A stretch of 64,000 bases of DNA from Kiloniella laminariae DSM 19542 (GTDB lineage: Bacteria; Pseudomonadota; Alphaproteobacteria; Kiloniellales; Kiloniellaceae). The DNA lies in the NCBI RefSeq assembly GCF_000374005.1, contig NZ_KB893157.1:153-64152 (forward strand), given 5' to 3'. Shown here piece by piece: positions 1 through 64,000 of the stretch (positions are counted from its first letter, which is position 1; the number at the start of each line of letters is the position of its first letter). A program made the position numbers and the translations under genes. The notes below the pieces were generated by a model that was given only the letters and a program-made list of their open reading frames with translations, was not told where the DNA came from and did no database searches.

Positions 1-92
1 TGTTCACGGCAAAGCTCAGAAACCGGCGCACCACCTTCTGCCTGCTTTAAAATTGACATGATCTGGGCTTCGCTAAATCGTGAATTCTTCAT
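1..92 (-). CDS. IS3-family transposase OrfA, N-terminal fragment
   Basis: Partial gene cut by the window edge; the ATG is at 92-90 on the minus strand. The 30 visible residues begin MKNSRFSEAQIMSILKQAEG and continue to SELCRE. This is the standard start of the helix-turn-helix OrfA (HTH_Tnp_1) of IS3/IS407-type elements, which binds the element ends and is normally joined to the DDE-bearing OrfB by -1 frameshifting. OrfB would lie outside the window, so whether the element is active cannot be judged. The start is preceded by GGAG about eight bases upstream. Confidence 0.8.
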   Translation of the reverse strand, partial: MKNSRFSEAQIMSILKQAEGGAPVSELCRE

Positions 93-160
93 CTAAAATC
101 TCCTCAGGGATATTGCCGAGAAAATTCTACTTTTGAACACATCTATTGTTCGGGGGGATT
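1..160 (-). mobile_element. End of an IS3-family insertion sequence (runs off left edge)
   Basis: The terminal part of an IS3-like element reading leftward out of the window. It holds the first 30 codons of an OrfA-type transposase (1-92) and about 70 bases of untranslated end. The exact terminal inverted repeat cannot be fixed without the other end. The boundary is set at about 155-162, because IS630 transposase homology starts at 162. The element therefore appears to have inserted into, or recombined next to, an older IS630 copy. Confidence 0.65.
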
Positions 161-161
161 A

Positions 162-575
162 CCCCAGGATCACTGGAAAGCCATGACTTTCCTCGCGGCT
201 CTCAGACATGACGGCATTGAAGCCCTTTGTGTCTTTGATGGCTCGATTAACGCTGAATGTTTCACAGCACGGGTGAAGCAGATGCTCTGCCTTACTCTCA
301 AGCTGGGGGACATCGTAACCTCGGTTCACATAAAAACACCGCTGTACGTACGTGATGCTATCAGAACCAGAGGGGTAGGGTTCCTGTTCCTCCCCCCTTA
401 CATCCCGGATCTCAACCCTATCGAACAGACATTCTCCACAATCAAATACTGCATGCGAATGGCACAAGCCAGATCTGTAAACGCTGAGCGCAAAGCTCTT
501 GAGCAAATCACCAACACGATCGCTCCGTAGCAATGCTACAATTACTTCAGAAATGCAGGCTATGATTATTCTTAA
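162..575 (+). pseudogene. Degenerate IS630-family transposase, C-terminal half
   Basis: Read from 162, the frame gives HWK-MTFLAALR, then LPPYIPDLNPIEQ, the conserved C-terminal block of IS630 DDE transposases. The open part is 183-530. The catalytic block (family pattern MDNLGSHKG) is broken. NLGSHK is still encoded, but in another frame at about 317-334. This implies a loss of about 10 nt before it, including the codon for the catalytic Asp. A 4-nt tandem duplication (cgta cgta, 343-350 area) then restores frame. A TAG at 528-530 cuts off the last block, whose homology (YFRNAGYD) continues to TAA at 575. It is therefore inactive. The 5' half of the gene is missing at the IS3 junction. Confidence 0.85.
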
Positions 576-606
576 AATGGATACGATCTAAGAGGAAAAG
601 AAGACC

Positions 607-1344
607 CTACTTGCTGATACGCTTGCGAAGAGAGCGGGTAAGGCGTTCCAGAACAGATCGGTAATGCGCCTTTTTACGGAAATATTCCTGTTTATGCCGT
701 TGTGTCATTAAGGTCGGCTGAATGTTGTTTTTCCAGCATACGTAAGGCAAACACAGCTGATCCCGTTTGCTGTAGGTAAGCAGTTCCTGCCACCACTGTT
801 CATGGACATCCTGAACAGCAGGAAGGTTGTGGCGTCTGAGCAAGAAGTTATTCTCTATCAGTTGAGAAGGATCGGGTAATCCGCTTTCGGAATAGTGATT
901 GCGCTGTTTTTGAAAAACATCAGGATCATCCATTTTTAAGATAGAGCACTCTGTAAATTCATCGTAGACATTTCCCCTGAAAGGATGATATGCCGCCCCG
1001 AAATCGGGCCAGGATAGCGCATCAAGCAGGCCATCGGGATTTGCAATCAGTCGGGCGTTACCATCTATATAAACGGAATATTCATAATCAGGGAGAAAAC
1101 GATGGGGGAGAAGTTTCGGCATCCGAGAATATCTTGTGTTGTCCGTGCCAGGGTTGTCATAGATAATCTGCTTCCAGTTGGAGAGACCTGTTATGGATCG
1201 CCAGCTTTTTGATTTTCTATCCGTAAAGCAAACATAGTCCCACCCAGGGTAACGGGGTTGTTCCAGTATTTCATCATATCCTCCGACAATAGCTGTGTAG
1301 ATTACTTTCTTGATTGCCAAAGGTGACCTCCAGGATGTGAACAT
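607..1344 (-). CDS. DUF616 / TOD1-MUCI70-type glycosyltransferase-like protein
   Basis: 245 aa, probably a cytoplasmic or peripheral glycosyltransferase of the GT-A-like DUF616 family (PF04765). The N-terminal block VIYTAIVGGYDEI and the acidic YIDGNARL motif (about residues 93-100, a DxD-like site) are typical. So is the later stretch ENNFLLRRH. The donor and acceptor sugars cannot be read from the sequence. It is the last gene of the glycan island before the IS remnants, and is divergent from the asnB-type gene at 1461. It has a basic C-terminal tail (LRKRISK). No terminator hairpin is visible after it. Confidence 0.75.
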   Translation of the reverse strand: MFTSWRSPLAIKKVIYTAIVGGYDEILEQPRYPGWDYVCFTDRKSKSWRSITGLSNWKQIIYDNPGTDNTRYSRMPKLLPHRFLPDYEYSVYIDGNARLIANPDGLLDALSWPDFGAAYHPFRGNVYDEFTECSILKMDDPDVFQKQRNHYSESGLPDPSQLIENNFLLRRHNLPAVQDVHEQWWQELLTYSKRDQLCLPYVCWKNNIQPTLMTQRHKQEYFRKKAHYRSVLERLTRSLRKRISK

Positions 1345-1433
1345 AGAGAAGATGTAGTTGAATTAATGCCTTAGCCAGAGGGTACTGTTTAATCCGGTGC
1401 TGAACAAGTTGAGAATGTGCTTCGTGAATCAGG

Positions 1434-1442
1434 TGTTATAAT
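1434..1442 (+). promoter_or_regulatory. Extended -10 promoter for the 1461 asnB-type gene
   Basis: TGT followed by a perfect TATAAT (1437-1442) forms an extended -10 element. Transcription would begin near 1449, giving a leader of only about a dozen bases before ATG 1461. No convincing -35 at 17 bp is visible, which fits an extended -10 promoter. A TAGG at about 1448-1451 is the only ribosome-site candidate. Confidence 0.5.
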
Positions 1443-1460
1443 TACAATAGGTCGTAAAAT

Positions 1461-3395
1461 ATGTGCGGTTTTGTAGGTGTCGCTTATCTTGGGGGTTGCG
1501 AAAATAGGGAGAATTTTGCCCGACGTCTGAAACGCAGTGCCGAAATGATCCGCCACAGAGGGCCCGATGATTCACAGGAGTGGGTTTGCGAGGAAGGGAG
1601 AGCCGGCTTTGGTTTCCGTCGCTTATCCATCCGTGATCTCTCAACAGCTGGCCGTCAACCAATGACATCACATTGTGGCCGCTATGTCATCGTCTTTAAC
1701 GGTGAAATCTATAATCACGGCGAATTGCGGCGTGCGCTTGAGGGTGAAGGAACTATTGAATGGCGGGGACATTCGGACACAGAGACGCTGTTGATGGGCA
1801 TATCGCTCTGGGGGTTGAAGCAGGTTCTTGGTCTTGTCGACGGAATGTTTGCTATTGCGCTTTGGGATAAAAAGCTCAAGAAAATGAGCCTGGTGCGAGA
1901 CCGATTTGGTGAGAAGCCTCTATATTATGTTTATCAAAATCAAGTGCTGTCTTTTGCCTCAGAGATCAAAGCATTACCGGAACTCGGTGTTGCTCTGGGA
2001 GATATTGATCGCGAGGCGCTTATTTCCTATTTCAGGTTGCGGTATATTCCTGCCCCGAGATCAATCTACAGTAATACAAAGAAAGTTAGACCAGGGGAGA
2101 TATTAGAGCTAGCTGGTGATCTGCGCTCAGATATTTACTGGGATGGGTTTTTACAGGCAAAAGAATCTCATGGGGCTGATTATAAAGGCAGTAAAAATGA
2201 CGCCTTGGGTGAAATTGACCGGCTGCTTCATTCCCTTGTTGAGAAACGGCTGGCTTCAGACACACCGCTCGGAACATTTTTATCCGGAGGTATTGATTCG
2301 TCTTTGGTCACTGCCTTGGCACAGGCCCAAAAAAGTACTCCCATTGGTTCTTATACCATTCGCTTTGAAGATGAACGTTTTAACGAGGCGGATGAGGCCC
2401 AGGCGATTGCCAGGTATTTGGGGACGGACCACACAGAGATGACTGTCACCGAACGGGATGCTTTGAATCTGGTGGAGAAAGTACCCGAGGTTTATGACGA
2501 ACCTTTTGCTGACCCGTCTCAATTGCCAACAATGCTTCTTTGCCAGTTAGCCAAGAAGCATGTGACAGTTGCCCTTTCCGGGGATGGCGGGGATGAGCTG
2601 TTTGCAGGATATTCCCGGTATCTTAGAATTATAAAAAATTTTCAGGGCAAAGAAAGTGGTGCTGGAAGCCAAGGTCTCTCTAAAGCTTTGGCTGATTTGC
2701 CTTGGGGAGGGCTGGATCGTGCTCTTGGAACGTTTCGCAAACGTCCGAGCAGATACGGAGCCAAAATCCGCAAGGGGCTTATGAAGCATTCTGTGGGGTC
2801 GCTTGGTGAAATTACACAGCACCACACAGGGTTTTGGCGTGATGCTATTCCAATACAAGGCATTACTCACGCGGAAAATTGGGATTTTAAAAGAGCGTGG
2901 CCGCTTGATCCTATGCAAATGTCCGAGCTCGGCGACCTTAAATCTCTTATGGTGTCTGACAGCTTGGTTTACTTGCCGGATGATTTGATGGTGAAGGTGG
3001 ACCGAGCGAGTATGGCGGCTTCGTTAGAAGTGCGCACACCTTTTCTCAACCAGGATCTTGCCAGGCTCTGTTGGTCGCTTCCAGCCGAATGGCACGCCAA
3101 TCCGCAAGAGGGGTTAAAGTGTTTGTTACGTGATGTTTTATACAAGTACGTGCCACGCCATCTGGTTGATCGCCCGAAGAAGGGGTTTGACGTACCTTTG
3201 CGCGACTGGCTGAGACGTGACCTCAAGAAGTGGGGGGGCGCTCTTGTGCATTCTCCCTCAAGTGAAATGGAGGCTCTGCTGGATATGAAGGTGATCCAGA
3301 GGGCGTGGCGTGAACATCAAAAAGGGGCGAACAGGGAAGGGGATCTTTGGCCCGCTTTGATGCTGTTGTCCTGGTCTTCACATCATTATTCGTAA
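1461..3395 (+). CDS. asnB: AsnB-type glutamine-dependent amidotransferase (copy 1)
   Basis: 644 aa, full length for the class. After Met removal the N-terminal Cys (MCGFVGVAYL) is the glutaminase nucleophile of the Ntn domain (about residues 2-210). The synthetase domain carries the ATP-pyrophosphatase loop FLSGGIDSS (about residue 274) and SGDGGDELFAGYSR. The reaction is glutamine- and ATP-dependent transfer of ammonia to a carboxylate. The ordinary substrate is aspartate. In polysaccharide loci such proteins (for example WbpS of Pseudomonas O-antigen loci) amidate sugar uronic acids, which is the likelier role here. It stands alone on the plus strand between leftward genes, with its own promoter. 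Confidence 0.85.
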   Translation: MCGFVGVAYLGGCENRENFARRLKRSAEMIRHRGPDDSQEWVCEEGRAGFGFRRLSIRDLSTAGRQPMTSHCGRYVIVFNGEIYNHGELRRALEGEGTIEWRGHSDTETLLMGISLWGLKQVLGLVDGMFAIALWDKKLKKMSLVRDRFGEKPLYYVYQNQVLSFASEIKALPELGVALGDIDREALISYFRLRYIPAPRSIYSNTKKVRPGEILELAGDLRSDIYWDGFLQAKESHGADYKGSKNDALGEIDRLLHSLVEKRLASDTPLGTFLSGGIDSSLVTALAQAQKSTPIGSYTIRFEDERFNEADEAQAIARYLGTDHTEMTVTERDALNLVEKVPEVYDEPFADPSQLPTMLLCQLAKKHVTVALSGDGGDELFAGYSRYLRIIKNFQGKESGAGSQGLSKALADLPWGGLDRALGTFRKRPSRYGAKIRKGLMKHSVGSLGEITQHHTGFWRDAIPIQGITHAENWDFKRAWPLDPMQMSELGDLKSLMVSDSLVYLPDDLMVKVDRASMAASLEVRTPFLNQDLARLCWSLPAEWHANPQEGLKCLLRDVLYKYVPRHLVDRPKKGFDVPLRDWLRRDLKKWGGALVHSPSSEMEALLDMKVIQRAWREHQKGANREGDLWPALMLLSWSSHHYS

Positions 3396-3449
3396 AAAAA
3401 TAGTGCGCCAGTGGGGTGTTTTTAAAGAAGATAAAAGGAATGTCAGGAA

Positions 3450-4604
3450 TTATTTTCTGATCTGTTTTGGTTCGGAAAGCAGCTTTGTCAAAATCAGATG
3501 TGTTTTTTTGGCCAAGCTTTCCCATGAATACTGTTCTTCGGTTATCTGGCGACCATTATTTCCGTATTTTTCTCTTAATTTATCATCGCTATAGAGTTTA
3601 TTGACGGCGGTACAAATGGATTGCGGAGACATATCGTTTAAAACGAGCCCGCATTCATGGTCGATAACAACGTCGGCCTGCTCGGGCATTTGTGTTGTGA
3701 TAACTGGAACGCCGGCAGCCAGAGATTCAAATAATTTCAACGGGTATAAGCCGTATTGGCCTCTTCCTGATATATCCTGTGTCAGAACCAACGATAATTT
3801 TGAATTGGCAACAAAGTAAGGCATGTCCTGATAATTTAGGCGGCCTAAATAGTGGATATGAGCGTGATGCGAGGCCGCGGTTTCTACTTTGGTCCTCAAG
3901 GCGCCGTCGCCGGCCAGACGCAGATCAAGTTCTGCTGGCCAGCCTGGTGACGTGGCTGCATCAAGCAATTTATCCAGTCCTTGCCAGGGAGCGAAGGTGC
4001 CGTAAAAGGCAACATAGTCCTTAAGGGGAGATGCTCTGGTAGTATCTTTGCGGGGTGGAAGCTGTTTGATCGGCCTAAAAATAGAGGTGTTGGCACCATT
4101 TGTAACGACTTCAAACAGAGGCTTATTCCTGGACAGTCTCAACTTCTCTTCAGAGTATTTCCTCAGGCCTTCTGTCACAGAGATAACTACTGAGGCCATC
4201 TTTATCTGGCTCAGCATCAGTTTGTCGAAAAAGAATGCAAATTTCTTAACGGAAGGCCAGGCGATGTATAGATCGTCGAAGGGACCATTTACTTCCACAA
4301 CAGTAGGTGTTTTTCTCAACTTTCCGATTAAGGAAACGACAAATCCTGCAAAGTGCATTCTGGTGTAATAGATGTCTGCTTTGGGTGCAGACAAGGTTCT
4401 GAACCATAACGTTGCAAATGCGAAAAGCCGGGAGGCTGCGCCGGGTAAGCTTGTGCGACTGTAAGTCGGTGCGATGAGGTTGATGTTCCAGCCTTGTGCC
4501 TTTAACCCTTCGATTATTTCAATCACATGCGTGTAGGAAGCATGCCCCTGTCGCAGCGGTTCAAAAGATACATAGGTGAGGGAACAGGAATTTTTGTTAT
4601 TCAT
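3450..4604 (-). CDS. Glycosyltransferase family 4
   Basis: 384 aa with GT-B architecture. There is an N-terminal acceptor domain with LRQGHASYTHV, and a C-terminal nucleotide-sugar domain with VAFYGTFAPWQGLDKLL and the donor-binding stretch LKLFESLAAGVPVI, the usual GT4 E-x7-E region. It probably transfers one sugar in the glycan repeat at the cytoplasmic membrane face; specificity is not predictable. The start overlaps the end of the upstream asnB-type gene by 8 nt, so the two are co-translated. It ends close to the convergent end of the 1461 gene with no obvious terminator between. Confidence 0.85.
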   Translation of the reverse strand: MNNKNSCSLTYVSFEPLRQGHASYTHVIEIIEGLKAQGWNINLIAPTYSRTSLPGAASRLFAFATLWFRTLSAPKADIYYTRMHFAGFVVSLIGKLRKTPTVVEVNGPFDDLYIAWPSVKKFAFFFDKLMLSQIKMASVVISVTEGLRKYSEEKLRLSRNKPLFEVVTNGANTSIFRPIKQLPPRKDTTRASPLKDYVAFYGTFAPWQGLDKLLDAATSPGWPAELDLRLAGDGALRTKVETAASHHAHIHYLGRLNYQDMPYFVANSKLSLVLTQDISGRGQYGLYPLKLFESLAAGVPVITTQMPEQADVVIDHECGLVLNDMSPQSICTAVNKLYSDDKLREKYGNNGRQITEEQYSWESLAKKTHLILTKLLSEPKQIRK

Positions 4605-6549
4605 TAAAGTGAAGCCCGTTCATTTCAGCCCATTTGGCAAGATTAACCCAACGCCATATTGATCTGGGAAATTCTATATGTCCTTCTTCAAAAGATTGCC
4701 AACATTGTTTGACATCTTTCGTTTTGAAAAATGGAAGATCTTGAAAATAATCACTTTTTAGAGTCTGTCTTATCCAAGGAGTAATTTCACGAAACCAATC
4801 TGTTTCTGGGGTTTGGAAACCTATTTTATCTGTACGATCAAGTATTTCGTCTGGGACGAGAGAGCGCATTGCTGCACGAAATACGGCTTTATCTTGCCCA
4901 TTCTTGTCAATGAGATATTCATCCGGCAAAGAAGATACAAAGTCGACAATTGTAGGCGTTACAAAGGGTACCCTACTTTCCAAAGAATGAGCCATACTGT
5001 TTCGATCTTCGTAACGGAGGAGGCCTGGCAGATTGAAATAGGAAAGATCTCCTTCTAATGCCTGGTGGAGGCTCTTTGCAGTGCCTGGTAGATCGGTGTA
5101 TTCACCGATAACTCCGTTATCTTCGAACCATTTCCAGCTTATTGTTGAATTTATTCCAGTTTCGGCATAGATCCGGTGTATTTCTTTACTAATCACTGGT
5201 GGGCAAAGACGTGTAATAACACGAAATAAAAAATTTGAGAGGGATACCTTGCCCTGTTTAGAAAGTGAATGAGTTAAGTTAAGAGCTTTGACGATTTGGC
5301 CGGATTTAATTAGGCCCGCTACAGCTGCTGTATAATAGGATCTATAACCAGCAAGAATTTCATCAGCTCCTTGCCCACCTAGAATTACTTTTATCCCAGC
5401 GTTGTTCGCTTCCTCAAAAATCTTGTACTGTGCATAAATACTTGTACTACCAAATGGTTCATCTTGTGTGTGTAAAATTTTGTCTAAATCGGCGAGTAAG
5501 TTTTGCGGCTTTAATGTGATTTTGTGAGAGGTTGTTTTCGCACGTTGTATCATAATGTCAGCATAAGATTCTTCATCAAATGTCGTATTTTTCGTGCTGT
5601 AGGTAAACGTTTGTAAGTTCGCTTTACTTCCACCTATTATCCTCATAGCTGCAGTAATGGCACTTGAATCAACTCCGCCTGATAAAGCAGCTCCGTAAGG
5701 AACATCGCTACGCATATGAAGCTGTACACTTTCTAAGAACAACTTTCTCAAGTGTTGAGCGGCGTCCTGAAAAGAAATTTCTTTTGTTGTGAGTTTGGCT
5801 GTTTGCCTGTTGTAATATTTATAAATCTGAACGTTCTGAGGAGTATTTAGATTTATTTTTAAGTAATGTCCCGGATTGATGGATTTAATTGAAGCATAAA
5901 AGCTATCTTGATTATGATTTACCAAGCCAAGGGAGAGATAGTCTCTAACAGAAGAAAGGTTTGGTTTATTGCGAACACCTGGGAATTTTAATAATGATTT
6001 TATCTCTGATCCAAAAAAGAAATTGTTATTCGTTTGAGTATAGAAGAGTGGTTTAATTCCAAAAAAATCTCGTGCGAGTATGACTTCGTTACTTTCAGTG
6101 TCGAGAATCGCTACGGCAAACATACCTATAAAGCGTTCAAATGCATTACAATTCCATTGTATATAGCTTTTTAAGAGAACTTCTGTATCTGATTCTGTAT
6201 GAAAAACATGCCCAAGTTTTTTGAGTTCTTCTCTTAGCTCAATATAATTATAAATTTCTCCGTTTTGGATCAGTAGATATCTGTTGTCTTGACTCTTGAT
6301 CGGCTGGTCACCATTCGTGGAGGTATCAATAATAGCCAAACGCTTATGAATAAATGCTACATCAGGAGATTTTGTGGCGAAATCGGCAGAGGTATGATTG
6401 TTAATTTCTATTCCCTGCCCCTTAGCCCAGATACCAAAACCTGTAGCATCAGGGCCTCGATGCTGAATGCTTTTGGATGCATCGTTAAGAACTTTTACAG
6501 TATCCAGTTCTGCTGAAGATATCTTTATATAGCCTGCAATACCGCACAT
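4597..6549 (-). CDS. asnB: AsnB-type glutamine-dependent amidotransferase (copy 2)
   Basis: 650 aa. It has the Cys2 glutaminase start (MCGIAGYIKI), Ntn domain to about residue 215, and synthetase P-loop ALSGGVDSSA near residue 287, followed by GGQGADEILAGYRSYY. The ordinary product is asparagine. Its position between two GT4 genes in one leftward operon (6587 upstream with a 37-nt gap, 3450 downstream with an 8-nt overlap) argues for amidation of a uronic or ulosonic acid in the glycan. It is much richer in A+T than the copies at 1461 and 43046 and quite diverged from both, so it was probably acquired separately and is not a local duplicate. Confidence 0.85.
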   Translation of the reverse strand: MCGIAGYIKISSAELDTVKVLNDASKSIQHRGPDATGFGIWAKGQGIEINNHTSADFATKSPDVAFIHKRLAIIDTSTNGDQPIKSQDNRYLLIQNGEIYNYIELREELKKLGHVFHTESDTEVLLKSYIQWNCNAFERFIGMFAVAILDTESNEVILARDFFGIKPLFYTQTNNNFFFGSEIKSLLKFPGVRNKPNLSSVRDYLSLGLVNHNQDSFYASIKSINPGHYLKINLNTPQNVQIYKYYNRQTAKLTTKEISFQDAAQHLRKLFLESVQLHMRSDVPYGAALSGGVDSSAITAAMRIIGGSKANLQTFTYSTKNTTFDEESYADIMIQRAKTTSHKITLKPQNLLADLDKILHTQDEPFGSTSIYAQYKIFEEANNAGIKVILGGQGADEILAGYRSYYTAAVAGLIKSGQIVKALNLTHSLSKQGKVSLSNFLFRVITRLCPPVISKEIHRIYAETGINSTISWKWFEDNGVIGEYTDLPGTAKSLHQALEGDLSYFNLPGLLRYEDRNSMAHSLESRVPFVTPTIVDFVSSLPDEYLIDKNGQDKAVFRAAMRSLVPDEILDRTDKIGFQTPETDWFREITPWIRQTLKSDYFQDLPFFKTKDVKQCWQSFEEGHIEFPRSIWRWVNLAKWAEMNGLHFNE

Positions 6550-6586
6550 ATTAACGTGTTCCTATATATTTGTTTTGCTGAATTGA

Positions 6587-7771
6587 TTAATTTTTTGCGG
6601 TTAAATGTATATATAGTTTTTCTAGGTATTTGGCACAGTGGTGTGCATCATGGTTTTTAATTATGTAAGAAGCTAAGTTATTTGCGATTTTTCTTGCGTA
6701 TTGAGGTGTTCCTTTTAAGAGTTCTAATGCTTGAGTTATTTCTACCGTGTTTCCAGGGGTGACTAATATACCGCGCTCGTCTTTTAACAAACCAGCCAAA
6801 CCTCCAACATTGCCACCGATTACCGGAAGATTCACGGCCCCTGCTTCAACAGCAGCTTGTCCCAATCCTTCGTGGTAGGAAGGCAATAAAAAATAATCAG
6901 CAGCTTTTAGCCATACGGGGATGTTCAGGCGAGGAATAGCTCCGAGACAAACGTTTCTTGGATCTGATTGTAGATTACTTAGTTCTGGCCCATCTCCAAT
7001 AAATATAGAGACCCGCTTATCCCATTTCAGAGACATTAATGATTGTTTTAAATCCAAAATTCCTTTTTCTTCAGTTAAATTTCCTACATAAATAGTTATA
7101 TCGGCATCGAGAGATAAGCCTAATGAGTTTCTTGCTTCTTCTTTTGTTTTTTTTGTAAAAAATTTCGTCGTGTCTATTCCATTTGGGAGCACGTCGATAT
7201 CTACACTAACTAATGATTTAGCTTCTTCTGCCAAGGCATGGCTAACGGCAAGTACTTTTGAAGCGCCAAGTACTGTCTTTTTAAATAATTTATATGCTCG
7301 TTTATTTCTATATGGATAAACAGTTACGTCATCTCCATGAAGCGTAAGTACATAAGGTATTCCCCTTTTTTTCTTGATCCATAAGGCAGTTGCTCCACTT
7401 GAATAAGCAAAATGAGCATGTATCAGGCTAGGAGATACTTTATTTATTATTTTTGATAAGCTGTAGTGTTGGAACAAATGCGCTAGGAAAAGATGATTTT
7501 CCTTTGGAGTGGTCAAATACCTGGGGCGATAAATTTCAGTATTTCCGTCTTTTTGATATTTTGGTATGGCACTTAAGTTTTTCCAATGTGTAGAGAATTT
7601 TTCTAAAGGGTAAGGTACCCATGGGATAGGATTTGCAATTGTTAATGAAGTGAATTCTTGCTTTAAAATTGATACTGTTTCACAATGAAAAGCTCCGGCG
7701 GAAGGAGCAACATCAGAAGGCCAACCCTGTGTTATCCAAAGAATATTCGGAACGGTATTTACTCTTTCCAT
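6587..7771 (-). CDS. Glycosyltransferase family 4
   Basis: 394 aa with a GT-B fold. Visible blocks are HAHFAYSSGATALWI and LTLHGDDVTVYPY in the N-terminal half, VLPNGIDTTKF at the domain linker, TIYVGNLTEEKGILDL, and LLPSYHEGLGQAAVEAGA, the GT4 E-x7-E donor site. It transfers a sugar with retention of configuration, probably during lipid-linked repeat assembly. The start overlaps the GT2 gene at 7759 by 13 nt, so translation is coupled. The gene is A+T rich like its neighbours from 4.6 to 9.6 kb. Confidence 0.87.
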   Translation of the reverse strand: MERVNTVPNILWITQGWPSDVAPSAGAFHCETVSILKQEFTSLTIANPIPWVPYPLEKFSTHWKNLSAIPKYQKDGNTEIYRPRYLTTPKENHLFLAHLFQHYSLSKIINKVSPSLIHAHFAYSSGATALWIKKKRGIPYVLTLHGDDVTVYPYRNKRAYKLFKKTVLGASKVLAVSHALAEEAKSLVSVDIDVLPNGIDTTKFFTKKTKEEARNSLGLSLDADITIYVGNLTEEKGILDLKQSLMSLKWDKRVSIFIGDGPELSNLQSDPRNVCLGAIPRLNIPVWLKAADYFLLPSYHEGLGQAAVEAGAVNLPVIGGNVGGLAGLLKDERGILVTPGNTVEITQALELLKGTPQYARKIANNLASYIIKNHDAHHCAKYLEKLYIHLTAKN

Positions 7772-8691
7772 GAGCCCTCGAACCCTTCCTGACGCTTTCT
7801 AAATACAGATAGCAAGCCTGAAAGCATCCCAAACAGATGATTTTTCCTTGGAGCGTCCATATGTCGGAGAAAACCCAAAAAGGCGATTAAAAAAAGGCCA
7901 AAAATTGCCCAAGCAATTGCTGGTTTTGAAAAGGTTGCCATTTTTCTTGTGAAATAGAGGCGGTTGAAAATTTGCTGCCGACCAAATACAAAACGTTTGC
8001 TATCAGGAATCTCGCTGGGGTAGTGCCAACATTTACTATCTGCTACAACATAAAGTCGATGTGATCTGGAAACGCGGTAGCTATAATCGAGATCTTCCAA
8101 ATAACCGTGTCCTATATACCACTCATCATATTGTATTTTTTCAAATATCTCCCTTTTCCATAGAGTAGCACCGCCATAAAGCCATTGTGTTTCAATTGTT
8201 TGAGCAGGGTATGGAATCGATGTGGCGAAGCCAGAGGTTAGTACTTTTCCTGGGTCAGAGCCGTCGATGCCGAAAAAACTATACAATTTTTTTCTGACAG
8301 GTATCGGTTGATTGACCACCCCTAGAGATGCGCCACCAGTATCCTTAGACGTGGTCTGCCAGAAGGAGAGCATTCTTTCATTAGCATCTGGTGCTAACTC
8401 AATGTCATCATCCAGATAGCCAGCAATAGTAATATTTGGTTTGACCGCGGCCATTCCAGCATTACGCTGTTTGGATAATGAAGGAGGGAAACAGCGAACA
8501 TATGTGATTGGGAGCTTAGGGTGCTTCTTGCAAAGGCCCTCTATTGAGGGTGATGATCCGTCACATATAACAATTTGCTCTGGCGGGACACTCTGTTTTT
8601 CAAAGCTATTGAGTAATACTTGTAGATCATCAGGACGGTCTTTTGTCGGAATGACGTAAGCGATTTTAAGAGAATTTTCAGCGCTACTCAT
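7759..8691 (-). CDS. Glycosyltransferase family 2 with C-terminal membrane segment
   Basis: 310 aa with an inverting GT-A fold. The start AYVIPTKDRPDDLQVLLNSF is classic GT2. The metal-binding acidic cluster is in AGYLDDDIELAPDA (about residues 90-103), and a late EDLDYSYR block supplies the catalytic base region. A hydrophobic stretch near residues 258-275 (AWAIFGLFLIAFLGF) should anchor it in the inner membrane. The start overlaps the dehydrogenase gene at 8688 by 4 nt (ATGA type). The sugar transferred is unknown. Confidence 0.85.
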   Translation of the reverse strand: MSSAENSLKIAYVIPTKDRPDDLQVLLNSFEKQSVPPEQIVICDGSSPSIEGLCKKHPKLPITYVRCFPPSLSKQRNAGMAAVKPNITIAGYLDDDIELAPDANERMLSFWQTTSKDTGGASLGVVNQPIPVRKKLYSFFGIDGSDPGKVLTSGFATSIPYPAQTIETQWLYGGATLWKREIFEKIQYDEWYIGHGYLEDLDYSYRVSRSHRLYVVADSKCWHYPSEIPDSKRFVFGRQQIFNRLYFTRKMATFSKPAIAWAIFGLFLIAFLGFLRHMDAPRKNHLFGMLSGLLSVFRKRQEGFEGSWKE

Positions 8692-9656
8692 TGAGGAAAA
8701 ATGCCTTTTTGAGGAAGCTGATTGTTGACTAAACCCTCAATAGCCGCTCGTCCCATTGCTAAAATTGCCTCTGCAGCACTTCCTCCGATATGTGGGGTGC
8801 TAATGAAGTTATCTAATTGTATGAGGCCTTTATTTTCTGGCGGCTCAATAGCAAACACATCAAAAGCTGCTCCAGCGAGTTGCCCACAACGCAAAGCGTT
8901 TTCTAAAGCCACCTCATCAACTAATCCACCTCGTGCTGTATTAATAAGAATCGCATTTCTTTTCATCATAGCAAGACGTTCCTTAGAAATTATATTAGTT
9001 GTTGTATTATTCAGTGGAACGTGAAGGCTAATTATATCGGCCTGTAATAATATTTCATCTATATCAAGAGCATGAACATTATGTTTTTTGTAGAATTCTG
9101 AGTAATCTTTTATGTCGTAAGCAAGAATTTTACTACCCAAGGCTCTTAAAATCTTTATGAGATCTTTACCGATATGTCCGCATCCAATGATACCAATAGT
9201 TTTATTGCTTAATAATTGACCAGGAAGTACTTGCCATTTTCCATCACGAATTTGACGTGAACTTTGATCTATATTTCGGGTTAACGAAAGCATCATACAA
9301 AGAGCTAACTCAGAAACAGATCGTTTGTTAACTCCGCCAACCCATCCTAGGTGTATGTTGTGCTTCGTGAGAGCGTTTAAGTCGATTTTATCAAAACCGA
9401 CACCGAACTTACTGATGGTTTTTAATCGCGGAAGTCGAGTAATGATTTTTTCAGTAACAGGTTCCAAGGCCACAATTGCACCATCCATACCTGAAAGAAA
9501 TGAGATTAGATTCTCATCTTGTAAGCTTGTGCCCTCATCATTAAAAATCGCGTTGGGGTAGAGAGACAGAAGCTCCTTTCGTAAAATTGGATGGCGAGAA
9601 AAACTGCGTGAAGCAACTGCAATATTCCACGAGGCGTCGGCTTTGTATTTGGTCAT
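8688..9656 (-). CDS. D-2-hydroxyacid dehydrogenase, SerA/PGDH-like
   Basis: 322 aa, the length of a short (no ACT domain) phosphoglycerate-dehydrogenase-like enzyme. The NAD-binding loop is in TIGIIGCGHIGKDLIKILRA (about residues 150-169). The catalytic Arg lies in NTARGGLVDE and the His in STPHIGGSA. These enzymes interconvert 2-keto and D-2-hydroxy acids. It heads a leftward operon with GT2, GT4 and the asnB-type gene at 4597. Near an aldolase/KdsB-like set (10.5-13.8 kb), it may reduce or oxidise a precursor of an unusual sugar acid or a glycerate substituent; that part is inference. The promoter should lie in 9657-9733. Confidence 0.8.
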   Translation of the reverse strand: MTKYKADASWNIAVASRSFSRHPILRKELLSLYPNAIFNDEGTSLQDENLISFLSGMDGAIVALEPVTEKIITRLPRLKTISKFGVGFDKIDLNALTKHNIHLGWVGGVNKRSVSELALCMMLSLTRNIDQSSRQIRDGKWQVLPGQLLSNKTIGIIGCGHIGKDLIKILRALGSKILAYDIKDYSEFYKKHNVHALDIDEILLQADIISLHVPLNNTTTNIISKERLAMMKRNAILINTARGGLVDEVALENALRCGQLAGAAFDVFAIEPPENKGLIQLDNFISTPHIGGSAAEAILAMGRAAIEGLVNNQLPQKGIFPQ

Positions 9657-9733
9657 TGTTATCTTATGTTAATCACATTAAAGTTGTAGTGTTTCTTATG
9701 CATTTCTCATTAAGTTTATAACTGATTATTAAT

Positions 9734-10501
9734 ATGACACAAGCGGACAACATAAAGCATAGTACCGAATTAAAGCTTGCTAAATTTCTTGCCGTTAAAG
9801 CAGGTGATGCTTTGCGAGAGCATGCTGGTGAGTGGGGGGGGGCTGTTGCTTTGCCCGAGAGGGACGTCAAGGTTAAGGGAGATACTGAGGCAGAAGAAAT
9901 AATTATCTCCGGCTTGAAAGCGAGCTCTGAGTTTCCAATTTTTTCCGAAGAATCTGGCTGGGCGGTACCCAGTCATGATAAGCAAACACCCATCTGGATT
10001 GTTGACCCTCTTGACGGGACTTATAATTACTCTCGGGGGCTTCCTTCTTGCTGTACAAGTATCGCTCTTGTTCAGTATGGGGTTCCTCTACTTGGTGTCA
10101 TTAATGATTTCAATCGAAATGAAGTTTTCTGGGGTGAAGTGAATTCTGGGGCTTGGTTAAATGGTACAAAAATTCAAGTCTCTATGACAACAGACCCAAG
10201 TGTAAGCGCGCTAATGACAGGGTTTCCTGTGAAACGTGATTTCTCTGTTGAGGCGTTGTCTCGTACAGCTATTGAAATGGGGCGTTGGAAGAAAGTCCGG
10301 ATGATTGGTTCTGCAGCTCTGTCGCTGGCACAAGTCGCGTGTGGCCGAGCTGATGCTTATCATGAAGAGAATATTATGTTTTGGGATGTGGCTGCTGGCT
10401 TGGCTTTGGTCAGTGCTGCTGGAGGCTTAACAAAAATGGGATTAGCCTTAGCTGATGAACCTCGTACAGTATGGGCAATGAACAGTTCTCTCAAACTTTA
10501 A
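9734..10501 (+). CDS. Inositol-monophosphatase-family sugar phosphatase
   Basis: 255 aa. It has both metal-site motifs of the family: SEESG preceding WIVDPLDGTYNYSRG (DPLDGT, about residues 93-98), and the C-terminal FWDVAAGLAL. The Mg-dependent enzyme would remove phosphate from a small sugar, inositol, histidinol or nucleotide substrate. In this context a sugar-acid or heptose phosphate is plausible. It lies on the plus strand between two leftward operons, and its end overlaps the convergent SIS gene by 11 nt. No good Shine-Dalgarno precedes ATG 9734. A different start is possible, but the first helix fits the family. Confidence 0.85.
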   Translation: MTQADNIKHSTELKLAKFLAVKAGDALREHAGEWGGAVALPERDVKVKGDTEAEEIIISGLKASSEFPIFSEESGWAVPSHDKQTPIWIVDPLDGTYNYSRGLPSCCTSIALVQYGVPLLGVINDFNRNEVFWGEVNSGAWLNGTKIQVSMTTDPSVSALMTGFPVKRDFSVEALSRTAIEMGRWKKVRMIGSAALSLAQVACGRADAYHEENIMFWDVAAGLALVSAAGGLTKMGLALADEPRTVWAMNSSLKL

Positions 10502-11096
10502 CGGCTCTCATGAGATAACTTCCAACTATATGATCCAGAATCATGTGGAGGTCCTCAACAGGGCCGTACTCTCCTTTGGCTGTTTCAATAAGTATGGATA
10601 GATCTGATACTTTGCCACTTATACCACCGTCAAAGCCACATAGAGATACGGTCTTTGCACCAATTTTTTTTGAATATTCCAATGCTTTGACAATATTTGG
10701 GGAATTACCTGAAGCAGAAATGGTTATGACCAGATCTTTCGGGCGAAGAAGATTTTTCAACTGGAGGACAAAGAGGTTTTCATAGCCATCATCGTTAGCA
10801 ATTGCAGTCATAACGGCATTGTTGTCTGTTAGACTCTGTACTCGAAATGGTTTGCCGGGGGCACGTGTTCCTAATCCAATATCATTTGCGAAGTGTGAAG
10901 CCGTTGCAGCGCTCCCCCCATTACCAATAAAAAAAATTGACTTGTCATCTTCTCGAGCCTCTAAAAGTAACTCTATGAACTGTTCTACCTTCTGGTAATC
11001 CAGTTTTTTGAGCAGTTCGCACAGATAAAGAGAATACTCACGGGCGTATTCCGAAGGAGAAGATATTTCTGTGAAAATTATGTCGAGTTTGTTCAT
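10491..11096 (-). CDS. SIS-domain phosphosugar isomerase, GmhA-like
   Basis: 201 aa, the size of a sedoheptulose-7-phosphate isomerase (GmhA). The SIS phosphosugar loop is clear: FFIGNGGSAATASHFANDIG and later ISASGNSPNIVKAL. A C-terminal EDLHMILDHI supplies the catalytic Glu/His region. It probably isomerises a ketose phosphate to an aldose phosphate in the same pathway as the genes at 11118, 12191 and 12980, with which it forms a leftward operon (gap of 21 nt to the next). By position it could supply the aldehyde acceptor for the HpcH-type aldolase. An arabinose-phosphate isomerase-like role is the alternative. Confidence 0.83.
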   Translation of the reverse strand: MNKLDIIFTEISSPSEYAREYSLYLCELLKKLDYQKVEQFIELLLEAREDDKSIFFIGNGGSAATASHFANDIGLGTRAPGKPFRVQSLTDNNAVMTAIANDDGYENLFVLQLKNLLRPKDLVITISASGNSPNIVKALEYSKKIGAKTVSLCGFDGGISGKVSDLSILIETAKGEYGPVEDLHMILDHIVGSYLMRAVKV

Positions 11097-11117
11097 AAAT
11101 GAGCCATTTTCTGTAAC

Positions 11118-12179
11118 TTAATCAATTGAAATACTATACTTGCTTTGCCATTCAGGATCAGCGCAATAGATGCGGTAAACTAACTCCATCGTTTTGAGGG
11201 CGTCAAGGCTTGTTCCTACGGATACAGGTTGGTCGTTCAATATGCTGTCAGCAAATTCTGCTATTTCACGTTCCCACGAGTTATCGTATATGTAGCTCGT
11301 GGTTGTTTCTCTTGGATTACCACCATTTTCTTCTTCGCGATAGGCAATAGTAAGTACTTCTTGTCCATAAGAGCGTGTGCTTGAAAGAATACCTGAAAGT
11401 GTTAAGGCTCCTTTTTCAAACATCATCTCTAGAGAAAATTTATGACGCCATTGTGTGGCGCTAGATTGGATAAAAGCAACAACTCCTTCATTGGTACGCA
11501 TAAGAGCATAGGCGTTGTCTTCAACATCTTTATTCCAGAAGTCATTTGTGACGAAGCTTTTTATCTCCGTGAACTCTCCAGCATAACAGCGAATTAGGTC
11601 TAGCATATGTATTCCCTGATCCAGAAGGATGCCTCCGCCAGCTATTTCTCTTTGCGCGCGCCAATAAACTGGGTCGTTAGGATCTGTAATGCCTTTGATC
11701 TTTGGCGTGAGGACTGACTTTCCATAAATCCCGCGAATGTTTATGATTCTGCCAAGGGTTTTCTCTTTAACTATTTTAAGCGCATCCAGTACTGAATCGT
11801 GATATCTGTGGTTAAAGCCATATTTTAATTTTAAATTCGAGTAACATTTTTCAACTTCAATTACTCGGCGTATATCCTGAACATTGCGGCCAGGAGGCTT
11901 TTCGCAAAAAACGTGACAGTTCTTCTTCAATCCCATTATCGTGGCGTCGGCAGCGACATGATTCGGTAAACAAACAAAAAGAACATCAAGATCCTCTTGC
12001 TCAATCATTTGACGATAATCGCCGTAATAGCAGAGATTATTCCGCTTTTCTCTTACAAGGTTGTATGTTTGATCACTAACTGCAGTTACGCAAAAGAGCG
12101 GATGCATATCAATGAAGTTATGGCGCCGTTTGCCGACTAGCCCATGTCCTGCGATGCCAACTTTTAGTTTTTTTGTCAT
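11118..12179 (-). CDS. Gfo/Idh/MocA-family oxidoreductase
   Basis: 353 aa. The N-terminal Rossmann domain begins KLKVGIAGHGLVGKRRH, a slightly altered GxGxxG. The conserved CEKPPGRNV block (about residue 93 on) provides the catalytic Lys of EKP. GGGILLDQGIHMLDLIRCY is the substrate-domain signature with the catalytic His/Asp region. It oxidises or reduces a sugar (often a nucleotide sugar or free cyclitol) with NAD(P). It lies in the operon aldolase-KdsB-Gfo/Idh-SIS and may set the oxidation state of a sugar intermediate. The exact substrate is unknown. Confidence 0.85.
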   Translation of the reverse strand: MTKKLKVGIAGHGLVGKRRHNFIDMHPLFCVTAVSDQTYNLVREKRNNLCYYGDYRQMIEQEDLDVLFVCLPNHVAADATIMGLKKNCHVFCEKPPGRNVQDIRRVIEVEKCYSNLKLKYGFNHRYHDSVLDALKIVKEKTLGRIINIRGIYGKSVLTPKIKGITDPNDPVYWRAQREIAGGGILLDQGIHMLDLIRCYAGEFTEIKSFVTNDFWNKDVEDNAYALMRTNEGVVAFIQSSATQWRHKFSLEMMFEKGALTLSGILSSTRSYGQEVLTIAYREEENGGNPRETTTSYIYDNSWEREIAEFADSILNDQPVSVGTSLDALKTMELVYRIYCADPEWQSKYSISID

Positions 12180-12190
12180 TTTGCCAACAG

Positions 12191-12961
12191 TTATTTGATA
12201 TTCAGGTATCGGGAAGTAATATCATCTTTTTCTAAAAACACCTCTGCTCGCTTGCGATCGTTTTCTGTGTCGACACCAATAGTTTCTACTTCACTCTTGA
12301 TGGAAAACAGTGGGATGCCATTTTCTATAAGTCGCAACATATCGATTGATTCTGCAATTTCGAGAGGTGTTTGTGGAATTCCGGCATATTTAGTTAAAAA
12401 GGATGAGGAGTAGGCGATAATTCCGGTTTGTTGATACATTTCAACCGTTGAGCTTCTCGAGCGACTAGGAATTGGACTCCGTGAGAGGAAAATTATCCGA
12501 TTTTCCAAATCTGTAACGATCTTCACCACGTTAGGATCATCATGCTCTTTAATGTTATAGAGTCGACTAACCAGATTAATAGCGGGAGCCTTCGTCTTTT
12601 TGTAGAGACGAATCATATCATCTAAAAGTTCAGGATTGACCATAACTTCATCCCCTTGAACCATGAGAACGAGATCGTCTTCCTTGAGATTGAAGTTACC
12701 GTTCTCGATTGCTTCAGCTACACGATCAGTACAACGTTCATGCTTGTTTGAAGTCATTATGGCTGAGCCGCCGACATTAACGATACAGTCGTAAATTTCC
12801 TGGTCACAAGTTGCGACGATAACATGGTCAATTTCTTTGGCTAATTGACAGCGTTCCCATACATGTTGAATTAAAGGCATGCCTAAAAGATGTTTCATAG
12901 GCTTTCCAGGGAACCGGGAGGAGGCCATTCTGGCCGGTATAATACAAATTGACTGTGTCAT
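12191..12961 (-). CDS. KdsB-like CMP-ulosonate cytidylyltransferase
   Basis: 256 aa. It has the KdsB signature set: IIPARMASSRFPGKPM (CTP-binding loop), MVQGDEVMVNPE (the metal/substrate VQGDE block, about residue 99), DPNVVKIV, FLSRSPIPS and GVDTENDRKRAEVF. KdsB joins CMP to 3-deoxy-manno-octulosonate. A second KdsB paralogue inside a glycan island, next to an aldolase and with no KdsA nearby, more likely activates a related 2-keto-3-deoxy sugar acid. The housekeeping kdsB would be elsewhere. It sits 18 nt behind the aldolase gene. Confidence 0.82.
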   Translation of the reverse strand: MTQSICIIPARMASSRFPGKPMKHLLGMPLIQHVWERCQLAKEIDHVIVATCDQEIYDCIVNVGGSAIMTSNKHERCTDRVAEAIENGNFNLKEDDLVLMVQGDEVMVNPELLDDMIRLYKKTKAPAINLVSRLYNIKEHDDPNVVKIVTDLENRIIFLSRSPIPSRSRSSTVEMYQQTGIIAYSSSFLTKYAGIPQTPLEIAESIDMLRLIENGIPLFSIKSEVETIGVDTENDRKRAEVFLEKDDITSRYLNIK

Positions 12962-12979
12962 GGATTAAGTGGCTCTGAT

Positions 12980-13759
12980 TTAGTATTTGTTAGTGACGAT
13001 TTTGAGGTCAGTTGTTACTTCTGAGAGTTTTTCGGCCAAAAAGATCATATCTGTGCCGTAAGCAATGAAGCGAAACCCCTGTTCAATGTTACTCGCAAGA
13101 GAAGCCCTGTCAGTGTGTACTACATGTATGCCACCAGCTTTATCAGATGTTTGGCAAAAGCGTTTCGCTTTGTTCAAGGATGCCGCAACTTCAGGAGCTG
13201 TGAAGTCGCCAGGCTTTCCAAACGAACCTGAGAGGTCGTAGGGTCCTATCATAAAAGCATCTACGCCGGGAACAGAAACAATTTCATCCAGTTGATCAAC
13301 AGCATCTTTATGTTCAATCTGCACGATAACAACGATTTCAGGTGCTACATTTTCTTTATAATAATCAAAGGACGTGCCATAACCTTGAGCACGAAATAAA
13401 CCGACCCCACGTTTACCAATTGGTGGATAATAGACGGAATCAACCACACGCTGTGCTTCTTCTCGAGAATTGACCTGCGGAACGATGATGCCTTTCGCAC
13501 CACAATCCAGTGCGCGCTTGATCTGCAATGGATCATTTGAGCCGACCCTCACAAAAGCTGAGACACCTGCAAGATCGATCACTTGAATCATTTGCCCCAT
13601 CGTTTCACTTGAGATTCCTGTGTGCTCCATATCGACCACAAGCCATTCAAATTGACCCAAACGCGCCATCATTTCTGTAATGTTAACGTTCGGTATACTC
13701 AACCAAGAGCCAATTGTACTTTCTTTGTTAGCCAATTTACGTTTGATTTGATGGGACAT
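12980..13759 (-). CDS. HpcH/HpaI-family pyruvate aldolase
   Basis: 259 aa class II (metal-dependent) aldolase that makes or breaks a bond between pyruvate and an aldehyde. All residues known from E. coli HpaI are in place: His46 (DMEHT), Arg71 (FVRV), Gln147 and Glu149 (IVQIEHK) and Asp175 (GPYDLS). It is therefore predicted active. It is the first gene of a leftward operon with KdsB-like, Gfo/Idh and SIS genes. A good Shine-Dalgarno (AAAGG) precedes ATG 13759. HpaI homologues usually serve aromatic catabolism. The present neighbours suggest synthesis of a 2-keto-3-deoxy sugar acid instead (inference). Confidence 0.85.
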   Translation of the reverse strand: MSHQIKRKLANKESTIGSWLSIPNVNITEMMARLGQFEWLVVDMEHTGISSETMGQMIQVIDLAGVSAFVRVGSNDPLQIKRALDCGAKGIIVPQVNSREEAQRVVDSVYYPPIGKRGVGLFRAQGYGTSFDYYKENVAPEIVVIVQIEHKDAVDQLDEIVSVPGVDAFMIGPYDLSGSFGKPGDFTAPEVAASLNKAKRFCQTSDKAGGIHVVHTDRASLASNIEQGFRFIAYGTDMIFLAEKLSEVTTDLKIVTNKY

Positions 13760-13797
13760 GAAAAGCCTTTAAGTTTACGCTTGGGGTATCCATAGGA

Positions 13798-13839
13798 ATG
13801 CCGCTTCCTTAATGATATATCTGGATTAAGGAGCGGCAT
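13798..13839. repeat. Long intergenic hairpin between divergent aldolase and pgl genes
   Basis: A near-perfect inverted repeat: ATGCCGCTTCCTTAAT (13798-13813) pairs with ATTAAGGAGCGGCAT (13825-13839), with one bulged T and an 11-nt loop. It lies in the 117-nt gap between two divergent starts, so it is not an end-of-gene terminator, and neither side has a T run. It could be an operator or a leader structure of either transcript. Confidence 0.7.
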
Positions 13840-13876
13840 AAAGAGGTTATTGAGCAACAGGCTATGAGTAGAAGGC

Positions 13877-14551
13877 ATGCAAGTAATCAAAGTCAAATCT
13901 TTGCAATCACTGGTTCATGACGTGGCCGAAATGTGTTCGGAGTATCTCAGATCTGTGATATCTGAACAGGGTAGAGCAGGCCTCTTCCTCTCTGGAGGAA
14001 GGACACCGAAAGATTACCTTCCTGGACTTTTCCAGCAGGAACTGCCTTGGGAAAGAGTTACCATTTCTCTGACTGATGAGCGCTGGGTTCCCGCAGGTCA
14101 TCCTGATTCGAATGAGGGATTGGTAAGAAAAATTCTTGAAAAACACGATGAAGCCCAAAAGGCTACTTTTTTGGGTTTTTACGGGGAGGAAGAAACACCT
14201 TTCGAAAGCATTGATCGCCTGGAAGAAGTGCTAATTTCAGCGGAGTTCCCCTTTACAACCGCGCTACTGGGGATGGGAGAGGATGGTCATATTATGTCGC
14301 TCTTCCCCGATGGGCGCTGCAAGGAAGGAAAATACGGTTTGTGTGTCGCCACCGATAATAGTCCCAAGCATCCTCGAATGTCTCTGTCCTATGATGCGTT
14401 GGCAAGAATAAAGGCACCTATTTTGATTGTGATTGGTCAGGAAAAAAATGAACTTCTCGATAAGGTTATGGCAGATTTGGATAATTGTCACCACTATCCT
14501 GTTCAGCGTCTTCTTCAACACGAGAACCTAGCAGTTATTCAAATGGTTTAA
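13877..14551 (+). CDS. pgl: 6-phosphogluconolactonase
   Basis: 224 aa, the usual size of DevB-type Pgl. The signatures are LFLSGGRTPKDYLPGL (phosphate loop), SLTDERWVP and LLGMGEDGHIMSLFPDG with its catalytic His. It hydrolyses the lactone of 6-phosphogluconate in the oxidative pentose phosphate pathway. Its usual partners zwf and edd are not here. It sits alone on the plus strand, divergent from the HpcH aldolase operon, and its 3' end overlaps the convergent gene at 14535 by 17 nt. A role on a lactone made by the nearby sugar dehydrogenase is possible but unproven. AAGG lies just before ATG 13877. Confidence 0.83.
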   Translation: MQVIKVKSLQSLVHDVAEMCSEYLRSVISEQGRAGLFLSGGRTPKDYLPGLFQQELPWERVTISLTDERWVPAGHPDSNEGLVRKILEKHDEAQKATFLGFYGEEETPFESIDRLEEVLISAEFPFTTALLGMGEDGHIMSLFPDGRCKEGKYGLCVATDNSPKHPRMSLSYDALARIKAPILIVIGQEKNELLDKVMADLDNCHHYPVQRLLQHENLAVIQMV

Positions 14552-16439
14552 TTATACAGGAGGAGGGTGGGGCAGCCCCAGGAAGAAAACGTGAGATTGC
14601 ATCCTCGGAAACAGGATGGAAATACTGCTGAATATAGTTTTGCGCTTTCTCACGCTCTCTAACGTAATGCTCATCGGACCACTTGTCGATTGTTGAAATG
14701 GCCCCGTTGAGTGGGCGGTTCGTCGATGCGAGGACTTTGAACGAGCTCATTTCAGACAGGGGGTCGTAGTCAAAAAGCCCTTCCTTTTTGAAGTGGAGCA
14801 ATGGCAATCCATATAGTACTGCTTCCAATGCGACTGTTGTGCTCCAGTACAAAACAGCATCGCAGTCACGGAGGTCCTCCAGAACACTTTCTTGTTTACT
14901 GACCTGAATGTTGTTCGGCAGTGGTCCACGATATTCCAGGTGCGAAAGAAATTCTTGCAGAGGCAGGACTGGATGACAACGCACCAAAAACGTTATATCC
15001 GGAGCCTCAGGTGCCTCACGGAGGAGATAGGCGACCATGTCTGCAGCTTCGATCAACCCCTCGAGGGCAACGAGAATTCTTTGACAAGGAGAGCGTCGGG
15101 CATTTCTGGATTTGATGTTGAAGAGATACTCGTATCTCAAGGCGCAAGCGGGTTCCACGCGTCCAATATTGCCCTTGCCATAGCGGCGAAGGATTGATGC
15201 CGTTGCGGAGCCGGTTGTCAGTATTTTATCCGGAGCGGGACGAAAGGCTTGCTCTTCCCTGCTGGTGAACATTCCCAAAGCTGCAGGTGGCACAACGGAA
15301 TGTTGATAACCCAAGATTGGAAAACCACTTTTCTGCCTCAGGCCCCTGATGAGCATAAGTTCCCAAGGATTGGCTTCGCAGGTGGTCACAAAGGCTTCGA
15401 TATCGAAGTGCTGAGCTATTTGCCGCCCGTTTTCCTCCATCATCGACTGGGGAAGCTGTATTGTCCAGATCGCCTCTTCAAGTGCGGCCTGGGCTAAAGG
15501 AGCCCAGTTTATTCCTGTCAAATTCGCGGACGCGTCTGGCAGTTGCGTCTGATCCATTGATAAGAATTGGGGGGATCGAAGGGGTTTGAAAGCCGCATAA
15601 AAAACAATTCTGGCGAGCTCTACAAAAGGTGTGAGCACAGACAGGAAGACCTCGGATGGAATTAGTTTATGGCGCAATGAGGGAGGGATGTTTGCATAAC
15701 ACTCAAGCCTGTCAGAAAAGCCCTGTATGATCGTTACGACCTCTTTGCCGCGTTGTTCAAGATGCTGGGCAAGCGGACCGAAGAAGGGATCCCTATAGGT
15801 CTGATCATCCTTGAAAGCGGTTTGATAGGTGAAGCTTCTGATCAGGTAAACTGAAGAAAGAGAGCGACCAGGTCTGCCATATCTGCGCTTTGCTTTAAAA
15901 ATCCACCGTGCCGAACGCAGGGCTTCTTTTGACAGCGTGGCTATTTGCCTAAGGCGCCTTGAGAACTTTTGCGATTTTTTGAAAGAAGCGCTGCAAACTG
16001 CGACACCTTCGGAGTGTGCCAATATTTGCGTTGCCTGGGCCAAAATGACAGGAGCGTTTTTTTCGAAGAGCAGCTCCAGCTGATTTTTCTTCGCAAAATA
16101 CACGACAGCGTGAGCGACTATCCAGTTGTCTGCCTCTGTTATCGTTGCTGCATTCACACGGTTCCGAGATGCGACGTCTGTCGCCCACCACAGCGGATGG
16201 GTGCGATTAAGACTGCTTAGGGGGCCCATCATTGCGACATAGGCAGTGACTAGAGAGCTTTCTTGAGAAGTACCGGTTCCCGAAAGGCTGCTTGAAAAAT
16301 CAAAAGGAGCAACTCGACTTGAGCCCCCAGCCCCCCGTAGTTTCAACCACCAGAGAGGAGTGTCATTCCATCCGTTGTTCGAGGCATGTAATTGCATCAT
16401 CCCGCTCGCTGGTCGCGATTTGATCTCAGTTTTTCTCAA
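14535..16439 (-). CDS. Large GT-B-like surface carbohydrate protein
   Basis: 634 aa, not certainly assigned. The C-terminal half resembles GT-B proteins of surface-glycan loci: GFPILGYQHSVVPPAAL, PDKILTTGSATASILRRYGK, ITFLVRCHPVLPL, and CDAVLYWSTTVALEAVLYGLP, which matches a nucleotide-sugar site followed by a helix. This pattern is like polysialyl/Kdo-type transferases and the TIGR04326-style family. The N-terminal 200 residues have no feature I recognise, apart from a basic stretch (KAKRRYGRPGRS). There is no signal or membrane segment. It is translationally coupled to the FkbM gene at 16426 (14-nt overlap). Transfer of an acidic sugar is a guess. Confidence 0.5.
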   Translation of the reverse strand: MRKTEIKSRPASGMMQLHASNNGWNDTPLWWLKLRGAGGSSRVAPFDFSSSLSGTGTSQESSLVTAYVAMMGPLSSLNRTHPLWWATDVASRNRVNAATITEADNWIVAHAVVYFAKKNQLELLFEKNAPVILAQATQILAHSEGVAVCSASFKKSQKFSRRLRQIATLSKEALRSARWIFKAKRRYGRPGRSLSSVYLIRSFTYQTAFKDDQTYRDPFFGPLAQHLEQRGKEVVTIIQGFSDRLECYANIPPSLRHKLIPSEVFLSVLTPFVELARIVFYAAFKPLRSPQFLSMDQTQLPDASANLTGINWAPLAQAALEEAIWTIQLPQSMMEENGRQIAQHFDIEAFVTTCEANPWELMLIRGLRQKSGFPILGYQHSVVPPAALGMFTSREEQAFRPAPDKILTTGSATASILRRYGKGNIGRVEPACALRYEYLFNIKSRNARRSPCQRILVALEGLIEAADMVAYLLREAPEAPDITFLVRCHPVLPLQEFLSHLEYRGPLPNNIQVSKQESVLEDLRDCDAVLYWSTTVALEAVLYGLPLLHFKKEGLFDYDPLSEMSSFKVLASTNRPLNGAISTIDKWSDEHYVREREKAQNYIQQYFHPVSEDAISRFLPGAAPPSSCIIKPFE

Positions 16440-17265
16440 AGATACAGTTGTGTATTTGAGGAGCCTGCTGAAACTTTTCTTTCAGTGAAAAGCCTGCTTC
16501 AATCAAGATGTCAGTAATCGCCCGATTGTTGTGCTCTTCTGTCTCCACAAGAACGTGACGGAGCGATGGTTGTCGCAGAGTTTCCCGTGCGCCTTCGATG
16601 ATTTCCAGCTCGGGCCCGTCAACATCAATTTTCAAGTGGGTGGGTGGAGCAAAAACTGCTGGGTGTTCTTGCAGAAGATAGTCCAATGGCATGACAACTG
16701 CTCCCTGAACGAGAGCTGGCTTTCTGTCCTGATTTTGAGCTTCGCCGTGCAAGGCCGAGCCTGGTGCCATATCTGACAGCGGGAAGTTGATAACACCAAT
16801 TTGGTTGCTCAGCGCCATTGGGAAAGGGGAAATGAGATCCCCAAAATCATTGTCATCAATGTTTCGGCACAGGTTCCGGAAATTTGTCCCCGCTGGTTCG
16901 AAGCAATAGGCCCGGAAATCCTTACCACCAACCAGAGATGCATAGAGGCTGTAAAGGCCAACGTTTGCCCCAACATCGTAGAAAACACTCTGTCCAGTGA
17001 TTGTCTCCTCAATCCAACGAAGTGTTTCAGGTTCTTTGGAGAAGAAGGTGTCTACTCGATAACATTCGATTTCAGAAGTGGTGCGCAGAGAAAAGGGACC
17101 ATGAGCTGTTTCAACTTTGGCACGGCAATCTTCCGAAGCGACAATATGTGCCATGACACGGCGCAGGCGCTTGTTGCCACTTACTCCACAGTTTGTGATG
17201 CGTGAAAAAACACTGCCGAGTGCAGATTTGGTAAAAGCTGTCAGGTGCATGTAATCGAATCTCAA
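16426..17265 (-). CDS. FkbM-family methyltransferase
   Basis: 279 aa. The SAM-binding motif I is VFYDVGANVGLYSLYAS (about residue 93 on), followed by acidic FEPAG, and the family's hallmark LKIDVDGPELEIIEGA. FkbM-type enzymes O-methylate small molecules and sugars, and are common in glycan loci, where they often cap or mark the chain. It overlaps the second FkbM gene by 4 nt and the GT-B-like gene by 14 nt. The two FkbM proteins here are quite different in sequence, so they probably act on different positions. Confidence 0.83.
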   Translation of the reverse strand: MRFDYMHLTAFTKSALGSVFSRITNCGVSGNKRLRRVMAHIVASEDCRAKVETAHGPFSLRTTSEIECYRVDTFFSKEPETLRWIEETITGQSVFYDVGANVGLYSLYASLVGGKDFRAYCFEPAGTNFRNLCRNIDDNDFGDLISPFPMALSNQIGVINFPLSDMAPGSALHGEAQNQDRKPALVQGAVVMPLDYLLQEHPAVFAPPTHLKIDVDGPELEIIEGARETLRQPSLRHVLVETEEHNNRAITDILIEAGFSLKEKFQQAPQIHNCIFEKN

Positions 17266-18233
17266 TAGATTATGTGTGCCCGGCTACCCGGGGTCATTGC
17301 ACTCGTTAGAGTATTGAATAAACGACCCGTTCGGATCAAGCTCTGTCTTTGTGAGGCAAGTTCCTTTAAGAGGGCAGAGAGATTAAATTGTGATTTGATC
17401 TTATTGGGCACAAGGTCATCCAGTGCTAATAATAGGTCATGTCGTTTGTAAAGAAATAGGATAAAGGCATAGGATTTCAGGGTATCCATAGCCAACAGAT
17501 CGGCGTTGTACTGACAGACAATTTCTTCCGGATAACGTAAGAAAATTGCATCTCCGAATACACTTTCTCCCAAGCCATCATGTGCTGTGCGTTCCCAACG
17601 ACAGATATTTGTAAAATCTATAAAGTGGAAGCCACTGTTTTCCAATGATTTTTTTACATCTCCAAACAGTGGTTGATTCTGGTAAATCGACTTGAATTCT
17701 ATTTCCAGTTCAATGCCTAAAGCTGTTTTTAAAGATTCTTGTCCCCCTTTAATAGCTTCAAGTTCCGCCCCCTGTATGTCCAGCTTTAGAAAATCATAAC
17801 TGTGAGGTGCTACAAAGACTTCGTCTAGAGTTGTTGTTTCAATTTCAACTTCATCAACAATCTCAAATCGCTTGGGATCAGGAAAGAGATCTAGGTACTG
17901 CTGTCTGGGTTTAAAGAGGCTTGTGCAGCCTGGTGATGATGTCAGAAACAAAGTTCTATTATCGTTACAACTCCATACACCTTTATCAACAGTTTTATGC
18001 CCAATGTTGATTAGGAAATCTCGGGATCTTTTATCAGGCTCGAAAAAGGTGACATCCAGATGCTGGTGGTAATCTGCCCAGCGCGGCTCTATACCGCCTC
18101 GGCCTCCAACGTCGCAGAGGCTGACTTTGGTTTCACCGAGGAATTGTTTGATGAATAACTGGTTACGAGACAGTTTTTTCTGTCTCATATAATCCAGACA
18201 ATGGTGAATTAAGGATCTCAGGAATTTAGGCAA
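17262..18233 (-). CDS. FkbM-family methyltransferase (second, divergent copy)
   Basis: 323 aa. The SAM-binding region is LCDVGGRGGIEPRW, a variant motif I. It is followed by TFFEPDKRS and the FkbM hallmark FLKLDIQGAELEAIKGG, then GIELEIEFKSIY. The C-terminal 60-70 residues extend past the core domain. It is predicted to methylate a hydroxyl on a sugar of the glycan. It is downstream of the small membrane-protein gene (18272-18418) and the carbamoyltransferase in the same leftward operon. Confidence 0.8.
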   Translation of the reverse strand: MPKFLRSLIHHCLDYMRQKKLSRNQLFIKQFLGETKVSLCDVGGRGGIEPRWADYHQHLDVTFFEPDKRSRDFLINIGHKTVDKGVWSCNDNRTLFLTSSPGCTSLFKPRQQYLDLFPDPKRFEIVDEVEIETTTLDEVFVAPHSYDFLKLDIQGAELEAIKGGQESLKTALGIELEIEFKSIYQNQPLFGDVKKSLENSGFHFIDFTNICRWERTAHDGLGESVFGDAIFLRYPEEIVCQYNADLLAMDTLKSYAFILFLYKRHDLLLALDDLVPNKIKSQFNLSALLKELASQRQSLIRTGRLFNTLTSAMTPGSRAHIIY

Positions 18234-18271
18234 GGGGCTCTCCGGCTCTAACTGTGGGAATTTGCCTGATG

Positions 18272-18418
18272 TTATTTAGCTTCGAGCCAATAGCTTTCAG
18301 TGTCGGGCTCAAGTTTTCGATTCATGTAGTCAATGCCACAAACGCGGAGGCATATGCCAATCGGGCAGATGAAGAGCCAAAAAACTATGAAGCTGATAAT
18401 TCTAAGAATTGTATTCAT
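18272..18418 (-). CDS. 48-aa SxtJ-like membrane protein beside the carbamoyltransferase
   Basis: A small gene read directly from the sequence. ATG is at 18418-18416, TAA at 18274-18272, 48 residues. The N-terminal half is one hydrophobic helix (RIISFIVFWLFICPIGICL), and the rest is polar (DYMNRKLEPDTESYW). The pattern of a helix followed by a short M/LxRK-P-x-SYW tail matches the small SxtJ-like proteins that commonly neighbour NodU/CmcH carbamoyltransferases. It starts 5 nt after the stop of that gene, so it is surely co-translated. Its role is unknown; it may hold the enzyme at the membrane. Confidence 0.75.
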   Translation of the reverse strand: MNTILRIISFIVFWLFICPIGICLRVCGIDYMNRKLEPDTESYWLEAK

Positions 18419-18423
18419 GTCTA

Positions 18424-20265
18424 TTAGTCCAATTGAAACAGGTTTTGCCAATCTTGTTCTTCAACGTAGACGGGTTGTTCTTCTTTTTTCAGGAGATATG
18501 GGCCCAATACAAGAGCATCCATCTCAGTACGCATGAAACAACGATACGCATCTTCAGGACTTTCCACGATAGGTTCTCCACGGACATTGAAAGAGGTGTT
18601 GATTAGTACCGGGCAGCCTGTTTTCTCTTTGAATTCACTGATCAATGCATGAAGACCAGGATTACTTTCTTTGTGAACGGTTTGAAGTCGAGCGGAACTA
18701 TCTACGTGCGTAACGGCCGGGATTTTTGACCGAACTTCATTTACCCTATTTAGATCGTATTCATCGCATGATGAATTTTGGAGAATACATTTATCTTTCT
18801 TTACATGGCCGACCATCAGCATGTAAGGGGAGGAAAAATCCTCTTTAGTATTGTGTTGGCCGTCTACGTCAAACCATTCGCGGACATCCTCAAAACGTAC
18901 CATGGGTGCAAAGGGACGGAAGCTTTCACGATACTTGATCTTAAGGTTCATGACCGATTGCATCGTTTCTGAACGAGGATCTCCGAGAATTGATCTGGAT
19001 CCCAGTGCGCGTGGTCCAAATTCCATCCGGCCATCAAAGCGCCCAATTACATTGCCTTCTGCTATTAGCGCCGCAATGGTACTACAGCGTTCTGTCTCGT
19101 CTTCAATGAAGACCGCTGGAAGTTCACGGCTTTCGAGAAAAGCTTTGATCTGGCCGGTATCATATTCAGGGCCCAAATATGAATTTGATTGACGATCAAG
19201 CTTAACAGTGCTTTGGCGAGGATTTCCTAGATGATTGTACCAAGTCCATAATGCTGCACCGAGAGCGCTGCCGGCATCTCCGGATGCTGGCTGAATCCAT
19301 AGACGCTTGAAGGGACCTTCCCTATAGAGTCTTCCGTTTGCAACACAATTTAATGCAACGCCTCCCGAAAGGCAGAGGTTCTCTTCTCTTGTTTCTTTGT
19401 ATATATGTGAACCAATCTGTAAAATGATCTCTTCAGTGACCTTTTGGATCGAGCTTGCAAGATCCATGTCAAGCTGGGTGATTTCACTTTCTGGGGGTCT
19501 TGGTGCACGATCGAAGAGCTTGTGAAACTTTTCTGTCGTCATTGTGAAATCAACACAGTAGTTGAAGTAGCTCATGTCCAGACGAAATGAACCGTCATTT
19601 TTGAGGTCGAGCAAATTGTCAAGAATTGTTTCTACATAGCGAGGCTTTCCATATGGAGCGAGGCCCATCAGCTTGTATTCACCTGAATTAACCTTGAAAC
19701 CACAGTAATAGGTGAAGGCGGAATAAAGCAAGCCAAGGGAATGAGGGAAGCGAATTTCTTGCTGTATCTTCAGTTTGTTGCCTTTCGCAACACCGTAACT
19801 AAGCGTTGCCCATTCACCAACGCCGTCCATGGTCAAAAAAGCAGCTTTATCAAAAGGAGAGGGGTAAAAAGCTCCTGCAGCATGAGATTCGTGGTGCTTA
19901 GGTGAAATAATGGGGCCTTTAAAACCCAACTCTTTTCGAATCAGCTTGTTTAACCACAACTTCTCCCTGATCCAAAGGGGCATGGCGCGCGCGAAGGAAC
20001 CGAGGCCAGCGGGAGCATGCATAAGGTATGTCTTGAGCAGGCGGTCCATTTTCAGGTTGGACTGCTCGTAGAAACTCACATAATCCAAGTCTTCACTGCT
20101 AATATTTGCCTCTTGTAGACAATATTTTATTGCATTTTGGGGAAAGGACGCATCGTGTTTCACACGGGTAAAGCGTTCTTCCTGCGCGGCGGCAACGATT
20201 GTTCCATCACGAACCAAGCAGGCTGCACTGTCATGGTAAAACGCAGAGATGCCTAATATTAACAA
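18424..20265 (-). CDS. NodU/CmcH-family carbamoyltransferase
   Basis: 613 aa, full length. The N-terminal half is an ASKHA-like domain starting LILGISAFYHDSAACLV, with EERFTRVKHD and KHHESHAAGAFYPSPF, the His-rich catalytic site. LCLSGGVALNCVANG and PASGDAGSALGAALW follow. The C-terminal YrdC-like domain has GPRALGSRSILGDPR and RPFAPMV. It uses carbamoyl phosphate and ATP to O-carbamoylate a hydroxyl, here presumably on a sugar. The start overlaps the SGNH/TPR gene by 7 nt. A dedicated 48-aa partner follows. Confidence 0.92.
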   Translation of the reverse strand: MLILGISAFYHDSAACLVRDGTIVAAAQEERFTRVKHDASFPQNAIKYCLQEANISSEDLDYVSFYEQSNLKMDRLLKTYLMHAPAGLGSFARAMPLWIREKLWLNKLIRKELGFKGPIISPKHHESHAAGAFYPSPFDKAAFLTMDGVGEWATLSYGVAKGNKLKIQQEIRFPHSLGLLYSAFTYYCGFKVNSGEYKLMGLAPYGKPRYVETILDNLLDLKNDGSFRLDMSYFNYCVDFTMTTEKFHKLFDRAPRPPESEITQLDMDLASSIQKVTEEIILQIGSHIYKETREENLCLSGGVALNCVANGRLYREGPFKRLWIQPASGDAGSALGAALWTWYNHLGNPRQSTVKLDRQSNSYLGPEYDTGQIKAFLESRELPAVFIEDETERCSTIAALIAEGNVIGRFDGRMEFGPRALGSRSILGDPRSETMQSVMNLKIKYRESFRPFAPMVRFEDVREWFDVDGQHNTKEDFSSPYMLMVGHVKKDKCILQNSSCDEYDLNRVNEVRSKIPAVTHVDSSARLQTVHKESNPGLHALISEFKEKTGCPVLINTSFNVRGEPIVESPEDAYRCFMRTEMDALVLGPYLLKKEEQPVYVEEQDWQNLFQLD

Positions 20266-22259
20266 TGGCTTGTTCCTAGTGATTGAGGGAGACGCTTCAG
20301 GAGTTCAGACAAGGAGGCATCATAGTCGGATAAAAGCTTGGTACAATCCTTATTTTGATCAAAGCCACTACAGTAATTCTCATGTACAGAAACTGTTTCT
20401 TCAAGAAAAGCTATCAATTGATCCAGTTCTGAGCGTAACTTTCTTCCGTGCTTTTGGTCCAGGTAAGCGGCTACAGCCAGTGCTTCTGCGCACTGTTCTA
20501 ATAGGATGCGTTCATAGCGCATGGAAACTCGCGAATGAGAGCCAAAGCGGAGAGTTTCTCTAAAATACCAATAGATTGTGGAAATCAGTCGCTCATGGAT
20601 AATGTTACCCTTAGACAGGTGAGTTGCTAACGTTGCGCGAACCTTTGTCAGAATATTTGAAATCCATCGCACTTCGGTCTCTTTGTCAAGGTCAGGTGGG
20701 GTATCAGAAATCCATTCCTGAGCCCTTTCCGGCAGAATGGATTTCATTTCTCCAGACAGTCTCAGGATCTTCTGCTCTGTATTGAAAAGAGGATAGAGTG
20801 CGGCGTTGCTTTCTATGGCCTTCAAGTATGGAGGCAGAAAGCGCGCAAAGATAAATTCAGGGAAGCGCCCGACATCGGTCGCGCGGAGAGGGCCCACATT
20901 TAGAATATCTAGATATTTGCTAAAGCAAGGGTGGCATAAGTGATAGTCGAGCGCCTCCAGAAACCTTTGGGGCATGTTCTGAAGTTGGTGTGCGGGAACG
21001 CCTTTTTCCAATTGTGAGACAAGACGTTTCTGTAGGTCTTCTATTTCTGATGGAGGCAAGTCTGTGTATGATTTGAAATAGCTGTGAAACTCTGCTTCAT
21101 TGCCTTCTACATACTCTGGATTGAAGAGGTGATTTTCGATCTGTAGTATTTGATCCCCTTTTGTTAAAGGCGCAGGAAGTTTGTCGATGATTGCATCTGC
21201 AATTTTGTTTTGCGCATTCTGAAGTGGATGGCAATGGTCAATGAAATCAGTTGTTTCGACAAGCTCCCTCATATCGACCATCGTGGCGTTAGAATATCGC
21301 AATGAGAGTTTATCAATAGCGGATTTGTATGGGTTGCGCACGCGGTACATGGAAGTATCAGTTTCGAACGATTTGTCCAAGTATTCCCTATATGCTTTTG
21401 CGTCTTCTTGTTCCCGGCGGATTAACGCTAAGTTATAGAGAATTATTTCTTTACGCGCGTTTCGTTCCTTGAGGAGCAGTTCTAGCAAATATTCTGCTTC
21501 CTTGAATTCTCCTAATTTTGCTTTTGAGATTGCGTAGTTATGGACAACAAGTGTTTGAAATTCCAATGAACTTACGAGGGGGCCTGATTTTTCGAGGATA
21601 TTCACGTATTGTTCTGCTGCTGCTGAGAAGTCTCCTTTTTCAAAAGCCTTCATTGCCTGTATGAAACGTTGATCTTCAATCATAAGCTTTTGTGATGCCG
21701 CATATTGCAGGTCAAGGTAGTGGTAAAAAATGAAGTTTCCTTTTCCAGCTCCTGCAGGGAAGAGGGTATTGGCTTCAGGTCGGATCAAGCAAACCGGTAT
21801 AGAACGTTTAGCGCAGTGAGCGACTACTTTTGCAATGTTGCTCTCAAAGTCATGCGATGATACCGGTGCTTCGAGATCCTGATCGAATAATGGGTTCCAA
21901 GTGTAATAGAGGAGTCTGTTCTTTAAGCGTGCTTTAGGGTGTTCACCATCTGGTGATTTTACCAAGCGTTTTAGGCGATCCTTGACTACAGAAAACTCGC
22001 CCTTCCGCAATTCAGTGCCCATAGTATCGCAATTGCCAAGATAGATAATGACAGCCTGAATCGTTCCAAATTTCTTTTGGTTTCTGAAAAAAAATGCAGC
22101 AGCATCGGCAGATGTTATACCTGGAAGGGAGCAGTTAATCAGCTTGGTGTTTGCTGGCCAAATGGGGCGTTCAGCCAAGCGGAAGGGGTACATAATTTTT
22201 TCCATGCCAGTTGACATGCTGGCGGAATCACCGAGTATCACAATCGAATTTTTAAGCAT
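20259..22259 (-). CDS. SGNH-hydrolase-like protein with TPR-like helical region
   Basis: 666 aa. The start SIVILGDSASMSTGMEKI carries the GDS block I of SGNH/GDSL hydrolases. YLGNCDTMG looks like block III (GxND region), and DFIDHCHPLQNAQ near residue 340 supplies the block V Asp/His. Between these, about residues 195-300, lies a helical repeat region (QAMKAFEKGDFSAAAEQYVN, LGEFKEAEYLLELL) typical of TPRs. The C-terminal 300 residues are unassigned and mostly helical. It may be an acyl-ester hydrolase or transferase acting on glycan O-acyl groups. It has no signal peptide. The start overlaps the 65-aa gene's stop (TGATG). Confidence 0.6.
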   Translation of the reverse strand: MLKNSIVILGDSASMSTGMEKIMYPFRLAERPIWPANTKLINCSLPGITSADAAAFFFRNQKKFGTIQAVIIYLGNCDTMGTELRKGEFSVVKDRLKRLVKSPDGEHPKARLKNRLLYYTWNPLFDQDLEAPVSSHDFESNIAKVVAHCAKRSIPVCLIRPEANTLFPAGAGKGNFIFYHYLDLQYAASQKLMIEDQRFIQAMKAFEKGDFSAAAEQYVNILEKSGPLVSSLEFQTLVVHNYAISKAKLGEFKEAEYLLELLLKERNARKEIILYNLALIRREQEDAKAYREYLDKSFETDTSMYRVRNPYKSAIDKLSLRYSNATMVDMRELVETTDFIDHCHPLQNAQNKIADAIIDKLPAPLTKGDQILQIENHLFNPEYVEGNEAEFHSYFKSYTDLPPSEIEDLQKRLVSQLEKGVPAHQLQNMPQRFLEALDYHLCHPCFSKYLDILNVGPLRATDVGRFPEFIFARFLPPYLKAIESNAALYPLFNTEQKILRLSGEMKSILPERAQEWISDTPPDLDKETEVRWISNILTKVRATLATHLSKGNIIHERLISTIYWYFRETLRFGSHSRVSMRYERILLEQCAEALAVAAYLDQKHGRKLRSELDQLIAFLEETVSVHENYCSGFDQNKDCTKLLSDYDASLSELLKRLPQSLGTSHC

Positions 22260-22456
22260 CAGAACAATGGGTAAACATCATCACCAACAGTGCTGGTATC
22301 TGAGGTTTTTTCCCCCTTTAATTGACGGATCTCCTCTTTTTTAAGCAGAGGATAGAATATTAAACCGTAAAATAGGTATTTGGCTTTTTCTTGCCATGTC
22401 TTTTTTGAGCGGGCAAGTTTGAGAATCAGTACTTGGAGAGTTTCGTTCATATCCAA
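22259..22456 (-). CDS. Small conserved-position protein between two SGNH genes
   Basis: 65 aa, function unknown. The N-terminal half is a basic amphipathic helix (LILKLARSKKTWQEKAKYLFYG), followed by a short hydrophobic FYGLIFYPLL and a polar tail. I accept it as a gene because of packing: its start overlaps the upstream SGNH gene by 10 nt, and its TGA shares a base with the next ATG (TGATG), an arrangement typical of coupled genes. Met3 is an alternative start. By analogy with the 48-aa protein at 18272 it may be a small membrane-associated partner of its neighbours. Confidence 0.6.
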   Translation of the reverse strand: MDMNETLQVLILKLARSKKTWQEKAKYLFYGLIFYPLLKKEEIRQLKGEKTSDTSTVGDDVYPLF

Positions 22457-23445
22457 CCCTTATCCTCCAAGGTTGCACTTACAACTTCACCAAAAATCCG
22501 ATGGCCTTTAACGTTGATGTGACCGTCGTTAAAAATCACTGGGTCTTCTGCAGTATGTTCTGATAACATTGGAGCAGTCATATCCACCCAGGCCACGTTT
22601 AGTTTGTCTAGTGTTTGTATCAGACGTCTACGGGGTAGGTTGTAGTCGACGAGCAGGGAGGGAGGGCTATTGTAAAACTGCTGATGGATAACGCCTAATG
22701 AAAATAGCAGCTTAATGTTATTTTTACGACAATGGTCGCGAATGACTGCGATGACCTTTTCCGCAAGAGTATTGATGTAGTCGTAGTGGTTTCCTTTCCA
22801 CTGAAAGAACACGGGATCGGTAAGCGGATCGTAATCTGATGCCAGCTCAATACCTGATCGGAATTCATTGAGCTCTTTCCTGTAGGCGTAATAACGGCCA
22901 ATCAAATTCCGAACCGAAGTATATTTCGCGTAGTTCGGCACCTTTTGAAAACAAAGTTTCCCAGTTTTATCGAGGCTGAAAACTGGTTTGAGATATCCGT
23001 TTACATAGTTATTCAACAGTCTGACAATTGCCCATGGGTGTTGCTCAATAACAATTATTTTGGGGTTGTATTTTGCTGATTTTTGCATGAGGGCGACACA
23101 TACTTGGTCAAGCCCGAGACTACAATGCCCCATGTTTACAATCTGTTCACCAGTGAGTTCTCTCAGAACGTCAGAATATCGTTCTGTCTGGTTGACACCT
23201 CCTCCCCATGAATGTGAGCCACCAATACAGACAATACTGTTTTTTGAATCTTTGGGAAGGTATGGAATGTCTCTGTTGCCATCTTCATTATGGACGACAT
23301 CGTATACACCTGCTTCACCTTCTGAGGTCATCTCAATGGACTTAACACCCCAGAAGCCAACTTCTGCATTAAATTCGTAAGCACGCTTAGCGACCTGATT
23401 TTTTTTCTGCTTGTGGGCTTGAAGAAGTCTTGCGAGGAGGTTCAT
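22447..23445 (-). CDS. SGNH/GDSL-hydrolase-like protein
   Basis: 332 aa. SIVCIGGSHSWGGGV (about residue 70 on) is a block I nucleophile motif of the GxSxxxG type, and NDGHINVKGHRIFGE near the C-terminus is the block V Asp-x-x-His. The middle carries IIVIEQHPWAIVRLLNNY. It resembles the SGNH proteins that add or remove O-acetyl groups on extracellular polysaccharides. No clear signal peptide is visible, though the first 30 residues are basic. With the gene at 20259 it makes a pair of different SGNH proteins in one operon, probably a two-step modification (inference). Confidence 0.65.
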   Translation of the reverse strand: MNLLARLLQAHKQKKNQVAKRAYEFNAEVGFWGVKSIEMTSEGEAGVYDVVHNEDGNRDIPYLPKDSKNSIVCIGGSHSWGGGVNQTERYSDVLRELTGEQIVNMGHCSLGLDQVCVALMQKSAKYNPKIIVIEQHPWAIVRLLNNYVNGYLKPVFSLDKTGKLCFQKVPNYAKYTSVRNLIGRYYAYRKELNEFRSGIELASDYDPLTDPVFFQWKGNHYDYINTLAEKVIAVIRDHCRKNNIKLLFSLGVIHQQFYNSPPSLLVDYNLPRRRLIQTLDKLNVAWVDMTAPMLSEHTAEDPVIFNDGHINVKGHRIFGEVVSATLEDKGWI

Positions 23446-23491
23446 AGGTGTGGCGATCCGTGTGGGAAAATATTAAAGTGCATTTTCAAGG

Positions 23492-25126
23492 CTAAGGGAG
23501 ATTCTCAAGCCAATCTACAAGCTCATTGATGGTGGAAACAAGTGGAACTTCTCTTGTTGCGGCGCAATCTTTGGCGAGCTTATTGACTGGGTCGAAGAAA
23601 ATGGATGGCTTCTCAAGTGCTTTTGCAATGTGAGCCGTGCTTGTAAAGGGAATAGAGATGACCGCGGTCGCTTTCTCTATGAGGCGTTCAGCAGAAATTT
23701 TTGGATCAACTTCTATAATGTTTTCTGAGCTTGTGAGTGCGTTGATCGTTTTTACGTAATCTTTGTCCGCTATTCGTCCCACATTTCTTTTCCTTTTTAT
23801 CACCATTGTCAAATTTTTTTGAGCAAGAGCTTCTTTGACGCTCAGTAAAAAAGAACAGATAGTTTCGGAAGAGTAATAGTCGGCATAGATTCCACGCGCA
23901 GCTAGTGATACAGGACGCTGCGCTGTCACATCAAAAACTGCAACGTACCTTTTAGGAAGTTCGGGCAAAAGGGTTTGGGTGTCGCCTATGGGGATTGGTC
24001 CTTCGACACTAAAATCTCCGGCGTGAACCATGTGCTGAGAGAAATATTCGGCCTGAGCTTCGGTCCAGACAGCATTTTCTGGCCAGTTGATAATAGGAAG
24101 GATGGGAAGGGGGGGGCGGCGTTCACCATTTTGAAAGCAAAAGGGTAGGGTGTTGCAGGAGTAATATGCAATCTGAACACGTGCTCCTTGCCGTTCGGCA
24201 AGATAAGTCCACAATGGCCTGAGATCCCAATTTCCGAAATGGAAAAGATAGCTTGAAGCCATTTGTCCAGGTGCAAGTCGTGCAAAGTGATTGAGGGTGA
24301 TGGCGTCTGCAAGGATGAGAGGAGTCCACCAGTGGCCGCAAATCCACTGGGCGAAGGACAGTACGCACAATCCAATGGAGGAAAGCACAAAGTGGATTTT
24401 ACCAAGTTTACTTTGGATGACTGGGTGAACCTGTTCAACGATTTTTACAGTTTCGGTCGACTGATGTGCATTAATTAGTGAAGGACATTCGGCCCAAATC
24501 TCTTTGATCCCTTTGGGGATAATGGTGCTGTTCTTGTACCAAGTTAGAAGTGTACGAGAATGTTGGAAGTCTGTCTTATTCTGGGTGATGGCACTGCTGG
24601 GGCAGTCACAGATGACTGCATAAGGAGGCGAAGTGCCAACGTTTGGGGGTGTTTTCAGTTCCCGAATGGAAAGACTGGCAACTCGCCGAATTCCTCTTGA
24701 GTATGCTTGCCATTGTAGCCAGAGGAATGCTAGGCGAGACCGAAAGGATGGTACAGGATAGCCTTGGCTTCTAAGTATTTTTCTCCAGAGGTGGGGAACG
24801 GGGATTGCTGTTGGTATCGCGTATTGCGAAGTCATCTGAAAGAACAGAAGAGTTGTCTGTTTTTGCAAGGCGTATCTTGTTAAATACTGGCGAAGGAAGA
24901 TATCCAGATTCGGGCGTAAAGTCTTAGGGATAAGACCCCATCCAGTTGAGTCAGGAAGGTTCAATTCTTTACCAAGCAGTCTGTACAAATGCTCAGATAC
25001 TTCGTGGTACTTGGCCTGTGCTTTTGGGTTGCTATTTAAGCCTATATATGTCCGGTAGAGTAAGAGAACTTTGCATGTGTAGAAACGGAATACAATCCTG
25101 TTTTGAAGTTTTTTGAGACGTTTCAT
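23492..25126 (-). CDS. PFTS-motif polysaccharide biosynthesis protein
   Basis: 544 aa. Near the C-terminus AVISIPFTSTAHIAKALEKP (PFTS at 493-496) matches the motif that names the PFTS-type polysaccharide biosynthesis family, a GT-B-like group known mainly from glycan clusters. Before it lies TMVIKRKRNVGRI and EVDPKISAERLIEKA, consistent with a GT-B donor-binding half. The N-terminus is basic and no signal is seen. Whether it transfers a sugar or acts otherwise is not established. It sits between an SGNH gene and the PseF-like gene, and could transfer the CMP-activated sugar. Confidence 0.65.
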   Translation of the reverse strand: MKRLKKLQNRIVFRFYTCKVLLLYRTYIGLNSNPKAQAKYHEVSEHLYRLLGKELNLPDSTGWGLIPKTLRPNLDIFLRQYLTRYALQKQTTLLFFQMTSQYAIPTAIPVPHLWRKILRSQGYPVPSFRSRLAFLWLQWQAYSRGIRRVASLSIRELKTPPNVGTSPPYAVICDCPSSAITQNKTDFQHSRTLLTWYKNSTIIPKGIKEIWAECPSLINAHQSTETVKIVEQVHPVIQSKLGKIHFVLSSIGLCVLSFAQWICGHWWTPLILADAITLNHFARLAPGQMASSYLFHFGNWDLRPLWTYLAERQGARVQIAYYSCNTLPFCFQNGERRPPLPILPIINWPENAVWTEAQAEYFSQHMVHAGDFSVEGPIPIGDTQTLLPELPKRYVAVFDVTAQRPVSLAARGIYADYYSSETICSFLLSVKEALAQKNLTMVIKRKRNVGRIADKDYVKTINALTSSENIIEVDPKISAERLIEKATAVISIPFTSTAHIAKALEKPSIFFDPVNKLAKDCAATREVPLVSTINELVDWLENLP

Positions 25127-25147
25127 ATTTGATTGCTTTGGTTCGGC

Positions 25148-25852
25148 TTAGCTGATCAATTTCATGTGCTGAAAAAGAGCCTCTGCTATTCTCCAGTCGT
25201 CTTCTGTATCAATATCTACAGATCTATGTTTGGGTAAGATATGGCCTACAAAATTGTGATAAGTACCTGGGCCTGTGCAATCCAAGATCTGCTGTGTCGG
25301 GAAGATTACGTAGTTCCCTGTGTGATAGTAGTGTTCTTCTATATCTTGAGACCTAATACCCATTTTGTTGTTTTTCACTGGTGAGAGGCTGTGATCTTTA
25401 TTCTGAGAAAATGCCCATTCAATTGGAGCGGGGAAAGGGGTAACGGAAAGAACCGCTTTTAGTCCTCTGTGGGACGAGAATATATCAGCGGCCTCTTGCA
25501 GATCTTTCGGGAGTACTAAAGGGGAGCAGGCCATTAGTAGGCAAACAGCATCAAACTCTTTGCCACATTTCTTGTGTTGATATATTGCTTCCTGTAGGAC
25601 AGGTATCAATGGGGAATGGTCATCTGACCAATCTGATGAACGTTCAAATTCAGGGGGGAAACCTGCTGCCGATACAATTTCCCGAACTTCTGCGTCATCT
25701 GTTGCGACATGAATCGTGTCAAAAATCTCTGTTTTTTTAGCGCAATCCAGGATATGCATAATCATCGGTTTTCCGCAAAAGTCCTTGATGTTTTTCCGGT
25801 GAATTCGCTTGGATCCTCCTCGTGCTGGCACGATAGCCAATATTTTCATCAT
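25148..25852 (-). CDS. pseF: Pseudaminate cytidylyltransferase (PseF)
   Basis: 234 aa. The N-terminus LAIVPARGGSKRIHRKNIK is the CTP-binding loop of CMP-sialate/pseudaminate synthetases, followed by FCGKPMIMHIL, LLMACSPLVLPKDL and the C-terminal HRSVDIDTEDDWRIAE metal-binding block. It couples CMP to a nonulosonic acid. The presence of PseB, PseC, PseG and PseI homologues in the same island identifies the substrate as pseudaminic acid or a close relative. It lies 71 nt behind pseC in the leftward operon. Confidence 0.85.
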   Translation of the reverse strand: MMKILAIVPARGGSKRIHRKNIKDFCGKPMIMHILDCAKKTEIFDTIHVATDDAEVREIVSAAGFPPEFERSSDWSDDHSPLIPVLQEAIYQHKKCGKEFDAVCLLMACSPLVLPKDLQEAADIFSSHRGLKAVLSVTPFPAPIEWAFSQNKDHSLSPVKNNKMGIRSQDIEEHYYHTGNYVIFPTQQILDCTGPGTYHNFVGHILPKHRSVDIDTEDDWRIAEALFQHMKLIS

Positions 25853-25923
25853 GGGTTCTCTTTTTATCGGGAAGTTGGCGGGATAAGGGCTTGGAGCGTC
25901 AAGCCTAGGTCTTATAGGTCAAC

Positions 25924-27114
25924 CTACACTGATATAATTTTCTTAAGGGATTCAATAACGTGTCTGACTTCCTGATCTTGTAGATCTTGGAAAATTGGGA
26001 TTGAGAGACAACTTTGGTAATAGGATTCTGTCACAGGGAAATCTAGCACGGAAAATGGAGACAGCTCTTTGTAATAAGGCTGTCGGTAAATCGGAATATA
26101 GTGAATTTGTGTACCAATTTTGAACTGGTACAGTTTTTTCACAATCTCAAGTCGTGTTAAGCCAATTTTCTCGAGCGCAATATTTACCGTATAGAGATGG
26201 TGTCCCGAGCGCCTGCGAAAGGCCTCAGAAGTTTGGTTGGCCTTTATGAAGGGAAGAGCGGAAAAAGCTTCGTCGTATTGCCGAGCAATGTTTTTTCGTG
26301 TTTCTATGAAACGATCGAGCTTTGCTAGTTGACTGAGGCCCAGTGCAGCTTGAATGTCTGTCAAGCGGTAGTTGAAGCCGAGGTGCTGTTGTTCGTAATA
26401 CCACGGCAGGCGATCATCACCTTCAAATGCTTCGTCTGGATCGAGATATTGAGGATCTCGCTCAATGCCATGTGTTCGGAAGAGGCGCAATTTGTGGGCG
26501 AGATCATCGTCGTTGGTTGTGACGACTCCTCCTTCACCTGTGGTGATGGGTTTCACGGGATGAAAGGAGAAGACACACATGTCAGAGTACTTTCCACACC
26601 CGACGGGGGAGCCGCACTCATATCGAGCGCCTAATGCATGAGAGGCATCTTCAATAACTATTCTGTCGCCAGAGATTTTCCTGATCTTCTGCATATCTGC
26701 AGGCAAACCTGCGAAATGAACCGGCATGACCACAGAAATTTCAGGATCATCCTCCAAAGAAAGCTGGAGTTCCTTAAAAGAGATATTGAGGGTTTCTGCG
26801 TCAATATCGACCAGCTTAACCGCAGCGCCGCAATAGCGCATAGCATTTGCCGAGGCGACAAAGGTAAGAGGAGATGTAATTCCCTTTTTTCCTGGCTCCA
26901 AGCCCGCAGCGATGCAGGCAATATGCAGTCCGGCGGTCGCGCTGGACACCGCAATTGCGTGTTTTGCACCCACATAGTCGGAGATGGCTCGTTCGAAGCG
27001 TTCTACCGTCGGACCTTGTGTGATCAAATCACCTTTTAAAACTGATACTACAGCTTGGATATCGTCATCTTCGACCAAGTGACGTCCATAGTTGAGAGGC
27101 CTGGAGACTGTCAA
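25924..27114 (-). CDS. pseC: UDP-4-keto-sugar aminotransferase (PseC)
   Basis: 396 aa PLP enzyme of the DegT/DnrJ/EryC1/StrS family. FSFHPVKPITTGEGGVV contains the Schiff-base Lys. VSSATAGLHIACIAAGL and IEDASHALGARY bind the cofactor phosphate and ring. RLTDIQAALGLSQL and GTQIHYIPIYRQPYY are close to the PseC pattern. It aminates C4 of the UDP-4-keto-6-deoxy-L-altrose product of PseB. The start overlaps pseB by 4 nt, the normal pseBC arrangement. Confidence 0.88.
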   Translation of the reverse strand: MTVSRPLNYGRHLVEDDDIQAVVSVLKGDLITQGPTVERFERAISDYVGAKHAIAVSSATAGLHIACIAAGLEPGKKGITSPLTFVASANAMRYCGAAVKLVDIDAETLNISFKELQLSLEDDPEISVVMPVHFAGLPADMQKIRKISGDRIVIEDASHALGARYECGSPVGCGKYSDMCVFSFHPVKPITTGEGGVVTTNDDDLAHKLRLFRTHGIERDPQYLDPDEAFEGDDRLPWYYEQQHLGFNYRLTDIQAALGLSQLAKLDRFIETRKNIARQYDEAFSALPFIKANQTSEAFRRRSGHHLYTVNIALEKIGLTRLEIVKKLYQFKIGTQIHYIPIYRQPYYKELSPFSVLDFPVTESYYQSCLSIPIFQDLQDQEVRHVIESLKKIISV

Positions 27115-28109
27115 TCTATTACCGCTTTAAGTTGTTCTGCACTGTACCACTCACCATTGTTGTCGCTTGAATAGGCGAAATCCTCAGCGACAGGGACGCC
27201 GAGTTCGTTCTCGTATTTGTTAGCAACTTGATCAACCCAATTGTGGTGAGCGGGTTGGATGACATAAAAGTCTTTATATTCGCGTGTGTTTCGTGCTTCG
27301 TCGCTTGGAATCATAATTTCGTGGAGCTTTTCGCCGGGGCGAATTCCGATGATTTCCTGTTCGCACTCTGGTGCAACTGCCGATGCCAGATCTGTAATTT
27401 TCATGGACGGTATTTTGGGAATAAAGACCTCGCCCCCCCTCATGAGATCCACGCATTTTTCAACAAAGGCAGCACCTTCGGCTAGCGTTAACCAGAAACG
27501 TGTCATGCGAGGATCAGTGATTGGTAGCTTACCAGTCGAACGGCGCTCTTTGAAGAAGGGAATCACGCTTCCACGCGAGCCAACAACATTCCCATAGCGA
27601 ACAACAGAGAAAATCGGTCCGCCAATCGGTGAAAGGTTATTGCCGGCAACAAAGAGCTTGTCAGAGCAGAGCTTTGTGGCCCCATAGAGGTTCATTGGAT
27701 TCACGGCTTTATCGGTAGAAAGGGCAATAACACGCTTCACACCAGTATCAATGGCGGCATTGATGATGTTTTCGGCTCCGATTACGTTGGTCTTAATACA
27801 CTCAATCGGGTTATATTCTGCCGCAGGGACTTGCTTCAGCGCTGCTGCGTGGATCACAATATCGATGCCATTGAGAGCGCGCCTCAAGCGATCTTCGTCG
27901 CGTACGTCACCAATGAAGTATCGTAAGTTTGGATGGCTAATTTTCTCAGCCATCTCATATTGTTTCAGTTCATCTCTGGAGAATACAACGATACGCTTTG
28001 GTGAATAATTTTTAATAAGCTTATGGATAAACGCTGTCCCAAAGGAACCAGTACCTCCAGTTATAAGAATGGAACTATTATTTAAAATATGAGTTTGTCC
28101 TGTACTCAT
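27111..28109 (-). CDS. pseB: UDP-GlcNAc 4,6-dehydratase, inverting (PseB)
   Basis: 332 aa extended SDR, the usual PseB size. The NAD(P) loop is ILITGGTGSFGTAFIHKL, then VVFSRDELKQYEM, a strong PseB/FlaA1 signature. The catalytic region is STDKAVNPMNLYGATKLCSD with Tyr-x-x-x-Lys. It performs the first step of pseudaminic acid synthesis: removal of water and inversion at C5 of UDP-GlcNAc. It is soluble; the membrane form with TM helices is absent. It is followed by pseC with a 4-nt overlap. Confidence 0.9.
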   Translation of the reverse strand: MSTGQTHILNNSSILITGGTGSFGTAFIHKLIKNYSPKRIVVFSRDELKQYEMAEKISHPNLRYFIGDVRDEDRLRRALNGIDIVIHAAALKQVPAAEYNPIECIKTNVIGAENIINAAIDTGVKRVIALSTDKAVNPMNLYGATKLCSDKLFVAGNNLSPIGGPIFSVVRYGNVVGSRGSVIPFFKERRSTGKLPITDPRMTRFWLTLAEGAAFVEKCVDLMRGGEVFIPKIPSMKITDLASAVAPECEQEIIGIRPGEKLHEIMIPSDEARNTREYKDFYVIQPAHHNWVDQVANKYENELGVPVAEDFAYSSDNNGEWYSAEQLKAVID

Positions 28110-28168
28110 TGTACTTGATCCTTATCTAATTTTTCTATGCAATTTTTGAGAAAATACAAATTTCTATT

Positions 28169-29062
28169 TCATAGCAGTGTTTTTAAGCTTATACTCAGAG
28201 ACGGCATCTCTCTTCCCAGAAAACGACTAACCTTCTTTGAACTTAACGACATGTCCCTTGGGCGAGGCGCGACTAAACCTGCGTCCTTGGTCAATGCCGC
28301 ATGTAACCGAGTTTTGTCAATCTCTAGCAAATCCGCTAACCGACTAGCAAACTCATATTTTGATACACGGTCTGATCCGACAACGTTATAGACTCCCTTT
28401 GCCTCTCTCTCAATCAAATCCGTAATGGCTTGGCAAAGATGATCTGTGGAGATTGGAGTGAAAAAGGAATCAACGAACCCATTAAGGGGTTCTCCACTCG
28501 TCAAACAGTTGATCATCCAATCTGAGAATGAGGGCCGCCAGGGAAGGCCGGGGCCAAAGAAGTTGGTACGGATGATCAGGCTTTCAGGATTAAAAGAGAG
28601 GCTCTGCTGCTCACCTTCCCATTTTGTGCGTGCGTAGGCGTTTAATGGTGTCGGAGGAGTGCCTTCTTTTATAAAAGGCCTTGTCCCGTCCCAAAGATGG
28701 TCTGTTGAAATATATACGAATTTGGCATTTTTTTGGCGTGCTTCACGCGCCAGAGCCCCAGATACCTCTGCATGGAGCTTGCGTGCATATGGCTCGTTGT
28801 TTTCGCAAAAATCAACGTTAGTCAGCCCTGCACCATGCAAAATGACATCAAATCTCTCTCTAGATAGATAGGTGGAAAGAGCTGCAGGTTGCAGAAGATC
28901 CAGTTGAACTGATACAGAATTCGTTTCAACTGGTGTGTGTGTGTTGATAATGCCAACAGTGTTGGCGCCTTGCTTATTTAAATGCTTAACAAGGTGGTGC
29001 CCAAGAAGGCCACTTGCCCCGGTTACCAGCCATCGAGACGGTCGGTGGGAGAACTTTGTCAT
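28169..29062 (-). CDS. RmlD-like SDR sugar-nucleotide reductase
   Basis: 297 aa with start ATG 29062, chosen because AGGAG lies 7 nt before it; an ATG 18 nt upstream has no such site. The NAD(P) loop WLVTGASGLLGHHLVKHL, YISTDHLWDG and the catalytic NAYARTKWEGE (Tyr-x-x-x-Lys) fit the RmlD substrate-binding family (dTDP-4-dehydrorhamnose reductase type). No RmlA/B/C are nearby, so a rhamnose pathway is not supported. It may reduce another keto sugar, such as an intermediate in a variant of the Pse pathway. It is first of the pseB-side gene block after a 320-nt gap. Confidence 0.8.
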   Translation of the reverse strand: MTKFSHRPSRWLVTGASGLLGHHLVKHLNKQGANTVGIINTHTPVETNSVSVQLDLLQPAALSTYLSRERFDVILHGAGLTNVDFCENNEPYARKLHAEVSGALAREARQKNAKFVYISTDHLWDGTRPFIKEGTPPTPLNAYARTKWEGEQQSLSFNPESLIIRTNFFGPGLPWRPSFSDWMINCLTSGEPLNGFVDSFFTPISTDHLCQAITDLIEREAKGVYNVVGSDRVSKYEFASRLADLLEIDKTRLHAALTKDAGLVAPRPRDMSLSSKKVSRFLGREMPSLSISLKTLL

Positions 29063-29382
29063 CGTTTTCTCCTGAAGCAACGCTCAAGATCTCTCGTAAA
29101 TAAAATGCTAATATTTATAACGAAGACTAATTTTATCAATTGAATAGCCATTATTTTTGAACATAGGTGCTTTAGTTTTTTCTCTGAACTTGTGGACAAT
29201 ATAATGACTTGCAACTATTATTTTACTACCTTTTTTCTCTATTAGGATGAGCTGGGATGACCAGTATTGTAGCCAATGAGAAGGCTCTGCATAATTGGGG
29301 AGTAGTAGATTGCTACATGAATTTTCTCATTGGCGAAAGAAAAGGAACGCTTTCTCCTGGGAGTTCAGAAACAAAGCGGATG
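29063..29382. other. 320-nt A+T-rich gap inside the glycan operon, with an inverted repeat
   Basis: The only long non-coding stretch within the leftward series. It holds a perfect 11-bp inverted repeat, GCCAATGAGAA (29272-29282) and TTCTCATTGGC (29324-29334), with a 41-nt loop. On the minus strand a TATAAA (29119-29114) lies downstream of TTGATA (29139-29134), but with only 14 bp between, so a promoter is weakly supported. The short plus-strand reading frame at 29257-29439 has no recognisable product. Confidence 0.55.
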
Positions 29383-30081
29383 TTAAATGAGGAGTCCAGC
29401 TCTCATGATTTTTCCACTATCTGTTCCCTCATTCATTAAAAGATCCAAAGCGGAGAGATGGCTTTCGAAGGCTCCATAGAGTTGGTGATATATTGGATGC
29501 TGGTATTGGAAATAGCTATAGGGTACTAAGGCCTCTTCGAAATATGAAGACTGCTCAAGGTAGTCTTTTGAACCCGGTGCTGATAGATAGTGATCAGCTC
29601 CAACTTCTATAGAAATCTGTGCAAGCAGTTCTGCTTTCTTTCCTTTGGCATTTAATTGGCTCGCGCAAACAATTTCAGTCCGAATATCCAAGAGTGACAT
29701 TATCTTATGGATGATGGCGATATTGAGCTTGCAGAGAGATTGATAATCTGCAGTCAGAATTTCTTCTATCTTCGGAAATATCTCATTGAAGGCTCGTGCT
29801 TTCTTATAATTATGTTGGAGGCTTTTTAAAAAGGTATGGGAAAAATTACCATACTCGTTGAGCTGGACCTCATTGATGAGTTGATTATAGAGACCTTTTG
29901 TCTTCGTGGGGACAGATACAAGCTGAATACCATTTGCGGATTTGAGTTTATTTCGATTTTGCCATGAGCGCTTATCGTATTGGACATTGTCAAGAAAGAC
30001 AAAGCAATCAACCGCTTCAATCATTGCAAAGTACCCAACCCATGGCAAAAAGGTTGGCTGCATTATAGCAACTTGTTTCAT
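29383..30081 (-). CDS. WbqC-family protein
   Basis: 232 aa. The N-terminus VAIMQPTFLPWVGYFAMI and FVFLDNVQYDKRSWQNRN are the signature of the WbqC family (PF08889), found next to glycan and nonulosonate genes and suspected to be acyl or amino-acid transferases. The conserved His/Asp/Glu positions of family members cannot be assigned function by eye. It lies 25 nt behind the beta-propeller gene. No good ribosome site precedes ATG 30081, so translation may depend on its neighbour. Confidence 0.8.
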   Translation of the reverse strand: MKQVAIMQPTFLPWVGYFAMIEAVDCFVFLDNVQYDKRSWQNRNKLKSANGIQLVSVPTKTKGLYNQLINEVQLNEYGNFSHTFLKSLQHNYKKARAFNEIFPKIEEILTADYQSLCKLNIAIIHKIMSLLDIRTEIVCASQLNAKGKKAELLAQISIEVGADHYLSAPGSKDYLEQSSYFEEALVPYSYFQYQHPIYHQLYGAFESHLSALDLLMNEGTDSGKIMRAGLLI

Positions 30082-30106
30082 TGTTTATACTTTATAAAAT
30101 ATTGGA

Positions 30107-31003
30107 TCAGGCTTCTATTGCGACACAAATTCCTTCATAACCGTAATTATTTCCATTGTAAAACATGACCTTTCCTTGAGAACTCTTTAATACGATCATG
30201 TATTCCATCATATGGCTATCATGACCTATACCCGAAGAACCGATAGCACATATTGCATCGTTGCGCGTCCAGTTAATTCCATCTTGAGAAGTCGCGTGCC
30301 CTGGTTGATATGCTTTCCCCTTGTGAGAAAACCACATTTCCCATTCTTTACCGTTGTGAAAGACGTATGGGCGTGCGAGCGAGGTTTCATTTTGATTTTT
30401 AAAGTTAACTGCCACCTTACCTTCGCGATGCCAATTAAGCCCATCATCTGATGTTGCAATTTGGATGTTGTATCGGGGCAGGTCAGGGGTTATCCACTCG
30501 ACGCCACCAACATAATACATAAGCCAGCCATTTTCCGATTTGATTACCCAAGGGGCAGTGTTTATCAAAGGATTCACTCTACTGCGTCCAATTATTGGTG
30601 CCTCTGACCAGCGCTCGAACGTTTTGCCATTGTCAGAGCTAATCGCAACTCCACCAAAGAGATCCATTCGAGTGGTTCCCCCTGGTTTAAATCCTATGTA
30701 GTATAGTAGTTTTTCTGTGCCGTTGCTTGTGACGCAAGATGGCAATACACCGTTATCATCGAAGCAGCCTAATCGGCCGGGCTTGAGAATGGGGTCAGAG
30801 GAGTATTCAAGAATTATACTTGGTGCAGTAATATCAATGATAACGTAGCCTATATGTGATTGGTTTTGTTGATTTCGGCTACCAAAGTAAATTTTATAGA
30901 CATCTCCAGTTAAGTTTTCTGGAGTTGGAAGCATCGCATGAGACTGTGCCCACCACATTTTTTTGTTTGGTGTAATGAGAAGGCCGAGTTTTTCCCAAGC
31001 CAT
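30107..31003 (-). CDS. Five-bladed beta-propeller, glycosidase-like protein
   Basis: 298 aa. Repeated blade motifs SSDNGKTFERW, TSDDGLNWHREG and TSQDGINWTRND, together with VYKIYFGSRNQQNQSHIGY and LMYYVGG, point to the GH32/43/68/130-type five-bladed propeller fold. There is no signal peptide, so it acts in the cytoplasm. Such proteins inside biosynthetic loci may be phosphorylases or non-catalytic sugar-binding proteins. Acidic catalytic residues could not be assigned with confidence. AAGGAAA lies six bases before ATG 31003. It sits between a methyltransferase and the WbqC gene. Confidence 0.65.
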   Translation of the reverse strand: MAWEKLGLLITPNKKMWWAQSHAMLPTPENLTGDVYKIYFGSRNQQNQSHIGYVIIDITAPSIILEYSSDPILKPGRLGCFDDNGVLPSCVTSNGTEKLLYYIGFKPGGTTRMDLFGGVAISSDNGKTFERWSEAPIIGRSRVNPLINTAPWVIKSENGWLMYYVGGVEWITPDLPRYNIQIATSDDGLNWHREGKVAVNFKNQNETSLARPYVFHNGKEWEMWFSHKGKAYQPGHATSQDGINWTRNDAICAIGSSGIGHDSHMMEYMIVLKSSQGKVMFYNGNNYGYEGICVAIEA

Positions 31004-31025
31004 TGTCGTTTCCTTGATAGATTAT

Positions 31026-31658
31026 TTAACGATAGACGTAGCAAGTTGTTTCGTAGAGCCCGTAGTCATTGCGGATAATAAAGTTGCGAGAGATTGTATT
31101 CTCGACGATTTTTGCTATGTCATCTAGCTTCGGGTGGAAAAGTCCTTCACCTTCCCAATCTACATAATTTGACATAACATTGAAGGCGAGGCCAAGGCGT
31201 ATTTTTCTTGAAAGTCTTTGAAGAACTTGTTCAAGATAGAGGCACATCTGGTTATAGCCTAGATCATTACTACGAGTAAAAACACCGTTTATGATGATGT
31301 AGTCAAACTCGGGTAAGACGTTTTCATCTTCTAGTATGTCGATGCAATAAAATTCAGTATTGGGATAAAGCTCTCTGCATTTTTCTATATAAGCAGGGGA
31401 GAGATCAAGCCCGCAGTATCTAATGTGCATGGCGTTATTTTGCTGAAGATAGGCTTTGAATGCTCCGAGGCCACAGCCAAAATCGAGCAAAGAAACTTCA
31501 TCTTCCTGATGGGCTGGGATCAAATCAGCCATAACTTTGTAACGCTTTTCGGCGGCTTCCTTGGATCCCCAATTGACAGCTGCATGGCCGGTTCCATGTT
31601 GCTTCAGGCAATTTTCGTAAAAGGAGACAATCTCTAGGTACTGTTTCTCACGAGTCAC
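31026..31658 (-). CDS. Class I SAM-dependent methyltransferase
   Basis: 210 aa. SAM motif I is VSLLDFGCGLGAFKAYLQ (about residues 56-73), with a following acidic YCGLDLS and EFDYIIINGVFT as motif IV region. It is predicted to methylate a small molecule or sugar intermediate in the glycan pathway (O- or N-methylation; substrate unknown). Its start overlaps the NeuD-like acyltransferase by 4 nt. Together with the two FkbM proteins there are three candidate methyltransferases in the island. Confidence 0.8.
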   Translation of the reverse strand: MTREKQYLEIVSFYENCLKQHGTGHAAVNWGSKEAAEKRYKVMADLIPAHQEDEVSLLDFGCGLGAFKAYLQQNNAMHIRYCGLDLSPAYIEKCRELYPNTEFYCIDILEDENVLPEFDYIIINGVFTRSNDLGYNQMCLYLEQVLQRLSRKIRLGLAFNVMSNYVDWEGEGLFHPKLDDIAKIVENTISRNFIIRNDYGLYETTCYVYR

Positions 31659-32356
31659 TGTTTGATCCCGAAATAAGAGCGCTTTATTGTGCGAGAGAGG
31701 CGATGATCTGGCCCATGGATACTAGCGCTTTCCTGAACGGCGACGCTGCCCTCGATCATGTTTTTCGTTACATTTGCTCCCATGGAGATGACGCAGTCAT
31801 CACCCACTTTCGTAAAGTCTTTCAGAGTTGCGTTTACGCCGATGAAGCAGCGTTTCCCAATTTCACAATGCCCTGATATCACGACGTGGGACGCAATATA
31901 ACTGTGATCAAGAATTTGAGTTCCGTGCCCGATATGGTTTCCCGACCAGATCATGACATTGTCGCCAATCTTAACTTGTGGCTGGATTGTCTGATTCTCG
32001 AGTATGAAGCAGTTCTCCCCAACCTGAAGGTCATCCCAAAAAACGGATTTTGTACAAATGTAGGATGCGAGCTTGTAGCCTGCCTCCTTGAGCTGTTGGA
32101 ATTTTTCCTGCCGCCTTTGATTGAGCAGGGTATAGGAGACTGCGACATGGGCATCAAATTCCGCTGGAGGATATTCCCGAATAAGTTGTGAAAAGGTAAT
32201 GACTGGCAAGCCTTCAAGGCTACCTGATGATTTTTGGTCATCGTCCACACAGAAGGCGATTACTTCTCTTACCCCATCCTGAGTGAAGTAAAATCGTGCT
32301 AGTGTTGCAAATTCACCCGCCCCGAATATGACCAGTTTTTTTTGATTTCTAGACAT
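31655..32356 (-). CDS. NeuD/PglD-like sugar acyltransferase
   Basis: 233 aa. An N-terminal Rossmann-type UDP-sugar-binding domain begins KLVIFGAGEFATLARFYF. A C-terminal left-handed beta-helix of hexapeptide repeats (VKIGDNVMIWSGNHIGHGTQ, CEIGKRCFIGVNATL) follows, as in PglD and NeuD. It would acetylate an amino sugar or an O-position using acetyl-CoA. It lies 2 nt after pseI. No GNAT-type PseH was recognised, so this enzyme is the best candidate for an acylation step of the pseudaminate-like sugar (inference). Confidence 0.82.
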   Translation of the reverse strand: MSRNQKKLVIFGAGEFATLARFYFTQDGVREVIAFCVDDDQKSSGSLEGLPVITFSQLIREYPPAEFDAHVAVSYTLLNQRRQEKFQQLKEAGYKLASYICTKSVFWDDLQVGENCFILENQTIQPQVKIGDNVMIWSGNHIGHGTQILDHSYIASHVVISGHCEIGKRCFIGVNATLKDFTKVGDDCVISMGANVTKNMIEGSVAVQESASIHGPDHRLSRTIKRSYFGIKQ

Positions 32357-32358
32357 TC

Positions 32359-33435
32359 TTATTCCTTATTACCCCATTGGGTATCCTCAAGAAATACTGG
32401 TGCGTTTTGAGGAATGTCTCTTGTAGCCACTCGACCGGTCAGAGAACCAAGGTGTTTCGCGCAAGCGCCTTTAGGGCCCCGGATTGAGCGTATATTTTGA
32501 TAAGAGAGAATTTCGCCCTTAGCAATGTTTCTTGTCGTGTAGATCACCCGATTGAAGCGTGGGTTACTTTTTTCTGCCTGAGTCTGCCCGTAGGTACTGG
32601 TGCCCATTATTTTGTGAGCAAGGTTGCAACGTTGTACCAGCTCCGAAAATTCGCTTACTGTAAGAGAGAATGCCGCGTCAACGCTTGTGGTGTCGTCCTC
32701 TGCTTTTACATGTTTTTCAATGACCGTAGCGCCTGCGGCAATTGCGAGTTCTGCTACGTGATGCTTTTCGCTGTGATCTGACAGACCGATTGGGCAATCG
32801 AGACGTTCTTCGAGGACTTTTATGCGGGAGAGATTAGAATCTTCAGTCGGAGCAGGGTAGGCGCTGATACAGTGCAGAAAGCAGTAATTGGTTGCACCGA
32901 GTGATTTTATGAAGGCCTGTGTTTCCAAAATATCAGTAAGAGAAGCTGCTCCGGTGGAAACGATAAATGGTTTTCCAGTTTGGACAACATATTCGATTAG
33001 GGACCAATCGAGAAGCTCTGGTGAAGCAATCTTGTAAGCTGGAGCATCAAACCTTTCCAACAAATCCACCGCCGCGTGGTCAAACGGAGAAGAGAAAACA
33101 GTGATGCCCAATTTCTTCCCGTGTTCAAAGATTGGGCCGAACCAATCCCAAGGAGTGTGAGCCTTTTCATAGAGATCATAGAGATACTGGCCGTCCCACA
33201 AACCGCCTTCAATAAAAAAGTCCGGCGAGCGAACATTGAGAGTCAAGCTGTCGGCAGTGTATGTCTGAAACTTGATAGCATTTGCACCGGTTTTAGAGAC
33301 CTCAGTCATAAGCTTTAGAACGTGATCTAAGTTATCAGCGTGATTCCCTGAGACTTCTGCGATGATGTAAGGAGCACTTCCATCGCCGATCGTATAGCCG
33401 TCAATTTTACATGTGTTTAGGGATGTCTCAGTCAT
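32359..33435 (-). CDS. pseI: Pseudaminic acid synthase (PseI, NeuB family)
   Basis: 358 aa. The TIM-barrel start APYIIAEVSGNHADNLDHVL and FQTYTADSLTL are typical of PseI/NeuB. FSSPFDHAAVDLLERFDAPA and YKIASPELLDW follow, with GLSDHS and TVIEKHVKA. The C-terminal SAF antifreeze-like domain is about residues 290-350. It condenses PEP with the 2,4-diacylamino-2,4,6-trideoxy-altropyranose released by PseG. The GNHADN and FFIEGGLWDG stretches favour PseI over sialate synthase. It sits upstream of the NeuD-like gene and downstream of the kinase-like gene. Confidence 0.88.
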   Translation of the reverse strand: MTETSLNTCKIDGYTIGDGSAPYIIAEVSGNHADNLDHVLKLMTEVSKTGANAIKFQTYTADSLTLNVRSPDFFIEGGLWDGQYLYDLYEKAHTPWDWFGPIFEHGKKLGITVFSSPFDHAAVDLLERFDAPAYKIASPELLDWSLIEYVVQTGKPFIVSTGAASLTDILETQAFIKSLGATNYCFLHCISAYPAPTEDSNLSRIKVLEERLDCPIGLSDHSEKHHVAELAIAAGATVIEKHVKAEDDTTSVDAAFSLTVSEFSELVQRCNLAHKIMGTSTYGQTQAEKSNPRFNRVIYTTRNIAKGEILSYQNIRSIRGPKGACAKHLGSLTGRVATRDIPQNAPVFLEDTQWGNKE

Positions 33436-33461
33436 TGGAGCTGTCCAAAGAGTAAAGAGAG

Positions 33462-34499
33462 TTAAGATCGTTCTTTTTTATCAATGAAGTAAAGTCCTTC
33501 GCCGACATTGCGCATAATGAGCGGTAGAAATGAGTTCCATCGCCGATCCTGATGCATCTTGTTCACATTAATAACGTTCCAAATTCTTCTTAAAAGCTCT
33601 GAAAGGCCCAGAAGAAGCGTATTGGTGTAAGGTAGTTCAAGTTTGTCGCACACTGCGAAGATTTGTTGCTGGACAGTCGAGAAACCAACGCCATTGGCCA
33701 CGCTTTGGCGTCCCATTTTTATCAGTGAAAAGCCGATGAAGGCTTCGGCATTACATTGCCTGAATGATTCCCAATCCACAATTGCCGCAATGGAATTTTT
33801 GTGACATAGCACGTTGTGTGGGTGCAAGTCGATGTGAAAGGGGCTCAAAGTGGGGGGCCGACCGATGTCAGCTTGGAGTACACGATCGCAGGCTTGAATG
33901 ACAATCTCATTCCAGTTTTGCGAAAGGATCTCTGGACCAAGAGGGCCTGTAATTGCGAAAAGCGCTTCGGTTGTAGAAAAGTCCTCCAGTAAAGTCTGTG
34001 CAATATCCTTTCCGTTAAGTGATTGCTCGGAAAGATCTTCAGCCTTCATCGTTGCAAGTGTGGAGCGGAGCGTTATCAGTGTTTTACAGTATGAAATCAG
34101 TTCGCCGAGCGAGCCTTGGAACTGCTTCCCTTCGGCAAAGTTCTGCAGGATCCAAACATCATTCCCGTCTACAGTGAGGAACTCTTTGCGTGAGTTTCTC
34201 AAAAGAGAAGGGAAGAGTGTGTCGTTAATCTTCGCAATTTCATTGGTAAAGACTGCTTGCCTCTCAAGAGGCTTAATGTCTGGTGCTGTCTTTTTTTTAG
34301 CAACAACAATACTGTTCTCGGTTTCTATTCTTAAATTGGCAGAATTTATCCCGCCGCCATCACAGGGCGTAATATTTTGGACGGCGCCAAGGTGAGGATA
34401 AAAATTACTGACGAGCTCAGCGATATGATCCCCGGAAATAGGAGCGCTCTGGCCTGAATTTTGAGGAGCCGAGAAAAAATCTGAGGTAAAGAGCTTCAT
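33462..34499 (-). CDS. APH-fold (aminoglycoside-phosphotransferase-like) kinase
   Basis: 345 aa. The kinase core shows PFHIDLHPHNVLCH (Brenner HxDxxxxN loop, about residues 241-250) and AAIVDWESFRQCN, the metal-binding Asp. The N-lobe has ENSIVVAKKKTAP with a candidate ATP-binding Lys. APH-fold enzymes in glycan loci phosphorylate sugars (for example hexosamine 1-kinases) or small alcohols. It is between pseI and an SDR gene, with short gaps (26 and 24 nt). The substrate is unknown. Phosphorylation is not part of the standard Pse pathway. Confidence 0.78.
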   Translation of the reverse strand: MKLFTSDFFSAPQNSGQSAPISGDHIAELVSNFYPHLGAVQNITPCDGGGINSANLRIETENSIVVAKKKTAPDIKPLERQAVFTNEIAKINDTLFPSLLRNSRKEFLTVDGNDVWILQNFAEGKQFQGSLGELISYCKTLITLRSTLATMKAEDLSEQSLNGKDIAQTLLEDFSTTEALFAITGPLGPEILSQNWNEIVIQACDRVLQADIGRPPTLSPFHIDLHPHNVLCHKNSIAAIVDWESFRQCNAEAFIGFSLIKMGRQSVANGVGFSTVQQQIFAVCDKLELPYTNTLLLGLSELLRRIWNVINVNKMHQDRRWNSFLPLIMRNVGEGLYFIDKKERS

Positions 34500-34523
34500 G
34501 TCGCCGTTTCATTCACTATTGAG

Positions 34524-35312
34524 TTACAGCCCTTTGGACAAACAGCCATCGATTTTGTGGGTTAGGCCGCTGATATAGGCAGCTTGTTCGGAGCATAGAT
34601 ATGTGACTAGGCTCCCAATTTCCTCTCCGGATGAGAACCGCTTCATGGGCAGATTGCTTTGCGCTCTTTCCAGCGCGGCTTCGAACGTGATGTCGTCACT
34701 CTCGGCTTGTAGGCCTATCAGGTAATTGGCTCTGTCCGTCAGAACTGCGCTTGGTAGCACGGTGTTGATTGTGATGCCCTCAGCAGCGACTTGTCCTGCA
34801 ACAGCCTTGTTGAAAGCTGCGACACCGGCCCGGTAAGTTGCTGAAATCACCATGCCTGCAGAGGGTTCTTCTGATAGTATGGAGGTGATGGAAATGATGC
34901 GTCCCCACTGATTGCGCTGCATAATTGGCAGCACTGCCTTCGTCGCTTCAACGACTGACATTAAAGTCAAAGACCAACCTGCTTGCCAATCGTGAGATGT
35001 AGTTGCCTCCAAGGTGCCTGGTGCAGGGCCACTGGCGTTATTGATCAAGATGTCAATACGCCCAAACAATTCCAAAGCTTCCTGGATCAAAGAGGGGATC
35101 TTTGAGTGTTCAGAAATATCAAACGTAATATGTCTGATTTCTTGGTTTGTATTCTCTCGAATTTTTTGTGCAGCATTTTCCAGTTTTGCCTCATTCCTAG
35201 ATACTAGAATGACGTTGGCGCCTTCTTCTGCAAGAGATTTTGCAATGGAATATCCGATCCCGGCACTGGAGCCAATTACGAGCGCGACCTTATTGCCTAG
35301 TAGCAGATTCAT
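34524..35312 (-). CDS. Short-chain dehydrogenase-like protein with altered active site
   Basis: 262 aa classical SDR scaffold. The NAD(P) loop is VIGSSAGIGYSIAKSL, followed by LINNASGPAPG and IISITSILS. The usual Tyr-x-x-x-Lys is replaced by Tyr160-RAG-Val164, so the catalytic Lys is missing. A subgroup of SDRs has this RAGV pattern, and either reduces poorly by another mechanism or serves as a binding protein. A C-terminal SGLTHKIDG matches FabG-like enzymes. The start overlaps the HD-like gene by 4 nt. The reaction is unknown. Confidence 0.75.
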   Translation of the reverse strand: MNLLLGNKVALVIGSSAGIGYSIAKSLAEEGANVILVSRNEAKLENAAQKIRENTNQEIRHITFDISEHSKIPSLIQEALELFGRIDILINNASGPAPGTLEATTSHDWQAGWSLTLMSVVEATKAVLPIMQRNQWGRIISITSILSEEPSAGMVISATYRAGVAAFNKAVAGQVAAEGITINTVLPSAVLTDRANYLIGLQAESDDITFEAALERAQSNLPMKRFSSGEEIGSLVTYLCSEQAAYISGLTHKIDGCLSKGL

Positions 35313-35971
35313 GGTTGATATCCTGTAATTTTAGCATTATGGATCAGTGCACTTAGATAGTCCACGGCCTGTGGAAGCTTATTGTGCGCCATGGGGACAA
35401 TATACTCTTCGATTTCTTGAAGGTAGTTATCTCTAATTTCGCTAACCTGATTTAGGCACAAGATATGTATATTGTCCATTTTGTCTACAATTTTGACTTG
35501 GGCGACTTTATCCGGTTCTGTCAAAATATTCTGGTAGTAGCTGGCTAGGTAGTGAGGATTTCTTTGGAGGGCGCGATCCACATTTAAGGCGTTAACTGCA
35601 TTAGAGGTCGACGGATAGGCTGTGTCAATTTCTGCTAAGATTGAGCTGGCTTCTTTGGATCCAACTTCAATCAAGTTGTGGCAGAGTGCTAGGACAATAC
35701 TCTCCGCTGTGGTGTTGTCACTAAAGCGTATCAAAAGTGAGGCTGTCCTAATAGGATGTAGTAGATAGGCAGCCTTGGTTAATCCTGGATGATTGTAATC
35801 TAGAGAGCAGATGAGTTCCCACGTTTTTGAAATTTCGGTTTTATCTACATTTGGTAATTGATGAATAAGCTGTTTGAAGCGGGTTTGCACGCCTTCTGAA
35901 GTCCCGCTTCTCATGTCTAGAATACGGGCTTGCCGAGCTGTCCTGATTTCTACATCGTATCTGGATGGCAT
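35309..35971 (-). CDS. RelA/SpoT-like HD-domain protein with HN in place of HD
   Basis: 220 aa, all-helical. The pattern YLLHPIRTASLLIRF (His72), LALCHNLIEVG (His98-Asn99, Glu102) and VKIVDKMDNIHIL (Asp163) follows the metal-dependent phosphohydrolase HD domain of the SpoT/MESH1 type. The second metal pair is His-Asn rather than His-Asp, so it may bind metal weakly or have lost hydrolysis. It is encoded between an SDR and pseG with a 4-nt overlap to the SDR, so a sugar- or nucleotide-phosphate role in the glycan pathway is possible. A regulatory alarmone hydrolase is less likely from context. Confidence 0.6.
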   Translation of the reverse strand: MPSRYDVEIRTARQARILDMRSGTSEGVQTRFKQLIHQLPNVDKTEISKTWELICSLDYNHPGLTKAAYLLHPIRTASLLIRFSDNTTAESIVLALCHNLIEVGSKEASSILAEIDTAYPSTSNAVNALNVDRALQRNPHYLASYYQNILTEPDKVAQVKIVDKMDNIHILCLNQVSEIRDNYLQEIEEYIVPMAHNKLPQAVDYLSALIHNAKITGYQP

Positions 35972-36023
35972 AGGTAGATACCTTTTATGCGATTAAGGTG
36001 TTTCCCATTGACGAAGAGTTTAG

Positions 36024-37073
36024 TCAGGCAAACTTTTCAAGGTGGAGAATAATCCTGTTTGCGCCTTTACCATCAATGGTTTGTTGGGGTTGGAGAGGGT
36101 GCAGCGAGGACAATTGCATTTTTACGATTTCTGACAGGCAGGTTTTCCAGCCGTTTTTGCTGGTGTTGACAAGCGGCATGATTCCTTCGTCTTCGAATGG
36201 TTTCGTGTTCTCTGCAATTTCGTCCTTTATAAGGGCAATCGTTGGTACGCCGATCGCTGCTGTCTCATAACGTGTGAGGCCGTATCCGCAGAGAACCAAG
36301 CGGCTGTACGCCAATACTTCGAGGAAGTTGGGAGGATTAACCAAAACAGTTGTCTCGAGCGAAATTTGAGATGCCACATTTTTGATAGGATTTATTCGGT
36401 CTTTAGAGAACAGGCGTGTTACGATGATTTCAATTTTTTCTATGAAAGAGAAGTCCTGTGCGTTTGTTACGAGAAGGTATTCAAGTAGGGCTTCTGTAAA
36501 GTAGTCTGGGTCACTTCCGCCCATTGTGATTAGGAGCTTGCCTGATTTTTCCCCTTTGTATTTGTGTAATAGGACTTCTGGCGGCAATACGGCATATTGT
36601 CCGCCATTCAACCAGTGCTCGCAATTTCTGGCAGTTTTTGATCCCTCACTCATTACATAGGGAGATATTAAGATTTCGGGCATTTCTTCTGGTGGGCGGT
36701 GGTAGATCTCCTGCCCTAAGCCATCGATGAGTATTGTTTTAATATTATTCTTGTTCAGAGTCTTGACCAGGCTATGCAGTGGTGCTGGGTTTTGCATGGT
36801 GATATGGTCGCAAAGATCTAGAACAAGGAAATGATGGGGGTGGCAATAAGTGCTGAGCGCTGAAAATGAGAACTGTTCGCCTGAAACAAAGTGGTAGTTG
36901 AGTTTGTTTTCAATCAAGGCCTTGGTCGCTATTTCCTGACTAATTAGCAGAAGAAAATTCACGTGGTGACCTCGTTCCTGAGCCAGTCTGGCTAGTACAA
37001 GAGAGCGCTGAAAATGTCCCATGCCAATGGCAGTGGAAAGACTACAGCAGAAGTGTATCACGAGATTTGTCAT
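36024..37073 (-). CDS. pseG: PseG-like UDP-sugar hydrolase
   Basis: 349 aa GT-B-fold hydrolase. TAIGMGHFQRSLVLARLA is the PseG/MurG-like loop with its catalytic His, TILIDGLGQEIY follows, and the nucleotide-binding C-half has LLITMGGSDPDYFTEAL and LCGYGLTRYETAAIGVP. It removes UDP from the 2,4-diacylamino-trideoxy-altropyranose before PseI. It carries no fused acetyltransferase domain. The C-terminal region of about 50 residues after IALIKDE is less conserved. It lies between the HD-like gene (52 nt) and the flippase gene (18 nt). Confidence 0.78.
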   Translation of the reverse strand: MTNLVIHFCCSLSTAIGMGHFQRSLVLARLAQERGHHVNFLLLISQEIATKALIENKLNYHFVSGEQFSFSALSTYCHPHHFLVLDLCDHITMQNPAPLHSLVKTLNKNNIKTILIDGLGQEIYHRPPEEMPEILISPYVMSEGSKTARNCEHWLNGGQYAVLPPEVLLHKYKGEKSGKLLITMGGSDPDYFTEALLEYLLVTNAQDFSFIEKIEIIVTRLFSKDRINPIKNVASQISLETTVLVNPPNFLEVLAYSRLVLCGYGLTRYETAAIGVPTIALIKDEIAENTKPFEDEGIMPLVNTSKNGWKTCLSEIVKMQLSSLHPLQPQQTIDGKGANRIILHLEKFA

Positions 37074-37091
37074 TGAAGTACGCCGTTAAGG

Positions 37092-38912
37092 TCACCTGGA
37101 GAGAGAAGTCACGCCCCCATCACTAGCCAATCGTTGGAACTCCGAGTTCCTGTTTATCAATTCTGAAAAGCTGCCAATATCAAGAATTTTCCCATCGCCC
37201 ATAAAGACAATCTTGTCGAAGTTCCGAACGGCACCCAACCTGTGAGTTACAAAAATCAATGTTCTTGCCTGATTATGCGCGAGCAATTCATTTATGATAA
37301 ATTTTTCGGTGTTAGCGTCTAGTGCAGAGGTCGCTTCGTCAAAAATCAAGAGCTTTGGTTGTGCATAAAGTGCCCGTGCAACGCCGATGCGCTGTGCTTG
37401 CCCTCCTGAAAGTCGAGCTCCTTCTTCTCCAACAATGGTGTTAAGGCCTTCAGGTAGTGATGCTAAGAAATCTTCGAGACCAGCTTGATAGATCACTTTG
37501 TGAACAGCGGCTTCGTTAATTTCAGATTCTGGTAGCCCTAATGCTATATTCTGCCGAATTGAGCTGTCTATAAGATAGATTTTTTGAGGTACATATCCGA
37601 CAATCTTGCGCCATTCAGAGAGGTTGGTAAAAATATTACTTTGGTCGCAGAGGATTTCCCCGGTTTGTGGCTGGTGGAAGCCTAAGAGCAGGTCAATTAA
37701 TGTTGATTTTCCTGCCCCAGAAGCGCCAACAATCGCGACACTCTCTCCTTTGGTAATGGAAAAGTTAATGTCTCTGAGTTGCCCTTTTGCTTGGTCGGGG
37801 TGGCTGTAGCACACAGAATTTAGGTTCAATTTTTCGTCATAGCTGTATTTTTCCGCAGTCGCGGGTGACCGCGACGAAGGTATGGCTTCTTTTAATGCGA
37901 CTTCCTCGGATAGGCAGTCAATTGCAGCGGATCCAATTCGCAATTGTTGCGCTGATACCAATATGCGATTGGTTGATGAGGCAATACGCAGGCTTGCTGC
38001 TCCCAAAAGTGCAAGTGTTGCGATTACTTCTCCAGAAGAACGGTGGGAAGAGAGCGTCAGGACTATTGAGCCTAGCGTCACTGCAATCAGAATTTCTAGA
38101 ATATATCGTGGAAAAGCTTGATAAAGCCTTTGCTCTGCATAAAGCTTTGATAGCTTTCTTGTGTGTTGATCTACAACGTTAATTACGTAGTCTTGTCTAT
38201 CAAAGATATGCAGCTCTTTGATCGCACCGTAGCCTTGTCTGATCCATGTAAGTTGGTTAACGTTTTCATCCTGTACAATTTTGCCTAATAGTCCGACTCT
38301 CTTGTGCAAAAGCAGGTATAAGCATAAACCTCCACCACCAAGAATGGAAAATGCAATTCCGGATGATAATGGGTCTGTTACAATAAGGATACAGAGTGCA
38401 AGAACAAGTGTAACGAATTCAACTATAAACGCAGTTGCTGGAAGAAGGATGAGGGCTACAATTTGTTTACTCAAAGAATAGACATTTCTGATCAGTTCAG
38501 ACGAGTTCCGGTTTCTGATATATGAGTAAGGGGCATGAAGATGTGCAGAAAAGAGTGAGGAGGCTAAAGAGGTTTCGAAGCGTGCTAGTGTCTTGTTCTG
38601 CCAGTGAAAAACGAAGATAGATCCTAAATTTTTTAGAATAATCAGTGCGAAAATAATAATGGCGAGAATCACAGCTATTTCTTCACTACTCTTAAGGGGA
38701 AAAATTCGGAAGATATTTTGGAGTAGTGGGTTCGCAGGTTCATTTGCATCTTCTAGAAGAAGAAGAACCAAAGGGAAAATTAATCCCAATCCCATAATTT
38801 CCAGAAAAGATAAGATGACTCCTGATAATATCATTAAAGGTGTCAAGCGTCTGGTTCTATGGTCGAGGAGGTAGAGAAGGTTTATAATTTTGTCTTTCAT
38901 TAAGAATGACAT
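37092..38912 (-). CDS. PglK-like ABC flippase (fused permease and ATPase)
   Basis: 606 aa. Six membrane segments occupy about residues 18-320 (for example LTPLMILSGVILSFLEIMGL and GIAFSILGGGGLCLYLLL). The ATPase half has Walker A GASGAGKSTLIDLLLG, signature LSGGQAQRIGVARAL, and Walker B LLIFDEATSALD with H-loop VTHRLG. It resembles PglK, which flips lipid-linked oligosaccharide across the inner membrane. As no Wzx protein was seen in the window, this is the probable translocator for the repeat or oligosaccharide. The start overlaps the aminotransferase gene by 13 nt. Confidence 0.87.
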   Translation of the reverse strand: MSFLMKDKIINLLYLLDHRTRRLTPLMILSGVILSFLEIMGLGLIFPLVLLLLEDANEPANPLLQNIFRIFPLKSSEEIAVILAIIIFALIILKNLGSIFVFHWQNKTLARFETSLASSLFSAHLHAPYSYIRNRNSSELIRNVYSLSKQIVALILLPATAFIVEFVTLVLALCILIVTDPLSSGIAFSILGGGGLCLYLLLHKRVGLLGKIVQDENVNQLTWIRQGYGAIKELHIFDRQDYVINVVDQHTRKLSKLYAEQRLYQAFPRYILEILIAVTLGSIVLTLSSHRSSGEVIATLALLGAASLRIASSTNRILVSAQQLRIGSAAIDCLSEEVALKEAIPSSRSPATAEKYSYDEKLNLNSVCYSHPDQAKGQLRDINFSITKGESVAIVGASGAGKSTLIDLLLGFHQPQTGEILCDQSNIFTNLSEWRKIVGYVPQKIYLIDSSIRQNIALGLPESEINEAAVHKVIYQAGLEDFLASLPEGLNTIVGEEGARLSGGQAQRIGVARALYAQPKLLIFDEATSALDANTEKFIINELLAHNQARTLIFVTHRLGAVRNFDKIVFMGDGKILDIGSFSELINRNSEFQRLASDGGVTSLSR

Positions 38913-40024
38913 GCTTTCTCAAGAAGTTGGCAGATTAGGCCCTGATTTTTTTGGGTCAGGTATGGACACATAGGAAGGCTGAATACGAGGTGCGAAAGCT
39001 TTTGAGATATGTAGAGTCCTAAAGGATCTATGGGATAGTCCCTGTATGCTTGAAGTTTATTTAGTGGTGTCGGATAATAAACAGCTGTGGGGACGCCTTT
39101 TCTTAATAATCGATCTCTAATTCTGTCGCGGTTTGTGCTGCATATAGTGTACTGTGCCCATGCAGATTTGATTGTGATTGGGATGTCTTGCTTTTTTATG
39201 GGTTTAGGGAGTCTTTCAGAGTAATAATCTGAAATTTTTTGGCGGGCTTCGATCTCTTCTGGAAGGATTTTAAGCTTTTCTATTAGAATGGCTGCCTGTA
39301 GCGTATCTAGGCGGCTGTTCATGCCAATCCGTATATTATCGTACTTATTTTTTCCTTTGCCATGAATACGTAAAGATTTGATACTTTCGGCAATTTCAGC
39401 ATTATCGGTCAGGACTGCACCACCGTCACCATATGCGCCCAACGGTTTACTGGGGAAGAAGCTCGTTGTTGTTATGTCTGCCATCGTGCCGACTTGTTTG
39501 CTGCCGCGAGCACCACCAATACTTTGAGCTGCATCAGCTATTACAAAAAGATTGTTTTCTTTTGCGATAATTTGAATTGTTTCGTAATCAGGAACGGAGC
39601 CGAAGAGGTCTACAGCTATTATACCGCGTGGCCGAAGGCCTCGGGTTTGGGCGTCGAGAATTGAACGTTTTAAGCTCGTCTGGTCCAATAAAAATGATTT
39701 TTCATCGACGTCAACGAAGTATGGTACAGCTCCTAAAAGAGCTACCGCTTCTGCGGTGGCCGCAAAAGTAAAGGCTGGTACGAAAATAACATCATTCGGC
39801 CGAATATCCATAGCCATCAGTGCGAGAGAAAGTGCATCGGTTCCATTTGCACAGCTTATGGCGTAGTGTGCGCCTGTGTATTTTTCTAACGCGATCTCGA
39901 ATTCACGGACTTCGGGGCCCATAATAAATTGGCCGTGATGTATTACTTTCTGAATTGCAGCTTCTATTGCGCCATTTAATTTCAAACGTTGCGCATCTAG
40001 GTTGATAAAGGAGATGTTTTTCAT
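38900..40024 (-). CDS. wbpE: WbpE-like UDP-3-keto-sugar aminotransferase
   Basis: 374 aa DegT/DnrJ/EryC1/StrS PLP enzyme. ISCANGTDALSLALMAM, VIADAAQSIGGARGSKQVG and TTSFFPSKPLGAYGDGGAV (Schiff-base Lys) are visible, with IRIGMNSRLDTLQAAIL and YYPTPLNKLQAY near the C-terminus. With WbpB- and WbpD-like genes directly upstream it should aminate C3 of UDP-3-keto-GlcNAcA, giving UDP-GlcNAc(3N)A. The start overlaps wbpD by 4 nt. Confidence 0.85.
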   Translation of the reverse strand: MKNISFINLDAQRLKLNGAIEAAIQKVIHHGQFIMGPEVREFEIALEKYTGAHYAISCANGTDALSLALMAMDIRPNDVIFVPAFTFAATAEAVALLGAVPYFVDVDEKSFLLDQTSLKRSILDAQTRGLRPRGIIAVDLFGSVPDYETIQIIAKENNLFVIADAAQSIGGARGSKQVGTMADITTTSFFPSKPLGAYGDGGAVLTDNAEIAESIKSLRIHGKGKNKYDNIRIGMNSRLDTLQAAILIEKLKILPEEIEARQKISDYYSERLPKPIKKQDIPITIKSAWAQYTICSTNRDRIRDRLLRKGVPTAVYYPTPLNKLQAYRDYPIDPLGLYISQKLSHLVFSLPMCPYLTQKNQGLICQLLEKACHS

Positions 40025-40617
40025 ATTGACACTTCTGTAGAAACTTCTTTGACCACAAGATTGCCGTCAAGGGTCTCCTCATATTCTGTTCTGTCAATTG
40101 GACATACGAGATCATCGTGGAGCTTTGATCCAGCTTTACTCATCCAACCGATCCGCTTTGCTGGGACGCCGGCCATCAAGGCAAATGGTTTGACGTTCTT
40201 TGTCACAACCGCACCAGCGGCAATAAAACTGTATTCCCCAAGTTCATGGCCACATACAATCGTCGCATTTGCTCCTATTGTAACGCCTCTGCGAACAGTA
40301 GTATCCAAGAACTCGTCCTTGCGTTCTACTTCCGCCCTCGGATTATTGACGTTAGTAAAAACACAAGACGGTCCACAAAACACACCGTCTTCGATTGTAA
40401 TTCCTTTGTAGATACTTACATTATTTTGAATTTTACAATTATCTCCAATTTTTACAGACGGTCCAATCATAACATTCTGTCCAAAAGTACAATTTTTCCC
40501 GATCGTTACATCGCCAAGAATGTGGCTGAAATGCCATATTCTTGTACCTTCGCCAATGTTAACATTGGCATCAATGTATGAACTTTCGTGAATATAGATT
40601 GATGATGGGGCTGGCAT
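40021..40617 (-). CDS. wbpD: WbpD-like UDP-amino-sugar N-acetyltransferase
   Basis: 198 aa with start ATG 40617 (IYIHESSYIDANVNIG). A longer frame starting at 40755 would overlap the dehydrogenase gene and has no family-like sequence. Left-handed beta-helix hexapeptides run through about residues 10-150 (NCTFGQNVMIGPSVKIGDN, RRGVTIGANATIVCG). The C-terminal KAGSKLHDDLVCPIDRTEYE matches the WbpD/WlbB tail. It acetylates the 3-amino group made by the WbpE-like enzyme. It lies 13 nt after the wbpB-type gene. Confidence 0.87.
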   Translation of the reverse strand: MPAPSSIYIHESSYIDANVNIGEGTRIWHFSHILGDVTIGKNCTFGQNVMIGPSVKIGDNCKIQNNVSIYKGITIEDGVFCGPSCVFTNVNNPRAEVERKDEFLDTTVRRGVTIGANATIVCGHELGEYSFIAAGAVVTKNVKPFALMAGVPAKRIGWMSKAGSKLHDDLVCPIDRTEYEETLDGNLVVKEVSTEVSI

Positions 40618-40630
40618 GTTTTGGGGTCTT

Positions 40631-41572
<942 letters not shown>

Positions 41573-41691
41573 TTAAAAGGATGCTTCATAGAAGTTATAT
41601 TTCGTGTTGTTCATGCTCGATATCTTCATGCTACCGCACTTCGGGTGAATTACTATTCTGCCCGGTTATCTTTGCTGCCAACATTTGCTGC

Positions 41692-42183
41692 CTAGGTAGC
41701 AGGTGTTACATTGAGGCGTGAGGTCGTTGCAGTAACTTCTCTACCAAGTAAATCCAATAAGATGCTAATTCGTTCTTTGTCAATCATTTGTGATAGGGTC
41801 CCGATTACATTTGCAAATGGGCCGGTTAGAAATTTCACTTTGGTGCCTATTCGCAAATCTGGGTCTGCATGCTCTGGGTTGTTACTTGTATCTTTTAAGT
41901 AGGAAACAAATTGATCGGGTAGACTCGGCAGATGGTTGCCATTCGCAACAAGGCGGCGAACGCCAAAAGTGTTGTTTATAGGACTCCAACTGTCAATTGT
42001 CACATCTAGTGCTACAAATATATATCCAGGGAATAGGGGCTTTTTGACGATGTCAATTTTCCTGGCATGTTTGCGGGACTTCATGAAGTAAGGCAAAAAC
42101 ACCTGATATCCTTGCCGGGCAAGGTTTATTTCAGCTCTGATTTCTTGATTAGCTTGAGTGTTGACCACGTACCACTTTTTCAT
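41692..42183 (-). CDS. NusG/RfaH-family antitermination protein
   Basis: 163 aa. The NGN domain begins KWYVVNTQANQEIRAEINLA, with PLFPGYIFVALDV and FGVRRLVANGN. The KOW domain is IGTKVKFLTGPFANVIGTL. These are specialised NusG paralogues (RfaH, LoaP, UpxY types) that ride RNA polymerase and suppress termination over long glycan operons. It is the second gene from the promoter of a leftward series that runs for tens of kb, which fits that job. The start overlaps the regulator gene by 4 nt; 119 nt without a gene separate it from wbpB. Confidence 0.88.
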   Translation of the reverse strand: MKKWYVVNTQANQEIRAEINLARQGYQVFLPYFMKSRKHARKIDIVKKPLFPGYIFVALDVTIDSWSPINNTFGVRRLVANGNHLPSLPDQFVSYLKDTSNNPEHADPDLRIGTKVKFLTGPFANVIGTLSQMIDKERISILLDLLGREVTATTSRLNVTPAT

Positions 42184-42806
42184 GAGTTTTCCTTGCCCAA
42201 GATATCAGGAGAATGGACGCGGAGAAAATCCGGAACAATTAATTGAGCGTTGACCTTAAGTCGGCGGGCTTTCTCGAAAGTTGCCTGAGGTTCATCTGAA
42301 TCTGTGAGAACAAGAGCATCGTATGCGGTGGCTTCATCCAGTGTTTTTAGTACAACTAAGTTTCCAATAGCCTCGCGCCGAGATTTTGCATCAATGATGG
42401 CAATTAGTTCAACTTTTGAATCCCAAGCCGCCATAATGGCTATTTCTGCCAACTCTCCTGCGCCAAGCAATATGATTCTATTTTGGCCGCGAATATGAGC
42501 TTGTTCGAATATTTCAACATATTGTCTACGGGCATTTTTGAAAAACCCGAGTGAGCTGTCCAGATATTCCACAACGAGTCGACTTTTTTCACTAAAACCT
42601 CTCGGTGTCAGGTAGTAAGCAAATCTTTTGTAAGGGGCCGATTTTGCTTTGACATAACCCTTGTTGATGGCTCGTTTTAAAAGGGCGTTTGTAAAGCCGA
42701 TCGAAACCCCGATACGTTTTGACAAGGTCATCTGTGACATAACTTCGCCTTCCTCAAGAGAGTGAAGAAATTCGATGTCTGTTTTGATGTCCGACTTAGG
42801 TGGCAT
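42180..42806 (-). CDS. MarR-like winged-helix regulator fused to a Rossmann-like domain
   Basis: 208 aa. Residues 10-75 form a winged helix (MTLSKRIGVSIGFTNALLKR) of the kind seen in EPS-associated MarR-like regulators. Residues about 108-200 begin IILLGAGELAEIAIMAAW, which resembles the UDP-sugar-binding Rossmann domain of PglD/NeuD proteins such as that at 31655. This suggests a regulator that senses a nucleotide sugar (inference). It is the first gene of the long operon; the NusG-like gene follows with a 4-nt overlap. A 13-bp inverted repeat lies upstream of its promoter and is the obvious binding site. Confidence 0.7.
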   Translation of the reverse strand: MPPKSDIKTDIEFLHSLEEGEVMSQMTLSKRIGVSIGFTNALLKRAINKGYVKAKSAPYKRFAYYLTPRGFSEKSRLVVEYLDSSLGFFKNARRQYVEIFEQAHIRGQNRIILLGAGELAEIAIMAAWDSKVELIAIIDAKSRREAIGNLVVLKTLDEATAYDALVLTDSDEPQATFEKARRLKVNAQLIVPDFLRVHSPDILGKENS

Positions 42807-42835
42807 ACGGGTACTTCCTAGTAGAATATAGATTC

Positions 42836-42864
42836 AATCTATCGACATTTTTTGAACGGGTCAA
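42836..42864 (-). promoter_or_regulatory. Main leftward promoter of the glycan operon
   Basis: On the minus strand TTGACC (42864-42859) and TAGATT (42841-42836) are separated by exactly 17 bp, a good sigma70-like pair. Transcription would start near 42829, giving a leader of about 23 nt with AGGAAG before ATG 42806. The -35 touches one arm of the inverted repeat at 42862-42906. Confidence 0.65.
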
Positions 42865-42906
42865 CTTTCGTTCATGCTGTGAACGTCACAATTTGAACGA
42901 AAGTTG
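42862..42906. promoter_or_regulatory. 13-bp inverted repeat, probable operator
   Basis: CAACTTTCGTTCA (42862-42874) and TGAACGAAAGTTG (42894-42906) are perfect reverse complements, 19 nt apart. Further GAACG copies lie at 42854-42858 and 42881-42885, the latter in a small palindrome, TGTGAACGTCACA (42879-42891). The cluster sits between the divergent starts at 42806 and 43046 and overlaps the leftward -35. The likely binder is the winged-helix protein encoded next to it. Confidence 0.7.
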
Positions 42907-43045
42907 CCTTTTTAGTGGAAAACAGCTACTTATAAAGTATTCTTAGAATGGCTCGATAGCTATAATGTGTTTGGCCTAGTGATCTGAATTTATGGGTAAG
43001 TTACCTCTATAAAAGTGAGGTGATAGGCTATCAGGAGTATACCCC

Positions 43046-45004
43046 ATGTGTGGCATTGCCGGGTTTCTAGAAAACGCCGCGGATCGTAGTGACGAAGGCC
43101 TGTCCCGACTGGCAATGGCGATGGCAAATGCAATGTTGCACCGGGGGCCGGATAGTGGTGATTCCTGGGCGGAAGCATCAACCGGTATCGCCTTGTCGCA
43201 TCGGCGGCTGGCTATCGTTGATCTAACTTCGGCTGGGGCGCAGCCGATGGTTTCTGCCTGTGGTCGGTATGTACTTACCTATAATGGTGAAATTTATAAT
43301 CATGCCGATATTCGTCCCGAATTGGAAGAGAGCGGTATAAAATTCCGCGGACACTCTGATACAGAGGTTATTCTTGAAGGTTGTGTCCGTTGGGGAGTGA
43401 AGGCCACAACCCAGAAACTGATTGGTATGTTTGCCTTTGCTTTGTGGGATCGCCAGGAAAGGCGGTTGACGGTTGTTCGTGATCGCTTGGGGATCAAGCC
43501 CCTCTATTGGGCCCAGACTTCAAAAAACTTTCTGTTTGGATCTGAGTTGAAAGCTTTGCGGGTGCATCCTGACTGTCCCGGTGAAATCAACCGTGATGCG
43601 GTTGCTGGATATCTTCGACACAATTATATCGGTGGAGTTACGAGCATCTATCAAGGGATCAATAAGCTTGAACCCGGGTGGATGTTAAGTGTAAGCGCAG
43701 GTAAAGAGCCTGTACTGGAACGTTATTGGTGGCTGGATGATGTTGTCTCAGAAGCCCAAGCCGCTCCCTTCACAGGGAGTGATGGAGAAGCGGTTGAGGC
43801 GCTTCATGACCTTTTGCTGGATGCCACAGGGCGGAGAATGATGGCCGATGTACCGTTGGGTGCATTTCTTTCTGGCGGAATAGATTCATCTACAGTTGTT
43901 GCTTTGATGCAGGCCCAGAACGATCGCCCAGTTCGGACCTTTTCGATTGGCTTTAATGAAGAAGGTTATAATGAGGCCAAGCATGCCGCTGAAGTGGCCC
44001 GCCATTTGAAAACTGATCATACAGAGCTTCTTGTTTTGCCTTCGGAAGCACGGGATGTCATCCCGCAACTTCCATTCTATTTTGATGAACCTTTTTCTGA
44101 TTCCTCACAGATACCTACGTATCTTGTTTCTAAAATGACCCGAGAGCACGTTACCGTTGCCTTGTCAGGGGATGGGGGCGATGAATTGTTTGGTGGTTAT
44201 ACTCGGTATTTCACAGCGGAAAAATACGGGAGGACCTTATTTGGGCAACCCCGGGCTGTTAGGAATATCGAAGCTGGAATCATTCGGAGCTTGTCGCCAA
44301 CGGCATGGGATCAATTAAGCAAGGTTTTGCCGGAAAATCACCGCCCAACTCTTTTTGGCGACAAGCTTTACAAACTGGCAAATGTGTTGACTGGAGAGAA
44401 AGATGATTTTTACCGCAGCTTGATCAGTCATTGGCATGAGCCGGATGAGCTGGTGATCGGCGGGAAAGAACCAAAAGGTCTTGTCTGGGATATTGCAGTC
44501 CAGACAAAAATTCCCAACTTCATTGACCGGATGCAGTATCTCGACACCATGACCTATCTGCCTGATGATATTTTGACCAAGGTGGATCGTGCTTCTATGG
44601 CTGTCTCTCTCGAGGCCCGGGTTCCTCTGCTGGATCACAGGGTTGTAGATTTTGCCTGGAGGCTTCCCCGCCACATGAAGATCCGAAACGGACAGGGGAA
44701 ATGGTTGTTGCGACAGGTTCTTTACAAGTATGTCCCAAAAGAAATGGTCGAACGCCCCAAAATGGGCTTTGGCGTGCCGATCGATGCCTGGTTACGTGGG
44801 CCGCTCCGCGAATGGGCCGAAGAGTTATTGTCTCCTGCGGCTCTACAAAATACGGGACTGCTGGAGTCAGCTCCGATCCAACAAAAATGGCACGAGCATC
44901 TTTCTGGACGTAGGAACTGGCAGTACCTTTTGTGGGATGTTTTGATGCTTCAGGCCTGGTATCAGGCAAACGCCAAACCTGTTGCGCTACAACAATACGC
45001 GTAG
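43046..45004 (+). CDS. asnB: AsnB-type glutamine-dependent amidotransferase (copy 3)
   Basis: 652 aa. Cys2 nucleophile in MCGIAGFLENA, Ntn domain to about residue 210, synthetase loop FLSGGIDSSTVV near residue 275, and SGDGGDELFGGYTRYF. It is closer in sequence to copy 1 (1461) than to copy 2 (4597). It is divergent from the island's main operon and shares its regulatory gap, so it may be controlled with it. The function is either asparagine synthesis or amidation of a glycan uronic acid. An AGGAG site lies 9 nt before ATG. Base composition is closer to the right flank than to the A+T-rich island. Confidence 0.87.
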   Translation: MCGIAGFLENAADRSDEGLSRLAMAMANAMLHRGPDSGDSWAEASTGIALSHRRLAIVDLTSAGAQPMVSACGRYVLTYNGEIYNHADIRPELEESGIKFRGHSDTEVILEGCVRWGVKATTQKLIGMFAFALWDRQERRLTVVRDRLGIKPLYWAQTSKNFLFGSELKALRVHPDCPGEINRDAVAGYLRHNYIGGVTSIYQGINKLEPGWMLSVSAGKEPVLERYWWLDDVVSEAQAAPFTGSDGEAVEALHDLLLDATGRRMMADVPLGAFLSGGIDSSTVVALMQAQNDRPVRTFSIGFNEEGYNEAKHAAEVARHLKTDHTELLVLPSEARDVIPQLPFYFDEPFSDSSQIPTYLVSKMTREHVTVALSGDGGDELFGGYTRYFTAEKYGRTLFGQPRAVRNIEAGIIRSLSPTAWDQLSKVLPENHRPTLFGDKLYKLANVLTGEKDDFYRSLISHWHEPDELVIGGKEPKGLVWDIAVQTKIPNFIDRMQYLDTMTYLPDDILTKVDRASMAVSLEARVPLLDHRVVDFAWRLPRHMKIRNGQGKWLLRQVLYKYVPKEMVERPKMGFGVPIDAWLRGPLREWAEELLSPAALQNTGLLESAPIQQKWHEHLSGRRNWQYLLWDVLMLQAWYQANAKPVALQQYA

Positions 45005-45057
45005 AGACCTATTGGTTTACTTTAGGAGGGCTGAAGAGTTTGGAGCCAGTAAAGTTC

Positions 45058-45885
45058 CTATAATTTCTCCCAAACGCCCTCCATCGCGCTGGCCCAGGCT
45101 TTGATACCATTATCTTTGCGGAGCTGTTCGAGGCCGTCGAGGGTGAAGGTGCCGGGGGTGGCTATGCCCTGGGTGATACTTTGCAGTTTCTCGTCTTTTT
45201 TGAACAGGGCATAGGCGGTAGCTCCGCGGATGTTGTGTAGGATCATCTCGCGGGCTTTATCCTTGGGGAGGCCCTTGGCTGTCATCCAGTCCGTCATTTC
45301 GCCAAAGAACTCGTAGAGCCAGCCGTTCATGCAGGAGGCGGCTAGAGCGAGATCGAACTGTTTCTCATTTTCGAGGGAGACAGGCGTGCCGGTGAAGCGG
45401 GCCAGGGCCTCAACAAGAGGATGCGGCGGGAAAACCGGGGTGACTCCTTCACCTGCTTCAATTGAGCAGACCGGGATCATGCGAACGAGCTGATCAGGCA
45501 AAGCCCCTGCGTCGCGGTGCTGTTCCAGTGAGATGCCCGCAATTGCCGAGATTATAATCTGATCTGGCCGGAAGGTGAGGGCCTCCAGGAGATCTGCCAG
45601 ATGCTGGGGGCGAACCGAAAGCAGCAGCATGCCAGAGCGGTCAACCACTTCCTGATTGGTTTTGGCAATAAGGCAGTCATGCTTTTTGGCCAGAGCGCGC
45701 GCGATTTCTGCATTGCGGGGTGACAGGATGATCTGACCTGTAAAACCACCACGACGCAGCCCTGCTATTGTATAAGAAGCAAAATGCCCAACGCCCAATA
45801 CGCCCAATACTGGTAGGGCAAGGCTCTGTTCCTGGCTGCTTTCTGGAGTTGGCGGTTGTATGTTTGATGAGGTCGAGTTTGTCAT
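45058..45885 (-). CDS. proC: Pyrroline-5-carboxylate reductase-like protein
   Basis: 275 aa using ATG 45885 (MTNSTSSN), preceded by AAGG. The 47-residue extension up to 46026 is Cys-rich and not family-like. The Rossmann loop is VLGVLGVGHFASYTIAGL, then LLSVRPQHLADLL and ISAIAGISLEQ, a ProC hallmark. The C-terminal dimerisation helix has NIRGATAYALF and ITQGIATPGTFTLDGL, where ProC has the TSPGGTT-type block, so this is a divergent member. It would reduce pyrroline-5-carboxylate to proline or act on a related imine. It is monocistronic. Confidence 0.75.
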   Translation of the reverse strand: MTNSTSSNIQPPTPESSQEQSLALPVLGVLGVGHFASYTIAGLRRGGFTGQIILSPRNAEIARALAKKHDCLIAKTNQEVVDRSGMLLLSVRPQHLADLLEALTFRPDQIIISAIAGISLEQHRDAGALPDQLVRMIPVCSIEAGEGVTPVFPPHPLVEALARFTGTPVSLENEKQFDLALAASCMNGWLYEFFGEMTDWMTAKGLPKDKAREMILHNIRGATAYALFKKDEKLQSITQGIATPGTFTLDGLEQLRKDNGIKAWASAMEGVWEKL

Positions 45886-46180
45886 GGCCGGCCTTAAAGA
45901 CGTCAGGGGGAACATTGGGCGAGTGGAGCTGCAGTCTATAGTTCTTTTGTCTTCGGGCACCAGTCTTGATTTGGGCAGATAAAAAACACACCACGATCCA
46001 GATGACAGGCAGAATAGTAAACACATGTTGCCTATCCGAGTTAGGTTCTGCTAGCGTGTATCCTCAATTCCCGATCTGCAGATTTGTCCCCTTTTCAGGA
46101 TAGCTTTCGCGCTTGAACTGAGCAGTTCTGCTTCGGCGGGAGGCAAATAAAAATAACCAAAAAAACGTAAGGAGCTCAGT

Positions 46181-47569
46181 ATGAGTGCTCTGGAGCAGGT
46201 GCTCTCTCATGTCGACAATCACTTGGAAGAGAGTATCAAGAGACTTTTTGATCTTGTCCGGATCGAGAGTATTTCTACGGACCCGGCCTACAAAGCGGAA
46301 TGTCTCAGGGCAGCCCAGTGGCTGGAGCGGGAACTGAAAAGCCTGCAATTTGATGCGTCGGTTCGCCCAACACCAGGGCACCCGATGGTGGTGGCGCATA
46401 CGCCAGACCAGACCGAGGGGCCACATGTTCTGTTTTATGGTCACTATGATGTGCAACCCGTCGATCCGCTCGACCTGTGGGATGAACCCCCGTTCGAGCC
46501 CTATATTTCCGAACAACCTGATGGCTCGAAACAGCTCAAGGGACGGGGTACTTCAGATGACAAGGGCCAGCTGCTGACATTCGTCGAGGCCTGTCGTGCT
46601 TGGCGGGCAGTGACGGGCAAGCTGCCGTTGAATGCTTCTATCCTGTTTGAGGGAGAAGAGGAAACCGGAAGTCCGAGCCTGGATGCTTTTCTGGCGGGAA
46701 ACAAGGATGAGCTGCGCGCGGATCTGGCGCTGGTTTGTGATACGACCATGTGGGATCGTGATACACCGGCGATTACGGTTCAGCTTCGTGGAATGATGAA
46801 AGAGAACCTGGTGATCAAGGCTGCAAGCCGGGATCTGCATTCCGGTGCTTATGGTTCTTCGGCGCGCAATCCTATCCATGTTTTGTCCAAAATCCTGGCT
46901 GATCTCCGTGACGATAAGGGACGGGTGCAGATTCCCGGATTTTACGACGGAGTGGAAGAGCTCTCGCCGGAGATGAAAAAACAGTGGGACAGTCTTGGTT
47001 TTGACGGAGCAGCTTATCTGAAGGAAATTGGTCTATCCATACCAGCCGGGGAAGAAGGCTATACTGTTCTTGAGCAATTGACCGCGCGGCCAACCTGTGA
47101 AGTCAACGGTATCTGGGGTGGTTATAATGGGCAGGGCTCAAAGACGGTAATTCCTGCTGAAGCCAATGCGAAATTAACATTCCGTCTTGTTGGCAAGCAG
47201 GAACCTGCAAAAATCCGTGCGGCCTTCCGGGCCTTTGTCGAGGCACGCCTGCCTGCTGACTGCAGTGTCGTGTATGAATCTGTTGGCGGCGAGTTCGGCC
47301 CCTTGAGCGTGGATACCGATATGCCCTTTATGCAGAAGGTCAAGCAGGCACTGTCTGATGAATGGCAGAAAGAGGCCGCCTTGATCGGATCTGGCGGCTC
47401 CATCCCCATTACCACGGAATTCCGCCGGGTCCTGGATATGGAAACACTGCTGGTTGGTTTTGCCTTGGACGATGACCGGATCCACAGCCCGAATGAAAAA
47501 TATGATCTGAAATCCTTTCACAAGGGCATTCGCTCCTGGGTACGGATTATCGAGGCATTGTCACGTTAA
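46181..47569 (+). CDS. M20-family dipeptidase
   Basis: 462 aa zinc aminoacylpeptidase. Metal ligands are in VLFYGHYDVQPVDP (His/Asp, about residue 90), RGTSDDKGQLLTF, and FEGEEETGSPSL with the catalytic Glu. IHSPNEKYDLKSFHKGIRSW gives the last His. The dimerisation insert runs about 195-320 (VIKAASRDLHSGAYGSS). It cleaves dipeptides in the cytoplasm. A strong AAGGAG precedes ATG 46181, and a perfect 11-bp terminator follows it. Confidence 0.88.
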   Translation: MSALEQVLSHVDNHLEESIKRLFDLVRIESISTDPAYKAECLRAAQWLERELKSLQFDASVRPTPGHPMVVAHTPDQTEGPHVLFYGHYDVQPVDPLDLWDEPPFEPYISEQPDGSKQLKGRGTSDDKGQLLTFVEACRAWRAVTGKLPLNASILFEGEEETGSPSLDAFLAGNKDELRADLALVCDTTMWDRDTPAITVQLRGMMKENLVIKAASRDLHSGAYGSSARNPIHVLSKILADLRDDKGRVQIPGFYDGVEELSPEMKKQWDSLGFDGAAYLKEIGLSIPAGEEGYTVLEQLTARPTCEVNGIWGGYNGQGSKTVIPAEANAKLTFRLVGKQEPAKIRAAFRAFVEARLPADCSVVYESVGGEFGPLSVDTDMPFMQKVKQALSDEWQKEAALIGSGGSIPITTEFRRVLDMETLLVGFALDDDRIHSPNEKYDLKSFHKGIRSWVRIIEALSR

Positions 47570-47607
47570 GACTTATGCCTCAGTGAGTTTTGTTGAGTTT
47601 TACAATA

Positions 47608-47645
47608 CAAAGGAGCGGACGTTTATCCCGCTCCTTTGTTGTTTC
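47608..47645 (+). terminator. Rho-independent terminator after the M20 dipeptidase gene
   Basis: CAAAGGAGCGG (47608-47618) pairs perfectly with CCGCTCCTTTG (47628-47638), with a 9-nt loop and a T-rich tail (TTGTTTCT). The A/T-rich flanks on both sides mean it could also serve the convergent yeiH-type gene ending at 47667. Confidence 0.8.
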
Positions 47646-47666
47646 TGCTGGCGGTCTATTCAATTG

Positions 47667-48674
47667 TTAGCGGAGAAAAAAGACGCTGGCGATAATCAAT
47701 CCGGCGATAATGAAGGTTTCGATAACGACCAGGAACAGAGCCTGATGGCCAATTTTCAGAACATCACGCAGAGATGTCTTGAGGCCAACTGCGGCTATGG
47801 CGGTGACAAGACACCAGCGGGAAAGTTCTGAGAGACCGCTGATAATCAGATCCGGCAGCAGGCCCGTAGAGCGCAGTCCGGTAAAAAAGACAAAACCAAT
47901 CAGGAAGAGTGGCGGAAGATAGGTGGAAGCTTTGGCCGGGCCGGCCTGTCTGAAGATGGCGGTGACGAGCAGGGCAATAGGTATGAGCAGGGCTACACGG
48001 AATAGTTTGGCAACGGTGGCGGCATCTCCGGCTTCTGGTGAGATGGAATAACCTGCTCCAACAACCTGGGCGACATCATGGATGGTGCCTCCCAGGAAAA
48101 ATCCGGCTTCTGTGTCGGACATGCCCAGCCAGAGAGCAACAGGGGGATAGAGGACCATGGCGATGGTGCTGAGTGTGGTTACTGCGACCACAGCAAAAAG
48201 CGTGGTCCGTTCAGAGTCTTCAGAACTGGGCATTGCAGCAGAGATGGCCAGGGCAGCGGAAGCACCACAAATCGCCGTTGCTCCCCCGGTTAACAGGCCG
48301 AAGCGTTTGTTGAAACCAAAAAAACCGGCAAGGAGAACGCCCGCAATAATTGTAACCACCACAGCCAGAACCAAAATCAGGGCTGGGTTTAGTCCCAGCT
48401 GGACGATCTGCTCGAAGCCAATCCTGATCCCGAGAAGAGCAACTCCGATACGTAAAATCGATCGGCTGGTGTAATCAATTCCTGCTTTTGCCGATGAACC
48501 TTCAATCAGAGAGTTCAGGCTCATGCCCAGAAGCAGCGCGTAGAGCAAGGTTGGCCCACCGTGATGATCGGAGATAAAGGTGGCGGCAAAAGCGAGCACC
48601 AGAGCCAGTATTATTCCGGGAATTCTGCCTGTGATCAGGGGGAAACGGGCGGCGCCGGAGGCAAGAAAGGGCAT
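47667..48674 (-). CDS. YeiH/UPF0324-family membrane protein
   Basis: 335 aa with about ten hydrophobic segments. LLYALLLGMSLNSLIEG, LRIGVALLGIRIGFEQIV, GGATAICGASAALAISAAMP, and FFLGGTIHDVAQVVGAGYSIS are the conserved blocks of the YeiH family (PF03601), proposed sulfate or small-anion exporters. In many genomes it is next to a LysR regulator; here none is adjacent. It is convergent with the M20 gene, and shares the terminator region. Confidence 0.87.
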   Translation of the reverse strand: MPFLASGAARFPLITGRIPGIILALVLAFAATFISDHHGGPTLLYALLLGMSLNSLIEGSSAKAGIDYTSRSILRIGVALLGIRIGFEQIVQLGLNPALILVLAVVVTIIAGVLLAGFFGFNKRFGLLTGGATAICGASAALAISAAMPSSEDSERTTLFAVVAVTTLSTIAMVLYPPVALWLGMSDTEAGFFLGGTIHDVAQVVGAGYSISPEAGDAATVAKLFRVALLIPIALLVTAIFRQAGPAKASTYLPPLFLIGFVFFTGLRSTGLLPDLIISGLSELSRWCLVTAIAAVGLKTSLRDVLKIGHQALFLVVIETFIIAGLIIASVFFLR

Positions 48675-48775
48675 GGCTTACTCTGATGACAAGGTGGGTT
48701 GAATAGAAATCCGGAATTGGCGCGAGTATAGTCGCCTAGGGTGGAAAAGATCTATTCAATAGTGAGAGGAATGCT

Positions 48776-49057
48776 TCATTCAGAAGTGTTCTGAATGCCA
48801 AGAGACGAAAATTTTTTGCTTTCGGCCTCTTTCGGCTGGTGCCGCTGACGATTTTTTACCATCCGGTCATGAAGCTTCTCGACCAGGCGGCTTCCGGTCT
48901 TTTCAAAAGCTCCGGGAATGAGAGCGTGGCAGAGACAAACTAAACAGCCAAGCCCGAGGTGAAAGGAAAAATAAAGCGCCTGCCCCATGTGTTCCAGATA
49001 GCTTTCATGGACGGAGAGAGGGTGATTGATGAATAGTCTGTTCCACAAGCTGATCAT
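48776..49057 (-). CDS. DUF6356-family small membrane protein
   Basis: 93 aa. FINHPLSVHESYLEHMGQAL is the family's start pattern. A single hydrophobic helix follows (ALYFSFHLGLGCLVCLCHAL), then LIPGAFEKTGSRLVEKLHDR. The family is known mostly from alphaproteobacteria and has no assigned function. The C-terminal 25 residues are charged and variable. It is separate from yeiH by 100 nt and divergent from the Lrp-type gene. Confidence 0.75.
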   Translation of the reverse strand: MISLWNRLFINHPLSVHESYLEHMGQALYFSFHLGLGCLVCLCHALIPGAFEKTGSRLVEKLHDRMVKNRQRHQPKEAESKKFSSLGIQNTSE

Positions 49058-49184
49058 TACAAGGTCCCTGTTTTCTTTTGTTGTTGTCTCCTGATTTTAT
49101 AACTTGATGGCAAAGAAGTGTTTTCTCATTGTATTATAATAATAACCTATAATTTGGGATAATTTCACAATAAATGAGGATTGT

Positions 49185-49649
49185 ATGAAGCTTGATGCCA
49201 CGGATCGCCGTATCCTGAAAGAGTTGCAACGAGACGCCGGGCGACCTGCATCAGAGATTGCTGAGATCGTTAATCTGTCGACCAATGCCTGTTGGCGCCG
49301 GATCAAGATCCTGCAGGAAGAGGGCATTATCCGAAAACAGGTGGCGCTGGTGGATGCCGAGAAGGTTGATATGGGTTTGACCGTTTTTGTTGAGATCCGG
49401 ACAGCTCAACATGATGAGGCCTGGCTGGAACGCTTTTCGAAAGGGGTCAGCCAGATTGATGAAGTGGTTGAATTTCACCGCCTCAACGGCAATGTTGATT
49501 ATCTGCTGAAAATTATTGTCTCAAGCATTGCCGATTACGACCGGGTCTATAAAAAAATTATCCGTACAGTACCGCTCCACGATGTGACGTCCTATTTTTC
49601 CATGGAACGGATCAAGGAAACGACAGAAATTCCGCTGGACAAAAGATAG
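49185..49649 (+). CDS. Lrp/AsnC-family transcriptional regulator
   Basis: 154 aa. N-terminal winged helix: KLDATDRRILKELQRDAGRP, with recognition helix NLSTNACWRRIKILQEEGII. The C-terminal RAM ligand-binding domain shows VDYLLKIIVSSIADYDRVYK and PLHDVTSYFSMERIKETTEI. It binds amino acids as an octamer-forming sensor. The next gene (an FAD amine/amino-acid oxidase) starts 100 nt downstream and is the probable target. GAGG precedes ATG. Confidence 0.9.
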   Translation: MKLDATDRRILKELQRDAGRPASEIAEIVNLSTNACWRRIKILQEEGIIRKQVALVDAEKVDMGLTVFVEIRTAQHDEAWLERFSKGVSQIDEVVEFHRLNGNVDYLLKIIVSSIADYDRVYKKIIRTVPLHDVTSYFSMERIKETTEIPLDKR

Positions 49650-49748
49650 TCGTTTCCAGGACCAGATTTCCCTTCCTCTCCCCCTTGGCCCGTGGCAGCA
49701 TGCGACCACTTCGTCCCGCATAGTGCCTTCCCTGATGAGAGTAGAGAA

Positions 49749-51050
49749 ATGACTGGATCAAAGTCTTTTACACATCGTCCTTACTGGTGGGCCGACCCCC
49801 GCTTTGAGCCAGACCGTTTTTCTGAAAAAGGAACACCGCCTGCCCAGACCGATGTAGTTGTTGTCGGGGCCGGGTACACAGGCTTATCCGCAGCTTTAAC
49901 GCTGGCACGGGCAGGGCGCTCTGTGGTGGTTCTGGATGCGGAGCGACCGGGATGGGGGTGTTCGGCACGCAATGGCGGCCTGTTGGGGCCGAGCTTTCAC
50001 AAACTTGGTCTAGAGGGCCTGTCCCAGGCCTACGGGACCGAGAAAGCCCGGGCTATTATGCTGGAAAGCATGGAGAGCATGCATTCGCTGGTTTCCTTTA
50101 TCCGGGATGAGAAAATTGATTGTGAACTGAATATGGCAGGCCGTTTTCGCGGTGTTGCCCATCCAGGACATTATGATTCCCTGGCCCGTCAGGTTGAAGG
50201 CCTGCAGAAAGATCTGGGGCTAAATGCATACATGGTTTCGAAGGCAGACCAGCATCAGGAAATCGGCTCTGACCTCTATCATGGAGGGGCTGTGTACGAG
50301 GATGACGGGACTCTGCAGCCGGGACTTCTGGTTCAGGGGTTACTTGAGCGGGCTGTCGCGGCAGGTGCAAAAGTGTACGGAAAACAGGCGGTGTTGGATA
50401 TCAGCGGTCAGGCTGGTGCGCTGGAAGTCCGTACTGCCAGCCAGGTGGTTAAAGCCAGAAATGTGGTTGTGGCGACTAACGGGTATACCTCCAAAAGTTT
50501 GACATGGTTTCGGCGCCGCTTGATTCCGATCCGTTCGGCCATCATTGCAACCGAGGCTTTGGGGGAGGAAAAAATTCGCGCACTATCTCCTAAGTTAAGG
50601 GGCCATGGAGATACGCATCGGCTGGTGTTCTATTACCGTCCCTCGGCCGACGGTCGACGGATGATTTTTGGTGGGCGGGCGCAATCCCTTAAAGAAAACC
50701 CAGCTGAATACGTTAACTACCTGCGTAAATCCATGCGGCGGGTTTTCCCCCAGCTTGGAGAGGCATCTGTTGAATATGGCTGGTCGGGTGTTGTGGCTTA
50801 TACCTTTGATCACGCGCCCCATGTCGGTGAGGTGGAGGGAGTTCACTACGCGATTGGATACTGTGGTTCAGGAGTCGGGCGCGCAGTGTATTTTGGACGG
50901 AAAGTGGCACTTAAAATTCTTGGCGATGACGAGGGACGAACGGCACTGGACGATCTCGCGTTCAATAGCCGCCCGCTCTATACTGGTAATCCCTGGTTTA
51001 TGCCTTTTATGATTCGCTGGCATGATTTTGCAGACCGGATGGGGTGGTAG
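49749..51050 (+). CDS. FAD-dependent amine/amino-acid oxidoreductase (DAO family)
   Basis: 433 aa with ATG 49749 (MTGSKSFTHRPYWW); the upstream in-frame ATG at 49692 adds a non-conserved 19 residues. The FAD loop DVVVVGAGYTGLSAALTLAR and CSARNGGLLGPSF follow, with ARNVVVATNGYTSK and the C-terminal VEGVHYAIGYCGSGVGRAVY. The pattern is close to PuuB-type gamma-glutamylputrescine oxidases and related amine oxidases. The substrate is likely an amine or N-methyl amino acid. It is probably under the Lrp-type regulator just upstream. Confidence 0.83.
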   Translation: MTGSKSFTHRPYWWADPRFEPDRFSEKGTPPAQTDVVVVGAGYTGLSAALTLARAGRSVVVLDAERPGWGCSARNGGLLGPSFHKLGLEGLSQAYGTEKARAIMLESMESMHSLVSFIRDEKIDCELNMAGRFRGVAHPGHYDSLARQVEGLQKDLGLNAYMVSKADQHQEIGSDLYHGGAVYEDDGTLQPGLLVQGLLERAVAAGAKVYGKQAVLDISGQAGALEVRTASQVVKARNVVVATNGYTSKSLTWFRRRLIPIRSAIIATEALGEEKIRALSPKLRGHGDTHRLVFYYRPSADGRRMIFGGRAQSLKENPAEYVNYLRKSMRRVFPQLGEASVEYGWSGVVAYTFDHAPHVGEVEGVHYAIGYCGSGVGRAVYFGRKVALKILGDDEGRTALDDLAFNSRPLYTGNPWFMPFMIRWHDFADRMGW

Positions 51051-51295
51051 CTTGCCTCTTTTTAGGAGACTGTATCTAGAGTTCTTTCTGATGAAGGAAA
51101 TGTAGAAATGAAATTTTTGATCAAGACTTTTTAATAAAAACATTACTAAATTACGGTAGTGTCGCTTCTGTTATTTGCGCGTTTTGCGCGACGTACGGGA
51201 TGCTTCCTTTGAATTTGTGCTATAAGTTGTATTCATAGCCTTCTTTTGTGTAAGAGAATTTGGGCTTGTTGAGGCAACAGAGCGCTGGGGGATAA

Positions 51296-53125
51296 ATGCG
51301 GCAGTTAGTAGTTATCGAGCGACGCGTGGCTCTAGCGCTAGTTGTTTCGTTACTTCTTGCCGTCCTGGCAGGAGGACTTTTGGTGAGTTCGGTTCTGTCG
51401 TTGCGTCAATTGGAAGAATCGGGTTATCAGAATACAGGATGGGATATCTATTCGGTCCAGTCGGAGTATTATCGACTGCTTGATACCTTGCATGAGGCAG
51501 AGCATCGGCGAGATGGTGCCCGGGAGACGATCAAAACTCGGTTTGATGTCTTCTATAGCCGGGTTGATGATATAAAGCGGGGCATGGTTTCCCGCAGCCT
51601 GAAAGACGAAGTCTTTTACAAGGATGCGATAAGTCGATTTGATGAGTTGATCGAGAGCCTTGATCCTGTATCAAATGATGAGACTATCCCTATAGAGCAG
51701 TATGTCGGGATCATGCTTCGCGAACTGAGCGCCTATGATGGCGTTGTGCGGGGCTTTGTTTCTGACAGCCGTCGTATTCTCAATCAGAACAATTACAAAG
51801 GGCGGGCCAAGGTTGCTCAGCTATATGGCTGGGTTCTTGTTTCTTTTGTTTTATTGTTCGGGGTTCTCGCCTTCATGTTTTTCCTCATGATCCGGCAGAT
51901 GCAAACGATCCAGCGATCAAAAGAAGAGGCTGATCGTGCCAATCTGGCTATGGGAGAGTTTCTGGCAACGATGAGCCATGAAATCCGAACCCCGATGAAC
52001 GGTATCCTGGGGATGACACACGTTCTTTTAGCTGATGAACCACCGTCCAAATTAAAAGATCAGCTTGAGATTATCCGGGAATCAGGTTCGATCCTGATGG
52101 GATTACTGAACGATATACTTGATATCTCCAAGATCGAGGCGAAACTTTTACGGGTGGAAGAGCACGATTTTGATTTTCTGGATCTGGTCAAGGCTGCTTA
52201 CAACCTCTGGAAGCCGAGGGCAGCAAGTAAATCACTTGAACTCGATCTTGTTATTGTCCCGGATATGCCCCGGGTACTCAGGGCCGATCCCGTACGCATA
52301 AGACAGATTCTTTATAACCTGATCAGTAATGCAATTAATTACACCGATCACGGGGGCGTAAAAATATCCATCGCCTTTCAAAACCGGATTGATGGCCGGA
52401 TTGATCTTGTCCTTTCGGTTCAAGATACAGGCCCCGGCATTGCCAAAGATGAGCTGACGCGCCTGTTTGACAAATTCACTCAAGGGAGTGCGCAGCGGGC
52501 ACAGCATGCCCGGCGTTTTGGGGGGACCGGGCTAGGGCTTGCGATCTGCAAAGAGCTTTCAAGGTTAATGGGGGGGGATATTCTGGTTGAAAGTCAGGAA
52601 GGTAAAGGGAGCACCTTTTCGCTGCTCCTGCCCTGCACCCTTGGCAACCCTGCCGAAATCGATGATTCGCTTGATGGTAATGTCAGCCATCTACTGCAGC
52701 CGCAGGAACAGATTTCCTCACTCCGAGTGCTGGTTGTCGAAGATAACGAGATTAACCGCTTTGTCCTGAGCGCCATGCTTAAAAAAGCCGGGCACGATGT
52801 TGATCTGGTAACCAACGGTCTGGAAGCCGTGAATGCAGTGAGACACCGAAGTTACGATCTGGTCTTTATGGATATCCAGATGCCAGAAATGGACGGTGTT
52901 GAGGCGACGAAAAAAATACGCAGCAGCGAGCTGGATTCCTCTGGCATGTTTATCGTTGCCCTGACGGCCAACGCCATGGCCGGGGACAAGGAGAAGTATC
53001 TGGCTGCAGGGATGGATGATTATCTCTCAAAGCCGATTTCGCCAGCTGATCTGCGACGTATCCTTCTTGCTGCGTCTGGCAAGAACAGGGCTTATTATAC
53101 GGGTGATGATGCCAGCACGGGGTGA
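51296..53125 (+). CDS. Hybrid sensor histidine kinase/response regulator
   Basis: 609 aa inner-membrane sensor. TM1 is about residues 11-35 and TM2 about 177-200. They enclose a 140-residue periplasmic helical sensor region with no named domain. His[20 protein letters not shown], phospho-acceptor His228. HATPase: [11 protein letters not shown] (N box), [33 protein letters not shown]. The C-terminal receiver has [13 protein letters not shown] with Asp526 as acceptor and a KPIS end. No Hpt domain or separate response regulator is adjacent, so partner proteins lie elsewhere. GGGGG precedes ATG. Confidence 0.9.
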
Positions 53126-53318
53126 TGTCTGGATTTTGCGTGCTGTCATGGGGGGCACGGTCTGGTCCTTCAAAGGTGGGCTCCGGTTTTGCCCAGATTT
53201 TTAGTATTTATTCTTTTTTGGAATAAATCTTGATAATTATTCCGTATTTTTATGATTTATTGGCTCGGATAAGCTCGTTTCAGTTTATTTACTGGAAACT
53301 TTTGTCGGGATTTTAGCC

Positions 53319-54485
53319 ATGGCTGGTCGTAATTCACTTTTTATTCCTGGGCCTACCAACATGCCAGAGCGGGTTCGCCTGGCAATGGATATCTATACGG
53401 AAGATCACAGGGCTGGTTCGGCACCCGAATTCATGATGCCGTTGTTTGAGGATCTGAAAAAGGTTTTCCGGACCAAATCCGGCGAAATTATTGTGTTTCC
53501 TTCTTCTGGCACCGGCGGATGGGAAGCGGCCATTACCAACACACTGTCTCCTGGCGACAAGGTCCTGACTGCCAGGATCGGTCAGTTCTCCAGTCTCTGG
53601 GTTGATTCCTGTCGTGCGTTGGGGATCGTCGTTGAGGATATTGATGTTGAATGGGGCGAAGGTGTCCCGGTTGATCTGATCGCCGAACGTCTGGCAGCAG
53701 ACAAGCAGCATGAAATCAAGGGTGTGATTGTTTGCCATAATGAAACAGCAACGGGCGTTACCTCGGATATCAAAGGGGTACGGCAGGCTATGGATGCCTG
53801 TAACCACCCGGCCCTTTTGTATGTAGACGGGATCAGTTCCATCGGGGCGATTGAATTTGAAATGGATGCCTGGGGTGTTGATCTGGCTGTTGCAGGATCA
53901 CAGAAGGGATTTATGCTGCCCGCCGGGCTTGGTCTGGTCGGGGTGAGTCAAAAAGCGCTCGAGGCGGGGAAAACGGCGACTTGTCCGCGGTTCTATTTTG
54001 ATTTTCGGATGATGATTAACCAGAACCGGACCGGTTACGGACCTTATACTCCGGCAATGGGGCTGTTGCGTGGATTACGTGCCTCGACCGATATGCTGTT
54101 GGAAGAAGGCATGGAGAATGTCTGGAACCGGCACCATCACCTGGCAGAGGGAGTTCGTCGGGCCGTGCGCGCCTGGGGCCTCAAAACCTGTGCCCAGAAA
54201 GCTCAATGGCAATCGGATACTGTAACAGCGATTATGGTGCCGGAGCAGATCAATGGTCAGGAACTGATCAAACGGGCTTACAATGATTTTAATCTATCGC
54301 TTGGTGCAGGTCTGGCGCGGATGGCAGGAAAGCTTTTCCGGATTGGGCATCTGGGGGATTTGAACGAATGTATGCTGTTCAGTGCTCTTGGCGGTGCTGA
54401 AATGGTCATGCGTGATATGGGGATGGCCATCGAGCCGGGTAAAGGGGTTGGCGCGGCGGTTGAGTACTGGCGGAAGAACAGCTGA
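53319..54485 (+). CDS. Serine/aspartate-glyoxylate aminotransferase (class V)
   Basis: 388 aa PLP enzyme of the SgaA/BhcA group. FIPGPTNMPERVRLAM is the family N-terminus. SSGTGGWEAAITNTLSPGD contributes to the substrate loop. CHNETATGV and YVDGISSIGAIEF bind PLP, and VAGSQKGFMLPAG has the Schiff-base Lys196. It transfers an amino group from serine (or aspartate, as in the beta-hydroxyaspartate cycle) to glyoxylate to give glycine. bhcB/C/D partners are not adjacent, so serine-glyoxylate activity is the safer reading. A GlxA-type regulator follows. Confidence 0.85.
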   Translation: MAGRNSLFIPGPTNMPERVRLAMDIYTEDHRAGSAPEFMMPLFEDLKKVFRTKSGEIIVFPSSGTGGWEAAITNTLSPGDKVLTARIGQFSSLWVDSCRALGIVVEDIDVEWGEGVPVDLIAERLAADKQHEIKGVIVCHNETATGVTSDIKGVRQAMDACNHPALLYVDGISSIGAIEFEMDAWGVDLAVAGSQKGFMLPAGLGLVGVSQKALEAGKTATCPRFYFDFRMMINQNRTGYGPYTPAMGLLRGLRASTDMLLEEGMENVWNRHHHLAEGVRRAVRAWGLKTCAQKAQWQSDTVTAIMVPEQINGQELIKRAYNDFNLSLGAGLARMAGKLFRIGHLGDLNECMLFSALGGAEMVMRDMGMAIEPGKGVGAAVEYWRKNS

Positions 54486-54607
54486 GTACTTCAAATAGGG
54501 GCCTCTTTAACAACGCTTGAGTCTTTCCCTGACTGGGCTTAGAACAGGAAGATGTCGTTTTGGAGGCAAAGCGACATCTTCATGATCGAGTCGGGGAGGA
54601 GCAAGCG

Positions 54608-55612
54608 GTGTTTCCAGAGCCAAAAGAAGGGACGACCCGACAGGTAGGGTTTGTTCTCCTGCCCGGGTTCTCAATGAACTCCTTTACCTTTGCCATGGAA
54701 CCGCTCCGGGTTGCCAACAAGGTCGCCCGCAAGGCGCTTTATTCCTGCCCGGTTTTTTCGATTAACGGAGAGACGGTGGAGGCCTCAAACGGGCTTCGTC
54801 TTGAAGTCCTCGGGGATTTGAAAGCGGCAGCTCTGCCAGAAAATATCATCCTTTGTGGCGGTCATGACATCAAGGCTTTTCCCTCGGGAGAGTTGCTCGC
54901 CTGGCTCCGCATGCTCGGGCGGCAAAACAAGGTGATCGGTGCTCTCTATACGGCGTCCCACTATCTTGCTGAAGCCCGCCTGATTGATGATTGCAAGTGC
55001 GCCGTTCATTGGGAGTATCTTTCGGCTTTCAATGAAAATTTTCCGGATCTTGAAACGTCGAATGAGCTTTTCGAGGTCGGCAACAAGCGTTTCACCTGTG
55101 TCGGTGGTACGGCTGGTCTGGATATGATGCTCAATTTCATTGCCGACCTGCATGGATTTGAGCTGGCCCGGATGGTGGCTGATCAGTTCGTACATGAACG
55201 GATCCGGGATCGTCGCGAGTTTCAGTACTTCGGGCTTTCCGCGCGGTATTCGATCCAGGATCAACGGTTGCTCCGGGTCATCAAGATCATGGAAGAGCAT
55301 CTGGAAGAACCGCTTGAGCTTGAGCAGCTGGCTAAAGTTGCGGGCGCTTCCCGCCGCCAGCTTGAGCGAATGTTTAGCAAACAGTTCAACAAATCTCCGG
55401 CGCGCTATTACAGCGAACTCAGGCTTTATCGCAGTCGTCAGCTGATCATGCAGACAAAGATGCGGATTATTGAAATTGCCCTGGCCTGCGGGTTTAATTC
55501 TTCGGCACATTTTTCAAGATGTTACCGCAATTTCTTTGGCTGTACTCCCTTGTCAGAGCGCAAACTTCCAGGCGGGGAGGGACCGCCTTCCCATCCCGAT
55601 GAGCCGGGTTAA
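54608..55612 (+). CDS. GlxA-family AraC-type transcriptional regulator
   Basis: 334 aa using GTG 54608, which has a strong GGGGAGGAG 6 nt upstream; an in-frame TTG at 54560 lacks one. The N-terminal DJ-1/PfpI-like amidotransferase domain (about residues 12-180) starts QVGFVLLPGFSMNSFTFAME and keeps CVGGTAGLDMM. The C-terminal AraC double helix-turn-helix is LEQLAKVAGASRRQLERMF and MRIIEIALACGFNSSAHFSR. Members control carnitine, glycine betaine and amino-acid nitrogen genes. It is 122 nt behind the aminotransferase gene, which it may regulate. Confidence 0.87.
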   Translation: MFPEPKEGTTRQVGFVLLPGFSMNSFTFAMEPLRVANKVARKALYSCPVFSINGETVEASNGLRLEVLGDLKAAALPENIILCGGHDIKAFPSGELLAWLRMLGRQNKVIGALYTASHYLAEARLIDDCKCAVHWEYLSAFNENFPDLETSNELFEVGNKRFTCVGGTAGLDMMLNFIADLHGFELARMVADQFVHERIRDRREFQYFGLSARYSIQDQRLLRVIKIMEEHLEEPLELEQLAKVAGASRRQLERMFSKQFNKSPARYYSELRLYRSRQLIMQTKMRIIEIALACGFNSSAHFSRCYRNFFGCTPLSERKLPGGEGPPSHPDEPG

Positions 55613-55722
55613 CTGCGAAAGTCCCGGGGAGCCTGACAGGTCAGGGATATTACCAATCTCATCTTTGCCTTATTTGTTCTATAGTTCTGGCAGTAGATAT
55701 ATTCCATCGAGAAAGAAGCCAG

Positions 55723-56181
55723 ATGATGATCAGAAAATCAGTAGTTTGGGTCGTGGCGCTCTTTATTGCAGGGGCGGGGTGTCTTGTCTTGCCATCAGGC
55801 GAAAGCGGGGTGGCGCAGGCATCACAAAGCCAGAGTGATATCCTGGAGGATGTGGTGCAGGAAGTCGAAAAAGCGATTATCAATCGCTATTTCGGTAAAG
55901 AGGACACAACCTATAGCAAATCCAAAAAGCAAAAGGGGAAGCAGAAGGGCCTGCCACCGGGTCTGGCGAAGAAGGGGAGTCTGCCCCCCGGTTTGCAAAA
56001 ACATCTCGATGAAAATGGCAGCTTGCCTCGAGGGCTGGCCAAGCGCGATCTGCCGGATGATTTGCTCAGTCGTTTGCCAAAACGGAAGAATACAAAATTT
56101 ATCAGGGTCGATGATGATGTGGTGCTGATCGACATTCTGACAAACAAAGCACTTGATGTGATTGAAGGTGTTCTGAAATAG
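55723..56181 (+). CDS. Secreted CigR-like protein with LPPGL repeats
   Basis: 152 aa. A signal peptide (VVWVVALFIAGAGCLVL, residues about 7-23) is followed by a helical region and then three spaced repeats: GLPPGLAKKGSLPPGL, GSLPRGLAKRDLPDDL. The end has FIRVDDDVVLIDILTNKALD, as in CigR-type and RcnB-like periplasmic proteins. CigR is known as an anti-virulence membrane protein in Salmonella; its biochemical function is not settled. The Cys in GAGC does not make a good lipobox. It is monocistronic, between the GlxA gene and the convergent mnt operon. Confidence 0.6.
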   Translation: MMIRKSVVWVVALFIAGAGCLVLPSGESGVAQASQSQSDILEDVVQEVEKAIINRYFGKEDTTYSKSKKQKGKQKGLPPGLAKKGSLPPGLQKHLDENGSLPRGLAKRDLPDDLLSRLPKRKNTKFIRVDDDVVLIDILTNKALDVIEGVLK

Positions 56182-56212
56182 GCGCGCGTCTTTGGGGCTT
56201 TCAGGGCAGGGG

Positions 56213-57169
56213 CTATTCCATTTTCAGGGCCTGTCGCTGTTTAAGGACCCGGCCCAGTTTGCCGTGGTCCGGTGCGAAGATCATGGAAACGCACTGAAAG
56301 ACACTGGCAACCACAGCGATCATTCCTGCGGCGTTGAGGGCAAAGTCCGCGCCAAGCAGAAGGGGGGCAAAAGCAGCTGCAAGGTATCCTGTGATCCCGG
56401 AGAGCGTGGCAAAGACAGCTGAGAGCCAGAGTTGCCTGCTCAGGTTGTCTGTCCACATACGGGCCGTTGCAGCCGGGCAGATAAACATGGCGATGACAAG
56501 AATAGACCCCACTGCATCAAAGGCCGCTACAGCTGAAAGCGCGGTCATGACAACCAGGCCAATGCTGATCAGGCGGGCAGAGAAGCCGAGGGAGCTTGCC
56601 ATTTCAGGGTCAAAGGTCGAGATTTTCAATTCCTTGAAGAAGGCAACTGTCAGCAGGATAACCAGTAGGCTGACCCCGAGAAGTCGCTGCAAGCTGTTGG
56701 GCATCTGTTCCAGACCTGTCGGTGAAAGCAGATCCTTCCAGTCATTCAAACCAAGCCAGAGTGTGGATTCCAGATTGCCATAGAGGGCGTGTTCCACATC
56801 CAGGTGCACGCCGGATGCACCGGTTTGCTCAAGAATAAGGACGCCAAGAGCGAACATGGATGTGAAGACCACGCCCATTGCGGCCCCGGCTTCTATTTTG
56901 CCAAGACGTTTGATCCCCTCAATCAGCAGCGCAGAGATCAATGCTGCGGAGAGAGCGCCCAGTAACATGGGGAGCGTATCAAGCGTTCCCGAGAGCAGGT
57001 AGCCAACCACAATGCCGGGCAAGACGACGTGGCTCATGGCGTCGCCGATCAGGCTTTGTCGGCGCAGGACCAGAAAGTTGCCGGGCAGGCCACAGCAAAG
57101 GCCTGCGAGAACAGCAACCAACAGGGCGGGAAGATCAATTTGCAGGAAATCAGCCAGAGGTAGATCCAT
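56213..57169 (-). CDS. Manganese/zinc ABC transporter permease (MntD-type)
   Basis: 318 aa with about eight hydrophobic segments. LLVAVLAGLCCGLPGNFLVL, DAMSHVVLPGIVVGYLLSG and VGSILVIAMFICPAATARMW are conserved in the ABC-3 (TroC/D, ZnuB) family. It forms the membrane channel together with the permease encoded at 57169, with which it shares one base of overlap. It is the last gene of the operon mntA-ATPase-permease-permease. The C-terminal tail (about 20 residues) is basic. Confidence 0.87.
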   Translation of the reverse strand: MDLPLADFLQIDLPALLVAVLAGLCCGLPGNFLVLRRQSLIGDAMSHVVLPGIVVGYLLSGTLDTLPMLLGALSAALISALLIEGIKRLGKIEAGAAMGVVFTSMFALGVLILEQTGASGVHLDVEHALYGNLESTLWLGLNDWKDLLSPTGLEQMPNSLQRLLGVSLLVILLTVAFFKELKISTFDPEMASSLGFSARLISIGLVVMTALSAVAAFDAVGSILVIAMFICPAATARMWTDNLSRQLWLSAVFATLSGITGYLAAAFAPLLLGADFALNAAGMIAVVASVFQCVSMIFAPDHGKLGRVLKQRQALKME

Positions 57170-58383
57170 TAACCGGCTACCTTCTGTTGCAGTCGAAGAT
57201 TTTCTTCCAGCTCGTGAATAAGGTCTGGAGGGAGTACATCAGTGATCATGGAAAGGGACCAGTTTTTCTGGGCAAAAGCTTCTTCAGGGTAGTCGCTGAG
57301 ATACTGGTTCCAGAGATCCTGATCCCGGGACATCTGTCTTATTTTCTGCTGGCCCAGCTTTGTAACCTGCCCGTTTTTATCAAGAGTGCCTTCATGCTTT
57401 AGCAGTAAAATAAACAGGGAGGAAAGCACGGGTTGTCCCTGACCCAAACTGAGCAGAGCGCGTCGGCGGCTAATACGATAACGAAAGAAAATCTGGCGGA
57501 GTCCGGTGGCAAGAACACCCCGTCGGGGAGCGAGAAATAAAGACAGCAGGAAAAGTGTTGTTGCTGTCAGGACAATGGTGGCGCCAGAAGGAAAATCGGG
57601 AGTCAAGGCAGAGAGCCCGGCCCCAAGAAAGCAGCTGATTCCACCTGAGAAGGCTGAAATGCCAACCATCAACCCAAGGCGGTCCGTCCAGAAGCGGGCT
57701 GTGACGGGGGGGATAATGACCAGGGCAATGATCAGAATAAGGCCAACAGTCTTCAGGCCGATCACGACGACGGCCAGAAGCAGGGCCATCATCAGGAGGT
57801 CGATTTTGCTGACAGACCAGCCTCTGGACGCGGCATAGTCAGGATCAAAGCAGATCAGGCCAAATTCCTTGAGGAAGATGGCGGCGGTCAGAGTGATGAG
57901 CAGCGCGAAAACGGCGATCATTTCTGCCTCGCTTTGCAGCATGCTGGCGGTTGAACCTAACAGATAGCTTTCCAGTCCGGCCTGACTTCCGTCTCTCAGT
58001 GTCTGGATGTAACTCATCAGTACGACGCCAAGCCCAAAGAACGAACTGAGAACCGTGCCGATCGCAGAGTCTTCCGGCAAGCGGGTATTGTCCTTGATCC
58101 ACTGAACAAGCAAAACCCCGAGGATGCCGCTGATGGTCGCCCCGGTCATGAGGAAAGGCAGGCTTTTCCCGGTACCTGTCAGGGCAAGAGCAACGAGAAA
58201 GCCAAGGGTGATTCCAGGCAGGGTGGCGTGGCTGATGGCGTCACTTATCAGAGCTCTTTTGCGCAACAGGGAAAAGACACCGATAACACCGCCAGCCATG
58301 CCAAGAAGTGCCGAGCCAAGCAAAACGACGCTGGTGTTGTATCCGCCCTGAAAACTCAGGATATCAAGAAGCTCTGTTAACAA
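57169..58383 (-). CDS. Manganese/zinc ABC transporter permease with C-terminal extension
   Basis: 404 aa. An ABC-3 membrane domain covers about residues 1-285: GVFSLLRKRALISDAISHAT, SYIQTLRDGSQAGLESYLLG, and VGLILIIALVIIPPVTARFW. The cytoplasmic extension of about 110 residues has FILLLKHEGTLDKNGQVTKLG and LGQQKIRQMSRDQDLWNQYL, resembling a winged helix plus dimer region of DtxR/MntR proteins, as in TroC-like permeases of some species. It may gate transport by sensing metal (inference). The second permease follows directly. Confidence 0.85.
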   Translation of the reverse strand: MLTELLDILSFQGGYNTSVVLLGSALLGMAGGVIGVFSLLRKRALISDAISHATLPGITLGFLVALALTGTGKSLPFLMTGATISGILGVLLVQWIKDNTRLPEDSAIGTVLSSFFGLGVVLMSYIQTLRDGSQAGLESYLLGSTASMLQSEAEMIAVFALLITLTAAIFLKEFGLICFDPDYAASRGWSVSKIDLLMMALLLAVVVIGLKTVGLILIIALVIIPPVTARFWTDRLGLMVGISAFSGGISCFLGAGLSALTPDFPSGATIVLTATTLFLLSLFLAPRRGVLATGLRQIFFRYRISRRRALLSLGQGQPVLSSLFILLLKHEGTLDKNGQVTKLGQQKIRQMSRDQDLWNQYLSDYPEEAFAQKNWSLSMITDVLPPDLIHELEENLRLQQKVAG

Positions 58384-58462
58384 GGGGTCGCCTTTATGTC
58401 CGTTTTGATGGTGATGTCAGAGAAGTTTAATCCGAGAGTAACTGTGTCCAATCCCTGCCGGT

Positions 58463-59275
58463 TTATTGCCCGGCGAGGGGGATAAGTCCTGAAAGTTCTG
58501 AGGGAGCCAGGCGTCCACCATAGGCGTGCTGAAGGTTCTCGGCGGTAAAAGCCTCTGCCATGGGGCCACTTGCAACAGGCCGGATATTCAAAATCAGGGC
58601 ATGGTCGAAATAATCTGGTGCAGATTGAAGGTCATGATGAACACAGATGACTGTTTTTCCCTGATCTTTCAGGTCTTTCAGCACGTTGACAATCGCGCGC
58701 TCGGTCGCAGCATCGACGCCGACAAAGGGTTCGTCCATAAAATAGAGGGCCGCATCCTGTGCCAGGGCGCGGGCAAGAAAGACCCGCTGTTGCTGGCCCC
58801 CGGAAAGCTGTCCGATTTGACGATCGGCAAAGTCTGCCATGCCGACCTGTTCCAGATACCCCAGGGCAGCTGCGCGGTGAGCCTTGCGTACAGGGCGCAG
58901 CCATCCAATCTTGCCGTAGAGACCCATTGTGACAACATCCAGCGCTGAGGCAGGGAAGTCCCAGTCAACGCTGCCGCGCTGAGGGACGTAGCCGATAAGA
59001 TGGCGCTGGCTGGCAACCGATTTCCCGTAGACGGTTATTTCGCCGGAAAGTTTCGGGATTAAACCTAATGCAGCCTTGATAAAAGTTGACTTTCCCGCCC
59101 CATTGGGACCGACGACCGCAACAAGTCCCTGCGCAGGTGCGATGAAGGAGAGGTCCCAAACCACGGGCTTGTGATGGTAGGCAACCGAAAGTCCCTGGAT
59201 TGCAAGGGGGGCGGATTTTGCCGCTTCGCTTGTCAGGGGCTGGTGAGGTTGAAGCCGGAGGAGTTTGGCAATCAT
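58463..59275 (-). CDS. Manganese/zinc ABC transporter ATP-binding protein
   Basis: 270 aa. Walker A VVGPNGAGKSTFIKAALG, Q-loop GYVPQRGSVDWDFP (a stretch typical of the Mn/Zn class), signature QLSGGQQQRVFLARAL, Walker B ALYFMDEPFVGVD and switch VHHDL. It powers metal import. It is second in the operon, 16 nt after the binding-protein gene and 79 nt before the first permease gene; the larger gap shows no hairpin. Confidence 0.9.
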   Translation of the reverse strand: MIAKLLRLQPHQPLTSEAAKSAPLAIQGLSVAYHHKPVVWDLSFIAPAQGLVAVVGPNGAGKSTFIKAALGLIPKLSGEITVYGKSVASQRHLIGYVPQRGSVDWDFPASALDVVTMGLYGKIGWLRPVRKAHRAAALGYLEQVGMADFADRQIGQLSGGQQQRVFLARALAQDAALYFMDEPFVGVDAATERAIVNVLKDLKDQGKTVICVHHDLQSAPDYFDHALILNIRPVASGPMAEAFTAENLQHAYGGRLAPSELSGLIPLAGQ

Positions 59276-59291
59276 TAATAAATCTTCCCGG

Positions 59292-60272
59292 CTAGTTGGG
59301 GGTATTTTGGCTGAGGGTCAGCAATTGTTGCATGCCGCTGGTCGTGGCATCTCCTCCGAGTGCTCGACTGATAACCGTGGCGTTGTGGTCCAGCATGCCG
59401 ATATAGGTGCCTTCGTAACTGCCAAATGGCCCCATGGCATCAGAGAAGAGCGTGCCACCGATCTGGACGGTGTGTCCTCTGGCTGCGGCCCCTTCGATCA
59501 GAGCGCGAACGTTTCTGTCAGCAACCGAGCTTTCAACAAAGACGGCCTTGATTTTCCGCTCGACAATAAGCGCGACCAGCTCTTCAATTTTTTTCAATCC
59601 GGCCTCGCTGGCAGTGCTCAACCCCTGAATGCCAATAACCTCAAAATCGTAAGCCTGCCCAAAATAATTAAAGGCATCATGGGCCGAGATTACCACGCGC
59701 TCGTTCTCGGGCACTGATGCCAGGACACGGGACACATAGCCGTTGAGCCGTTCGAGCTGTTCAAGGTAGCTTGTGGCATTTTCTGTATAGAATGTCTGAT
59801 TGTCAGGATCAAAAGCGATGATGACTTCAAGCGCCTTACGGGTAACCGCCATCCATTTTTGCACATCCATCCAGACGTGGGGGTCATGTTTGTTTTCGTA
59901 ACTCTGGCTGGAAAGCAACAGGGTTTGATCAATGGCTTCGGCAAGAGGGACGACAGGTTTGTTCAGGGCCATGCGCTCCAGCGCGTCTTCCATCTGGGCT
60001 TCGAGATAGAGGCCGTTGTAGAGAATGATGTCAGCCCGGGTGAGGGCCGCGATGTCCTTGCGGTTCATCCGGTAGGTATGGGGATCAACCCCTTCGCCCA
60101 TCAGGCTGGAGACTTCCATTTTATCCCCTGTGATATGGCTGACAACATCAGCTATCTGGGCAATGGTTGTCACAACAACTGGCTTCTCGGCCCGCGCGGT
60201 GGTGCTGAGAGCCAAAAGGAGCAGAACGATGCTTGCAATGGATAGTCGTGCTTTTAGGGTGAAGCCGTTCAT
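59292..60272 (-). CDS. Manganese/zinc ABC transporter substrate-binding protein
   Basis: 326 aa. Signal peptide: basic start then SIASIVLLLLALSTTARA, cleaved before EKPVVV. Metal ligands are expected in GEGVDPHTYRMN (His), KHDPHVWMDVQKW (His), VVISAHDAFNYFGQAY (His), and SDAMGPFGSYEGTY (Asp). A TroA/MntC-like fold is built around a long backbone helix. As MntR is encoded divergently next door and an MntR-type box lies in its promoter, manganese is the probable metal. It is the first gene of the four-gene operon. Confidence 0.9.
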   Translation of the reverse strand: MNGFTLKARLSIASIVLLLLALSTTARAEKPVVVTTIAQIADVVSHITGDKMEVSSLMGEGVDPHTYRMNRKDIAALTRADIILYNGLYLEAQMEDALERMALNKPVVPLAEAIDQTLLLSSQSYENKHDPHVWMDVQKWMAVTRKALEVIIAFDPDNQTFYTENATSYLEQLERLNGYVSRVLASVPENERVVISAHDAFNYFGQAYDFEVIGIQGLSTASEAGLKKIEELVALIVERKIKAVFVESSVADRNVRALIEGAAARGHTVQIGGTLFSDAMGPFGSYEGTYIGMLDHNATVISRALGGDATTSGMQQLLTLSQNTPN

Positions 60273-60327
60273 ACCTTGGTTCCTGATTTAATGTTGTGTT
60301 ATCTTGGTTATGTGGCCGACGTCTGAA

Positions 60328-60356
60328 TTTGTAGCCGTGGCTACATTTCTTGTCAA
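60328..60356 (-). promoter_or_regulatory. Promoter of the mnt operon with MntR-type operator in its spacer
   Basis: On the minus strand a perfect TTGACA (60356-60351) and TACAAA (60333-60328) are 17 bp apart. The spacer contains the palindrome TGTAGCCGTGGCTACA (60330-60345). Its TAGC-N4-GCTA core matches the MntR box known from E. coli and alphaproteobacteria. Mn-bound MntR would cover the -10 and block transcription. Confidence 0.8.
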
Positions 60357-60579
60357 TGGCAATTAACGCAAGGAAATGAATTATAAAGAGAGTCATTTTT
60401 TCGGCCCGGATCAGCCCGATCGGCAACATTATTGCTGCGGGAGAGGGTGTTTTGCGGAAGACGGCGGGAGCCCTGGAAATATCGGTCTGGAGCCGTAAGG
60501 CTTGATCTCTTCTTGTACTTGCGGTTTTCTTTCGGGTAGTAAGGGACTTCAAGCTGATTGTGAAAGGTTTCAAGAGTCA

Positions 60580-61017
60580 ATGACATCGAGTTCTGAACTG
60601 GAAAATGCAGCGCTGCAAGCAGCCAAGTTCGAACGAGTCCGCGAGGCTCATAAAACCGAAGTTGCCGAGGACTATGTTGAACTGATTGATGATCTGATCA
60701 ACGTCAATGGCGAAGCCCGGGTTGTTGAACTGGCCGAACGCATGGGGGTCAGCCATGCAACTGTCAACAAGATCGTCGGACGGTTGCAACGGGAGGGGCT
60801 GGTGATTTCCCGGCCCTATCGTTCGATCTTTTTGACGGATGAAGGCCGGGAGATGGCAGTCGAAGCCCGCCGCCGCCACGAGATTGTTGTCAAGTTTCTG
60901 AAAGCAGCAGGGGTGAGCCCGGAAACAGCAGAGATTGACGCCGAGGGAATCGAACACCATGTCAGTGACGAGACACTTGATTGTCTCTCCGCACTCACGG
61001 GCAAGATTGAAATCTGA
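60580..61017 (+). CDS. mntR: Manganese-responsive regulator MntR (DtxR family)
   Basis: 145 aa with ATG 60580 (MTSSSELENAALQ); a frame from 60502 adds 26 Cys-containing residues not seen in the family. The winged helix is VAEDYVELIDDLINVNGEAR and RMGVSHATVNKIVGRLQREG. The metal-site region includes RRHEIVVKFL and DAEGIEHHVSDETLDCL, as in E. coli MntR. It is divergent from the transporter genes, with the box at 60330 between them. There is no SH3 domain, so it is the short MntR form. Confidence 0.9.
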   Translation: MTSSSELENAALQAAKFERVREAHKTEVAEDYVELIDDLINVNGEARVVELAERMGVSHATVNKIVGRLQREGLVISRPYRSIFLTDEGREMAVEARRRHEIVVKFLKAAGVSPETAEIDAEGIEHHVSDETLDCLSALTGKIEI

Positions 61018-61235
61018 TATCGGATTCAAAAATGCTTTAAAAACCTCTGCAAAAGTGGGCTGTTAGCTCTCAGAAGCAGGGCGGTACAACCTGCGGCTTG
61101 CTCCCGGGTTCAGGAGATTGAAAATGAAAATCATCTTATCGGGATTTTCGCTTTTGTACCGGGGGTGAAAAGCGCTAAAGTGCCGCAGAAATTTGAATAA
61201 ACATTAATTGAATTAGACAAACTGGGGAATGACCA

Positions 61236-61841
61236 ATGGCTCTTGAATTACCAGCTCTTCCATATGCATACGACTCTCTTGGCCCGTATATGTCAGCCGA
61301 GACACTCGAGTTCCATCACGACAAACATCACAATGCCTATGTCGTGAACGGGAACAAGCTTTTGGCCGGAACAGATCTGGAAGGAAAGTCGCTTGAAGAA
61401 ATCGTCAAGGGCTCCTTTGGTGATGCGTCAAAAGCAGGCATTTTCAATAATGCTGCCCAACACTGGAATCACATTGAATTCTGGAACATGATGAAGCCGA
61501 ATGGCGGCGGTGCCATCCCCGGTGAGCTGGAAAAGAAAATTGTCGAGGATTTCGGCAGTGTTGACCAGTTCAAGGCAGACTTCATCAATGCCGGTGTGAC
61601 CCAGTTCGGTTCCGGCTGGTGCTGGCTGGTCCTGAACAGCAACGGCAAGCTGGCTGTGACCAAAACGGCCAATGGCGAGAACCCGTTGGTAACCGGCGGC
61701 CATGCGCTGCTTGGCTGTGATGTCTGGGAACATTCCTACTACATCGATTATCGCAATGCCCGTCCGGATTATGTTAAGGCGTTTGTCGATAATCTGGTGA
61801 ACTGGGAATATGTTGCACAGCGTTTCGCTGCGGCATCCTGA
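61236..61841 (+). CDS. sodB: Superoxide dismutase, Fe-type
   Basis: 201 aa. MALELPALPYAYDSLGPYMS and LEFHHDKHHNAYV (His27), AQHWNHIEFWNM (His and a Gln of Fe-type SODs), FGSGWCWLVLN, and CDVWEHSYYIDYRNARPDYV (Asp and His). The four metal ligands are present. The Gln in AQHWNH comes from the position typical of iron enzymes, where Mn enzymes use Gly. It removes superoxide in the cytoplasm. GGGGA precedes ATG; a terminator follows at 61912. Confidence 0.92.
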   Translation: MALELPALPYAYDSLGPYMSAETLEFHHDKHHNAYVVNGNKLLAGTDLEGKSLEEIVKGSFGDASKAGIFNNAAQHWNHIEFWNMMKPNGGGAIPGELEKKIVEDFGSVDQFKADFINAGVTQFGSGWCWLVLNSNGKLAVTKTANGENPLVTGGHALLGCDVWEHSYYIDYRNARPDYVKAFVDNLVNWEYVAQRFAAAS

Positions 61842-61905
61842 TTTAAATGGCCTGATGCTGGTTTTTCGTCTGAGGATTCAGGCCTGAGATCAGTGTGAGG
61901 ATCAG

Positions 61906-61949
61906 CTAAAGAGAGCGGCCAGGATTTTCCGGCCGCTCTTTGGTTTTTT
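61906..61949 (+). terminator. Rho-independent terminator of sodB
   Basis: AGAGCGGCC (61912-61920) pairs with GGCCGCTCT (61931-61939) across a 10-nt loop. It is followed by a TTTGGTTTTTT run. Confidence 0.85.
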
Positions 61950-62062
61950 GACAGAGGGAATGTATCATCGATGTTTCCTTTCCTGAGGCTTCCTGTTATT
62001 TTGCCTAGGAATTTTTCAGGCTTCCTGTGAGGAGCTTCTGGTTGGTACGGAGAAAGAAGAGT

Positions 62063-63784
62063 ATGAGAGCATTGCGACGGATCGCAGGGATCGTGGTAGC
62101 CTTTGTATCTGGCGTCGGCTCATTGTCTGGGCAAACTCTGGCGCAGCAGGCCATACAGGACCCTGCTGCAAATCAGGTTCTGGCATTTGATGGTGCGGAT
62201 TACAGCGGTGCCGGAAAGCTTTTTAACCTGCCGGATGGCCAGCTCTACTCGTTTATTCCCTCGCTGGAAGATTTTTCCGGCAAGATCTCCTCGATCAAGC
62301 TCGGGGAGCAGGTTGGGGTTATTCTTTTCCGGGAAGAGCTGTTCCAGACAACAGACAATTCCTGTGCCCCGATTATCGGCACGCATGAAGAGCCGCACCT
62401 GCTGTGGAAAGGGGCAACAGCAGATCTGTTGCCGCCCCGGCCAAGTTCGAATATCCCGCTTGCCCTGCCTGCACCCCAGGACAATGCCTATGCCTCGATG
62501 ATTATCTATCGCAGGGACGTAGGGCCGCCCCCTGGAGTTTTGATGCTACAGCGTCTCAACAGCTATAGCAGGGGATGTGGCAATGTGCTCGACCAGCTTA
62601 ACTATCGCCGGGTGTTTATTCCGGCCTGGGATAATGGGAAAACCGGCTACTGCCAAAACCTTGTCGGCCCTGCCAGCTATGCCGGTGCCAGAGGCACCTT
62701 CCGCTTTAATGACAGTGACCAGCTGGTTTTCATGCATCCGGAATCAATGGATCAGGCGTACCAGACGGTAAAACACCGGGTTCGTTCGACCCTTTATGAT
62801 TTTCCTGATTGCCAGGGGAACCATGTGACTTTCCCCTTCAAGGCGGAAAGTATCCACAAGTTCAACCTTGCTGACTACGGCTATAAAGGACGGGCGCGCT
62901 CGATAAAGGTCGAGTATGTCTCCGGCCCTGCTGCGGGCATTTCGTCTCTGGCGGTTGCAGCTGCGCCTGTCGCGACACAAGCTGTTGCGCCATCAGCCCA
63001 GCAAGCTGCAGCGCCCTCTGTTTCACCCTCCGCTTCTGCTGCGGTGCAAAATCCTGCCCTGCCTAAAGCCGCCGTACAGCCTCAACCGACGGCTGTTCCT
63101 GCTGCCCCTGCGTCAGTTGCTGTGCCACAGCCAGCAGTGAGCAGCCCTGCGCCTGCAGCCGCAGCGCCGACGGCACAAACCACGCTGCCGGTTGCTCAGC
63201 CGTCTGTTGCAGCAACACCGGTTGCTCCGTCTCCGGCTACTCCGGCTGCCTATCCGGATGCCAGTGGTGATCTTGCCGCAGCAGGGATTACAGCGGCGAG
63301 AGATGACGCACTGGTTCCTGTACCGACAACGGCCCCAGAAGCGGGGGTTCCCCAGCGGCAGACGATTGTGACTGAACCGGAAAACTCTCTCTTCACGCCG
63401 TCGTATCAGTTGTTTGAAGGCCAGCCGAACACACCTGTGGCCAGTGAGCCTCTGGGGACTGCCGGAACACCTGCCGGGACTTCAGGTCAGGGGAGCTTGC
63501 CAACAGAAGCTGCGGAACAGGTTGCGATCCGTCCTGCAGGAGGAACGCCTTTTGAATTTCCGGTTTTTGATGCCTATCGCCTGAACTATTGTCTGACGCC
63601 GGGGACAAACTGTGGGGAAGCCGCTGCAACAGAATGGTGCAGCAAGAAAGGTTTTACCAAAGCCCTGGCCTGGGTTCGTGACAATAACATTGGCTCGCTC
63701 TATCCAACCATGAATATGGGCTCGAAAACAATCTGTTCCAATTATAACTGTGATGGTTTCAAGGAGCTGACCTGCGGGAACTGA
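62063..63784 (+). CDS. Modular secreted protein with Ala/Pro linker and Cys-rich C-terminal domain
   Basis: 573 aa with ATG 62063, which has GGAGAAAG 7 nt before it. Signal peptide RRIAGIVVAFVSGVGSL, cleaved near LAQQ. Residues about 30-295 hold two regions with a possible beta/gamma-crystallin-like look (SSIKLGEQVGVILFREELF, STLYDFPDCQGNHVTFPF). A long linker (about 295-425) is almost all Ala, Pro, Val, Gln. The C-terminal 65 residues have six Cys (LNYCLTPGTNCGEAAATEWC, KTICSNYNCDGFKELTCG), a compact disulfide domain. I do not recognise a function; the layout suggests a periplasmic or surface-exposed binding protein. Confidence 0.6.
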   Translation: MRALRRIAGIVVAFVSGVGSLSGQTLAQQAIQDPAANQVLAFDGADYSGAGKLFNLPDGQLYSFIPSLEDFSGKISSIKLGEQVGVILFREELFQTTDNSCAPIIGTHEEPHLLWKGATADLLPPRPSSNIPLALPAPQDNAYASMIIYRRDVGPPPGVLMLQRLNSYSRGCGNVLDQLNYRRVFIPAWDNGKTGYCQNLVGPASYAGARGTFRFNDSDQLVFMHPESMDQAYQTVKHRVRSTLYDFPDCQGNHVTFPFKAESIHKFNLADYGYKGRARSIKVEYVSGPAAGISSLAVAAAPVATQAVAPSAQQAAAPSVSPSASAAVQNPALPKAAVQPQPTAVPAAPASVAVPQPAVSSPAPAAAAPTAQTTLPVAQPSVAATPVAPSPATPAAYPDASGDLAAAGITAARDDALVPVPTTAPEAGVPQRQTIVTEPENSLFTPSYQLFEGQPNTPVASEPLGTAGTPAGTSGQGSLPTEAAEQVAIRPAGGTPFEFPVFDAYRLNYCLTPGTNCGEAAATEWCSKKGFTKALAWVRDNNIGSLYPTMNMGSKTICSNYNCDGFKELTCGN

Positions 63785-63821
63785 TTGGTCCCTCCATACA
63801 GGACGAGCAGAGTAAAACTTT

Positions 63822-63856
63822 AAACGGCAGGATTGTTGACAGTCCTGCCGTTTTTT
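63822..63856 (+). terminator. Rho-independent terminator after the modular secreted protein gene
   Basis: A perfect 11-bp stem AAACGGCAGGA (63822-63832) / TCCTGCCGTTT (63843-63853) is followed by a T run. The convergent gene's stop (63857-63855) falls in this tail, so the hairpin may serve both strands. Confidence 0.88.
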
Positions 63857-64000
63857 ATGGGTGTGGCAGTGCTTTTTTATAAGCCTGTGCCACCAGTATC
63901 TGGTGGTGTGTTCTTGCGTCTTCTCCTTGATCGCTGCCGTGATAGGATCCCAGCTCTTGCAACAGCAGAAAGAAGCCTACTCTGGGAATGGCAGGCTCTC
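63855..64000 (-). CDS. Unidentified protein, C-terminal 47 residues (runs off right edge)
   Basis: Minus-strand frame open from the edge to TAA 63857-63855, giving EPAIPRVGFFLLLQELGSYH, then GSDQGEDARTHHQILVAQAY, then KKALPHP. Composition and the amphipathic helix after DARTHH look like a real C-terminus. The gene ends exactly at a convergent terminator, which supports it. Only 47 residues are visible and no family can be named. Confidence 0.45.
   Translation of the reverse strand, partial: EPAIPRVGFFLLLQELGSYHGSDQGEDARTHHQILVAQAYKKALPHP

Follow-up and report, generated by a model that had tools for sequence, protein, structure and literature searches.

To our knowledge, the described CMP-ulosonate pathways, those of Kdo and of sialic, legionaminic and pseudaminic acids, obtain the 2-keto acid from PEP through a KdsA- or NeuB-type synthase. 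In Kiloniella laminariae, a gene for an HpcH/HpaI-family aldolase is adjacent to one for a KdsB-like cytidylyltransferase, which raises the question of what the pair makes and whether an aldolase can supply the 2-keto acid. The locus belongs to a widespread and apparently hitherto undescribed CMP-ulosonate module, which appears to use a pyruvate-type aldolase in place of the PEP-dependent synthase. Taken as a whole, the reading of a dedicated module for a CMP-activated non-Kdo sugar acid of surface glycans, made via pyruvate aldol addition, is given a probability of roughly 0.5.

Organization of the locus

A preliminary description had placed seven genes in the window (the whole stretch of DNA analysed, 64,000 nucleotides) and assigned them to families. 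All seven predicted ORFs are intact at those places, and all seven Pfam family scores lie far above the cut-offs (Table 1). The four minus-strand genes from 13759 to 10491, taken there as one operon, are separated by gaps of 11, 18 and 21 bp, which is operon-like spacing. The 2-hydroxyacid dehydrogenase gene has the strand of the operon and sits past the plus-strand IMPase gene, and the lactonase gene is divergent from the aldolase gene and upstream of it. We also note a NeuB gene with its own gene set at 32359-33435 of the window, ~19 kb from the module.

Table 1. Genes of the module in the window and the profile matches of their products.
Product	Position	Strand	Evidence
HpcH/HpaI-family (class II pyruvate-type) aldolase, CMP-linked clade	12980..13759	-	PF03328 HpcH_HpaI 102.7 bits; core gene
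KdsB-like CMP-ulosonate cytidylyltransferase	12191..12961	-	PF02348 CTP_transf_3 144.8 bits; core gene
Gfo/Idh/MocA dehydrogenase	11118..12179	-	Pfam Gfo/Idh C3 domain 75.8 bits
GmhA-like SIS isomerase	10491..11096	-	SIS_2 67.4 bits
IMPase-type phosphatase	9734..10501	+	PF00459 Inositol_P 164.2 bits
D-2-hydroxyacid dehydrogenase (SerA-like)	8688..9656	-	PF02826 2-Hacid_dh_C 191.2 bits
6-phosphogluconolactonase-family lactonase	13877..14551	+	Glucosamine_iso/6PGL 151.1 bits; TIGR01198 146.9 bits, above cut-off
Candidate transferase, TIGR04326-like surface carbohydrate protein	14535..16439	-	Homologue of module cluster c21

The aldolase

The KdsB-like enzyme is discussed below; the aldolase misses the equivalog cut-offs of HpaI (182.7 vs 368.8 bits), GarL (165.6 vs 406.75) and RhmA (137.6 vs 441). 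In the tree, 83 sequences, two of them from the single locus L086, form a monophyletic clade with a support of 0.916 and with no control inside. Among the matches listed, clade members share 45-57% identity with the window aldolase and other matches of the class 30-41%. The catalytic residues D43, E45, H46, R71, E149 and D175 are invariant in all 83 sequences including that of the window, in keeping with the complete catalytic set first noticed there. Judged by sequence, the window aldolase is thus a member of a separate clade of HpcH/HpaI enzymes.

The marks of this clade are H150, Y174 and H212. H150 is present in 80 of the 83 sequences and in none of a 24-sequence outgroup, which leaves out locus L124 and includes RhmA and GarL of E. 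coli, and the G-x-H212 loop is found in 83/83. An acceptor-cleft position discussed in a passage of PMC8560999 is close to this loop. The catabolic aldolases HpaI, GarL and RhmA have the fold family and the complete catalytic set in common with the module clade, which differs from them in H150, Y174, the G-x-H212 loop and its glycan gene context.

Linkage across genomes

The module was followed in 80 relative loci, the best 80 of 396 relatives. The 23 control loci, all of a single class, comprise 20 hand-picked stretches among other aldolase matches and three paralogue loci (L038, L039, L042). A CMP-ulosonate cytidylyltransferase gene lies near the aldolase gene in 78 of 82 clade loci, as against just one among the other 23 HpcH loci (Fisher test 1.3e-17, with related loci treated as independent). 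The sole control with such a gene, L124, itself carries the whole module; when it is added (83 loci), the cytidylyltransferase is present in 79, within 1 kb in 55 and on the same strand in 78. It is absent within 5 kb in three of 54 long-flank loci. Because the linkage recurs in 78/82 loci it is more than chance, and its near absence from the controls rules out a reading of the two genes as chance neighbours. The gene set is a real module, of which there is very little doubt. Most clade loci sit in glycan regions, unlike most of the controls, which moreover all represent one class; the difference in glycan genes is thus partly one of context.

By a count of record titles, the linkage spans ~20 phylum-level groups including archaea; named carriers are Polaribacter glomeratus, P. 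septentrionalilitoris and Syntrophomonas wolfei subsp. methylbutyratica. With the set conserved in so many phyla, these organisms probably produce a surface sugar acid distinct from Kdo and the sialic type, and activate it, by a route hitherto undescribed. Viral or phage carriage was considered and dismissed: a single query of viral contigs, which reaches close relatives only, gave no confirmed relative of the window aldolase, and phages gave no match to the L114 aldolase at E 1e-30. There are no fusions between module enzymes in the loci examined, where the only fusions are two of transferase type, in L107 and L066.

The cytidylyltransferase and the nature of the product

The window KdsB-like protein scores 150.7 bits with the kdsB equivalog TIGR00466, below the cut-off of 155.2, and passes two looser NCBIfam models, both of them subfamily models bearing the KdsB name. 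The KdsB-like module enzymes form a separate clade (support 0.996). The residues R10, R15, K19, Q98, D100 and D235, which serve CTP and metal, are kept in all 38 scorable module rows (39 rows in total, including L124 and one partial row, L063), and R157 is retained beside them. At four sugar-side positions, corresponding to H181, Y185, E210 and Q211 of E. coli KdsB, which we take to be Kdo ligands, 32 of the 38 scorable copies have Q/I/D/M, as does the window copy, whereas the ordinary KdsBs have H/Y/E/Q in 31/31 (30 of 38 above the cut-off from 58 genomes, and that of E. coli). With the clade distinct and the sugar-side positions changed, the module is probably not for Kdo; a CMP-activated non-Kdo 2-keto sugar acid is a quite likely product.

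Among the module loci with a cytidylyltransferase, L124 included, the nearest type is NeuA in 41/79 and KdsB in 38/79. A NeuB gene is near 15 of the 82 clade modules, so nonulosonic acid pathways may account for some of the NeuA-type enzymes counted. These pathways resemble the module in CMP-activation, with a NeuA-type enzyme replacing the KdsB type in about half of the modules. They differ in that the aldolase occupies the place of the PEP-dependent NeuB, which is not part of the module.

KdsA and NeuB in the module genomes

The preliminary description treated the aldolase as a stand-in for the PEP synthase of Kdo synthesis. The host has its single KdsA (416 bits) on another contig and an ordinary KdsB (218 bits), both outside the module; this rules out replacement of Kdo synthesis and makes the module an extra pathway. 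KdsA was sought in 50 hand-chosen genomes of the 80: 44 have some match, 30 exceed the cut-off, and in 20 KdsA is below it or absent. Four of these 20 have no NeuB beyond weak DAHP-synthase-like matches and do have a cytidylyltransferase at the module position, which leaves the aldolase as the only recognizable source of the 2-keto acid for that enzyme. In three of the four, PF03102 matches exceed the low gathering score of that family; from their position we take them for DAHP synthases. G323, one of the four, carries a further cytidylyltransferase that lacks an explanation. As most module genomes are MAGs, the missing KdsA and NeuB may be gaps.

Accessory genes and cassette types

The 2-hydroxyacid dehydrogenase, closest to phosphoglycerate dehydrogenases, is the commonest accessory gene (61/82 clade loci vs 3/23 controls, with L124 among the three); among the long-flank loci 47/54 have one and seven do not. 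The Gfo/Idh/MocA enzyme (35/82 vs 1/23) is probably a sugar or sugar-phosphate oxidoreductase, the nearest solved structures by sequence including glucose-fructose oxidoreductases and inositol dehydrogenases. The SIS isomerase scores 94.9 bits with the GmhA equivalog, below the 209.45 cut-off, and occurs in 25/82 clade loci vs 1/23 controls. HAD and SIS genes, in 29 and 16 of the 54 long-flank loci, never occur together; about half of these loci have, instead of SIS, an epimerase-type dehydrogenase with HAD. This dehydrogenase has generic SDR relatives only in NCBIfam and PDB searches, and its cluster, a broad one, may take in sugar epimerases unconnected to the module. The IMPase-type phosphatase (13/82 vs 0/23) likely dephosphorylates a sugar intermediate.

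The lactonase is of the 6PGL family in 8/82 clade loci and a PF04199 cyclase in 26/82; one or the other, never both, is found in 31 of the 54 long-flank loci. The phosphate-removing enzymes (HAD, IMPase, AroB-like) cover 44/54 with an overlap of one. Thus the lactonase types replace one another across modules, as do the phosphate-removing enzymes. The window lactonase is the single 6PGL match in the host genome, which has no PF00479 match to the G6PD (zwf) family. The adjacent candidate transferase scores 76.2 bits with TIGR04326 (cut-off 250) and 166.4 bits (E 5e-49) with the profile of c21, a cluster present in 17/82 clade loci, the window included, and in 0/23 controls. In cassette type C, an AroB-like gene of TIGR04425 adjoins the aldolase (L044, 440.3 bits). 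This AroB-related family of putative sugar phosphate phospholyases, its function itself labelled putative, has no member in the window module. No single acceptor fits all three cassette types.

These patterns revise the preliminary description. The conserved co-occurrence that it called for holds for the aldolase and cytidylyltransferase, also in the 20 genomes without KdsA above the cut-off; SIS is missing from about half of the long-flank loci. The lactonase and 2-hydroxyacid dehydrogenase, regarded as mere neighbours, recur with the module. The CMP-Kdo pathway consists of KdsD, KdsA, KdsC and KdsB, and the module resembles it in an SIS-fold protein, a phosphatase and a KdsB-fold CTP:ulosonate transferase with the CTP/metal residues kept. 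It differs in having no KdsA, in the changed sugar-side positions, in the extra dehydrogenases and lactonase, of which the lactonase and the 2-hydroxyacid dehydrogenase have no counterpart in Kdo synthesis, and in the window phosphatase, an IMPase rather than a HAD. The one-to-one Kdo template is not supported. Of the proposed 3-deoxy non-Kdo product, the non-Kdo part is probably right; its 3-deoxy nature is not established, given the replacement of SIS and the recurrence of the lactonase and 2-hydroxyacid dehydrogenase.

Proposed pathway and alternatives

We infer a pathway in the biosynthetic direction, with pyruvate as donor and an aldehyde as acceptor. The SIS isomerase, Gfo/Idh dehydrogenase, lactonase, IMPase and 2-hydroxyacid dehydrogenase, in an order yet conjectural, would yield a small unphosphorylated carbohydrate. 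The aldolase would add metal-bound pyruvate enolate to it, giving a 2-keto (probably 3-deoxy) ulosonic acid, which the KdsB-like enzyme would convert with CTP to the CMP-sugar. Transfer of the sugar to the glycan would fall to a transferase encoded nearby, for which the TIGR04326-like protein at 14535..16439 is a candidate. Pyruvate aldol addition is our favoured reading of the carbon-carbon step, at close to even odds. By itself it leaves the 2-hydroxyacid dehydrogenase and the lactonase unexplained; the two suggest a route from aldose through aldonate to 2-ketoaldonate, and hence possibly to a non-deoxy ulosonate with the aldolase acting otherwise.

In such an oxidative route, C1 of a sugar phosphate would be oxidized by the Gfo/Idh or epimerase-type enzyme, the lactone opened, the phosphate removed and C2 oxidized; the HpcH enzyme would epimerize C4 of the resulting non-deoxy 2-ulosonic acid by retro-aldol cleavage and re-addition before CMP-activation. 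We regard this as unlikely. It offers a textbook step for nearly every accessory enzyme, and the interchange of lactonases and of phosphate-removing enzymes, as well as a sole 6PGL in the host with no G6PD partner, agree with it. Its oxidation positions are guessed from family names, however, the tightest pair, aldolase and cytidylyltransferase, is left unexplained, and we know of no HpcH-family epimerase. Also in its favour, a passage of PMC8560999 reports EcHpaI to act without stereospecificity, and the E. coli K3 antigen is a capsule with a hex-2-ulosonic acid, according to a reference title in PMC10433991. Put more generally, sugar phosphates would pass through aldonates to 2-ulosonic acids whose chain the HpcH enzyme remodels by retro-aldol epimerization or exchange. 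This would be a widespread third way to CMP-activated sugar acids without a PEP-dependent synthase, and we hold it doubtful. If true, cassettes A, B and C would make CMP-sugars of a non-deoxy hexulosonic, heptulosonic or carbocyclic kind, a whole series as yet undescribed, for bacterial and archaeal surfaces.

It is improbable that the donor is hydroxypyruvate, made by the SerA-like dehydrogenase (with a phosphatase) and added by the aldolase to a sugar aldehyde to give a 3-hydroxylated ulosonic acid for CMP-activation. The frequency and affinities of the 2-hydroxyacid dehydrogenase fit this, as does the name hydroxyketoacid aldolase of a solved HpcH homologue (6r62 group), but the lactonase, Gfo/Idh and SIS enzymes would have no role, and AroB-type cassettes would remove phosphate from a sugar, not from phosphohydroxypyruvate. 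An extra supply of Kdo, in which the KdsB-like enzyme would activate Kdo that the host KdsA makes and the neighbouring aldolase would be unrelated or catabolic, is very improbable: the host Kdo enzymes and the two KdsB-named models favour it, and the replaced sugar-side residues, the breadth of the linkage, which includes genomes without KdsA above the cut-off, and the missed HpaI, GarL and RhmA cut-offs speak against it. CMP-activated phosphonates exist (PMC6697681); a PEP-mutase/phosphonate reading is rejected, HpcH_HpaI being the only Pfam match of the aldolase at E up to 0.001.

Literature and gene names

A literature search, with most subscription journals outside its scope, gave no published account of such a module by title or abstract. 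Passages of PMC3694923 mention no aldolase, and a Halomonas genome paper (PMC12388113) matched all five terms of one query. Module cytidylyltransferases are liable to annotation as Kdo or sialic acid enzymes; if the pyruvate aldol reading is true, many such genes are misleadingly named, and a whole group of surface sugars is yet to be described. A plasmid search with one module KdsB-like protein returned three records at 39-41% identity. On an Acuticoccus plasmid, the cytidylyltransferase adjoining the aldolase is named “acylneuraminate cytidylyltransferase family protein”.

Gene set of the window

The window lies on contig C24 of the Kiloniella laminariae DSM 19542 genome (4.44 Mb, 38 contigs). 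The preliminary description was right about the genes: seven ORFs are present between 8688 and 14551, all of them intact. The genes for the aldolase, the KdsB-like cytidylyltransferase, the Gfo/Idh dehydrogenase and the SIS protein follow one another with 11 to 21 bases between them. The window aldolase scores far below the HpaI, GarL and RhmA equivalog cut-offs, the KdsB-like protein narrowly misses the kdsB equivalog cut-off, and the lactonase passes that of the pgl model. Since this lactonase, located in a glycan locus, is the sole 6-phosphogluconolactonase (6PGL) found in the genome, which is listed as 100% complete and gave no match to the G6PD family (PF00479), it is without its canonical partner. 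Features of the window are summarized in the table; its ORFs of 666 and 332 aa belong to the glycan region.

Features of the window and the evidence for each
Feature	Position	Strand	Evidence	Setting
2-Hydroxyacid dehydrogenase	8688-9656	minus	Pfam, far over cut-off	flanks four-gene run
IMPase-type phosphatase	9734-10501	plus	Pfam, far over cut-off	flanks four-gene run
GmhA-like SIS protein	10491-11096	minus	Pfam, far over cut-off	four-gene run
Gfo/Idh dehydrogenase	11118-12179	minus	Pfam, far over cut-off	four-gene run
KdsB-like cytidylyltransferase	12191-12961	minus	Pfam, far over cut-off	four-gene run
HpcH/HpaI-family aldolase	12980-13759	minus	Pfam, far over cut-off	four-gene run
6PGL-family protein	13877-14551	plus	Pfam, far over cut-off	flanks four-gene run
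TIGR04326-like protein, c21 member	14535-16439		c21 profile, 166 bits	
CARB cluster protein, read as carbamoyltransferase-like	18424-20265			
ORF, 666 aa	20259-22259		no Pfam/NCBIfam match at E 0.001	
ORF, 332 aa	22447-23445		no Pfam/NCBIfam match at E 0.001	
PFTS motif polysaccharide protein	23492-25126		TIGR04417 match	
Second cytidylyltransferase	25148-25852			nonulosonic-acid-like set
DegT aminotransferase	25924-27114			nonulosonic-acid-like set
Polysacc_synt_2 (CapD-like) protein	27111-28109			nonulosonic-acid-like set
Hexapeptide transferase	31655-32356			nonulosonic-acid-like set
NeuB	32359-33435			nonulosonic-acid-like set

Linkage of aldolase and cytidylyltransferase

Among 289 genomes of the class, a search with the window aldolase identified two aldolases at 53-54% identity; the other matches listed, the gene itself aside, fall at 30-41%. 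Both adjoin a cytidylyltransferase-like ORF, the first of which matches PseF (87 bits), and an Acuticoccus plasmid aldolase (49% identity) likewise adjoins such an ORF. Run as a four-sequence alignment, these aldolases and the window's were then queried against one genome per species; this yielded 396 relatives, and the 80 best entered the analysis. These are mostly metagenome bins and span about 20 phylum-level groups, as counted from record titles, including Pseudomonadota, Desulfobacterales, Bacteroidota, Chloroflexota, Omnitrophota, Campylobacterales, Syntrophomonadaceae and Nealsonbacteria, as well as four archaeal records. Named carriers include Syntrophomonas wolfei subsp. methylbutyratica, Polaribacter glomeratus and P. 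septentrionalilitoris.

The 82 clade loci (80 relatives plus the window and the plasmid) were scanned with neighbour-cluster profiles, as were 23 control loci that surround other HpcH genes. The co-occurrence proposed in the preliminary description emerged strongly: a NeuA-like or KdsB-like cytidylyltransferase is present in 78/82 clade loci versus 1/23 controls (Fisher 1.3e-17). The single positive control, L124, carries epimerase-type, aldolase, 6PGL, HAD, KdsB-like and 2-hydroxyacid dehydrogenase genes and is therefore itself a module. With L124 included, the pair occurs in 79 of 83 loci, within 1 kb in 55 and on the same strand in 78. The four exceptions are a 5.2 kb stretch (L123), a locus that stops just past the aldolase (L052), and L066 and L076, in which no cytidylyltransferase match was obtained by profile, though flank room suffices. 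Since the controls come from a single class and lie mostly outside glycan regions, context contributes to the general contrast in glycan genes; it does not account for how closely the pair is spaced. The linkage is real. Of 398 genomes of the phylum, just 7, that of K. laminariae among them, encode an aldolase that matches the clade alignment at E 1e-80 or better, so the enzyme is widespread but rare.

The aldolase and KdsB-like clades

In a tree of 108 aldolases, the 83 module sequences from 82 loci group together to the exclusion of all controls (support 0.916), the L124 aldolase being placed just outside. Two of the sequences come from one Nealsonbacteria bin locus (L086), where their genes are adjacent on opposite strands. 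The catalytic residues D43, E45, H46, R71, E149 and D175 are invariant (83/83). The clade is marked by H150 (80/83; outgroup 0/24), F131 (82/83; 0/24), Q125 (76/83; 0/24) and Y174 (82/83; 3/24), and by a G-x-H212 loop that is two residues longer in all 83 sequences. PMC8560999 names Trp21, Leu214, Val236 and loop 110-136 of the neighbouring subunit as lining the acceptor cleft of Acinetobacter HpaI in its structure. H212 aligns to L212 of E. coli HpaI, which we take as the likely equivalent of the Leu214 position, in a pairwise alignment; the multiple alignment puts it within an insertion. The counterpart of Val236 varies in the clade (L in 41, V in 15 and T in 12 of 83). By these comparisons, the clade seems to have kept its pyruvate chemistry and to have remodelled the acceptor side.

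The KdsB-like module proteins, 39 sequences including that of L124, are separated in a clade of their own (support 0.996) from the 31 ordinary KdsBs. The clade retains the CTP and metal residues named for Aquifex KdsB in passages of PMC3149649, and four differing positions lie in or beside the domain to which that paper assigns Kdo binding. The set reads H/Y/E/Q in 31/31 ordinary KdsBs and Q/I/D/M in 32 of the 38 scorable module copies; the variants are QNDM (2), QYDM (2), QMDL (1) and HIDY (1, L124), and one row is gapped. We take these positions to be Kdo ligands, as in the E. coli KdsB structure.

Relation to Kdo synthesis and PEP-dependent synthases

The K. laminariae genome encodes a full KdsA (416 bits, contig C34) and an ordinary KdsB of the H/Y/E/Q type (218 bits, contig C1). 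Among 50 module genomes examined of the 80, KdsA is over the cut-off in 30 and absent over the cut-off in 20. PF03102 (NeuB) exceeds its gathering score of 22.1 bits in 19 of these 20; the genome search gave no PF03102 match in G323. The sole matches in G308 (48 bits), G329 (32 bits) and G336 (32 bits) are partial and co-located with weak KdsA-family matches, and their position suggests DAHP-synthase-like genes. All four genomes have a cytidylyltransferase at the module position, on the same contig as inferred from coordinates. The genome search gave no match beyond the module's in G329 and one extra weak match each in G308 (26 bits) and G336 (21 bits), the G336 module itself having two; the second cytidylyltransferase of G323 (85 bits) is without explanation. 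The aldolase is the sole recognisable 2-keto acid source in these four metagenome bins, in which gaps are possible. A fifth candidate, G321, was left out because one of its contigs ends in a fragment resembling NeuB. The earlier analogy with Kdo synthesis holds only in part: the pairing of aldolase and cytidylyltransferase stands, and the module product is probably not Kdo, with at times no PEP synthase in sight. No description of the aldolase-cytidylyltransferase module turned up in the papers listed by literature searches; it is probably a further form of CMP-ulosonate biosynthesis.

Accessory genes

Accessory genes were counted in 54 loci with >5 kb on both sides. A cytidylyltransferase lies within 5 kb in 51 and a 2-hydroxyacid dehydrogenase within 8 kb in 47. 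Cassette A (epimerase-type dehydrogenase and HAD) occurs in 29 loci, cassette B, the window's type (Gfo/Idh, SIS and IMPase), in 7, and cassette C (SDR, AroB-like gene, Gfo/Idh and SIS) in 5; 13 loci fall outside these classes. HAD (29) and SIS (16) are mutually exclusive (Fisher 9.7e-8). A PF04199 cyclase or a 6PGL is present in 31 loci, never both, and a phosphate-removing gene (HAD, IMPase or AroB-like) in 44, with one overlap. Such replacement points to lactone opening and phosphate removal as steps of the module pathway.

The AroB-like gene of locus L044 (8904-9971) matches TIGR04425, a putative cyclizing sugar phosphate phospholyase, at 440 bits; others were detected by cluster profile only in L045, L047, L048, L050, L054, L087, L119 and L120. 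These genes occur with an SDR near the aldolase, a context that may help assign the TIGR04425 family.

Proposed pathway

No two genes of the module are linked more tightly than those for the aldolase and the cytidylyltransferase, so activation probably acts on the aldolase product. The accessory genes would make an aldehyde acceptor, to which the aldolase would add pyruvate to give a 3-deoxy-ulosonate, and the cytidylyltransferase would then activate this product. Pyruvate addition, the favoured carbon-carbon step, gives the lactonase and the 2-hydroxyacid dehydrogenase no clear job. Both find one in a rival oxidative route, in which an aldose phosphate would pass through lactone and aldonate to a 2-ulosonate, the aldolase serving as C4 epimerase or exchange enzyme. 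A third option is hydroxypyruvate as aldolase donor. The sequence data do not discriminate among the three.

Candidate transferases for the activated sugar were found by profile at 17, 11 and 17 of 82 loci (clusters c14, c22 and c21) versus 0/23 controls. The c14 and c22 clusters are MptE-like and c21 is TIGR04326-like, and we infer that these proteins transfer the activated sugar.

The window also holds a separate nonulosonic-acid-like gene set (25148-36000). The CARB cluster is represented in 7/82 module loci, the window counted, and in 0/23 controls.
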